Positions 1-43,061 of a stretch of DNA of 43,061 nt are shown here, in pieces. The notes beneath the pieces are model-generated. The model had not been told where the DNA came from. It saw only the letters and a list, made by a program, of their open reading frames with translations, and ran no database searches. The stretch's first letter is position 1, and each line of letters starts with the position of its first letter. Source of the stretch: Candidatus Sabulitectum sp. (GTDB lineage: Bacteria; Fermentibacterota; Fermentibacteria; Fermentibacterales; JCC-6); contig JAOZUR010000020.1 in NCBI GenBank assembly GCA_029938555.1, forward strand, positions 1 to 43,061. The letters are read 5' to 3'. Made by a program: the position numbers and the translations under genes.

Positions 1-656
1 TCTACCGCGGTGAGAAAGGTCATTGAGCTTCCATCAAAACTGTAAAAGAAGAAACGCCTATCGTAGTAGCTTGTAAGAACAATTCCCGTTTCAGAGCCTA
101 GTGGGAAAGTTGTTAAACCACTGAGATTGTCTTCAGATTGAGGAGCTGGAAATGTGGAAACATCAGTGCCGTCAGGAAGAAAACGCATGACATCTTTATT
201 CAGACCTCTGGCTACCCAGATGTAACCATCTCTGAAGTCCATTCCGCGCCCTTCGGTTCCAGCAGGGCTACTAATAGAACTCCAGCTTGACCAGTCATAA
301 GTATACAACTTACCTTCGAACCATTCAGTAAGATAAACAAGTGAAGCATCGTCATTTAAGCATACACCAAAATTAGTCAGTGAAGAAGAGTAGGAAATCT
401 CACTTATGTAACTTCCATCATCCGGGTTATAGAAACCAACCTCTGGATCAAAAGCATTTGCACTTCCTAGTGCCAGCCGATCATTCTGCTCATCGTAATC
501 GAGACCAAGAATCATGCTGGGAGTATCAGGTGCAAAGGTATTTAGAACTGTTATTGTAACATTGGTAGATGGAGATTCATACTGATTAATAACCACATTC
601 GAATAAGATAATCCAATAGTGACACAAAGAATTGAAATGAGGATAACTAGTTTCAT
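1..656 (-). CDS. Secreted protein, C-terminus truncated at window edge; possible beta-propeller-like repeats
   Basis: Minus-strand ATG at 654-656 opens MKLVILISILCVTIGLSYSNVVINQYESPSTNVTITVLNTF..., a clear signal peptide, and stays open to base 1. It is absent from the ORF track because it has no stop inside the window. Confidence 0.7.
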   Translation of the reverse strand, partial: MKLVILISILCVTIGLSYSNVVINQYESPSTNVTITVLNTFAPDTPSMILGLDYDEQNDRLALGSANAFDPEVGFYNPDDGSYISEISYSSSLTNFGVCLNDDASLVYLTEWFEGKLYTYDWSSWSSISSPAGTEGRGMDFRDGYIWVARGLNKDVMRFLPDGTDVSTFPAPQSEDNLSGLTTFPLGSETGIVLTSYYDRRFFFYSFDGSSMTFLTAV

Positions 657-956
657 TTTTGCTCCATCATGAAAGTTGTATTTTATAATTAGAAAGGTAA
701 AATACAACTTTATATACAATATGCAAGAGCTGATTTATGGCACTTTCTTTTAGGTGCAAAGGGTGTTACAATATTGAAATGCTGCTATTTTTCAAATGTA
801 ATGAATTTGGTTTCAGTAAGTAATCCAACTTTATGAAGGGTGTAAAGAAAGTCTGATTTCCTTTTGTGAAACAATGTTCTGTTTTGAAGATGCAGCGTGA
901 AAATGGCTTGTAATGGTTACTTTTTAGTTTAAAATTACTGATTATTGGAGGTCACT

Positions 957-2189
957 ATGCCCGAGAAGAACAGAACAGTGGTATTTGCAGAGGTTTTGTA
1001 TGATGGTAAAAGAAAACTGGAAAACTGCTCTATTGTTATTGAGGGAAATCAGATAGTAGAGGTAATTACACATAGAATAGATGCGGATTACTCAGGGTTT
1101 GTTACTCCGGCATTTATTGATGCTCATTCCCATATTGGCATGGATCGTGAAGGCGAACCGTGGACAGAATCTGAACTTAATGATACCTTAAACCAGATCA
1201 TGCCGGTGAATGATCCCATAAACAGTATTTATTTAGACGATAGAGCTTTCAAAGATGCAGTTGATTTTGGAGTTCTTTACAGTTGTATTGTTCCCGGTAG
1301 TGGAAACCTTTTTGGTGGTAGAGCAAAAGTTATTCGAAATTTTGCACCTAATAGAAAAACTGTTGAATTCAAAGATTATGGGTACAAAATGGCTCTTGGG
1401 TTTAATCCTCGCTCTACAACTGACTGGAAAGGTGACCGTCCTAATACCAGAATGGGCGCTTATGCCCTTCTTGAGCAGAAATTTGAAGCAGTTATAAACA
1501 AACGAGAAAAGGCATCTTTAAAAAAAAGCAAAGATTTGTATCAACTTGAAAAAACAGCAAAAGAAAAGCAATACTCAGAGAAAGAAATCAGCTTTGAGAC
1601 ATCTTTGATTGAAAAGCAGTATTCGCTTAGTTTCACTCCACAGGATTTGGCTATTTTTGAACTTCTTTCCGGTGAAAAGACAGCAAAAGTACATGTTCAT
1701 AAAGAAGATGATGTGCTTTATCTAATTGGTTTCGCAAAAAAATATGGGATAAAAGTCACTGCTGAACACACTTGTGATGTTTTCCATAAAGAGATATACA
1801 ATGAACTTGCAGAAGCTGGAATTCCTGTTGTTTATGGTCCATTGGGTGCAGTTGGTTACAAAGTAGAGCTTAAACACGCATATTATCAGAACGCAAGGGT
1901 TCTTATGGAATCCAATGCTTATTTTGGTTTGATGACGGATCACCCGTTTATATGGTCACCGTCTCTTAGAGATTCCTTGAAATTTTTTCTGATCCAGGGA
2001 ATGTCACCGGAAGAGGCAATTTCCACAATAACATGGAAGAATGCAAAAATCCTTGGGATTGATCATACTCTTGGTAGCATTGAGTCAGGTAAAACTGCAA
2101 GTCTTATTGTCTGGAATAAGGATCCTTTAAATCTTGCTGCTTTTCCTTCAATGGTCATGGCTGAGGGAAGTGTTATAAGGAAAATGTGA
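957..2189 (+). CDS. Amidohydrolase family protein (imidazolonepropionase-like)
   Basis: DAHSHIG metal-binding motif, AEHTCDV and MTDHPF segments, and a C-terminal LGSIESGKTASLIVWNKDPL signature. ATG at 957 follows GGAGGT; the track start at 945 is TTG. Confidence 0.8.
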   Translation: MPEKNRTVVFAEVLYDGKRKLENCSIVIEGNQIVEVITHRIDADYSGFVTPAFIDAHSHIGMDREGEPWTESELNDTLNQIMPVNDPINSIYLDDRAFKDAVDFGVLYSCIVPGSGNLFGGRAKVIRNFAPNRKTVEFKDYGYKMALGFNPRSTTDWKGDRPNTRMGAYALLEQKFEAVINKREKASLKKSKDLYQLEKTAKEKQYSEKEISFETSLIEKQYSLSFTPQDLAIFELLSGEKTAKVHVHKEDDVLYLIGFAKKYGIKVTAEHTCDVFHKEIYNELAEAGIPVVYGPLGAVGYKVELKHAYYQNARVLMESNAYFGLMTDHPFIWSPSLRDSLKFFLIQGMSPEEAISTITWKNAKILGIDHTLGSIESGKTASLIVWNKDPLNLAAFPSMVMAEGSVIRKM

Positions 2190-2323
2190 TCTAATAGAAA
2201 ATAACGGGAATTTTTTTCTTTTACAGTATTACAGTATTACTGTTTTTCTGTTTTGTGAAGAGTTTTAACAGTTGTGGCCAGAACATGAATTTTCGATTAA
2301 AGTTTAAACAATAAAGTTCTGCG

Positions 2324-2354
2324 TTGACTATTTTGTGTTTCTGTGGGATATTCT
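2324..2354 (+). promoter_or_regulatory. Possible sigma70-type promoter for the U32-aro operon
   Basis: TTGACT (2324-2329) and TATTCT (2349-2354) with a 19-nt spacer (17 if GATATT is used), upstream of the 2418 start. Confidence 0.35.
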
Positions 2355-2417
2355 TAAAAATAAGTAATCAGAGAATTTACCAGATACTCATAAATGCAGT
2401 GTTTTATCCGAGGAGTT

Positions 2418-3671
2418 ATGAATTTGAAATCTACAGTTGAAATTATGGCTCCTGCCGGTTCCTATGAATCTTTGATGGCAGCTATTAATAGCGGAGCAAC
2501 CTCAATATACTTTGGTGTGGGAAACTTGAATATGCGATCAAAATCTGCTAATTTTGAATTAACAGATCTTGTGAAAGTAGCAGAGATTTGCAAAGATAAT
2601 AATGTAAGAAGTTATCTTACTCTTAACACAATAATGTATGATGAAGATTTAGATGGTGTCAGGTCTATTTGTGATCAGGCTGCTGAAACAAGTTTAAGTG
2701 CTGTGATTGCTTCAGATATTTCAGTTATTGAGTATGCCAGATCCATTGGACTTGAAGTTCACATATCTACTCAGGCAAATATTTCAAACATATTGGCAGT
2801 TAATTTCTATTCTAAATATGCTGATGTGGTTGTTCTTGCAAGGGAGTTATCACTAGAACAGGTACAGAATATCTGCAGTGAAATTAAGAATAGAAATATC
2901 TGTGGACCATCAGGGAATCTGGTAAAAGTAGAGGTTTTTATTCATGGTGCAATGTGTGTTGCTATTTCCGGAAAATGTTACATGAGTCTGGCCCAGTACA
3001 ATAGTTCGGCAAACCGAGGAAGATGCCTTCAAACCTGCAGAAGAAGATACAAAGTGATTGATGAGGAAACAGGTGATGAACTTATCATAGACAATAAATT
3101 TGTTATGTCACCTAAAGATATGTGTACAATTAAAATACTAGATAAAATTATAAATGCTGGTGTTACAATTCTAAAAATTGAAGGCCGGGCCCGTGGCCCT
3201 GAGTATGTTGATACTGTAGTAAGGCAGTACAGAGCAGCTTTAGAACAGATATCTTCCGGAGAGTATACGGAAGAGAATAAAGAGCAATCAGAAAAGAAGC
3301 TGAAAAAGGTTTTTAATAGAGGTTTCTGGGAGAATGGATATTATCTAGGAAAAAAACTGGGAGAATGGTCTGGAATTTACGGATCACAAGCTACAACAAA
3401 AAAAATTCTGGTTGGCAAGGTAGTGAATTTCTTCAAGAAAAAAATGGTTGTTCAAATCGGTGTTGAATCAGGAGAAATAAAAGTTGGTGATGAAATTGCA
3501 TTCATAGGTCCAACCACTGGAATTGTATATTCCACTATCGAACAAATTCGTGATGACAATGGCAATGTGGCTGAGTCCATTTCAAAGGGAACCACAGGAA
3601 CAGTTCTGCTGAAAGAAATTGTGAGAAGAAGTGATAAAGTCTTTCTGATTCAGTTAAGGGCAGCAAAATAA
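2418..3671 (+). CDS. Peptidase U32 family protein (TrhP/RlhA-like RNA hydroxylation family)
   Basis: APAGSYESLMAAINSGATSIYFG N-terminus, STQANISN, VEVFIHGAMCVAISGKCYMS...RGRCLQTCRRRYKV four-Cys region and SPKDMCTI...LKIEGRARGPEYV, all U32/YegQ hallmarks. ATG at 2418 follows GAGGAG. Confidence 0.85.
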   Translation: MNLKSTVEIMAPAGSYESLMAAINSGATSIYFGVGNLNMRSKSANFELTDLVKVAEICKDNNVRSYLTLNTIMYDEDLDGVRSICDQAAETSLSAVIASDISVIEYARSIGLEVHISTQANISNILAVNFYSKYADVVVLARELSLEQVQNICSEIKNRNICGPSGNLVKVEVFIHGAMCVAISGKCYMSLAQYNSSANRGRCLQTCRRRYKVIDEETGDELIIDNKFVMSPKDMCTIKILDKIINAGVTILKIEGRARGPEYVDTVVRQYRAALEQISSGEYTEENKEQSEKKLKKVFNRGFWENGYYLGKKLGEWSGIYGSQATTKKILVGKVVNFFKKKMVVQIGVESGEIKVGDEIAFIGPTTGIVYSTIEQIRDDNGNVAESISKGTTGTVLLKEIVRRSDKVFLIQLRAAK

Positions 3672-3727
3672 ATGAGTAAATTAATTATTGTGATGCATTT
3701 TATCTTCTGAAGTTATTAAGGAGTCTA

Positions 3728-5026
3728 TTGAAAGGGAAAGAAATTTTGATTCCAGGAAGTAAGTACATTGCTAATAGGGTATTGATTCTGTCTGCACTTG
3801 CCCAGGGCAAATCAATCATTCGCAATGTTCCAGACAATTTGGATATCAGGATTATGAAAAACTCTTTGAAAAATTCAGGCATTTCCATAAATGTAACTTC
3901 GGATGTTGAATCTGGTGAAAATGTGCTGGAAGTTATGGGTATAGATTCACCGGAAACTAATCTTAAAGATTCTAGGGAAATAGATGCAGGTGAATCTGGA
4001 ACTTTTTTAAGATTTGTGCTTGGCTTCGCCTGCCTACTGGAAGGTGAAACTTTTTTAACAGCCGGTTACCGAAACAGAGAAAGGCCCATTAAACCACTGA
4101 TTAAAGCTCTCTGTGATCTTGGTGCAAACATCACGCCAGCGCAGAATAAAAGTTTGTATCCATTAAGAATAAAAAAAGGATTAACAGGAGGGCAGACGGT
4201 TATAGATGGTGAGGTTAGCAGTCAATTCGTTAGTTCATTATTGATAGTAGCACCATTTGCCCAGAATGATGTAGAGATAAAAGTGAACAAACCAATTGTT
4301 TCATCTTGTTATATTGACCTGACAATTCGAGAGATGGAAAAATTCGGAGTCTGGGTAAACAGAGAAAAAACAGATGGGTATCATTTGTTCAAAATTAAAG
4401 CTGGGCAGAGGTATAAGCCTTCTCATGTTTTCATTCCAAAGGATTGGAGTTCAACAAACTATCTAATTGCTGCATCAGTTATTCTTAGCAAAAAAATCAG
4501 TATTCATCAGATTTCTCCTGAAACTAATCCTGGGGAATCAGAATTTAGTGCGATTTTGCAAGGAATGGGCTCTTGTATTGAATTTGGTTCAGGAACTGTA
4601 TCGATTCAGAAATCAGATATTCTGCATGGTATAGAAGTTGATATGAAAGACAGCCCTGATTCTGTTTTAACTCTTATTGCAGTTGCTTTGTTTGCAGAAG
4701 GAACAACAGTTATAAAAAATATAGGTCATTTGATTTATAAAGAAAGCAACAGAATAATACAGGTGGAGAAAGAACTAAAAAAACTAGGAGCTGATATTAG
4801 TACTACAGAAAATTCAATTACTATTTCAGGCGGTAATAAGTTGTTAGCTGCTACAACTGAAACTCATAATGACCACCGGCTTGCAATGTGTCTTGGTTTA
4901 ATACAATTGAGAAACAAAAAGATGAAAATTCGGAACAAAGAATGTGTTGAAAAATCCTTTCCGGAATTCTGGACTTATCTTAGCAAAATAGAGAATGAAG
5001 GTGAAAAATGCCTGGTGATTCAATAG
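3728..5026 (+). CDS. aroA: 3-phosphoshikimate 1-carboxyvinyltransferase (EPSP synthase), divergent
   Basis: PGSKYIANR, SGTFLRF, RERPIKPL, VSSQFVSSLL, DSPDSVLTLIAVALFAEG, KESNR and NDHRLAM motifs. TTG start preceded by AAGGAG. Confidence 0.9.
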   Translation: MKGKEILIPGSKYIANRVLILSALAQGKSIIRNVPDNLDIRIMKNSLKNSGISINVTSDVESGENVLEVMGIDSPETNLKDSREIDAGESGTFLRFVLGFACLLEGETFLTAGYRNRERPIKPLIKALCDLGANITPAQNKSLYPLRIKKGLTGGQTVIDGEVSSQFVSSLLIVAPFAQNDVEIKVNKPIVSSCYIDLTIREMEKFGVWVNREKTDGYHLFKIKAGQRYKPSHVFIPKDWSSTNYLIAASVILSKKISIHQISPETNPGESEFSAILQGMGSCIEFGSGTVSIQKSDILHGIEVDMKDSPDSVLTLIAVALFAEGTTVIKNIGHLIYKESNRIIQVEKELKKLGADISTTENSITISGGNKLLAATTETHNDHRLAMCLGLIQLRNKKMKIRNKECVEKSFPEFWTYLSKIENEGEKCLVIQ

Positions 5027-5031
5027 GACTT

Positions 5032-6096
5032 ATGTTCAAAGTTACTGTGTGGGGTGAATCTCATGGCTCTTCAATTGGTGCTGTAATTGAAGGATGTCCT
5101 CCAGGTGTTGAATTAGATGTGGAGAATATCTCAGAACAGTTAAAAAGACGCAAGCCAGGTGGCAGCAAATTTGTGAGTGGTCGAGTAGAACAAGATAATT
5201 TCGAAATTTTGTCTGGTGTCTTTCATGGAAAAACAACAGGAACTCCCATTAGCATTCTTATTAAAAATCAAGGTTTTAACAAAGAAAATTATACAAACAT
5301 CAGCGAAGTGTTCAGACCAGGGCATGCAGACTATACCTATCAGGCAAAATATGGAATACGAGATTTTTACGGTGGAGGAAGAAGTTCTGCAAGGCTTACT
5401 GCTCCAATTGTAGCGGCAGGCGCCATAGCCATGCAGGTGATTAGCAGTCAGAATTCCATTACTATTCAGGCTTATGTTAAAAAAATAGGAAACATTGAAA
5501 TGAATACAAACTGGTGTTCTGTTAAAAAATCTGATTCACTTGGAAGTTCCATTTTTTTTCCAGACAAACAAAATGAGAAAGAAATTCTTAGACTTCTTGA
5601 GAATCTCAAAGAAGAAGGAAATTCTATTGGTGGAATTGTTGAATGTGTTATAGATAATATTCCAGCGGGTCTGGGTGAGCCACTTTTTGATAAACTGGAT
5701 GGGGATTTGGCTAAAGTAATGGTGGGTTTGAATGCGGTTAAAGGGTTTGAAGTTGGTAATGGATTCAGTTGTGTTGAATTGACCGGTCTGGAAAACAATG
5801 ATGAGCCTACATTTGTGGATGGAGATGTAAAAACGCTCAGTAATAATTCCGGTGGAATACTTGGCGGAATCTCAAATGGAAACCCAATAGTTTTCAGAGT
5901 GGCCTTTAAGGCAACCCCAAGCATTTCACAAAAGCAGAATACAATTGATATTAAAGGAAAAAAACAAGAAATATCAGTTACCGGTGATCATGATGTCTGT
6001 GTGGCTATTCGGGCAGTGCCAGTTGTTGAAGCTTTGTCTGCAATTGTTGTTTGTGATCATTTATTGAGATTCCGAGGGCAGTGTGGAAACAAATGA
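5032..6096 (+). CDS. aroC: Chorismate synthase
   Basis: MFKVTVWGESHGSSIGAVIEGCPPG, RRKPGGSKFVSGRVEQD, GGGRSSARLTAPIVAAGAIA, NGNPIVFRVAFKATPSI and AVPVVEALSAIVVCDHLL are diagnostic. A start at ATG 5008 is also possible. Confidence 0.97.
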   Translation: MFKVTVWGESHGSSIGAVIEGCPPGVELDVENISEQLKRRKPGGSKFVSGRVEQDNFEILSGVFHGKTTGTPISILIKNQGFNKENYTNISEVFRPGHADYTYQAKYGIRDFYGGGRSSARLTAPIVAAGAIAMQVISSQNSITIQAYVKKIGNIEMNTNWCSVKKSDSLGSSIFFPDKQNEKEILRLLENLKEEGNSIGGIVECVIDNIPAGLGEPLFDKLDGDLAKVMVGLNAVKGFEVGNGFSCVELTGLENNDEPTFVDGDVKTLSNNSGGILGGISNGNPIVFRVAFKATPSISQKQNTIDIKGKKQEISVTGDHDVCVAIRAVPVVEALSAIVVCDHLLRFRGQCGNK

Positions 6097-6344
6097 ACAA
6101 TATCAATAACATCAGAGAAGAAATCGATACTGTTGACAGAGAGATTTTGAAGCAGCTTAACAAAAGACTTCAGCTGGTTCACAAAATAAAAGAAATCAAA
6201 AGACAGAGCAATATTTCAATAGAAGACAAGAATAGGGAAGAGGAAATTGTTTCCAGTTTAAATCTGGGTGATCTGGATGTAAATTTTGTAAAAGCAATCT
6301 ACCAATTGATATTTAGTTACTCTAAAGATATTCAATCAAAGTGA
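6093..6344 (+). CDS. Chorismate mutase, AroQ class
   Basis: REEID-VDREIL, NKRLQLVHKIKEIK, EDKNREEEI and C-terminal SKDIQ. The residues aligning with E. coli CM R11, R28, K39, D48, R51, S84 and Q88 are all present. ATGA overlap with the aroC stop. Confidence 0.9.
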   Translation: MNNINNIREEIDTVDREILKQLNKRLQLVHKIKEIKRQSNISIEDKNREEEIVSSLNLGDLDVNFVKAIYQLIFSYSKDIQSK

Positions 6345-6623
6345 ATTTTTGATTTATCTCTTCTAAGTAGAAGCTCTTCACTCATTGGTTGTACAGAAAA
6401 AGCAAACTTCCCTGGTAAAGTAAAGTATTTTTCAATTTTGAAAGCCAGTTCCTCGAAGAACGAGTAGGATGTGAGGTTTAAGGGCTCCCAATGCACTCGG
6501 TCAAAGCTCGGATTATCTTACAGACTATAGATTAACCCCAATCTGTTGTGCAAGTTCTTTTCTAGAAATTGCTCTTTCAACCCTAAGAGGAAGTATTCTG
6601 TTGTATATTTTTCTTACCTTCAT
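6334..6623 (-). pseudogene. Decayed XRE-family HTH regulator downstream of the membrane protein gene
   Basis: Minus strand reads MKVRKIYNRILPLRVERAISRKELAQQIGVNL* from ATG at 6623. A second frame reads NPSFDRVHWEPLNLTSYSFFEELAFKIEKYFTLPGKFAFSVQPMSEELLL. Together these recover the two ends of a Cro/XRE HTH protein with stops and a frameshift in between. Confidence 0.6.
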
Positions 6624-6626
6624 GGG

Positions 6627-7058
6627 TTAGCTATCAGAAACTGTTCTTTTCCAGGCAATCAAGGTGCCTGGAAGAGTGTGTGAAAGATATATCATGCTGG
6701 CTACCAATGGCATGGAGATTGTGTATTGAGGGCAGATGTTCATTTTGCTGATAAGCGAAAGAGCTAGAAGAATTAAAAGACAAATAACTGCAAACCATCC
6801 ATAGGATTCGCTAAGTGCCCAGTGGGTAAGAGTCAATTCTTTTTCATCAAGATCTTCAGATTTTTTATGGGTTAGTTTCCATATCCCAGATTTCCAGTGA
6901 AGAGGTATGAAAGTAAGAATAACTATCAGAAAACTAGATATTCCAATAATATCATAAATGTGAGAAACACGGCTTCCTCGGTAAACAAAATAGAACATTA
7001 CGTTCATTAATATCAAGGTTAAATAATTCACTACAGTTAGCATTTTCAGATTTTTCAT
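6627..7058 (-). CDS. Four-TM membrane protein of the kind often paired with XRE regulators
   Basis: Hydrophobic helices in MKNLKMLTVVNYLTLILMNVMFYFVYRG...; stop lies 3 nt before the decayed HTH start. Confidence 0.7.
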   Translation of the reverse strand: MKNLKMLTVVNYLTLILMNVMFYFVYRGSRVSHIYDIIGISSFLIVILTFIPLHWKSGIWKLTHKKSEDLDEKELTLTHWALSESYGWFAVICLLILLALSLISKMNICPQYTISMPLVASMIYLSHTLPGTLIAWKRTVSDS

Positions 7059-7279
7059 AATTTCCCCGTTGTATGTTTAAGGTATAAGTTGTAAATATAC
7101 GCAATTAGTTACAATACCACCGTCACCTTGGGGTCTTACTACTTACACAAGTATACCTTCATGGTTACTGGTAATCATTTATGGGAAGCGTCAATTGTCT
7201 TTTGTAAAGAAGCCTTTACTTGAAGAAAAAAATATGAGATTATTACGTGATATACAAAACGCTTTTAGGATGGGGGAAG

Positions 7280-8686
7280 ATGAGAGTAACATTGGTATAT
7301 CCCAGTTATGGAACAGAGCAGCACTCACTGTATTTTCCATTTGGTCTAGCTTATGTGGCGTCATCCTTATTAAATGCAGGGTTTGATGTTACCGTGGTTG
7401 ATATGGAGGGTGACAAATTATCTGTTGCTGAAGCTGTGAATCGTACAGTGGATTCATCTCCAGACGTGGTGGCATTTGGTGGTATGGTAACACGATTTCG
7501 GTTTGTTCGTGAGTTATCCGGTTTAATTCGGAAGGAACTGCCTGATGCTTTCTTCACTGCTGGAAACAGTGGTGTAACCACAGTACCTGAAATTTATCTG
7601 AAGTCATGCGGTCTTGATTGTGTTGTATTAGGTGAGGGTGAGGTAACTTCAGCAGAGCTGGTTTGTGCCTTGAAAGATGGAACGGATTGGAAGAAGGTTG
7701 CTGGAATTGCCTGGTTGGAAGATGATTTATTGGTTAAATCGCCACCACGAGAGCCTATAGCAGATCTTGATACCCTGCCTTGGCCAGCATGGGATTTGTT
7801 CCCTATAGAAAACTATGTATCAAGCATGGATCACAGGCAGAAAAAAGTCAGACATTTGGAAACTCTTGCTAGCAGAGGTTGCCCTTTCAATTGTGTATAC
7901 TGTTATCGTATTTATGGACGAAATGTGCGAAGAAGGTCGCCAGAAGCCATTGTGGCAGAACTTGTAGAGCTTGTTAACAGATTTCAAATAGAATACACCG
8001 GTTTTCCTGATGACCTTTTCACCAGTGACAAAAAATTTGTAATGGAAACCTGTGCTTTGATGAAAGAGAAATTACCTGGAATCAAATGGTCTTGTTTGGG
8101 TAGGGTAAATACAGTTGACCGAGAAATGCTTGAAGCAATGAAGGATGCCGGGTGTGACTGGATTTCTTATGGCATTGAATCCGGTTGCGATATCATGCTT
8201 GAGAAAATGAGAAGAGGGGTTACTGCAAAGCAATGTCTTGATGCTGTTAAACTTACCGAGTCTGTGGGAATTCACGCAGAGGGTAGTTTCGTTATCGGAA
8301 TGTTTGATGAAACCCGTGACTCTGTTAAGAAAACAGTGGATTTCTGTATAAGCGCGGATATAACAGCCCCAATGCTTTTTGTAACTCCATATCCAGGTAC
8401 CGCTATTTATAATATGGCTCTTCAAAAAGGGCTAATAGGTGATGTGGAAGAATTCCTAATGAAAATGAACGCAGCTGACGAACTTTTAGTTAATCTTACA
8501 GATTTTACTGATACAGAGTTGATGGAACTGCGAGACTGGGCGCAAGGAACAATAGGAAGATCTTATCTTTTTAAAAAGCCCTTTACTAGAATACCAAAAC
8601 TGTTATGGAAACATTTTAAATTACACGGCTTTAAAGGTCTATTTCATGATATAAAAGCTTTTCTAGCTTCGATTTTTGCGGGATAA
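7280..8686 (+). CDS. B12-binding domain radical SAM protein
   Basis: N-terminal B12-type Rossmann fold (MRVTLVYPSYGTEQHSLYFPFGLAYVASSLLNAGFDVTVVDM) and RGCPFNCVYC (CxxxCxxC). ATG at 7280 follows TGGGGGAAG; the track start at 7247 is less likely. Confidence 0.9.
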   Translation: MRVTLVYPSYGTEQHSLYFPFGLAYVASSLLNAGFDVTVVDMEGDKLSVAEAVNRTVDSSPDVVAFGGMVTRFRFVRELSGLIRKELPDAFFTAGNSGVTTVPEIYLKSCGLDCVVLGEGEVTSAELVCALKDGTDWKKVAGIAWLEDDLLVKSPPREPIADLDTLPWPAWDLFPIENYVSSMDHRQKKVRHLETLASRGCPFNCVYCYRIYGRNVRRRSPEAIVAELVELVNRFQIEYTGFPDDLFTSDKKFVMETCALMKEKLPGIKWSCLGRVNTVDREMLEAMKDAGCDWISYGIESGCDIMLEKMRRGVTAKQCLDAVKLTESVGIHAEGSFVIGMFDETRDSVKKTVDFCISADITAPMLFVTPYPGTAIYNMALQKGLIGDVEEFLMKMNAADELLVNLTDFTDTELMELRDWAQGTIGRSYLFKKPFTRIPKLLWKHFKLHGFKGLFHDIKAFLASIFAG

Positions 8687-8691
8687 TAAAT

Positions 8692-10008
8692 ATGTCAGAA
8701 ACTAATGTTAATGTCTGCTCGGTTAACAGGTACTTAGCTCCTTTGCTTCCTAGGGCTATTCTTGTAATTCTTGCTGCTGTAATTTTGCCGAGAATGCTGC
8801 TATTTTTCTACCTTGGTGGGGAATTGCCTGCTCCGCCCCGAGATCAACCGCTTTACATACGAGTTGCCGGTCGTCTAGCTCAGGGGGAAGGTTTTTCATT
8901 TTCATCAGAACAGGGGTTGGTAAAACATTTAGTAGGAACACTTCATGATCATATTCCATTATGGACAGCAAGTGAAGATTATGTATTTGGTCTTGCACCG
9001 GTTGAGCAGCCTACTGCAGTAATGGAACCAGGGTATCCTGTACTGCTGGGAGTTTTCTTTTGGTTATTCGGAGGAATCAGCGGAGCAGTTTTTTCCTTAA
9101 ATCTACTGTTTGCTATAGCTGGAGCTTTTGCTGTACGAAAACTGGTTATGGATGTTTGGGGTGCTGAATCTGGTCTTATGGCTGCAATCTTGTGGGCTTT
9201 GTACCCGCCTTATGTTTACTATTCTGCTTTTGCCATGGGTGAAACTGCTCATTTTGTTATGCTTATGGTGGCAACCATGACAATTTTTTCTGCTGGGCGC
9301 GGGGAAAGCAAAGGATTCCTTGCAGGAATTTCCATTGGTTTGTTTTTCCTTATAAGAGCAACAGCCCTTTTTCTTATTCCTTTACAATTGCTCTTTTTGA
9401 TATGGCGGAAAAGGTGGAAAGCTCTTTTGTTTTATTCTGCAGGATTTTTGCTTGCAGTTTCTCCTTGGGTTGTCAGAAACTGGATATCCATGGGTGAACC
9501 TGTTCTTATGCCAACAAAGGGTGTTTTAAACCTTCTCATGAGAAACGATCCTGAAGTTCTGGCAAAAGAAGGAATAACCGTGCCTGAAAATATTCCAGTA
9601 AACAATTTAGATCTTCTTGGGTATCATCCAGTTGATTCTATTTCAGGTGAACTTGAAAGAAGCAGGGTATTAGGGGAAGTGGGAAGGACTTATGTTTTAA
9701 GTAATCCCAGACTTATGCTTTGGTTAGGTTGGAACAGAGCACTTCATTTTCTTGCTCCTGGAGGAAGTACCTTAGGCGGCTCTGGAAGAATCGCCGGGTT
9801 CTTGATTTACCCATTAATGTTATATGGAGTTTGGGGTTTTTGGCGAAACAAATCACACCCAGAGACAATATTTCTTTTTGCACTGTTTATTTTGTATCTT
9901 CTTGTGCATGCTATGGCTCATGGCGGAGTTCGTTATCGATTACCGGTAGACGCTGTTTTTCTTATTGGGGTTTCATTGGTAACTTGTTGTAGGGGGGGAA
10001 AGAAGTGA
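8692..10008 (+). CDS. GT39/ArnT-like polytopic glycosyltransferase
   Basis: Multiple TM helices, PGYPVLLGVFFWLFGG and PPYVYYSAFAMGETAHF loop, VSPWVVRNWISMGEPVLM motif typical of PMT-like GT-C enzymes. Confidence 0.75.
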   Translation: MSETNVNVCSVNRYLAPLLPRAILVILAAVILPRMLLFFYLGGELPAPPRDQPLYIRVAGRLAQGEGFSFSSEQGLVKHLVGTLHDHIPLWTASEDYVFGLAPVEQPTAVMEPGYPVLLGVFFWLFGGISGAVFSLNLLFAIAGAFAVRKLVMDVWGAESGLMAAILWALYPPYVYYSAFAMGETAHFVMLMVATMTIFSAGRGESKGFLAGISIGLFFLIRATALFLIPLQLLFLIWRKRWKALLFYSAGFLLAVSPWVVRNWISMGEPVLMPTKGVLNLLMRNDPEVLAKEGITVPENIPVNNLDLLGYHPVDSISGELERSRVLGEVGRTYVLSNPRLMLWLGWNRALHFLAPGGSTLGGSGRIAGFLIYPLMLYGVWGFWRNKSHPETIFLFALFILYLLVHAMAHGGVRYRLPVDAVFLIGVSLVTCCRGGKK

Positions 10009-11378
10009 AGAGGTTAAAGCGAATTCTTTTCGTTTTTCCAGAGACTAGATATCCGTCAGGTCAACCTCCTTTGGGAATTGCAATGTTATCTGCCGTTGCC
10101 AAGCAAACCGGTGCAGAAACTGTTTTGTGTGATATGTCTTTCCAGAAAAAGCCTTTTGAACATTTAAGTAATCTTCTTCAGAGTTTTAAACCTGATGCTG
10201 TTTCTATTACAGTGGTCACTCCACAGATTAGAGCTACTCTTTCAGCTTGTGAAGTAATTCGTAAGATTGCACCAGAGGTGTATCTTATGATAGGCGGGCC
10301 ACATGCTACTGTTTTGCCAATCGAGACACTTGAAACTTCAAAAGCAGATCTTGTTTATTCAGGTGAAGGTGAAATAGCATTTAAACAGCTTTTAGAGGGA
10401 ACTGATCCCAAGGATATCCCAGGCGCATGTTTTTTCGAAGATGGGAAGGCGATTCTTGTACCTGGTAAACTTCTTGTTGAAAATCTTGATTCGCTGCCTT
10501 TACCAGATAGAAGCATTTTTGATATGAAAAAATACTTCAGCACTTGGTATTCCATGGATAGAGTAGATCCATCCTTAAAGGGTACTACAATAATGGGCAC
10601 TCGTGGTTGCCCTTATACGTGTACTTTCTGTCAGCCTACTTTATCTGAAATTTTCGGGAAAAAAATGCGCAAGCGTTCACCTGAATCTATAATTCAGGAA
10701 CTGAAACATCTGGTAGAAAATTATTCTATAAACGCATTCATGTTTGAGGATTCTACTTTCATTGTAGACCATAAATGGGTAACAGAAATTTGTTCTTTAA
10801 TGATAAGCCAGAAATTGAACTTGAAGTGGTGCTGTAATGTTCGAGCTGATCTGCTTACAGAAGAGCTTCTTGACACAATGGTAAGTGCAGGTTTGTCCAA
10901 AGTTAATATGGGCGTAGAATCTGCTTCACAGAGAGTTCTAGATGATATTTACAGAAAAGGAATTACCGTTGAAGGAGTGAGAAAAGCTCTTCGATTGTGT
11001 CATTCCCGTGGGCTATTTGTTCAAGGGTATTTCATGCTGGGGGCACCAGGTGAAACTGTTGAAGAAATGAAACTAACAATAGATTTTGCCACCAAGGAGC
11101 CTTTTGATGATGCTCTTTTTGATATCACAACGCCATTTCCTCACACGGAACTTTGGGAAATGTCTAAAGAGTTGATAAATGCAGATTATTCAGAGTTTGA
11201 TTGTTTTCATAAAAGTGTTTATACCCTTGATGGAATCACGGCTGAACAGATAGAAAAACTAAAAAGAAATGCCTTCTGGAAATTCTATGCTCATCCAGCA
11301 AGGATTCTGAAAACTGTACGAACCGTTCTTGGACCTCGAAATTTCAAAAGAACGTTGCTTAAGGTAAGGAGAGTATGA
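10005..11378 (+). CDS. B12-binding domain radical SAM protein
   Basis: RILFVFPETRYPSGQPPLGIAMLSAVAKQTG... B12-type N-terminus and RGCPYTCTFC. GTG start overlaps the previous stop. Confidence 0.9.
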   Translation: MKRLKRILFVFPETRYPSGQPPLGIAMLSAVAKQTGAETVLCDMSFQKKPFEHLSNLLQSFKPDAVSITVVTPQIRATLSACEVIRKIAPEVYLMIGGPHATVLPIETLETSKADLVYSGEGEIAFKQLLEGTDPKDIPGACFFEDGKAILVPGKLLVENLDSLPLPDRSIFDMKKYFSTWYSMDRVDPSLKGTTIMGTRGCPYTCTFCQPTLSEIFGKKMRKRSPESIIQELKHLVENYSINAFMFEDSTFIVDHKWVTEICSLMISQKLNLKWCCNVRADLLTEELLDTMVSAGLSKVNMGVESASQRVLDDIYRKGITVEGVRKALRLCHSRGLFVQGYFMLGAPGETVEEMKLTIDFATKEPFDDALFDITTPFPHTELWEMSKELINADYSEFDCFHKSVYTLDGITAEQIEKLKRNAFWKFYAHPARILKTVRTVLGPRNFKRTLLKVRRV

Positions 11379-12106
11379 GAGAACTAACTATTACCATTGA
11401 CGATGGAGGAATGCATCCAGCAGTGAATTCAGCAATTCAAAAGTGTATTGAATCGGGTGCAGTGAATAGAATTAGCATAATGGCCACAGGTAACAGTTTT
11501 GCAGATGCCAGTATGATGGCCATGATGGGAAGCATTCGTGTTGCCGCTCATCTGGATTGCTGTCAAGGACCATTTCTTTTAAAGGAAAGCAGTTTTCCAG
11601 AATCATTTGTAGCATGGCACAAGCTGGGTGATTCTCTAGCAGAATCAGTTAAGCGCGAGTGGGCTGCTCAAATTGAAATGGTTCTTTCAACAGGCGGTGT
11701 TGTTACAGCCCTTGATAGCCACAAACACCTGCATAATCTTCCTGCATTGCATGATGTTATTATTTCTCTTGCAAAAGATTATGGAATCAGAACAGTCAGG
11801 TCAGCAGTACTGCCCGATAAACTTATGAGGTTTCCTGCTGGTTTAAAACTAAACAATCTAGGTGTTGATTTAAAGAAAAAAATAGAAGCAGCAGGGCTTG
11901 TTACAACAGACAGAATGCTTGGATTTGGGAAGGCAGGGAAAATAAATAAAAAGTACCTATCTAAGTATACTTCACTTTGTAAAGATGGTACTACAGAGGT
12001 TGTAATGCACCCAGCTACAGAAAATATCTGGTCTTCAGGGCAACCCGAAGAGTTAAAGTTGATGACCTCTGATTGGTTTGGTGACTGGTGCAAAGGAAAA
12101 AGCTAG
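11375..12106 (+). CDS. YdjC/ChbG/HpnK-like carbohydrate deacetylase
   Basis: TITIDDGGMHPAVNSAIQKC (ADDFG-type motif), AAHLDC, LDSHKHLHNLPALHDVI and a C-terminal VVMHPA histidine. Confidence 0.8.
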   Translation: MRELTITIDDGGMHPAVNSAIQKCIESGAVNRISIMATGNSFADASMMAMMGSIRVAAHLDCCQGPFLLKESSFPESFVAWHKLGDSLAESVKREWAAQIEMVLSTGGVVTALDSHKHLHNLPALHDVIISLAKDYGIRTVRSAVLPDKLMRFPAGLKLNNLGVDLKKKIEAAGLVTTDRMLGFGKAGKINKKYLSKYTSLCKDGTTEVVMHPATENIWSSGQPEELKLMTSDWFGDWCKGKS

Positions 12107-13431
12107 AATTCTATGTTCTTCTAACTGCACTTCTGGTTAGGCTTGCAGTTTTTGGTCTTGCAGCAAGTGGTTTTTTTCTGGTAGGCGAAGGACGGGTTCA
12201 GGCTAATTTGGCCGAGAACATACTTGCAGGAAGAGGTTTTTTACTTTCTGAATCAATGTTTCATGATGCTGACCCAAGAAGAGATGCTCAGCTTGCTTTC
12301 TTCCGGGAAACAGGTGGTTTTTATGGGGCACTTCTTCCTGAAAAACCAACATCGTTTCTTGTTCCCGGTTATGCTTTGTTTGAAGCTTTTATTTTTCTGA
12401 TCACATCCTCTGGCAACCTTCTTGCAGTAATTGGTTTTCAGCTTATCCTTGGAGTTCTCACTGTTTACTTAGGCATGAAACTCGCATGGCGTTTTCTTTC
12501 AGGGCGTTGGTATATAGCAGCTGCAATTTTCATGGCTCTAGATCCTTATGAATTATATTATCAAGCAATCCCTGCAACACAGGCTCTTTTTTCATTGCTT
12601 TTTGTAGCAGGTCTTTTGCAATCACTTCGTTTTCTTGAGAAACCTGCTGTTTCAAGAGCAATATTTACAGGATTACTGTGGGGGAGCACTTTTATGGTGC
12701 GCCCTGCTGCTCTTCCAATGGTTTTATGGCTTGCGGTTGTTGCTATAGTTGCTTTTAAGTTCTCAAAAAAGGTATTTATTCCATTGCTTGTTATGTTGAT
12801 TTGTTTTGGTTTAGTTTTAACTCCGTGGGCGCTAAGAAATAAGAATACCATGGGACGCTATCAGGTTTTACCACTTCAAGGCGGAGTTCAGATGTGGGAA
12901 TACAACGGTCGAATCTTTACCGATGCTTTTCTTAATGAACACAAAGGTGCAACTCTTCTTTACGGACCAGTGCGAGACACATGGTTATCAAAGTTAAAAC
13001 GCCCGGAACTTGCTGAATTTCCTGAATTTACAACTGAATCAGAGTTTGAAAGAGACAGTACTCTGTATTTCCGCCAGAGTGAATTCATAAAATCAAACCC
13101 AGGTCTTTTTCTTCATCTTTCCGCCTGTAGATTTGCTGAATTTTTTAAACCGTTTCCTTTGAACGATTTTTCACCGGTACATACAACGCTCGGAATTGTT
13201 TCATTCTTCTGGGTTGGTATTTTCTTTTTTGCAGGTACTTTGCTTTTGATTCCCATGGGAAAACATGGTGTTTATATTTCGGGAGTGATTTTGGGATATA
13301 TACTGATGCATCTTTTGACTGCTTCTGGTACTCCTCATCGTGTAGCTCTCGATATTCCACTTGTAATTGCTTCTCTTGTTGCTGTTAAGTATTCTGTATT
13401 AAGATATAAAGTGATGAAAAAAGCTACATGA
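12088..13431 (+). CDS. GT39/ArnT-like polytopic glycosyltransferase (paralogue of 8692-10008)
   Basis: Same topology and motifs: VPGYALFEAFIFLI, DPYELYYQAIPATQALF, LTPWALRNKNTMGRYQVL. GTG start at 12088. Confidence 0.75.
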   Translation: MQRKKLEFYVLLTALLVRLAVFGLAASGFFLVGEGRVQANLAENILAGRGFLLSESMFHDADPRRDAQLAFFRETGGFYGALLPEKPTSFLVPGYALFEAFIFLITSSGNLLAVIGFQLILGVLTVYLGMKLAWRFLSGRWYIAAAIFMALDPYELYYQAIPATQALFSLLFVAGLLQSLRFLEKPAVSRAIFTGLLWGSTFMVRPAALPMVLWLAVVAIVAFKFSKKVFIPLLVMLICFGLVLTPWALRNKNTMGRYQVLPLQGGVQMWEYNGRIFTDAFLNEHKGATLLYGPVRDTWLSKLKRPELAEFPEFTTESEFERDSTLYFRQSEFIKSNPGLFLHLSACRFAEFFKPFPLNDFSPVHTTLGIVSFFWVGIFFFAGTLLLIPMGKHGVYISGVILGYILMHLLTASGTPHRVALDIPLVIASLVAVKYSVLRYKVMKKAT

Positions 13432-14372
13432 GAATTCTTGTTGTGAAAACTCATGCATTCGGAGATTCTTTGCTTGCTACAGCTGCAGTTTCAGCATTGA
13501 TAGATTCTGGGAATAGTGTTTCAGTTTTATCAGGTCCTTCATCTGTAGATGTTTGGAACAGACTGCCGGGAATAGAGTTAGTCATTCAATCTCCAGTACC
13601 CTGTTCATTTTTGAAACTATTTTGGTGGTCACTAAGAAATAAATTGACAGGTTTTGATAAAGTTATTCATCTTGGTTCCTCTAAGAAAGTTTATTATTGG
13701 CTTCGCTTATTGACTGGTTCTGATGTAATAAGTGGAGGAGATGGCAAAACAGGTTTTGGTCTAGCTAGGCCTGCTGCACTTGATTATTGCAGAATTGCAG
13801 GAGTTTCAAATGCAAATCTGAGACCAGTTTTCCCATTAACTCACATAGAAATCTCCACTGCTGAAAAATTCACAGGAAGCTCTTCCTATATTGTGCTTGC
13901 CCCTGGTGGCGCAAGAAATGCAAGAGATTTTGTGCCCTTGAAAAGGTGGCCAATGTCTTCCTGGCAAAAGGTTTCTCTTGCTTTACAGGCAAGAGGGTAT
14001 AAAGTTATTCTTATCGGCGGCCCATCTGACAGAAATGAAATCTCTTCAGTTACCGGTTTGAATCTTGCAGGAAAGCTCTCATGGGGTGAGACTGCAGCTG
14101 TGATTTCAAAAGCAACAATGTTTGCTGGAAATGATAGTGGTCCAGCACATCTTGCAGTTGCAACAGCAGTGCCCGTTCTGGTTTTATTCGGGCCCACAGA
14201 TCCTGAAGCTTTGTATGAGAAGGGCAGTATTGTTCCTGTTTGTGGAACAGTATCCTGTTCACCTTGTTATTCAAATAGTATCTTTCCAGGTTGCAAAGGA
14301 GACGAGGATTGTATGACTTCAATTAATACCGAAATGGTTATTGATACCCTGGAAGGGATGCTTCATAAATGA
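13428..14372 (+). CDS. GT9 heptosyltransferase-like glycosyltransferase
   Basis: MRILVVKTHAFGDSLLATAAVSAL and AGNDSGPAHLAVATAVPVLVLFGPTDPE, typical of the GT9/RfaF family. Confidence 0.9.
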   Translation: MRILVVKTHAFGDSLLATAAVSALIDSGNSVSVLSGPSSVDVWNRLPGIELVIQSPVPCSFLKLFWWSLRNKLTGFDKVIHLGSSKKVYYWLRLLTGSDVISGGDGKTGFGLARPAALDYCRIAGVSNANLRPVFPLTHIEISTAEKFTGSSSYIVLAPGGARNARDFVPLKRWPMSSWQKVSLALQARGYKVILIGGPSDRNEISSVTGLNLAGKLSWGETAAVISKATMFAGNDSGPAHLAVATAVPVLVLFGPTDPEALYEKGSIVPVCGTVSCSPCYSNSIFPGCKGDEDCMTSINTEMVIDTLEGMLHK

Positions 14373-15817
14373 AAGTAACAGCTTTAAATCCACCATTTTT
14401 GCCATTATTCAGCCGAGGTCAGAGAAGTCCTGCTGTCACAAGAAGTGGCACTCTTTATTACCCTATCTGGCTTTCGTATGCTGTTGGTGCCCTTGAACAG
14501 GCTGGGCATAGTATTCAATTTATTGATGCACCTGCTATGGACCTGGATGGAGAAACAACTTTAGAAAAAATCAAGGAATTCTCTCCTGAATTGATCATAG
14601 TGGATACCTCAACTCCTTCCATTATAAACGATGTTAAGTTTGCTGATTCTTTAACAGAAGAAGTTGGTTGTTCTGTTTTTATTACAGGAACACATCCATC
14701 TGCTCTGCCTGAGGAAACAGTTCTTCTTGGTTCTAAATTTACTGGGGCAATTCTTGGGGAATATGAAAAACCTCTGCTGAAAATAGCAGAAGCTCTTAAA
14801 AACAATCTGACAATTGAGGGCATTTCGGGAACAGCATTAAGATCAGAAGACGGTGTATCAGTCACACAGCCTGATGGATACCTTTCAGATCTTGATTCTT
14901 TGCCTTTTGTTAGCTCGGTTTATGCAACACATCTTCCAGTGGAAAGATACAATAATCCTAATGCTCTTCACCCACAGGTGATGATTATGGGAGGAAGAGG
15001 TTGTCCTAATCATTGCAGTTTTTGTGTGTTCCCACAGATGCTTACTGGGCGATTTTACCGAAGTCGCTCTGTTCAAAATGTTGTTGCTGAAATGAAATGG
15101 GTTCAAGAAAATATGCCAGAAGTTCAGGCAGTATTTTTCGAAGACGATACTATTGCTGCTGATATGAAAAGACTTAGATTGCTTTCTGAAGAAATAATAA
15201 AGCAGAAAGTTACTATTTCATGGACATGTAACATGAGAGCGACAGCAGATTATAAAACACTTGATATGTGTCATTCAGCTGGGCTTCGCTCTGTTTGTGT
15301 TGGTTTTGAAAGTGGTTGTAATGAAATTCTTGAATCCATGAGAAAAGGGTTAAAGACCGGTCAAATGACAGAGTTTATGGACAATGCCCGCAAGGCAGAT
15401 ATTCTTGTTCATGGTTGTTTTCTTTTTGGAATTCCAGGTGAAACTAGAGATACTGCTAACAGAACTCTTAAGTTCGCTTTAAATCTTAATCCAGATACAG
15501 CTCAATTTTATCCACTCATGGTCTATCCAGGAACTGATGCTTATTCTGATGTTCAGAAAGCAGGTTTGCTTGATGCGTCCAGCTGGAGAGACTGGTTGAA
15601 AGAAGATGGCACACATGCTTGTGTGGTTAAAACACCGGACATGACATCTGATGATCTTGTTGAGTTTTGTAATTACGCAAGAAGAAAGTTTTACTTAAGA
15701 CCGGGTTACATGATAAAAAAAGCATGGCGTAGTATTTGGGACAAAGGGGAAAGGCATCGAACTCTTCTTGCTTTTCGAACTTTCCGTAAATACATATTCA
15801 GGCGTGGAAATGGCTGA
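14369..15817 (+). CDS. B12-binding domain radical SAM protein
   Basis: YYPIWLSYAVGALEQAGHSIQFIDAP N-terminal domain and RGCPNHCSFC. Third paralogue in the operon. Confidence 0.9.
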   Translation: MKVTALNPPFLPLFSRGQRSPAVTRSGTLYYPIWLSYAVGALEQAGHSIQFIDAPAMDLDGETTLEKIKEFSPELIIVDTSTPSIINDVKFADSLTEEVGCSVFITGTHPSALPEETVLLGSKFTGAILGEYEKPLLKIAEALKNNLTIEGISGTALRSEDGVSVTQPDGYLSDLDSLPFVSSVYATHLPVERYNNPNALHPQVMIMGGRGCPNHCSFCVFPQMLTGRFYRSRSVQNVVAEMKWVQENMPEVQAVFFEDDTIAADMKRLRLLSEEIIKQKVTISWTCNMRATADYKTLDMCHSAGLRSVCVGFESGCNEILESMRKGLKTGQMTEFMDNARKADILVHGCFLFGIPGETRDTANRTLKFALNLNPDTAQFYPLMVYPGTDAYSDVQKAGLLDASSWRDWLKEDGTHACVVKTPDMTSDDLVEFCNYARRKFYLRPGYMIKKAWRSIWDKGERHRTLLAFRTFRKYIFRRGNG

Positions 15818-16757
15818 AATCTCTGTAGTTGTCCCTTTCAGGGGTGAATGGAACAGTTTGATTCCCACATTAATAGCATTGAATCAACAGACCATTCGAT
15901 CCGTTTTATCTGTTGTTTTGAGTGTGGACGGGCACGAGCCCCCGCCACCTGCCATTGAAAAACTTGTTGATGTTTTTGTTACTGGACCTCAGGCTGGGCC
16001 TGCTTCAGCAAGAAATAGAGGGTGGCGTCAGACAGATACTCCATTCATTTTGTTTACTGATTCTGATTGTGTACCACAGGCTAACTGGGCAGAAAAGATG
16101 TTTTCAGTTCTGAAAAATGAGTATGACGCAGCAAAAGGAGTATATTCTAAAGGTGGAACCCGACTGATACAAAGACTGGCTCAGGTAGAGTTCGAGGAGC
16201 GATATCGTCTTATGAATAAGTCGGAGGTTCTTTATCTTGCTGATACTTATTCTGCTGGTTTTCACAGGGAATGGTTAGTTAAGCTTAATGGTTTTGATGA
16301 AAGTTTCCCTTTACCTGAACACGAGGATGTTGATCTTTCCTGGAGGCTTGTAAAAGCTGGAGGGAAAATTGGGTTTGCAGCCCAAGCTATGGTAGCTCAT
16401 ACCCACAGGAAGAGCTGGTCAGAGTATTTTAAGATGAAGTATCGCCGTGGAAAGTGGAGGATTATTCTGGTAAAAAGTTACCCTGCAAGAGTTGTAAAAG
16501 ATGGGTATACTCCGCAGAGCTTGAAACTGCAGATGCTTTTGTCTTTTCCGGTTATTGTTTCATTGGTTCTACTTCCTGTTTACCCAGTTATAACATCCAT
16601 CGTATTGTTGCTCTTCCTACTGTTTACGCTTCCTTTAATGTATACTGCACTTCTCACTGATTCTTCAGTTTGTTTTGCTGTTCCATTTTTTGCGTTATGG
16701 AGGGCTCTTGCTTTGTTTTCTGGTGCACTTGTTGGGTTAAAGAAGGGGCGTAAATAG
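15810..16757 (+). CDS. GT2 family glycosyltransferase
   Basis: MAEISVVVPFRGEWNSLIPTLIALNQQ, ARNRGWRQTDTPFILFTDSDC, PEHEDVDLSWRL. ATG at 15810 fits the family N-terminus better than the track start at 15768. Confidence 0.88.
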   Translation: MAEISVVVPFRGEWNSLIPTLIALNQQTIRSVLSVVLSVDGHEPPPPAIEKLVDVFVTGPQAGPASARNRGWRQTDTPFILFTDSDCVPQANWAEKMFSVLKNEYDAAKGVYSKGGTRLIQRLAQVEFEERYRLMNKSEVLYLADTYSAGFHREWLVKLNGFDESFPLPEHEDVDLSWRLVKAGGKIGFAAQAMVAHTHRKSWSEYFKMKYRRGKWRIILVKSYPARVVKDGYTPQSLKLQMLLSFPVIVSLVLLPVYPVITSIVLLLFLLFTLPLMYTALLTDSSVCFAVPFFALWRALALFSGALVGLKKGRK

Positions 16758-18145
16758 TGTTTGCTCCTATTCGCCGACAACAAAGAATCTATATTCTATT
16801 TCTGCTAGCAGCTGATGTGATCACAGTACCACTTTCCTTGTTTATAACTTGGTACATAAGAACCAGTTGGTTATCAGAATTCTTGCCAGGTTTTACCCAT
16901 ACAATTTCTATCTACTTAGCAACAATTCCAGTTCTTCTTCTTTTGTGGTTAATTTCATGGTGGTCTGCTGGTATGTTTGAGCTGGGAACCCAACAGGCTG
17001 CTTTTTCCGGTCTGGCAAGGCGAATGCGCGCTGCTTTTTATTTAACAGTTGCTGTTATGGCAGCAAGTTATCTTGTAAAAATGGACTATTCAAGAATAAT
17101 GTTACTTATATTCATTCTTTTGTCACAGCCTGTAAACATTTTATTAAGGAAGCTATTCAGTTCCATCTCTCGTAAAGTTGCTCCAATCAAGGAATCACCA
17201 GCTACGTTGGTGATTGGTTCAGGTGAGTTTGCAGAGAGAGTAATTACTTCTTTGAATAAATTCCCAGAGCCAAGACATAAAATTAAAGGTGTTCTGGTTG
17301 AAAATACTGATGTTTCTCAAGAAATTGCAGGTGTGAAGGTAATAGGGCAACCGCGGGATTTACCAAGATTGGTTCAAAGTTTATCGATTGATGAGGTTTT
17401 CTTTGCCAGTGGTTCCATGAGTCGAACAGATATGTTGAAAATAGTGAATTCGGTTCAAAAGCAAGATGTTGTTTTTATGTTGGTGACGGATCTTTTTGAA
17501 ATAGTTACCGGGGTCGGTGATTTAAGCAGTATATCCAGAATGCCAGTTGTGGAAATTGGTTCATCACACAAAGGTATTTTTAATAGTTTTACCAAGAGGT
17601 TGATGGATTTACTTATGTGTCCTATTCTTATTGTCCTTCTTGCTCCGCTCATGGCTGCTATCTGGGTTATTCTTGCGTTAAAACACCAGGGATCTCCGAT
17701 TTTTAAACAGACTCGTGTTGGACGATATGGAAAAGATTTTACTCTTTACAAATTTAGAACAATGAAACCTGAAGCGAATGAGTATGAAGTTGCACCGGTT
17801 CATAAAAACGATTCAAGGGTGACAGGAATAGGTAGATTCTTAAGGAAAACAAGTCTTGATGAACTTCCTCAGTTGTTTAATGTTCTCAGGGGCAGGATGA
17901 GCATGGTCGGGCCAAGGCCTGAAATGGATTTTATCGTAAGTAGTTACAATGCCTGGCAAAGAAGACGACTTGATGTAAAACCTGGAATAACCGGCTTGTG
18001 GCAGATCATGGGTAGGAAAGATCTTCCTCTTCATGAAAATCTTGAATACGATTTTTACTACATGAGAAATCAATCAGTTATGCTTGATATGGCAATTCTT
18101 GCAAGAACGGTTGTTACTGTGTTAAAAGGAAGGGGAGCATACTGA
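16757..18145 (+). CDS. Polyprenyl-phosphate hexose-1-phosphate transferase (WbaP/bacterial sugar transferase type)
   Basis: N-terminal TM helices, central CoA-binding-like domain, C-terminal KRLMDLLMCPILIVLLAPL...GSPIFKQTRVGRYGKDFTLYKFRTM...LDELPQLFNVLRGRMSMVGPRP...KPGITGLWQ. Confidence 0.93.
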   Translation: MFAPIRRQQRIYILFLLAADVITVPLSLFITWYIRTSWLSEFLPGFTHTISIYLATIPVLLLLWLISWWSAGMFELGTQQAAFSGLARRMRAAFYLTVAVMAASYLVKMDYSRIMLLIFILLSQPVNILLRKLFSSISRKVAPIKESPATLVIGSGEFAERVITSLNKFPEPRHKIKGVLVENTDVSQEIAGVKVIGQPRDLPRLVQSLSIDEVFFASGSMSRTDMLKIVNSVQKQDVVFMLVTDLFEIVTGVGDLSSISRMPVVEIGSSHKGIFNSFTKRLMDLLMCPILIVLLAPLMAAIWVILALKHQGSPIFKQTRVGRYGKDFTLYKFRTMKPEANEYEVAPVHKNDSRVTGIGRFLRKTSLDELPQLFNVLRGRMSMVGPRPEMDFIVSSYNAWQRRRLDVKPGITGLWQIMGRKDLPLHENLEYDFYYMRNQSVMLDMAILARTVVTVLKGRGAY

Positions 18146-18894
18146 TTACTAATATTGCACTTTATGCTTTGATTGGAATTGGGATACTTACTGGTACTGC
18201 ACAAACAGGAATTGGCGTTTTTCCTGCAGCATGGAGTGATGATGCTTTTTCTTGCATGCAATCACCAGCAGGTATGGGTCGAATAGAGTTTCTGGAAGTA
18301 GCTGCAACTGGATTGGTAACAGACGACCATGGAAGTGGTTCTTTTGCTGCTGTACAACCTCTTGGTTTGTCTGGATTTCATGTTGGCGTAGGTGCCGGGT
18401 GGAACAGTATTAATAATACTGGAACTGGTCAAGTCTCGGGTAGTTACATTATTGCAGGAGATCCCATCGGTTTTATGGCAGGTTTGTTTGGTCCTAGTCT
18501 TACCACAGGTTTTTCAGCTCGGTATTTACACTCGGATAGTTCAGAAGTTAATTCTTTTGATTGTGACGCAGGGGTTCAATTTTCTCTTTTTCCATCGTCA
18601 GCTGTGGGAGTTTCAGTAATAAATATTCTTGACAACAGGGTTTTTACCACAGGTTTCAGCCATGTTTTTAATAGGAATTTAATAGTACATACAGCATTAT
18701 CTGAAGGCAAGTGGCAGGTGGGAGCGGGGCTTATGATAACAAGAAAACTCCAGTTGTATGCGGGAACCAACAAAAAAAACAATGTTCATTCTGGGTTCAC
18801 ATTTTCAAATGGAAACTGGAAGTTCGGTTACGGAGCTGTATTTCAAGAAAATAGTGTAAATCATGTCTTTGGTTTATCAAGGAGGTTTCAGTGA
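18142..18894 (+). CDS. Predicted secreted/outer-membrane protein, unknown function
   Basis: Start proposed at CTG 18142 (CTGA overlap with upstream stop), giving signal-like (M)ITNIALYALIGIGILTGTAQ. The track start is TTG 18169. Alternating hydrophobic pattern and C-terminal ...HVFGLSRRFQ consistent with a beta-barrel. Confidence 0.6.
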   Translation: MITNIALYALIGIGILTGTAQTGIGVFPAAWSDDAFSCMQSPAGMGRIEFLEVAATGLVTDDHGSGSFAAVQPLGLSGFHVGVGAGWNSINNTGTGQVSGSYIIAGDPIGFMAGLFGPSLTTGFSARYLHSDSSEVNSFDCDAGVQFSLFPSSAVGVSVINILDNRVFTTGFSHVFNRNLIVHTALSEGKWQVGAGLMITRKLQLYAGTNKKNNVHSGFTFSNGNWKFGYGAVFQENSVNHVFGLSRRFQ

Positions 18895-20057
18895 CAGTTT
18901 TGCTCATTGTATTTACTCTTTTTGCCCAACCTGATATTGAAGATAGCACTTTTGATCCAGCTTTGTTTTTTTATGCCACAGCCTCAGCGGATCTTGAATC
19001 CGGAATGAAATCTCTTTCTGCTGATACACTTCTTGTTTTTCCGCAGGTTTCTTTCATTAATGAATGGGTAAGCTTAAGTTCTGTAAGTGCCATGACTTAT
19101 TCTGAAGATACAACTGTTACTTTTTTCCAGCCTGTTAGTGCAGGTGCTTTTTTTAAGTGGCCAGGGTCACCATGGATCGGTACAGGGGTTTCTCTCAGGC
19201 TCTTAAGTCCATTCATTCCAGGCCTGAACAAACCTGTACTCGAGTGGCAACCCTACTCTATGAATGATTCCACAGTTGTTACGCTTGAAGCAGGAGGGCT
19301 TATGGGGTTTAAAGGGTTTTGGAATCAATCTGGTGATAGCCTTTCATGGTGTGGAGTGAATTCTCCATGGCTGGGTTTTGGTTCTGTTGGTTGGAATAGG
19401 GTATTACAGGATACTTCCAGCCTTGAGGTCTATAGTGGTTTTCTTGATTTACAGGTGGTACAACCTTGGTTCCTTTTTGTAAACGAAGGTTCAAGGTGGA
19501 CATATCTTACAGAAGTAAGAGGTTGGAAAACTCCATCAATGTTTGATCTATCTATGGAAATTGTTCCGATGATTTATTTTGAAGAAGATTCAAATGCTTA
19601 TGGCATCACCACATACCTAAATGGAAAAAATACAGCTATCAGTGGATCGTTACAAGCTCTGTTTAATTCGTCTAATTATTCAGAACCATCTTTTTCAGCT
19701 GGATTAGATGTTCTTTCCCAGGCAGGCATAAACTGGGCTGTGAAAGCTGACTATGATCAACTGAAAGATTTATACGCTGAGATTTCAGGTTTTTATTTAA
19801 TGTCGCCTGCTGGTTGCGGTGCCTCTCTTGAATTGATTGATCATAACCTCCGAGTAACTTCCACTGCGTTGTATTCACCAGTTCCAGGGGTTGCAGCAGA
19901 ATTTTCAGTCATGGCAGATGTTAGTTGCGATTCTCCGAAACCTGGTTGTATTTTTCGTGTATATGGATCCCGTGAAAGCTTTTCATCAGTTGTTACTGTG
20001 GATTGGAACGATGGTTCTACTACTTTGGGTCTGGAGGTCTCTGCATGGATCGACTGA
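18891..20057 (+). CDS. Predicted secreted/outer-membrane beta-barrel protein, unknown function
   Basis: MTVLLIVFTLFAQP signal peptide, aromatic-rich alternating strands to the C-terminus. Overlaps the previous gene. Confidence 0.6.
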   Translation: MTVLLIVFTLFAQPDIEDSTFDPALFFYATASADLESGMKSLSADTLLVFPQVSFINEWVSLSSVSAMTYSEDTTVTFFQPVSAGAFFKWPGSPWIGTGVSLRLLSPFIPGLNKPVLEWQPYSMNDSTVVTLEAGGLMGFKGFWNQSGDSLSWCGVNSPWLGFGSVGWNRVLQDTSSLEVYSGFLDLQVVQPWFLFVNEGSRWTYLTEVRGWKTPSMFDLSMEIVPMIYFEEDSNAYGITTYLNGKNTAISGSLQALFNSSNYSEPSFSAGLDVLSQAGINWAVKADYDQLKDLYAEISGFYLMSPAGCGASLELIDHNLRVTSTALYSPVPGVAAEFSVMADVSCDSPKPGCIFRVYGSRESFSSVVTVDWNDGSTTLGLEVSAWID

Positions 20058-20401
20058 TTGTTTTATCTTTGCTGTTGTGTTCCTGTGCTGTTTTTGTGCC
20101 TGCAGAAAAATCAGACACAGATCAGATGATTTTTTATAATGCTGCTGCAGCCAGGGTTCAACTGGTTGGAGACTGGAATAATTGGGGGGGGCTAACTGAG
20201 GCTACAGCTCTGGTTGACCCTTCCTGTGGAATAATGAATAATGAGGACGGATTTTGGAAAGTTTCTCTGCCTGAAGATTTAAGCAAGGGAAGATATAGAT
20301 ATGCTTTTCTGGTGAATGGGTCACAGTTTTTTTATGACCCGTTGAATCCCGAGAGGTCCATGTTTAATCAACATGAGGTTTCTGTTCTTTTGATAGACTG
20401 A
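20045..20401 (+). CDS. Secreted/lipoprotein with CBM48 (AMPK glycogen-binding-like) domain
   Basis: MDRLIVLSLLLCSCAV signal; AARVQLVGDWNNWGG...DGFWKVSLPEDLSKGRYRYAFLVNGSQFFYDPLNP matches the E-set/CBM48 pattern. ATG at 20045, overlapping the upstream stop. Confidence 0.75.
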   Translation: MDRLIVLSLLLCSCAVFVPAEKSDTDQMIFYNAAAARVQLVGDWNNWGGLTEATALVDPSCGIMNNEDGFWKVSLPEDLSKGRYRYAFLVNGSQFFYDPLNPERSMFNQHEVSVLLID

Positions 20402-20418
20402 CACGAGAGGGGTTTGGT

Positions 20419-21468
20419 TTGGCTTCTGTAAAATTTGTTGGTGTAAGTAAAGTTTATGGGTCTGATTCAAAAGCGCTTACCGATTTTTCACTTAATGTGA
20501 AAGATGGTGAATTTGTAGTTCTTGTTGGACCAAGTGGTTGCGGAAAATCAACTACTCTCAGGGTGCTGGCTGGTCTTGAAGAAGCAACAGCAGGTAGAGT
20601 TTTTATAGATGGAAATGACATCACTGATGAAACACCTTCTAAACGGGATATTGCAATGGTTTTTCAAAATTATGCACTTTATCCACATATGACAGTTTTT
20701 GATAACATGGCGTTTTCTCTAAAAATGCGAAAGATACCTAAGGATGACATTAAACAAGCTGTTATGGAAACCGCCGAGATTCTTGGGATTTCCCAGTATC
20801 TAGAAAGAAAACCAAAGGCTCTTTCTGGTGGGCAGAGGCAGCGTGTTGCATTAGGTCGTGCTATTGTAAGGCACCCCAAGGCATTTCTTTTTGATGAACC
20901 ACTTTCTAATCTTGATGCAAAACTTCGTGTTCAAATGAGGAATGAGCTTGCAAGGCTTCATTCTAAGTTGAAAGCAACAATGATTTATGTAACTCATGAT
21001 CAGGCTGAAGCCATGACTTTGGGTGATCGAATTGTTGTTCTTAAAGACGGTTTTGTTCAACAGGTAGCTCCACCACTGGAAGTGTATAACAACCCATGTA
21101 ACAAGTTTGTTGCAGGTTTTATTGGTAGTCCAGCAATGAATTTCTTTAAAGCTCAAGTATCGAATTCTATTCTTAAGACAATAAACGGTTCAATGAAAAT
21201 TTCAAATATAGATAATGGCAGTTATACCATGGGCGTTCGTCCGGAAGATATTGTTGTTTCCGAACAGGGCAAGTTTGGTTTGTCCGTTGAAGTTGTGGAA
21301 ACCTTGGGTAATGAAAAGGTTATCATTGGTACCACTTCCAGTGATGAACAGATTACTGCAAGGTGTAAACCTGACATAGATGTGATTCCAGGAGGAAATC
21401 TTAAATTTGATTTTGATGTCAATAGAATTCATTTTTTTCATACTGACGGTATTGAGAAAAAAGTATGA
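20419..21468 (+). CDS. ABC transporter ATP-binding protein, MalK/UgpC/MsmX type
   Basis: Walker A GPSGCGKST, LSGGQRQRVALGRAIVRHPKAFLFDEPLSNLDAKLR, VTHDQAEAMTLGDRIVV and C-terminal MGVRPEDIVV. TTG start after GAGAGGGG. Confidence 0.93.
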   Translation: MASVKFVGVSKVYGSDSKALTDFSLNVKDGEFVVLVGPSGCGKSTTLRVLAGLEEATAGRVFIDGNDITDETPSKRDIAMVFQNYALYPHMTVFDNMAFSLKMRKIPKDDIKQAVMETAEILGISQYLERKPKALSGGQRQRVALGRAIVRHPKAFLFDEPLSNLDAKLRVQMRNELARLHSKLKATMIYVTHDQAEAMTLGDRIVVLKDGFVQQVAPPLEVYNNPCNKFVAGFIGSPAMNFFKAQVSNSILKTINGSMKISNIDNGSYTMGVRPEDIVVSEQGKFGLSVEVVETLGNEKVIIGTTSSDEQITARCKPDIDVIPGGNLKFDFDVNRIHFFHTDGIEKKV

Positions 21469-22529
21469 TTTTGTTTACTTCACTTGTTATTGCTCTTGTG
21501 GTTTCTCTTTTTGTCACTCCATTAATGAGCCGACTTGCTAGTAAATGGGGGTTTGTTGACGGAAAAGAGAAAAAAGGGTCTACAGGTATTCCTGTTTTGG
21601 GTGGAGTAGCAATTTTTGTCGGTTTTAGTGCTTCCATAATTGCAGGTATGATTATTTTTCCCAGTCTTCCTGGCGATAATGTTACTGACACAGCCCTTTC
21701 CTGGCAATCAGTATGTATTCTTGTTTTAGTCTCTGGTTTTCTTATGGCACTTGTGGGTTTTCTTGATGATCGATTTGAATTGTCGCCAGGTATTAAGCTT
21801 CTGTTTCACTCTATTGTAGCTGTTATTGTGGGAGTTGTTTTTATCATTAACGGAGCACATGTCAGACTTTTTCTAGATGGTAGCGCTATAGCTTGGCTTG
21901 CGGCTCCTCTTACGTTATTATGGCTTTTGGGTATTACAAATTCAATTAATCTTCTTGATCATGCTGATGGGGTTACTGCTGGTGTATCTGCAATTGCAGC
22001 TATGTTTTTTGCTGCTCTCAATTTTATGCATGGAAATCCATCAATTGCTTTTATCAGTGTTGCTCTTGCTGGTGCATCAATTGGTTTTTTATTTTTTAAT
22101 TTCCCACCAGCATCTACTTTTATGGGTGATTGTGGTTCTAATTTTTTAGGTTTTATGCTTGGTATAATTGCAATACTGGGTGTTTATACTCCCCGTGGCT
22201 CAATTCCATATCTGGCTGTTCTTTCACCAATTCTTATTCTTACTGTACCTTTTGTGGATACTATTATGGTTCTTTTGTATCGAAGGAAAAAAGGTGCTCC
22301 GTTATTTCAAGGTGATAAAAACCATTTGGCTCACAGACTTATGAGAATGGGTTACTCAAGAAAAATCACAGTTATCATGCTTTATATTTTTTCTATAATA
22401 CTGGGAACAACTGCTCTTTTACTTCCCACGCTACAACCTTACCAAGCAGTGCTTGCATTTGTTAATGCCCTGGGAGTAATAGGTATTTTTACAATATTTG
22501 TGTCTCACGGCGAGAAAGGTAATTTGTAA
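21465..22529 (+). CDS. WecA/TagO-type polyprenyl-phosphate GlcNAc-1-phosphate transferase
   Basis: DGKEKKGSTGIPVLGGVAIF, GFLDDRFELSPGIKLL, NSINLLDHADGVTAGVSAIAA, FMGDCGSNFLGFMLG, GDKNHLAHRLMRMGYS. Confidence 0.93.
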   Translation: MILFTSLVIALVVSLFVTPLMSRLASKWGFVDGKEKKGSTGIPVLGGVAIFVGFSASIIAGMIIFPSLPGDNVTDTALSWQSVCILVLVSGFLMALVGFLDDRFELSPGIKLLFHSIVAVIVGVVFIINGAHVRLFLDGSAIAWLAAPLTLLWLLGITNSINLLDHADGVTAGVSAIAAMFFAALNFMHGNPSIAFISVALAGASIGFLFFNFPPASTFMGDCGSNFLGFMLGIIAILGVYTPRGSIPYLAVLSPILILTVPFVDTIMVLLYRRKKGAPLFQGDKNHLAHRLMRMGYSRKITVIMLYIFSIILGTTALLLPTLQPYQAVLAFVNALGVIGIFTIFVSHGEKGNL

Positions 22530-25399
22530 TGAATTCAAAGATTTCATTAGTTTTTCTGATTTTATTGGTTGTGGTAATGTTAGGTGTAGTTTTTGGAGTA
22601 ATGACTAATAGTAGAAACAGTATTCTTGTTAAAGAAATTTTTTATGTGGCAGGTGGAAGTATAACTTCTATTCTTGCAGCTGTTTTGCTTTTTATTGGTA
22701 AACCTTTTTACAGTGATAGAATTCCAAAATTATCTTTGATTTCTGTTTCTGCTATTTTACTTTTTATGGTGGTTAGGCATTTTACTGGAATAGAATCTCC
22801 CAATGGCCCTTTTACATTTCTTATGCTTCTATCTTTAGTGGCTCTTACTGGGTCTTCTCTTATGTTTATCAACCAAAATCACATTAAATTATTTATTCAG
22901 ATTATGCTCGGTGCTGTTTCTTTAATGTTTCTTTATGCAATCATGCAGTGGCAAGGTATAAATGTGTTTGCCTGGGATGCGGCTCTTACAAAAGGTGGGC
23001 GAAGTACCGGAAGTTTGGGTAATCCAAATCTGTTAGGTGGTTTTGCTTCTGCTTTGATACCTCTTGGTGTCGCTTATTTCTTTTCTCTTACAAAACTATC
23101 TAAATACAATAAAATTAGTTTTGTTTTAATATTTGTTGTACTGGCAACCCTCACAGTGGTAGCAAGTGGAACTAGAGGAAGTCTTATTGGAGTTGCTGCT
23201 GGCTCTTTTGTTCTTCTTTTTTGGTTTGTAAAGAACAATACTATATCTCTCAAGAAAGTTATTCCTTTTGTTCTTTTTACTTTGGTTGTAATCTCTGCCG
23301 TTACTATTCCAATGAGTACTAGACTTGCAGAACTAGATCCCACGGTTGAAGATCAGGGAACCTTGCAGGTAAGAAAAATAATTTGGTCTGGGGCATTTCA
23401 GCTTTTCAAAGAGAGTCCTGTTTTAGGTCACGGACCAGGTTCATTCCAGATACTTTTTCCAAAGTATCGTAATCCATTTTATAGCATTCTTGGAGTCAGC
23501 CATAATACTCTTCATGCACATAGTGAGTACCTTGAAATCCTTGTGGATATAGGGTTAATAGGGCTTTTGTTTTGGGGTCTTGCCGCATGGGGATTTAGAT
23601 CTAAGCTTAAAGGTGCTAATCTTCTAAGAGCAGGTGCTTTCGCCGGATTGATTGCAATGCTGGCAGAGGGTTTCGTTTCGGTTCACCTAAGGTGGCCTCC
23701 AACGGCATGGTTGTTTGCAACTCTTGTTTTAATTTTCCTCGGCAGTGACAGCAAAACAATCAAACCTGAAAAAATTCATAAACTTGCAGCATTTGTTATT
23801 CTATTTGTGGGTTTAATTCTTGCAGGCGGTTTGATTGTTCATTATTTACCTCTTTCTAGATCGTCCGTTCTTGTTTTTAATGGAAAAGATGTTTTTCTTG
23901 CTAATACAGAAAGAGCAATGAACAGTGCATATTCCTCAGCAGCACAATGGTCTAATTCCGGTGATGAAGGCGCATTGAATGCAGCTGTAATTCACTGGCA
24001 AAATGCATCACTTTTTGCTGACAGTGCGGTTTTCTATTCCAGGGAAGCTACTGAAGCGTATCCTTATGATTTAGGTGCATGGTATGCCCTTGGAAGTGCT
24101 CGTCTTACAAGGTACATGGTAATGGAAGTTCCAGTTCCTGCCATGCGAGCTGCGCTGGAAGCTTCTGGGTATAACGTAAGATATACTGATTTACAGATAC
24201 AGAATGAACTGCTTGCTGGAATGGCTGCATATGATACTCTTATTACAATGGCACCGGATTATGCTGAAATTCATAACAATTTTGCTTTGGGGTATTCTAA
24301 TCTTGCAATGCTTGATGAATCAATGAATGAGTTATACAAGTCTTATGAAATACACGCACACCGAAGGGATGATTATTTTAATCAGGTTTCCGCGTTGTTG
24401 AAAGTTCAGCCTGTTTCAATTTCAGGTGCAACACTTTTTTATCATCATTTACTTGCTGGTTTCGATAACTCCATTACCGGTATTAAACTACAGCAAAATC
24501 AAATCTCAATGTTTAATAGTATTTATTTTTTAATATCTTCTCAGCCAGAAAATGAAGAAATTCTGGTAGATAAATTTTCCAGGTTAACAGCAGAATATAT
24601 TCCTGCTGAAAGTCAGGCATCTTTTATTCAACTGATTACACATTTTAATGAGTATTCACCATTTGAACAATGGCACGATGAATCTATTTTTTCAATGAGT
24701 GATTTCGATGCTCTTGAATCAATAAAGAATATGTGTGTTGCTTCTGCTTTTAATGGAAGCTGCTTCCCCACAGTTTTGTTATCGAATCGAGAATTTTACG
24801 CATATCCAGCCGTTCTCCTTTCTCAGGCTCAGTGGAGCCCCGAGGCATTTGATCAGGTAATGGATATCTTTCTATATCAGATTCAAATTGATCGTAATCT
24901 GGATGATGCTAATTCTCTTATCTACAGTGATAGGTTCAATGGAACAGTTCAACAGGATGTTGAGGAAAAAGTAAGAGCGGTTAGAATGGCAGTTGGTGGA
25001 AGTAGAGCTGCAATGAGGCAAGGTTACAGCACTCCATGGCTTTCTGGCAGTTTGCCTGATCTAATTTCAGACAGTTTGTTTGTCAGGATGAATTCTGATA
25101 GTTTAGAAAGTATCTGGTATCAGATGGAATTGCGAATGAATTTCCTTCTTGTGACTTCTTACTGGTGGGATTACAATATTTTCGCATCCTCACAAAATCA
25201 ATATCTGCTTGATAGAATTTTTTACAACCGAGATATGATTCGTCTTCTAGAGCCAGTTTCATGGTCATCAATTGTCTCTAGGATTTTGAGTGAGGAGATA
25301 GACAGAATCAGTCTCTTTACAGATGGTGCTTGTCCTGCTAATGTTTCTATTTTAAAAGATGATCTTGTTGAGGGGCAACATCGAGTACCAGCACCATAA
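22529..25399 (+). CDS. O-antigen ligase/polymerase (Wzy/WaaL-like) with C-terminal TPR-like region
   Basis: About 12 TM helices, GNPNLLGGFASALIPLGVAYF, TRGSLIGVAAG, GHGPGSFQILFPKYRNPFY...HNTLHAHSEYLEILVDIGLIGLLFW (Wzy_C motif), then a long helical soluble part. Confidence 0.88.
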   Translation: MNSKISLVFLILLVVVMLGVVFGVMTNSRNSILVKEIFYVAGGSITSILAAVLLFIGKPFYSDRIPKLSLISVSAILLFMVVRHFTGIESPNGPFTFLMLLSLVALTGSSLMFINQNHIKLFIQIMLGAVSLMFLYAIMQWQGINVFAWDAALTKGGRSTGSLGNPNLLGGFASALIPLGVAYFFSLTKLSKYNKISFVLIFVVLATLTVVASGTRGSLIGVAAGSFVLLFWFVKNNTISLKKVIPFVLFTLVVISAVTIPMSTRLAELDPTVEDQGTLQVRKIIWSGAFQLFKESPVLGHGPGSFQILFPKYRNPFYSILGVSHNTLHAHSEYLEILVDIGLIGLLFWGLAAWGFRSKLKGANLLRAGAFAGLIAMLAEGFVSVHLRWPPTAWLFATLVLIFLGSDSKTIKPEKIHKLAAFVILFVGLILAGGLIVHYLPLSRSSVLVFNGKDVFLANTERAMNSAYSSAAQWSNSGDEGALNAAVIHWQNASLFADSAVFYSREATEAYPYDLGAWYALGSARLTRYMVMEVPVPAMRAALEASGYNVRYTDLQIQNELLAGMAAYDTLITMAPDYAEIHNNFALGYSNLAMLDESMNELYKSYEIHAHRRDDYFNQVSALLKVQPVSISGATLFYHHLLAGFDNSITGIKLQQNQISMFNSIYFLISSQPENEEILVDKFSRLTAEYIPAESQASFIQLITHFNEYSPFEQWHDESIFSMSDFDALESIKNMCVASAFNGSCFPTVLLSNREFYAYPAVLLSQAQWSPEAFDQVMDIFLYQIQIDRNLDDANSLIYSDRFNGTVQQDVEEKVRAVRMAVGGSRAAMRQGYSTPWLSGSLPDLISDSLFVRMNSDSLESIWYQMELRMNFLLVTSYWWDYNIFASSQNQYLLDRIFYNRDMIRLLEPVSWSSIVSRILSEEIDRISLFTDGACPANVSILKDDLVEGQHRVPAP

Positions 25400-25435
25400 A
25401 TGTAATTGAGTACAGCTAAACATATTGGTGGCACT

Positions 25436-25444
25436 TGATATAAT
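25436..25444 (+). promoter_or_regulatory. Extended -10 promoter for the rimP-nusA operon
   Basis: TGATATAAT (TGn + TATAAT) in the 148-bp gap between 25399 and 25548; no good -35. Confidence 0.55.
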
Positions 25445-25487
25445 TCATGTATTTCTTTAGATTACCTATACTTGTGCTTACACTGGC

Positions 25488-25513
25488 ATGGGCGCGTAGC
25501 GCCCATTTTTGTT
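25488..25513 (+). terminator. Intrinsic terminator/attenuator in the rimP leader
   Basis: ATGGGCGC-GTA-GCGCCCAT hairpin followed by TTTTGTT, about 35 nt upstream of the rimP ATG and downstream of the predicted promoter. Confidence 0.7.
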
Positions 25514-25547
25514 ATAAAGCTGATCTTTTATCAGCAATTATGGAGGT

Positions 25548-25973
25548 ATGACTTTGGCTCATGATGATGTACTGGAACATGTTGAAGAAATAGTTGCAGA
25601 GTCTGGACTTCTGCTGGTTGACACAAATCTGTTTCAAGCGGGGCATAGGCGTATTCTTCGGGTACTTGTTGATAAAGTGGGAAGAGTTGGGCTTGATGAA
25701 TGCGCAGCAGTATCGCGCTCTATTGCAAATACAATTGAAACTCTAGAGCTTATCAGTGGGGCATTCACACTTGAAGTTAGTTCTCCAGGCATTGGAAGAC
25801 AACTTTCCACAGAGAACGATTGGATTCGTTGCGTTGGAAGAAAACTAGATATAAAAACAGAGTCCGAAGAATTTACAGCAGTTCTTGCGAATTATTCAGA
25901 CGGGCTTTTGACTTTTGAAGACGGAAAAGTAACTGATTTTGATAACGTACTTTCCGCCAGAGAAACAATTTAA
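25548..25973 (+). CDS. rimP: Ribosome maturation factor RimP
   Basis: LRVLVDKVGRVGLDECAAVSRSIANTIE...LEVSSPGIGRQLSTENDWIRCVGRKLDIKT; first gene of the nusA block. Confidence 0.93.
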   Translation: MTLAHDDVLEHVEEIVAESGLLLVDTNLFQAGHRRILRVLVDKVGRVGLDECAAVSRSIANTIETLELISGAFTLEVSSPGIGRQLSTENDWIRCVGRKLDIKTESEEFTAVLANYSDGLLTFEDGKVTDFDNVLSARETI

Positions 25974-25986
25974 CAGGAGGGATCAA

Positions 25987-27366
25987 TTGGCAGATTTTGA
26001 GAGAGTAGATGCTCTCGCCGGTCTGGTGAGGGAAAAAGGGGTGAACAGAGAGATTCTTCTCAGAAGCCTTCATGCTGGTCTTGCCAAAGCATCTCTAAGA
26101 GAGTATGGCGAGGAGCAGGATATTAAGGTTGCCTGGGAAAAGGGCAGTGGTGACATTCGTATGGAAGCTTTGAAAACTGTTGTAGAAAAGGTTGGACGAC
26201 GAAAATCACATGTAGAGATTGAACTGAAAAAAGCAAGAAAACTTGATAAAAATTGTGAAGTTGGTGACGAGGTTGCTGTTCCCATTAAAATTACTGATTT
26301 TGGAAGAGCAGCAGTGAATGAGTTCAGATCCGAATTTCTTCTTCTAGTTAAATCCGCTGAGAGAAATCAGGTTTGGAAAGAATATGAAGATAGAATTGGT
26401 TCAATACTTGCTCGGTGTAGAGTTCAACAGGTTTACAGGAACAGAATTCTTGTTCAGGTGGCTGGCAGCATAGAAGCAGTTGTTCCATCAGATGAACGAT
26501 CCCGTGGGGAAAGGTATGACCAAGGCGATTCAATAACTCCAGTTCTTATTCGGGTCGAACGACCTGAAAGTTTAGAGCCGCAGCTTGTTTTATCCCGGGC
26601 AACGCCTGACCTTGTTAAAAGACTTTTTGAAAGAGAAGCACCTGAGATCGAAGAGGGTATTGTAAATATTAAGGTTATTGCAAGAGAACCAGGAGTCAGG
26701 TCAAAAATAGCTGTTTCAAGTACTGATCTTCGAATCGATGCAGTTGGTGCTTTTGTTGGAGTTAAGGGAACTAGAGTTCAATCAGTTATGCGTGAACTTA
26801 ACGGTGAAAGAATCGATATTCTTCCATGGACTCTGGACAAACATGTACTTGCATCTCAGGCTCTGGCACCTGCAACGGTTTTGAATATGGAATCTGAACA
26901 ATCTTTCAACAGAGAAACAGGGGAAATGGAAGATATTCTTGTTGCAGTTGTTCCAGATGATCAACTTTCTCTTGCAATCGGCAGAAATGGACATAATGTT
27001 CGTCTAGCTGGCCAGCTTGTTCAGCGCAGAATCGACTTGAAAACACAGAGTCAGTGGCAGGAAGAGAATCGATGGGTAGATATGCTCAGGGTAGATGTAA
27101 GTGAATTGCCCAGTGTGAACGAGAAACTTGCCAGCAGGTTGAGTTTGGCTGGTTATGATTCAGCTCAGCATATTATCGATTCAAACAGAGACAAACTTCA
27201 GGAAGTTCAAGGTGTTGGTCCTGTGAAACTTACTCAGTTGTTGAAAGAAGCTGCTGATATTGTTCATGAGAGAGTACACCAGGTAGAGGTAGCTAAAAAA
27301 CTAGAACAGAATAATTCGTCTGAATCTGATAAAGAAGCAGAGGAAGTCACTGATAACAAGGAATAA
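25987..27366 (+). CDS. nusA: Transcription termination/antitermination protein NusA
   Basis: S1 and KH domains (REPGVRSKIAVSS, DAVGAFVGVKGTRVQSVMRELNGERIDI, LAIGRNGHNVRLAGQL) and C-terminal HhH. TTG 25987 after AGGAGG; the track start 25939 is too far upstream. Confidence 0.96.
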   Translation: MADFERVDALAGLVREKGVNREILLRSLHAGLAKASLREYGEEQDIKVAWEKGSGDIRMEALKTVVEKVGRRKSHVEIELKKARKLDKNCEVGDEVAVPIKITDFGRAAVNEFRSEFLLLVKSAERNQVWKEYEDRIGSILARCRVQQVYRNRILVQVAGSIEAVVPSDERSRGERYDQGDSITPVLIRVERPESLEPQLVLSRATPDLVKRLFEREAPEIEEGIVNIKVIAREPGVRSKIAVSSTDLRIDAVGAFVGVKGTRVQSVMRELNGERIDILPWTLDKHVLASQALAPATVLNMESEQSFNRETGEMEDILVAVVPDDQLSLAIGRNGHNVRLAGQLVQRRIDLKTQSQWQEENRWVDMLRVDVSELPSVNEKLASRLSLAGYDSAQHIIDSNRDKLQEVQGVGPVKLTQLLKEAADIVHERVHQVEVAKKLEQNNSSESDKEAEEVTDNKE

Positions 27367-27391
27367 ATCCAGTTCGGAAGAGGTGATTTTC

Positions 27392-29539
27392 TTGACAGAA
27401 GAAAAAACGACACAGAAACAAAGAGTGTATGAGCTGGCTAGGGAACTTAATATTTCCAGCGAAGCACTTTTAAAAGTATTAGAAGAGCTTAACATTGAAG
27501 CTAAAAGTCATATGAGTACAGTTGTGCAAGATGATATTCTCAAAGTCACTGCGCAATTTGAAAAACAAAAAGCTGAGGCAAAAACCAGGGCAACAAAAAA
27601 ACGCAAGAGAAGACGCAGAAAAAAGAAAACAGTAGTTTCAGCAGAAACTGTGAAAAATGTTAAAAAAATTCTTGCTAAAATGGATTCAAGCGGTGCTAGA
27701 AACCGAAAAAGTAAAAAAGTCAAGTACCGAAAAGAGAAACAGGAAAGGCACGAAGAGCAGAGAACTTTTGAAGACGGTGAAGAGAAAATTCTCAAAATCA
27801 CTGAATTTACAAGTCCTTCAGAGCTCGCACAGCAGATGGGGCAACCTGTCAATGTGATCATTGCATCCTGCATGAAGCTTGGTGTTATGGCCACTGCAAA
27901 CCAGAGACTTGATGTTGATACAATTACTCTTGTTGCAGAAGATCTAGATTTCCAGGTGCGAGAAGTGAGCGAGTTTGGGGCTGAAGCTCTCGAAGAAGCA
28001 AGAGTATCCGATTCCGATTCAATAGAAGAGGAAAGACCTCCAGTAGTTACGATAATGGGTCATGTTGATCATGGTAAAACTGCTCTTCTTGACAGAATAC
28101 GTTCTGCCAATGTAATTTCAACAGAATCTGGTGGAATCACCCAGCACATTGGTGCTTATGTTGCAACAGTTGAAGACGACAGACAGGTGACTTTTATTGA
28201 TACTCCAGGTCACGCTGCGTTTACTGCAATGCGAGCTCGCGGTGCAATGGTAACTGATATTGTTGTTCTGGTTGTAGCTTCTGATAGCAGGGTAATGCCT
28301 CAGACAAAAGAATCTATCGAGCATGCAAGAGCTGCTGGTATTCCTATAATAGTGGCTATTACGAAAATGGATCTATCCACAGCTAATCCAGATTTTATCA
28401 AGCAAGATTTAGCTAAAAACCATGTGCTTGTTGAAGAATGGGCAGGAAATGTTCAATGTGTAGAAGTTTCCGCCATCACCGGTCTTGGAGTTAAAGACCT
28501 TCTTGAAATGATTATTATTCAAGCTGAAATGCTTGAATTGACAGCTTATCCTGACAGATTAGCAAAAGGTACAGTTCTTGAAGGACGGATTGATCCTAGA
28601 AGAGGTTCAATAGTAAATATTCTTGTTCAAGATGGAACCCTGCGAGAGGGTGATTGTTTTGTTGCCGGGCAGTATTCTGGTCGTGTACGGGCGCTTTTTG
28701 ATGAAAATGATGTTCAAATAGAAGAGGTTCCACCTGGTTACCCTGTTCAGTTACTTGGTTCACCTGGTGTTCCTTCCGCAGGAGATTCATTCGTAGGTGT
28801 TGAGAGCGAACAGGAAGCAAGAAAGGTAGCACTTCGCAGGCAGATAGTCGCCCGTGAAAAACTTCTTCATTCTAGACAGAAAGTAACTCTGGAAGATTTC
28901 TGGGCCAGTTCTAACTCCGAGGAAAGAGTTCTTAATATCATTATTAAATCTGATGTTTCAGGATCATCAGAAGCTATTATCGACACGCTTTCCAGGCTTC
29001 AAAATGAAGAAGTTGGGGTCAATATCATTCTTAGTGGAGCCGGTGGTATTTCTGAAAGTGATGTAGATCTTGCTGCTGCTTCTAATGCGGTTATTCTAGG
29101 CTTTAAGGTTAGACCAGATCAGAGAGCAAGAGAAAGAGCAATTGAAGAAGGTGTAGAAATTAGCACCTACAATGTTATTTATCATCTTGAGGATACTGTT
29201 CGTAAGGCACTTGGTGGTCTATTAAAACCAGAGGAAAAAGAAGTATTCCTTGGGTCTGTGGAAGTCCGCGATACATTTAAAGTTCCTAAAATTGGAGTTA
29301 TTGCAGGCTGTTACATTGTAGCAGGAAAAATTAAGCGCAATGCAAGAGCTCGACTTGTGAGGAATGGTGTTGTGTTATGGGAAGGTGATATTTCATCTCT
29401 CAAGCACCACAAAGATGATAAGCGCGAAATGTCTGCTGGTTTTGAATGTGGAATTGGTCTATATAGATATAACGACATTAAATCAGGTGATACTATTGAG
29501 AGCTTTGAAATTCTTAAAATAGCAAGAGAATTGAAATGA
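27392..29539 (+). CDS. infB: Translation initiation factor IF-2
   Basis: PPVVTIMGHVDHGKTALLDRIR, GGITQHIGAYVA, FIDTPGHAAFTAMRARGA, TKMD. Start TTG 27392 (alternative GTG 27383). Confidence 0.98.
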   Translation: MTEEKTTQKQRVYELARELNISSEALLKVLEELNIEAKSHMSTVVQDDILKVTAQFEKQKAEAKTRATKKRKRRRRKKKTVVSAETVKNVKKILAKMDSSGARNRKSKKVKYRKEKQERHEEQRTFEDGEEKILKITEFTSPSELAQQMGQPVNVIIASCMKLGVMATANQRLDVDTITLVAEDLDFQVREVSEFGAEALEEARVSDSDSIEEERPPVVTIMGHVDHGKTALLDRIRSANVISTESGGITQHIGAYVATVEDDRQVTFIDTPGHAAFTAMRARGAMVTDIVVLVVASDSRVMPQTKESIEHARAAGIPIIVAITKMDLSTANPDFIKQDLAKNHVLVEEWAGNVQCVEVSAITGLGVKDLLEMIIIQAEMLELTAYPDRLAKGTVLEGRIDPRRGSIVNILVQDGTLREGDCFVAGQYSGRVRALFDENDVQIEEVPPGYPVQLLGSPGVPSAGDSFVGVESEQEARKVALRRQIVAREKLLHSRQKVTLEDFWASSNSEERVLNIIIKSDVSGSSEAIIDTLSRLQNEEVGVNIILSGAGGISESDVDLAAASNAVILGFKVRPDQRARERAIEEGVEISTYNVIYHLEDTVRKALGGLLKPEEKEVFLGSVEVRDTFKVPKIGVIAGCYIVAGKIKRNARARLVRNGVVLWEGDISSLKHHKDDKREMSAGFECGIGLYRYNDIKSGDTIESFEILKIARELK

Positions 29540-29889
29540 ATGAAAGAAGAACAGAGCAAATAGCTAACAGAATTCAGATGCTTGTATCAGAAATACTGCA
29601 ACGAGAGGTTTCTGATCCACGGTTGAATGCTTTGGTTATTAACAGGGTTGATCTTACCAAGGATGGATCCTTTGCCAAAATATATATTTCTTCTTATATC
29701 GAAAGTACAGAATCTGATGATGTTAAACGCGTTTTAAAAAAAGCTACTGGATTTATCCGTAAAAATCTTGCTGGCAAGTTAGATTTAAGGATTGTTCCAA
29801 CGTTGAAATTCCTTTGGGATGATTCAGTTAAAGAAGGGGAAGGTGTTCTTTCAACCCTTCGCAAACTGAAGGTAGAGGAATACCAGTAA
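29536..29889 (+). CDS. rbfA: Ribosome-binding factor A
   Basis: RTEQIANRIQMLVSEILQREVSDPRL...KIYISSY...LKFLWDDSVKEGE. Confidence 0.93.
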   Translation: MNERRTEQIANRIQMLVSEILQREVSDPRLNALVINRVDLTKDGSFAKIYISSYIESTESDDVKRVLKKATGFIRKNLAGKLDLRIVPTLKFLWDDSVKEGEGVLSTLRKLKVEEYQ

Positions 29890-30741
29890 GTGTCAGCATT
29901 AGGCGGGGTTTACCTTCTAGACAAATCTGCAGGAGTTACATCCCGCCGGGCTGCAATGGCTGTTGCAAAAGCCAACGGTTTTAAGAAATATGGTCATTGT
30001 GGAACTCTTGATCCAGATGCAACCGGATTACTTGTGGTTATTCTCGGGAAGGCTACAAGGCTAGCTCCTTATATTTCAGGGAATTTCAAAAGGTATTCAT
30101 TTCAGATGGTTACGGGCATTTTAACGGATACGCTTGATATGTCAGGTAAGATATTAACTGAAATGGATTGTGGCCATTTAAACACTAATGATATAACAGA
30201 AAAATTACCTGAGTTTACAGGTACTTTTATGCAGAAAGTTCCTGCTTTTAGTGCTGTAAGAATTAATGGTAAAAGGGGTTACAAGCTTGCTCGGGCAGGT
30301 GAAACACCAGAAATGCCTGAAAGAGAAGTTACAGTGAGCCAGTGGCAGGCTAGTGAACTTTACGATAATAGAATATCTCTTGAAGTTACCGTATCAACCG
30401 GTACTTATATAAGATCTTTGGCAAGAGATATGGGTGAATCTTTGGGAATTCCGGCAGTAGCAGATTGTATACGCCGAACTTCTGTGGGCAGATTTAGTAT
30501 ACAAGACGCATCTACATTGGAAAATGATCCATCCGCAATGTTGACCATGACCGAAGCTATGGTTCAGAACAAGTATCCTAAAATTATTGTTACGGATAGT
30601 ATGTCCGTGAATCTATTGCATGGCAACAGCTTTGCATCAGATATAATTGGAACCGCTATTGCAGTAGATTTAGAAGATAATTTACTCGCCATCGGTATGG
30701 GAGACGGAGATGTTTTTCAGCCAAGGGTTGTTCTTAAATGA
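29890..30741 (+). CDS. truB: tRNA pseudouridine(55) synthase TruB
   Basis: GVYLLDKSAGVTSRRAA, GHCGTLDPDATGLLVVILGKATRL, VPAFSAVRINGKRGYKLARAGE, GTYIRSLARDMGESLG. GTG start. Confidence 0.97.
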   Translation: MSALGGVYLLDKSAGVTSRRAAMAVAKANGFKKYGHCGTLDPDATGLLVVILGKATRLAPYISGNFKRYSFQMVTGILTDTLDMSGKILTEMDCGHLNTNDITEKLPEFTGTFMQKVPAFSAVRINGKRGYKLARAGETPEMPEREVTVSQWQASELYDNRISLEVTVSTGTYIRSLARDMGESLGIPAVADCIRRTSVGRFSIQDASTLENDPSAMLTMTEAMVQNKYPKIIVTDSMSVNLLHGNSFASDIIGTAIAVDLEDNLLAIGMGDGDVFQPRVVLK

Positions 30742-31592
30742 TAAATGCAATTCAATTTGCCGCTCTAGGCGCCTTTGATGGAATCCATAAAGGGCATATG
30801 AAAGTTATTAAAATTGCCGGAGAAAATTGCGGTGTAATTTTTTTTGAACCAATTCCCAAGCAGATGTTTGCTGGTCTTTCGTGGAAGAAGCGATTGACAA
30901 CACCGGCAGAGCGTTATGAATTGTTGCGAGACAATGGAATATCTAGTATTATTACGCTTCCGTTTGATGCTGTTACTGCTGCTACTAAGCCGCAGGATTT
31001 CAGTAGATTTTTAGCTGAAACAAGCACATTTAATGGTTTTGTAGTTGGGTACGATTTTCACTTTGGCAGTAATGCATCCGGCAATACTTCCGCATTGATG
31101 GAAAACCTTGCCGAATACGGGCTCACTGTTACAGTGGTAAAGCCTGAAAATGTTCAGGGCGTCCCAGTTAAAAGCAGGAAGATCAGAGAACTTTTACTTG
31201 AAGGTGATTTAAGTAAAGCAACTGAACTTCTTGGCCGAGCCTATGGAGCAACCGGTGTTGTTTCCAGAGGTAAAGGTTATGGTAGAACTCTTGGATTTCC
31301 AACTCTGAATATCAGAGTTCCAGAGTCTAAACTGTTACCTTTGCCTGGAAGCTACGCGACCTTCGCCAGGATTGGTTGCATAAGATATAAGGCTGTGGCT
31401 TTTGTGGTTCCCCAGCGGAACCTTGTAGAGGTGCATGTTCCGTCTCTTGAGGGTGATTTTTACGGTGTTCAGGCATCCGTTGAATTCATATCTTTCATAA
31501 GAGGAGTAACACCGGTTAATTCGGAAGAAACGTTAAAAAAACTGATAAGAAACGATCTAAAAAGATCAATGGAGGTATTGAAAGAATGGTAA
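30738..31592 (+). CDS. ribF: Bifunctional riboflavin kinase/FAD synthetase
   Basis: [68 protein letters not shown]. Confidence 0.95.
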
Positions 31593-31852
31593 CCAACCAG
31601 CGTAAAAAAGAACTGGCACTTCAGTTTGGTGGTAGTGAAACAAACACAGGCAAAACAGAAGTACAGATAGCTCTCCATACAGAAAGAATTAAACAACTCA
31701 CAGAGCATGCAAAAGCCAACCCTAAAGATAATAACTTCCGCAGAGGTTTGCTTATGCTAGTTGGAAAAAGGCGTCGCCTTTTAAACTATCTCATTGCTAC
31801 AGATGTTGATAGATACAGAACCGTTATTAAAGAACTTGGGCTTAGAAGATAA
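31586..31852 (+). CDS. rpsO: 30S ribosomal protein S15
   Basis: [50 protein letters not shown]. Confidence 0.98.
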
Positions 31853-31918
31853 CTTCAGATTTTTAGTTCAATTCGTATGTTTTCAGACAAACGGTCTGAG
31901 AATTTAATTCAGAAAAAG

Positions 31919-34039
31919 ATGAATAAGGAAACAATGAAAACAATCGTAGAAGAAATTATTGCAGGACGAAAATTAACAATAGAAACAGGGCGTATGGCCA
32001 AGCAGGCTCACGGATCTGTTTATTTACAGTACGGGGACACTTCAGTTCTTGTTTCTGCTTGCAGTGAACCTGCAACCAGAGACTTAGGCTTTTTTCCTCT
32101 TACAATAGAGTATCGTGAAAGAACTTACGCAGCTGGCAAGATACCAGGTGGCTTTTTTAAAAGAGAAGGTCGTCCCAGCGAGAAAGAAGTTCTAACAGCA
32201 AGGGTTATAGACAGACCATTGCGCCCTCTTTTTCCAGAGGGTTTTAAAGATGAAACACAGGTTCACTGCTTAGTTTTAAGCTCAGACGGCGAGAACGATC
32301 CAAGTCTTCTCGGTCTTATTGGTGGGTCTGCTGCCCTAATGATTTCTAACATTCCATGGGATGGCCCAGTTAGTGCTGTAAGAGTTGGTCGTATTGATGG
32401 AGAGATCGTTCTGAATCCCACAGTAGAGCAGCTTGAAGTCAGTGACCTTGAGCTTGTTGTTGCTGTTCAGGGCCGCGATGTTGTGATGCTTGAAGGTCAT
32501 TGTGATGAACTTTCTGAAGATGTCATTGCAGAAGCTATCGCTAAAGCAGCCGAAGAAGGGGCTAAAATAAATGATCTTCAGATCAGACTTCAGCAACTTA
32601 TTGGTGTTGCCAAAAAAGAAGTTGTTATACCACAACTACCTGAAGGCCTTTATGAGGAAATAGTTCTTCCAATAATGAAAGAAGAATTAGGCGCTATTTA
32701 CGGCAAGGGAAACAAAGAGAACATGGCTGCTGCTCTTTCAAACACAAAAGAGCGTGCTGCTGTATTGGTTTCCGAAAAATATGAAGTAGAAGCTGATGAT
32801 GCCCAGTGGAAAAGCGATATTAGAAAAGCCGTTTACAAAGCAGAAAAAGAATATGTAAGATATAGACTTCTTTCTGATGGAATCAGATACGACGGTCGTG
32901 AACGGACAGAAGTAAGAGACATTACCTGTGAAATTGGTGTTCTTCCAAGAACACATGGTTCTGCTCTTTTCACTAGAGGAGAAACTCAGGCCCTTGTAAC
33001 AACAACACTAGGTGGCGAAAGAGATGAACAGCGTATTGATGCTCTTCTTGGCGAGTACAAAAAGAGTTTTATGCTTCATTACAATTTCCCAAGTTTCAGT
33101 GTGGGTGAAGTAAGACCAATTAGAGGCCCAGGCAGGCGTGAGATTGGTCATGGTCATCTTGCTGAAACGGCAGTAGAGGGTGTTCTTCCCGACGATTTTC
33201 CTTATACAATCAGAGTTGTTTCTGACATTCTTGAATCTAACGGATCATCATCACAGGCAACTGTATGCGGAGCATCTCTGTGTCTTATGGACGCCGGTGT
33301 TCCAATTAAGTCAAATGTAGCTGGTATTGCTTTAGGTTTAGTCACCGATGGTGAAAGTACCATCGTTCTTTCTGATATTGCCGGTGTTGAAGATCATCTT
33401 GGCGATATGGATCTGAAAATCGCAGGAACATCAGACGGTGTTACTGCTATTCAAATGGATCTGAAAGTAGAAGGAGTTTCACAGGAACTTCTTGTAGGTG
33501 CATTTAATCAGGCAAAAGATAACAGGCTTCATATTCTTGAAACCATGGATGCCTGTATCAATAAACCTCGGACAGACCTAAGCAAGTATGCTCCAAGAAT
33601 TATCACTGTTCAGATCGATAAAGAAAAAATTGGTAAATTGATCGGTCCAGGCGGTAAAAATATCAGATTTGTTACTGAGGAATCAGGGGCTGAAATCAAC
33701 ATTGATGATTCTGGAATGGTAACAGTTCTTACTAATGATGGTGATAAAGCTGACCATGCTCTCAAACTTATTGATCAGTTTGTGGGCACTGCAAAAATAG
33801 GTAAGATTTACGATGGAACAGTTGTAAGCATCCAGACTTTTGGTGCTTTTGTTGAAATCATGCCTGGAACAGATGGCCTTGTTCATATCAGTAACATTAG
33901 TAAAGACCGAGTAAGCGATGTTGCAGATGTACTTAAGCGCGGGCAAAAAGTAAGAGTTAAAGTTAATAAAATCAGAGACGATGGCAAAATTGATCTTAAC
34001 ATGAAAGATGTTGATCAAACCGGAGACTCCGAGGAATAA
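31919..34039 (+). CDS. pnp: Polyribonucleotide nucleotidyltransferase
   Basis: [90 protein letters not shown] ([13 protein letters not shown]) and S1 domains. ATG at 31919 or 31934. Confidence 0.98.
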
Positions 34040-34041
34040 AG

Positions 34042-34073
34042 AATAAGGGGCGGTCGAAAGGCCGCCCCTTATT
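34042..34073. terminator. Strong inverted repeat between pnp and dut, likely terminator or processing hairpin
   Basis: AATAAGGGGCGGTC-GAAA-GGCCGCCCCTTATT: 14-bp stem (one G-U pair), GNRA tetraloop, weak T tail (GCTTTAT). Confidence 0.7.
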
Positions 34074-34089
34074 GCTTTATAGGAAATCT

Positions 34090-34533
34090 ATGGTAAAAAT
34101 ACTTATTAAACCTCTTCCTGAAAATGGTAATCTTCCATTACCTAAACCTGCAACTGAGTTTTCGGCAGGTATTGATCTTAGAGCTGCTGTGGAAAATACA
34201 GTCACCATTCAACCGGGTAAAACTATGCTGGTTCCCACGGGAATAAAAGTAGCTATTCCAAATGGTTATGAGTGGCAGATAAGACCTAGAAGCGGAATAG
34301 CTCTTAAATACGGGGTAACAGTCCTTAATTCACCAGGTACAATTGATTCTGACTATAGAGGTCCTATAGGTGTTATTTTAATCAATCACGGAACTGAGCC
34401 TTTTGTAATAAAAAGAGGCGATAGAATAGCGCAGGCGGTTTTGGTTTCGGTGGAGCAGATGGAGATTGAAGTAGTTTCTACGCTTTCAGATACAATACGA
34501 GGGGAGGGAGGCTTTGGTCATTCGGGCATTTAG
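34090..34533 (+). CDS. dut: dUTP diphosphatase
   Basis: FSAGIDLRAA, RPRSGIALKYGVTVLNSPGTIDSDYRGPIGVILINHG, KRGDRIAQAVL, RGEGGFGHSG: all trimeric dUTPase motifs. Confidence 0.97.
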   Translation: MVKILIKPLPENGNLPLPKPATEFSAGIDLRAAVENTVTIQPGKTMLVPTGIKVAIPNGYEWQIRPRSGIALKYGVTVLNSPGTIDSDYRGPIGVILINHGTEPFVIKRGDRIAQAVLVSVEQMEIEVVSTLSDTIRGEGGFGHSGI

Positions 34534-35002
34534 AATTTTCCCATTTTTTATTATTATGGTTACTCTCGGTTGTGCTTATAGTTTCAAGGGCACTCTTCCT
34601 GAGAACATAAAATCCGTAGAAGTTCAGCAATTTAGAAGCTCTGTAACAGAGTACGGTCTTGAACAAAAGATAACCTCTCTCGTTACTGAGTCCATGGTTA
34701 GAGACGGTCGTTTGTCTATAGATAATGAAAATCCAGATGCAATTATTACAGGTTCTATTACTCTATTCTCCCGTTCTGCTGTGACTTATACAGAGGGTGA
34801 AGATGTACAGCAGTACAAATTGGAATTAAGAGTTTCAGTGTCTATGGATAATACCTTCGATAATGAGTACATTATACGAGACGAATCGGTTTCAGAGTGG
34901 CTGTTGTATGATCCAATTTCTGAAACACTGGATTCAGCCAAGGAAAGATTGATTGTTGAAATCTCCAATGAGATTGTTCGTCGATGTCTTTCCGGATGGT
35001 AA
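34514..35002 (+). CDS. LptE-like LPS-assembly lipoprotein
   Basis: Lipobox VTLGC; YSFKGTLPENIKSVEVQQFRSS...LEQKITSLVTESMVRDGRLSI...ADAIITGSITLFS-type layout, C-terminal IVEISNEIVRRCLSGW. TTG start overlapping dut. Confidence 0.8.
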   Translation: MVIRAFRIFPFFIIMVTLGCAYSFKGTLPENIKSVEVQQFRSSVTEYGLEQKITSLVTESMVRDGRLSIDNENPDAIITGSITLFSRSAVTYTEGEDVQQYKLELRVSVSMDNTFDNEYIIRDESVSEWLLYDPISETLDSAKERLIVEISNEIVRRCLSGW

Positions 35003-35058
35003 TTATTTCTTTTGCTTTTTAATGGTATAGTTCTTATAAGGAAGAAGGGAATTGATAA

Positions 35059-35400
35059 ATGCGGAACCAGAAACTTGGTTGTGTTTTGTGGATTGTATTG
35101 TTTTCAATCATAACGCTATGGGGTTGGAAGCTTCTGAATTTTTATGTCCTAGAGCCTAGGGCTGTGATGAATGTCATGGTTGAAATGGGTTTTGAAGTAA
35201 ACTCTAATACCAATCAAAATGCTAAACAGACAAGTTTTCAGTCTTTGTGGGCAGAGTGGGCAAGGTCATCTTCAATAACTTTTTCACCTCAACCTCAGTT
35301 CTATGGAGATTCATTTGTTGTTGTTTGGCAGGACACTCTACATGTGCCGGTTTTCCCGTCGATACCCCATGAGTTTCGACTGACAAAGGCGGTCAGATAG
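35059..35400 (+). CDS. Hypothetical protein with one N-terminal TM helix
   Basis: MRNQKLGCVLWIVLFSIITLWGWKLLNF; overlaps the next start; in operon order. Confidence 0.6.
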   Translation: MRNQKLGCVLWIVLFSIITLWGWKLLNFYVLEPRAVMNVMVEMGFEVNSNTNQNAKQTSFQSLWAEWARSSSITFSPQPQFYGDSFVVVWQDTLHVPVFPSIPHEFRLTKAVR

Positions 35401-35597
35401 TGAGTTTATCTGATGACTGGAGGCAGCGCCATGGTCAGAAACAATCTGGTGGCAGGGTTATGATTTATCTGATTCTTTTACTTGCAATATTGTTCTTTGT
35501 AGGTAAATCAGGTAATTTTTCTCGACAATTTGCGCAAATCTTTATGGGTTCTCAGGACTCCACAACTACTCAATCAACAGTATTGGAAAACGAATAG
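35400..35597 (+). CDS. Small single-TM hypothetical protein
   Basis: GTG start overlapping the upstream TAG; VMIYLILLLAILFFVGKSG helix. Confidence 0.5.
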   Translation: MSLSDDWRQRHGQKQSGGRVMIYLILLLAILFFVGKSGNFSRQFAQIFMGSQDSTTTQSTVLENE

Positions 35598-35598
35598 A

Positions 35599-36465
35599 AT
35601 GAACAGGGCTATTTTTGATGCTCATTGTGATACTCTTCTTAACAGAAGTGCTGAAAAAGAATTCTTTCCAGGTGGTGATTCTTTACACATCGACCTTCCA
35701 TCTTTACTTTCATCAAATGTACAGGACCAGGTTATGGCAGTATGTATTAAACCGGCTGTTGGTAGGGAAAAGGAAGCCTGGCAGTTGGGTTTAAGTAATT
35801 TTGAAAAATTCCGTAGTGCACAGGGCATTAAACTACATTTTGCACTGGAGGGGTGTGATGCTATTGCAGAGGGCTGGGAGTTACCATTCCATCCAATCGT
35901 TGCAAGTCTTACTTGGAATGGTGATAATGCTTATGCAGGAGGAATTGGTTCAGACATGGACTTAACCGACATGGGGCAAAAACTTGCAAAAAGATTGATT
36001 AATGATAATACTGCGATTGATGTATCACATTTGAATGACCGTTCAAGAAAAAGTTTGCTAAAACTAGGTTTCCCCGTTTGTGCTACTCATTGTAATGCTC
36101 GAAAACTTTGCACTGGTTTTAATAGAAACCTTCCAGATGATGATATTATAGAAATAGCAAAAAGAGGTGGAGTTATCGGAGTAACTTTTGTACCTGATTT
36201 TTTAGAAGAAAAAGCTTCTTTTGCTTCTATTGAGTCAGTGATTAATCATTTGGAATACATAGCAGAAAAAACATCAATATCCAGCGTGGGTTTTGGCAGT
36301 GATTTTGACGGAGTGAAGGATCTTCCAGATGGAATTAGTGGCGCAGGTAGCTGGCCACAGATAATATATGCTCTAGAGAATCGTGGATGGTCAAACGAAG
36401 ACATAAATAAGGTGGCTGGTAACAACTGGCGACGTTTTTTCAAAATACAAGGAGATTTAAGTTGA
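35599..36465 (+). CDS. Membrane dipeptidase (peptidase M19 family)
   Basis: IFDAHCDTLLN, FALEGCDAI, IDVSHLNDRSRKSLL, ATHCNAR, VGFGSDFDGV. ATG at 35599 fits better than track start 35530. Confidence 0.92.
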   Translation: MNRAIFDAHCDTLLNRSAEKEFFPGGDSLHIDLPSLLSSNVQDQVMAVCIKPAVGREKEAWQLGLSNFEKFRSAQGIKLHFALEGCDAIAEGWELPFHPIVASLTWNGDNAYAGGIGSDMDLTDMGQKLAKRLINDNTAIDVSHLNDRSRKSLLKLGFPVCATHCNARKLCTGFNRNLPDDDIIEIAKRGGVIGVTFVPDFLEEKASFASIESVINHLEYIAEKTSISSVGFGSDFDGVKDLPDGISGAGSWPQIIYALENRGWSNEDINKVAGNNWRRFFKIQGDLS

Positions 36466-37238
36466 AAATTATTATTTTTATTACAATATTTCTTTCATCG
36501 GTTATTTTTGCACAAACTCCTTTAGAGTTTGGCATTGTACGAGATCTTGTGGGTGGCACACCAAGAGTCAGTATTTTTAGTATAAAAACACGCAGTATTG
36601 ATGGCGAAAATACATTGCAGATTGCTGCAAAAGCGGGAATAGAGTTTGATTGCACAAGGCATTCAATGGTTACAGACAGTATGACAAATTCTGAGGTTCT
36701 TATTCAGGGTCAAATTTCATATTCTGCATCTATTCTTAAACCAACTATTGAACACCTTTTTACCGTGATAAAAAACAATATGTCTCAACACGGAAGTGGT
36801 GGAATAACACAGTTTCAAGTTGATTTGATTACTTTTGATGAAATGGGTTGGATTTCCGTAAATATTCCTCTTTCCAGAGTCGATAGCCTTCTAACTGGAT
36901 CTCTAACACATCTTGAATTCTGGGCAAAAACACCAGTGAACGAAGTGGAAGTTGGCACAGGAGGGTTTCCAGTAGTTAATGCAAGTCCACTTGCAGCGCT
37001 CACAGTATCTCATGAGGTTGATTCTATAATTCAGTTACCAGTCCAACAGAAAAATCATGCTTGGAAATCATTGCTTCTTCCCGGACTTGGGCAAATATCA
37101 TCTGGTACAGGTATTCCAATTGTGAATATTCTTGTTGAAGTGGCTGGGGTTGCTCTTATGTTCACCGAAGATTACAGTGATGTTGGAATTGGTGTACTTG
37201 CTATAAATCACATTATCAGTTTTTCCGACCTCTTGTAA
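36462..37238 (+). CDS. Secreted protein with C-terminal membrane segment, unknown function
   Basis: MKIIIFITIFLSSVIFAQ signal; C-terminal WKSLLLPGLGQISSGTG similar to DUF5683-type endings. TTGA overlap with the upstream stop. Confidence 0.6.
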   Translation: MKIIIFITIFLSSVIFAQTPLEFGIVRDLVGGTPRVSIFSIKTRSIDGENTLQIAAKAGIEFDCTRHSMVTDSMTNSEVLIQGQISYSASILKPTIEHLFTVIKNNMSQHGSGGITQFQVDLITFDEMGWISVNIPLSRVDSLLTGSLTHLEFWAKTPVNEVEVGTGGFPVVNASPLAALTVSHEVDSIIQLPVQQKNHAWKSLLLPGLGQISSGTGIPIVNILVEVAGVALMFTEDYSDVGIGVLAINHIISFSDLL

Positions 37239-37249
37239 GAAAGGATTGT

Positions 37250-37540
37250 ATGAGAACACTAGAAGGTACTCTTATTGCCATTGGTGGCGCTATTTGGGGG
37301 CTTGCTTTTTATTTTGGCCCCCTGGCTGAATTTTGGATTTTAGGAAAATGGGGTATTTTTCTCATAACCATGGCAGGTGCTCTTCGGGTGGTGGAACTTC
37401 TTATTCCCAACAGAAAGCCACAACCTAAACGGGTAAAAGGCACCATAAGGAAATGTCCTGCCTGTGGGAAACCTGCAGTTTCAGGATCTAGGTATTGCAG
37501 TTATCACTCAAAGTATGGCCCAGAGGATGGACCCCGCTGA
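37250..37540 (+). CDS. Small membrane protein with C-terminal zinc ribbon
   Basis: Two TM helices then CPACGKPAVSGSRYCSYH. Confidence 0.7.
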   Translation: MRTLEGTLIAIGGAIWGLAFYFGPLAEFWILGKWGIFLITMAGALRVVELLIPNRKPQPKRVKGTIRKCPACGKPAVSGSRYCSYHSKYGPEDGPR

Positions 37541-38523
37541 GTCGTAGCAAACTACTGATTTCTGTTCTAATTCTATCTCTGATTGTAGCAGTTGGTTACA
37601 GAATTATGTTCAATCGAAAGCTGGTTGAGGTTAAACGAACTTTTCCAGTGCTTGGTACATTTGCTACTATTATAGTTGTTACAGAATCAGATAAATCCCA
37701 ACATGCATTTTCAAAAGCTGAATCATTACTTATTTATCTTGATACTGAACTTGGAAGGTTCAGTGAAACAGGAGCACTTTTTACCCTTAATAATCAATTC
37801 AGTATAGCAACAGAAACTGAACTAGGTCAATTGATTTTATTGTCGGATTCAATCGTAACAATTACAAATAATTATTTTGATCCTTCATTGGGAGCTCTTT
37901 CGGATCTATGGGGTTTTCCTGAAAAAAATGTTGTGCCTGATTCCACAGCTGTAATTCAGACATTGTTAAATACAGGATGGCAAACCATGGTTCACATAAA
38001 TTCAGATTCAATTACAATTGAACCAGGTGCACAGCTTGATTTTGGGGCAATTGCAAAAGGTTATGCAGTTGACCGTACCTACGAACTTTTAATGGAAATG
38101 GGTGCTACAGAATGTTTGGTAGAAGTGGGTGGAGAGGTTAGATGTGGAAGTTTAACAGGCAGACAATGGTATATAGGTGTACGACATCCACGAGATGATA
38201 ACTTAGCAGGAATTATAGAAATAACAAGTGGAGCAGTGGCTACCAGTGGAGATTACGAGTGCTTTTTTATAGAAAACGGGGTAAGGTACAGTCATCTTCT
38301 TGATTCTAGAACTGGTTATCCTTCAGAAAAATCTGCAAGTGCTACAGTAATAGCAGAAAGCTGTGCCACTGCCGATGCAATTGCAACAGCTGCAGCTGTT
38401 GCAGGCCCCTCTGTAGCAGGACAGTTTTCATCTGAGTACTTCTCTGGTATGATAGTAATAATAGCAGATCAGCAAAACAGGTGTGAAACTTTTGAATTTG
38501 GGGATATCCCATGGGCAGAATAA
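37537..38523 (+). CDS. FAD:protein FMN transferase (ApbE family)
   Basis: PVLGTFATIIV, FDPSLGALSDLWGF, DFGAIAKGYAVDRTYELL, CLVEVGGEVRC, SGDYECFF...YSHLLDSRTGYP. Start proposed at CTG 37537; the track start is 37495. Confidence 0.92.
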   Translation: MSRSKLLISVLILSLIVAVGYRIMFNRKLVEVKRTFPVLGTFATIIVVTESDKSQHAFSKAESLLIYLDTELGRFSETGALFTLNNQFSIATETELGQLILLSDSIVTITNNYFDPSLGALSDLWGFPEKNVVPDSTAVIQTLLNTGWQTMVHINSDSITIEPGAQLDFGAIAKGYAVDRTYELLMEMGATECLVEVGGEVRCGSLTGRQWYIGVRHPRDDNLAGIIEITSGAVATSGDYECFFIENGVRYSHLLDSRTGYPSEKSASATVIAESCATADAIATAAAVAGPSVAGQFSSEYFSGMIVIIADQQNRCETFEFGDIPWAE

Positions 38524-39332
38524 GAAGATCCTCTGTAGATTGTTTTGTATGTCCTCATAAATGTACTTTTACTGAAGACAATCCAATCGGTAGGTGTATG
38601 GTTAGAGGGTTGGATAATCCAGGATATGGGTGGTGTACTGGGCTTGTTGTTGATCCAATAGAAAAAAAACCATTTAAGCATTTTCATCCTGGGGCAAAGG
38701 TGCTTTCAACGGGACCTAATGGATGCAATCTTACATGCAATAACTGTCAAAACTGGCATATTAGTCAAAGAAAGTCATCGTCAGTTGAATATCTCACGGC
38801 TGAGAAGCTGGCGGATCTGGCCATGTCTAAAAGTGACGGAATTGCATTTACATACACTGAACCTACAATATGGTATGAGTATATATTAGATACAGCTCCT
38901 CTGGTTCGTGATAAAAATGGTATAGTTGTTATGATTTCGAATGGTTATGTGAATGAAAAACCCCTTAGGGACCTCATTGCCGTCACTGATGGATGGAATA
39001 TTGATTTGAAGGCATGGAGCAACAGTTTTTATAAAAAAATATGCGGTGGAGATTTGGATACAGTTAAGAATTCAATAAAAATTGTGGCAAGCAGTAATTG
39101 TTTTTTGGAACTTACATGGTTGCTTATTCCAGGTTTAAATGATGATCCTTCACAAATCAAAGAAGCAGCTCAGTGGATAAAAACAACAACAGGTGTTGAT
39201 ACTCCACTTCATGTTTCCAGGTATTTCCCAAGTTATAAAATGAATATCCCAGCAACACCAGTTTCTTTTGTATATAAGACGGTAGAACTCTTTAGAAAAC
39301 AATTGAAAAATGTCTATCCGGGAAATATTTAA
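38511..39332 (+). CDS. Radical SAM protein of the AmrS/PflA-like family
   Basis: CPHKCTFTEDNPIGRCMVR, GPNGCNLTCNNCQNWHISQ (CxxxCxxC), FTYTEPTIWYEYI, NIDLKAWSNSFYKKICGG. Confidence 0.9.
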   Translation: MGRIRRSSVDCFVCPHKCTFTEDNPIGRCMVRGLDNPGYGWCTGLVVDPIEKKPFKHFHPGAKVLSTGPNGCNLTCNNCQNWHISQRKSSSVEYLTAEKLADLAMSKSDGIAFTYTEPTIWYEYILDTAPLVRDKNGIVVMISNGYVNEKPLRDLIAVTDGWNIDLKAWSNSFYKKICGGDLDTVKNSIKIVASSNCFLELTWLLIPGLNDDPSQIKEAAQWIKTTTGVDTPLHVSRYFPSYKMNIPATPVSFVYKTVELFRKQLKNVYPGNI

Positions 39333-39678
39333 ACCGCTTGATGGTGTTGTGGTTTTAGTAATTGTATTCATTGCCCTTGTCTGGAGTCAATGCAACAGGC
39401 CGGCAGATACTGATTCTGACGGTTATTTTGTTCGCTTAGTTACTTCAAATTCAGTTGATACTCTTTCGCTGTTCACAGATACAGTTATAGTAATGAATCA
39501 TTTAATTGTTGAAATAAATAACCATAGCGCTGGTATTACTCAGTCTAATTGTCATACAAAACAGTGTGTGCACACCGGTTACATTAATCGCCCAGGGCAG
39601 ATTTCTGCATGTATGCCCAATGGGATATGGTTGGAAATCCTTGGTTCATTTACCCAAACTGATGTAATCAGTTATTGA
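39310..39678 (+). CDS. NusG domain II-containing membrane-anchored protein
   Basis: N-terminal TM helix; C-terminal NHSAGITQSNCHTKQCVHTGYINRPGQISACMPNGIWLEI matches the NusG_II pattern. Confidence 0.8.
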   Translation: MSIREIFKPLDGVVVLVIVFIALVWSQCNRPADTDSDGYFVRLVTSNSVDTLSLFTDTVIVMNHLIVEINNHSAGITQSNCHTKQCVHTGYINRPGQISACMPNGIWLEILGSFTQTDVISY

Positions 39679-39680
39679 TA

Positions 39681-40304
39681 TCAGAAAGTGGTCTTTAGGC
39701 TACCCCAAGTGGTTCCGTCTAAATTCCACACCACTGGAAGAACAGCAATGAAGTAATTGGCAATTCCTGTTGATGGTTCCCAGGCATGCCACTTAATAAA
39801 ATCATTAGTGTAGAAACTGTGGGCAATTTCACTGGATACACCATCAGACATTAATGAGGGCCATCCGCCTGCGCTTAACTCTGTATTAGCTAAAACCCAG
39901 AAATTGTTTTGCACAGTAATAGGTATTTCGTATGAAACATAAACAGGAGAATAATGAACCGCGGTTGTTAGCACTTGGTCAAGCTGGGAGGTTGGCGCAT
40001 CGACACTGCCATTCCAGATTTCAGCATAAAAGTCAGAGGTATCCCAAGGATAGGTTACATTGTGAAAAAACCACATTTCTGTTTCTGTAATTTGAACCCC
40101 GCCTGCCCATCCGGGCACAAAATCCTCTAGATTAAACCAGACTCCTCTATATATTCCACTCCAAGAAAACCATTCTGCGGATGAATTATCATATCGTAAC
40201 CAGTCTCCTGGTTTTTCGTCTACAGATAAAACTGGATCAATGACAGATCCACCTGCCAATATAGACGAGCAAAAGATAACTAATAATATAGTTACTGTTT
40301 TCAT
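39681..40304 (-). CDS. Secreted aromatic-rich protein, unknown function
   Basis: MKTVTILLVIFCSSILAGGS signal peptide; Trp/Tyr-rich; ends ...DGTTWGSLKTTF. Convergent with the NusG_II gene, 2 bp apart. Confidence 0.75.
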   Translation of the reverse strand: MKTVTILLVIFCSSILAGGSVIDPVLSVDEKPGDWLRYDNSSAEWFSWSGIYRGVWFNLEDFVPGWAGGVQITETEMWFFHNVTYPWDTSDFYAEIWNGSVDAPTSQLDQVLTTAVHYSPVYVSYEIPITVQNNFWVLANTELSAGGWPSLMSDGVSSEIAHSFYTNDFIKWHAWEPSTGIANYFIAVLPVVWNLDGTTWGSLKTTF

Positions 40305-40511
40305 TTAAAACCTTTCATTTTTTATGCCCTATGCAACTATAGGGAAGATTTTTCTTTTCGTCAATCAAACTGTTTATTTATTGGTAAATGTACTGTTAAA
40401 TTGTGTATACCTTACCATCGGAAGATGCTCTATATTCCCATATTAGTTCGAATATATTATTTGTACTAACAAGGCAAGAGAACTTAGTTTTCTAAAAAAC
40501 CGAGGGGGGAT

Positions 40512-41162
40512 ATGCAAGTTTCCACAAATGAAGAGTTAAAAGCCAGAATACAACAGTCATCAGGTGAGGAAACTCTTGCTTTCGGGTGGGGCGTTAAAGG
40601 CATTAAAAATGTGTATGTAACATTGACGCCTTCTTCTCTTTTCCTTGAATTTGTTTCAATCACAGGAAAAAGTTTAGATACTAAAAGAATAACTCTGGAG
40701 ACACTTGAGTTTGCTTTTGCCGTTGCCGGAGATGCCTCAACCCCTGGATTTATGAAATTCAACGCTCATTCAAGATTTACTGATAAGATCACAGGAACTC
40801 TACTTTATAAAGAGCGATTTGGTAAGATTTCTTTTATTCTTTTTCGCAAAAGGCCTGAGGTCAATAATAATGATAAGGCTGCTTTTCGAATAACCGAAAA
40901 GTTGACAGGAATAAAACCTGAACTTGTATATCTGCCAGACTTGAAAGCAATCAGAAAAAATAATTCTGAAGGCGGCTTTTTAAGACGATTTATTTTACTT
41001 TCTCTGTTGCTATCACTTGTATTTACAATAACATTTGGTTTTCTTTTAGCAGAGGGTTGGAGCGTTGCTTCAATTGTTGGATTTTCTACAGGAATAATAA
41101 TAGGCGGCATCTTTGCTCCTCTTATGCCTATTTTTAAAAGAATGTTAACAGGCGAAGGGTAA
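40512..41162 (+). CDS. Hypothetical protein with C-terminal TM helices
   Basis: Preceded by GAGGGGGG; N-terminal PH-like/soluble part, then RRFILLSLLLSLVFTITFGFLLAEGWSVASIVGFSTGIIIGGIFAPL. Confidence 0.6.
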   Translation: MQVSTNEELKARIQQSSGEETLAFGWGVKGIKNVYVTLTPSSLFLEFVSITGKSLDTKRITLETLEFAFAVAGDASTPGFMKFNAHSRFTDKITGTLLYKERFGKISFILFRKRPEVNNNDKAAFRITEKLTGIKPELVYLPDLKAIRKNNSEGGFLRRFILLSLLLSLVFTITFGFLLAEGWSVASIVGFSTGIIIGGIFAPLMPIFKRMLTGEG

Positions 41163-41380
41163 TAAATAAGAACAGTAGGGTGCTTTATTGCTTATTAATT
41201 CAATGGTGGTTTGCCGTTTGGAAAATGAATTTCGCTAGTAAATTAGCTTTTTCATTTTTAGCCTACTTTACTTCGCTAAAAGAATTAAGTAAAATTACAT
41301 AGTCAAAGTTTTTCCATTAGGGGTAGTGGAAAGCAATATAGTTTTAATTTTTGCGAGGGGTTAAGAGAGTCGGTGATTCT

Positions 41381-43061
41381 GTGAGCAGATTCAGATCCTT
41401 AAAAATGAAAATAATTTATGTTGTTGCTATTGGTGTTTTGACCATAGGTGGAATCCTTATCGGATATTCAGCAACCACAACAAGAAATTCAAGTATCGAA
41501 CATGCAGAAACTCTTGCTATAGAGTCTGCTGAAAAGTATGCAAGGGAATTATCTTATTCACTTGAAAAAGCGTTTGAAGGTACTTATGTAATTCAGGAAG
41601 TACTTCTGAATTCCTCACCCCTTTATTCTTCAAATCCAATTGACAGATTACAGGCAAATCAATTACTATCGTCAATACTTGAAACAAATGAATCATTTGT
41701 TGCTGTATATACTCTTTGGGAACCAAATGCTTATGATGGAATGGATAGCCTCTGGGTAAATGAGGAAGGGCATGATGATACCGGTCGATTTATCCCATAC
41801 TGGACTCATGGTGCGGGTGGTAGAAATGTTCTTGAAGCTCAAGTTAATTACGAAGTTCAAGGCTATGGAGATTATTATCTTATTCCTAAAAACACCTTAG
41901 AATGTGCTATAGTTGGTCCGTATTTGTACCCTATTATGGGTGTTGAAACATCGATCATTTCACTTGTGTCGCCAATTATTGCAGATGGTAATTTTGTAGG
42001 AATGGCTGGAATAGACATCAAAGCTCAATTTATTCAAGATACGGTTAATGGTGTTGAAATGTATGAAGGAGAAGCCGTACTTGCTATTATTGACGGAAAC
42101 GGTGATTATGTAGCTGTTACAGGTGCCCCCGATCTTGCGGGTGAGTCTGCAAGTCTTCATCATGATGAGGACATGACTGATTTAACAGAGTTAGAACTTT
42201 CCTATGATCATGGATATCTCGATTGTCATATACCATTGCACATTGATGGAGTTGATTTCAACTGGTCTATTTTGGTTAGAATTCCAGAGAGTAAGATTCA
42301 TGAAGATGGCATTGCAGCCATGTGGAAACTGATTTTTATTGGTATTTTACTTATAACCATTCTTCTTATTCTTTTAAGTATATCAACTGCCAGATTAGCC
42401 AGCCCTCTTGTTTTGCTTAATGAAAAAGCTAAGGCAATTTCTAGAGGTGATTTAAAAGAAACATCTATAAAAACATCAAACGATGAAATAGGTGTTCTTG
42501 ATAAGTCCATATCTGATGTGGTTGCAACCAGCACCAAACTAACAGAAGTGGTGGGTGCAGTTGCGTCTGGTGATTTCTCTGTTGCTGCTACTGTGCGCAG
42601 TGAAGAAGATAAACTCAGCATATCTGTGAATTCAATGATAGATAGTCTTCGTGAAAGCAAGCTTGATTCTGCAAGGAAAATTAGCTATTTGAATAATGTG
42701 CCTACTCCTGTTTTTACAATTGATACAAATTTCAATCTTCTTTTTGTGAACAAAGCTGCCGCTGAAATGGTTAATTTGGAAGCTAATGAGTGTATCGGTA
42801 GAAAGTGCCATTCACTCTTTTTAAATGCTGATTGTAACTCTCAGAATTGTGCCACCGCAAAAGCAATGCGCGACGGAACCAGTTTTACCCGGGAAGCTTT
42901 GATCAGCTTACCTGGAAGCAAAACACTACCAGCAAGATATACAGGTGCTCCACTTTATTCAGATGAAACCGGTGAACTCACTGGTGGAATAGAATTTGTT
43001 ATTGATATTTCAGATGAGTTGAAAATCACTGAAATGGCTCAAAAGGTCTCGCAAGGTGATT
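41381..43061 (+). CDS. Cache-HAMP-PAS sensor protein (probably methyl-accepting chemotaxis protein), C-terminus truncated by window end
   Basis: GTG 41381 (or ATG 41405) opens MSRFRSLKMKIIYVVAIGVLTIGGILIGYSATT...; extracytoplasmic Cache-like GMAGIDIKAQFIQ; second TM; HAMP SPLVLLNEKAKAISRGDL; PAS NNVPTPVFTIDTNFNLLFVNKAAAEM. Open to base 43061, so missing from the ORF track. Confidence 0.85.
   Translation, partial: MSRFRSLKMKIIYVVAIGVLTIGGILIGYSATTTRNSSIEHAETLAIESAEKYARELSYSLEKAFEGTYVIQEVLLNSSPLYSSNPIDRLQANQLLSSILETNESFVAVYTLWEPNAYDGMDSLWVNEEGHDDTGRFIPYWTHGAGGRNVLEAQVNYEVQGYGDYYLIPKNTLECAIVGPYLYPIMGVETSIISLVSPIIADGNFVGMAGIDIKAQFIQDTVNGVEMYEGEAVLAIIDGNGDYVAVTGAPDLAGESASLHHDEDMTDLTELELSYDHGYLDCHIPLHIDGVDFNWSILVRIPESKIHEDGIAAMWKLIFIGILLITILLILLSISTARLASPLVLLNEKAKAISRGDLKETSIKTSNDEIGVLDKSISDVVATSTKLTEVVGAVASGDFSVAATVRSEEDKLSISVNSMIDSLRESKLDSARKISYLNNVPTPVFTIDTNFNLLFVNKAAAEMVNLEANECIGRKCHSLFLNADCNSQNCATAKAMRDGTSFTREALISLPGSKTLPARYTGAPLYSDETGELTGGIEFVIDISDELKITEMAQKVSQGD

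Follow-up and report, generated by a model that had tools for sequence, protein, structure and literature searches.

A surface-glycan operon in Candidatus Sabulitectum with three B12-type radical SAM genes, one of them a non-hopanoid member of the wider HpnJ clade

Gene content of the operon

The window, a 43,061-nucleotide stretch of Candidatus Sabulitectum sp. DNA (Fermentibacterota; contig JAOZUR010000020.1), carries a tightly packed surface-glycan operon that holds three B12 radical SAM genes, here rSAM1, rSAM2 and rSAM3, and extends to at least position 25399. The ends of most neighbouring genes overlap, from a few bases up to 50; all features described below lie on the + strand. The gene order is rSAM1-GT39; rSAM2-YdjC-GT39-GT9; rSAM3-GT2-PGT, as the original prediction had given it from the letters alone.

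The operon genes begin with rSAM1 (7280..8686; PF02310 67.7 bits, PF04055 82.9 bits), for which the Met at 7280, the start given originally, fits better than the upstream GTG at 7247, followed by a GT39/PMT_2-type polytopic glycosyltransferase (8692..10008; PF13231 29.6 bits, cut-off 26.1). Then come rSAM2 (10005..11378; PF02310 64.8 bits, PF04055 84.4 bits), an HpnK-like N-deacetylase of the YdjC/CE14 type (11375..12106; PF04794 131.5 bits, with a D-H-H metal motif), a second polytopic protein that is GT39/PMT_2-like (12088..13431) and a GT9 heptosyltransferase-family protein (13428..14372; PF01075 91.1 bits). rSAM3 (14369..15817; full-length match to TIGR03471, 340.5 bits) is directly followed by a GT2 glycosyltransferase (15768..16757; PF00535 47.4 bits) and a polyprenyl-phosphate glycosyl-1-phosphate transferase of the monoPGT kind (PGT, 16757..18145; PF02397 213 bits). 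The last two genes (15768-18145) run past position 15817, where the span originally described had ended. Its glycan-gene labels survive in part: the deacetylase is indeed one, of the YdjC/CE14 type, but the second GT39 stays below the Pfam cut-off (PF13231 23.7 vs 26.1 bits), and the PGT, which had been called WbaP, passes the general TIGR03025 model (375 bits, cut-off 295.6) but fails the WbaP model (262 vs 403).

Downstream, the operon continues with two conserved proteins (18169-18894 and 18891-20057; 24-61% conservation in the order) for which a Pfam profile search matched no family, a CBM48-type carbohydrate-binding protein (20003..20401; PF02922 28.3 bits) and a MalK-type ABC ATPase (20419..21468; PF00005 120 bits, plus PF17912). 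It closes with a WecA/TagO-like GT4 polyprenyl-P sugar-1-P transferase (21465..22529; PF00953 121 bits) and a Wzy/O-antigen-ligase-like protein with a Wzy_C domain (22529..25399; PF04932 83.5 bits).

Three B12-type radical SAM proteins, not one family

That the operon holds three radical SAM genes of the B12 type was borne out by profile searches: all three products pass the Pfam cut-offs for the B12-binding domain (PF02310, 32.1 bits) and the radical SAM domain (PF04055, 29.5 bits), rSAM3 with 39.8 and 71.7 bits, respectively. The CxxxCxxC motif reported for each of them is present as CPFNCVYC, CPYTCTFC and CPNHCSFC and is invariant in our alignments, and the B12-domain loop is intact in all three (GTHPSALPE, GGPHATVLPIE and GNSGVTTVPE). 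The host genome has a MetH-type B12 domain; we found no CobS or PduO-type gene in it, so the corrinoid would need to be taken up.

A role in tRNA methylthiolation, which the original prediction had named as the contrary case, was rejected: the MiaB/RimO models give the three proteins 20-44 bits against methylthiotransferase cut-offs of 251 or more, compared with 155-340 bits for HpnJ and 143-188 bits for BchE. TIGR04295 (B12_rSAM_oligo) also models B12 radical SAM proteins, presumably of oligosaccharide loci to judge from the model's name, but with scores of 77-88 bits against a cut-off of 400 none of the three is a member. Nor do the three form a single family, since our tree places rSAM1 and rSAM2 outside the HpnJ clade. 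By sequence these two match no named subfamily: the best NCBIfam match of rSAM1 is BchE (187.5 bits vs a cut-off of 481; HpnJ 154.9 bits) and that of rSAM2 is HpnJ (181.8 vs 577.6 bits).

Structure prediction gave confident models of rSAM3 (pLDDT 93.7) and rSAM2 (89.8). The best PDB match of both is AprD4 with the aminosugar paromamine (TM 0.76-0.79), and AprD4 is also among the two best sequence matches within solved structures. TokK, CysS and TsrM appear among the fold matches of the two models; a viral fold library returned generic radical SAM matches only. OxsB of oxetanocin A synthesis, another fold match of rSAM3, shares the combined B12 and radical SAM architecture and contracts a sugar ring, but it is longer, has about 15% identity and acts on a nucleotide. 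As the best structural match of rSAM3, AprD4 bears both ways on the amino-sugar ring contraction proposed below: its aminosugar substrate speaks for it, but this apramycin-synthesis enzyme is a dehydratase, which counts against.

rSAM3 in a wider HpnJ clade

HpnJ contracts the pyranose ring of bacteriohopanetetrol-glucosamine in the synthesis of the hopanoid cyclitol ether. It is described as a ring contraction catalyst (PMC8590665), and hpnI, hpnK and hpnJ, which encode a glycosyltransferase, a deacetylase and the radical enzyme, almost always occur as a complete set or not at all (PMC12583986).

rSAM3 aligns with the HpnJ model TIGR03471 over its full length at 340.5 bits, the next model, BchE, reaching 143. 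In the tree, HpnJ and its non-hopanoid relatives form one clade (support 100/98) that includes rSAM3 and excludes rSAM1 and rSAM2. Twelve residues are common to HpnJ and the non-hopanoid clade and rare elsewhere (in rSAM3 numbering R19, W34, D88, Y185, P202, Q223, P250, R307, F336, H348, Q379 and G414); rSAM3 has 12 of the 12, rSAM1 and rSAM2 none. Sequence thus strongly supports placing rSAM3 within the wider HpnJ clade, and the statement that no characterised counterpart exists does not hold for this protein, whose nearest functional counterpart is HpnJ.

Within that clade the two are nevertheless distinct. rSAM3 sits in the main non-hopanoid subclade (100/97, 35 rows), separate from the hopanoid HpnJ clade (100/100), and its gene lies in a glycan operon with a PGT and a Wzy-type protein. 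Its score is under the HpnJ equivalog cut-off of 577.6 bits, and it departs from HpnJ at all eight switch columns, the positions that are fixed in HpnJ; the substrate must therefore differ, and the reaction may differ too.

The partners of rSAM3 extend the likeness, in that the YdjC deacetylase, the GT2 and the HpnJ-like gene together resemble the hpnI/hpnK/hpnJ set. The YdjC protein belongs to the same family as HpnK, has its D-H-H metal-binding motif, shares an operon with an HpnJ-type gene and favours the HpnK model TIGR03473 over ChbG (103.9 vs 58.7 bits), but it is shorter and diverged, and remains below the HpnK cut-off of 232.6 bits. The GT2 adjoining rSAM3 had no HpnI family match at E <= 0.001 in an NCBIfam profile search.

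A retained core and a broad distribution

Synteny of the locus is kept across the order, so the arrangement is far from chance. All 20 related loci have rSAM3; rSAM2 is found in 13 of the 19 loci with full coverage and rSAM1 in five, all of one genus. The presence of three radical SAM genes in one operon, which had been singled out as unusual, is therefore real here but lineage-specific, rSAM1 being an accessory found in 5/20 loci. YdjC occurs in 19/19 covered loci, including six without rSAM2 and one without both GT39 genes. YdjC-GT9-rSAM3-GT2-PGT is thus the retained core, and rSAM1 and rSAM2 come and go. We also considered YdjC as the partner of the adjoining rSAM2; relatives retain it where rSAM2 is lost, and pairing with rSAM3 fits better.

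HpnJ-like genes are found in all 42 Fermentibacterota genomes searched, usually two per genome, and non-hopanoid HpnJ relatives reach about 20 phylum-level groups, archaea included, with one on a Lawsonia plasmid. Their neighbours, in the host genome and elsewhere, are almost all glycosyltransferases and PGTs, and in 17 of 29 loci from other phyla the HpnJ-like gene is followed by one for a GT2. Outside Fermentibacterota no YdjC gene was seen beside glycan-type HpnJ-like genes within the flanks examined, and the second HpnJ-like copy of the host genome has none nearby, so deacetylation is not general to the system. Our literature search found no paper describing non-hopanoid HpnJ relatives, and nothing relevant on exopolysaccharide or O-antigen clusters that contain B12 radical SAM enzymes or on the Lawsonia plasmid and radical SAM.

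A proposed pathway and its alternatives

The reading we favour, to which we give nearly even chances, is that these genes make a surface glycan, linked to polyprenyl, with a radically remodelled amino sugar, likely an aminocyclitol; the substrate, the order of steps, ring contraction and the use of cobalamin are what we infer. The PGT and/or the WecA-like GT4 would start the chain by transferring a sugar phosphate to the polyprenyl carrier, and the GT2, GT9 and GT39 proteins would extend the chain with at least one N-acetylhexosamine. The YdjC/HpnK-like enzyme could then remove the N-acetyl group, after which rSAM3 would rearrange the deacetylated amino sugar where it sits on the glycan, most probably by an HpnJ-like contraction of the pyranose that yields a cyclopentane aminocyclitol, and the Wzy-type protein would join the units. 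rSAM1 and rSAM2 may add lineage-specific modifications, with C-methylation as the default guess.

Alternatively, the radical SAM proteins, rSAM3 among them, could be class B C-methyltransferases acting on glycan sugars, in the manner of GenK and GenD1 on gentamicin. Methylation is the activity of most B12 radical SAM enzymes (PMC13142503), GenK and GenD1 do methylate aminoglycoside sugars (PMC5461906), TokK, CysS and TsrM match the rSAM2 and rSAM3 models by fold, and for rSAM1 and rSAM2 this account fits as well as any. As a reading that takes in rSAM3 we consider it rather unlikely: HpnJ, the family nearest to rSAM3, is described as a non-methylase, and a neighbouring deacetylase makes little sense for C-methylation alone. 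Between the two chemistries originally put forward, C-methylation and ring rearrangement, kinship with HpnJ thus lends rearrangement the better support in the case of rSAM3.

The AprD4 fold and sequence matches raise another option, namely that rSAM3 and/or rSAM2 are radical diol dehydratases that turn an aminosugar into a deoxy sugar without cobalamin. We think this improbable. For its dehydration AprD4 works together with the reductase AprD3 (PMC5461906), and we recognised no AprD3-like gene in the operon; scores against the NCBIfam AprD4 model are 78-114 bits with a cut-off of 500; and the N-terminal domain of AprD4 does not align by sequence, while rSAM1, rSAM2 and rSAM3 all pass the B12-binding cut-off.

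Equally improbable, in our estimate, is a lipid target, the polyprenyl carrier or another membrane lipid being modified in place of the sugar. The substrate of HpnJ is a membrane-lipid conjugate, and a role in making ladderane and tetraether rings has been suggested for B12 radical SAM enzymes (PMC13142503), but the operon is without lipid-biosynthesis genes and the neighbours of HpnJ-like genes are the glycan-type ones described above.

Finally, full-length similarity might suggest that rSAM3 is simply a hopanoid HpnJ whose companion pathway genes lie at other places in the genome. This reading is close to refuted: besides the separate clade and the changed switch residues, squalene-hopene cyclase was found in none of 20 genomes (the host, 93% complete, and 19 relatives), and among named genomes the cyclase accompanies hopanoid-type HpnJ in 10/12 but the glycan type in 3/24 (Fisher p = 6e-5).

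Implications

HpnJ is treated as a hopanoid gene. Our results imply that HpnJ-like matches are not evidence of hopanoids unless a squalene cyclase and the switch residues accompany them. The product predicted by our preferred reading, a cyclitol that replaces an amino sugar, is specific and testable, and cultivable carriers exist; Halanaerobacter jeridensis DSM 23230 and Solidesulfovibrio alcoholivorans DSM 5433 are cultured organisms with a glycan-type gene. Ring contraction leaves the mass unchanged, and a mass-spectrometric search for extra methyl groups could therefore miss it.

More tentatively, and with the balance of our judgement against it, HpnJ might be just the hopanoid offshoot of a broader radical SAM family that mainly turns surface-glycan sugars into carbocyclic (aminocyclitol) units, in which case every Fermentibacterota cell would carry these non-sugar rings, and one chain could bear as many as three different B12 radical modifications. 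We know of no bacterium with a surface structure of this kind. In about 20 phylum-level groups, including archaea, the nearest relatives of HpnJ belong to glycan operons, mostly in genomes that lack a hopanoid cyclase, and radical remodelling of sugar rings may therefore be a widespread and so far unrecognised step in glycan synthesis.

Gene order and conservation of the operon

All genes between 7280 and 25399 of the window run in one direction, flanked by aroA-aroC (3728-6096) and rimP-nusA-infB (25548-29539). On the forward strand the order is rSAM1 (7280-8686), GT39a (8692-10008), rSAM2 (10005-11378), YdjC (11375-12106), GT39b (12088-13431), GT9 (13428-14372), rSAM3 (14369-15817), GT2 (15768-16757) and PGT (16757-18145), followed by two unknown proteins, CBM48, a MalK-type ATPase, a WecA-like GT4 and Wzy_C; from rSAM2 to PGT neighbouring genes abut or overlap (by at most 50 bases). 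The original prediction of three B12-type radical SAM genes in a glycan locus is borne out by this gene order and by domain searches: rSAM1, rSAM2 and rSAM3 all score above Pfam's thresholds for both the B12-binding and the radical SAM domain. Within the operon, 18169-20401 encodes two conserved unassigned proteins, which by eye resemble exported, beta-rich ones, and a small CBM48 protein. Elsewhere in the window (37495-39332), an ApbE flavin transferase gene precedes one for a small radical SAM protein without a B12 domain.

Because genes in the loci compared were called mechanically, the counts of neighbours are approximate and likely to be underestimates; metagenome bins are a possible source of foreign contigs. 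rSAM3, GT2 and PGT occur in 20/20 related loci. The position of YdjC is covered in 19 of these, and every one of them has the gene. Of the same 19, 13 carry rSAM2; in four of the six without it, GT39a directly adjoins YdjC. rSAM1 is confined to five of the 20 loci, all from the host's genus, where two of seven loci lack it. One relative misses both GT39 genes and keeps YdjC-GT9-rSAM3-GT2-PGT. YdjC is therefore tied more closely to rSAM3 than to rSAM2, since it is retained where rSAM2 is lost.

rSAM3 groups with HpnJ

Against NCBIfam, rSAM3 matches HpnJ, the radical SAM enzyme of hopanoid cyclitol-ether synthesis, over its full length (340.5 bits; second-best family, 143). Scores for HpnJ and BchE are 181.8 and 170.2 bits for rSAM2, and 154.9 and 187.5 bits for rSAM1; none of the three proteins attains a curated NCBIfam cut-off. 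In a tree of 73 proteins (LG+C20, 1000 bootstraps), rSAM3 and the hopanoid HpnJ proteins form a single clade (support 100/98), with hopanoid HpnJ as a tight subclade (100/100) and rSAM3 within a 35-row subclade (100/97). rSAM1 and rSAM2 fall outside, as they do in a quick tree. We refer to the non-hopanoid HpnJ relatives, including rSAM3, as the glycan type. HpnJ may be nested in the glycan type or sister to it: only 12% of bootstrap trees separate all glycan-type proteins from the rest by a single branch, and a small archaeal/Patescibacteria group shifts position.

We defined clade columns as conserved at ≥85% in both HpnJ and glycan-type proteins and at <35% in outgroup proteins. They include R19, W34, D88, Y185, P202, Q223, P250, R307, F336, H348, Q379 and G414 (rSAM3 numbering); all twelve residues are present in rSAM3, HpnJ, a second copy in the host and a Lawsonia protein, and none in rSAM1 or rSAM2. 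Since eight further columns distinguish the glycan type and HpnJ with almost no exceptions (R16/A, S20/Y, T28/S, Y30/W, Y132/F, E258/D, A343/L and F380/V), the residue pattern suggests common chemistry on differing substrates.

An HpnJ-type gene is present in 42/42 phylum genomes searched, including 24/24 of good quality, with two copies in nearly all. Squalene-hopene cyclase was not found in any of 20 Fermentibacterota genomes, among them the host (3.03 Mb, 151 contigs, 93% complete). In a set of 36 named genomes, strong matches to the cyclase (weak partial ones were excluded) occur in 10/12 with hopanoid-type HpnJ versus 3/24 with the glycan type (Fisher p = 6e-5), a contrast exaggerated by the several small archaeal or partial genomes among the 24.

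Predicted structures and cobalamin

The predicted models of rSAM3 and rSAM2 are good (pLDDT 93.7 and 89.8). For both, the top PDB match is a structure of AprD4 with paromamine, a substrate that contains an aminosugar; MgmA, TsrM, OxsB, CysS and TokK rank next. Sequence alignment of AprD4 with the window proteins is confined to the core, whereas the B12 domains of OxsB, TokK and CysS align with theirs. Loss of B12-binding features from all three proteins, a possibility raised with the original prediction, is not apparent in their sequences, because these domains align and the loops are intact: GTHPSALPE (rSAM3), GGPHATVLPIE (rSAM2) and GNSGVTTVPE (rSAM1), the last resembling GNVIPSFSPE of OxsB. 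All three are putative cobalamin binders.

In ten Fermentibacterota genomes, a MetH-type B12 domain is present in nine, including the host, CobS in two, of which the host is not one, and a PduO-type adenosyltransferase in none. With CobS rare and the adenosyltransferase absent, corrinoid, if used, would therefore come from outside, and the phylum likely depends on others for it.

B12 radical SAM genes of the host genome are mostly beside glycan genes. The second HpnJ-type copy (contig C60, 10997-12448; 359 bits) lies directly 5' of a PGT gene, with GT4, epimerase and DegT genes, an arrangement kept in relatives; others lie next to a Wzx-type flippase gene on C118, to GT2 and GT39 genes on C56 and to a GT39 gene on C147. 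On C118 (7000-26000), two B12 radical SAM genes bracket the flippase, an AMP-ligase and a PEGA/FGE-sulfatase-domain protein.

Relatives beyond Fermentibacterota

A collection scan confirmed at least 583 relatives, of which 80 were retained. Among the matches listed, glycan-type members span at least some 20 phylum-level groups, including Riflebacteria, Planctomycetota, Chloroflexota, Omnitrophota, Bacillota, Magnetococcales, Aenigmatarchaeota and Diapherotrites. The 3' gene is a GT2 in 17 of 29 loci beyond the phylum, and the 5' side of these loci is glycosyltransferase-rich too. Marichromatium gracile DSM 203 is an exception to this setting: its glycan-type gene (5980-7467) is followed by a molybdopterin oxidoreductase, with no adjoining glycosyltransferase found.

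The 27-kb plasmid 1 of Lawsonia intracellularis (NC_008012.1) carries a copy, 42% identical, in a heptose/glycan-type cluster (5151-19753) with a SIS isomerase, HAD-IIIA hydrolase, GHMP kinase, GalE, GT2s and five class I SAM methyltransferases. It is annotated only as "radical SAM protein". This protein and three other glycan-type proteins of cultured bacteria score 376-408 with the HpnJ model, below its cut-off, which is probably why annotation fails to connect them with HpnJ.

Four B12 radical SAM genes cluster around a glycan-type homologue in Candidatus Ozemobacter sibiricus (353-9928) and three in a Riflebacteria locus (5950-11604); multi-enzyme loci therefore recur outside Fermentibacterota. 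An Eleftheria terrae plasmid (1492-9168) has in a row a PIG-L deacetylase, WecB-type GT, radical SAM protein, cobalamin-dependent protein, epimerase and GT4, possibly a parallel module of deacetylase plus radical enzyme.

A proposed deacetylation and ring-remodelling route

The genes hpnI (glycosyltransferase), hpnK (deacetylase) and hpnJ (radical enzyme) are nearly always co-present or co-absent (PMC12583986). Ring contraction has been attributed to HpnJ (PMC8590665), a cobalamin-dependent non-methylase from a group in which OxsB was until then the sole mechanistically studied member (PMC13142503). Our search of the open-access literature found no prior report of glycan-type HpnJ relatives, which does not prove novelty. 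YdjC scores 103.9 with the HpnK model versus 58.7 with ChbG, and its metal-binding residues (IDD, AHL, SHxHLH) are those of HpnK. Because the window holds a trio matching these in kind (glycosyltransferase, deacetylase and radical enzyme), but in a polyprenyl-glycan setting, we propose by analogy that YdjC would deacetylate a HexNAc on a polyprenyl-linked or growing glycan, after which rSAM3 would remodel the sugar ring.
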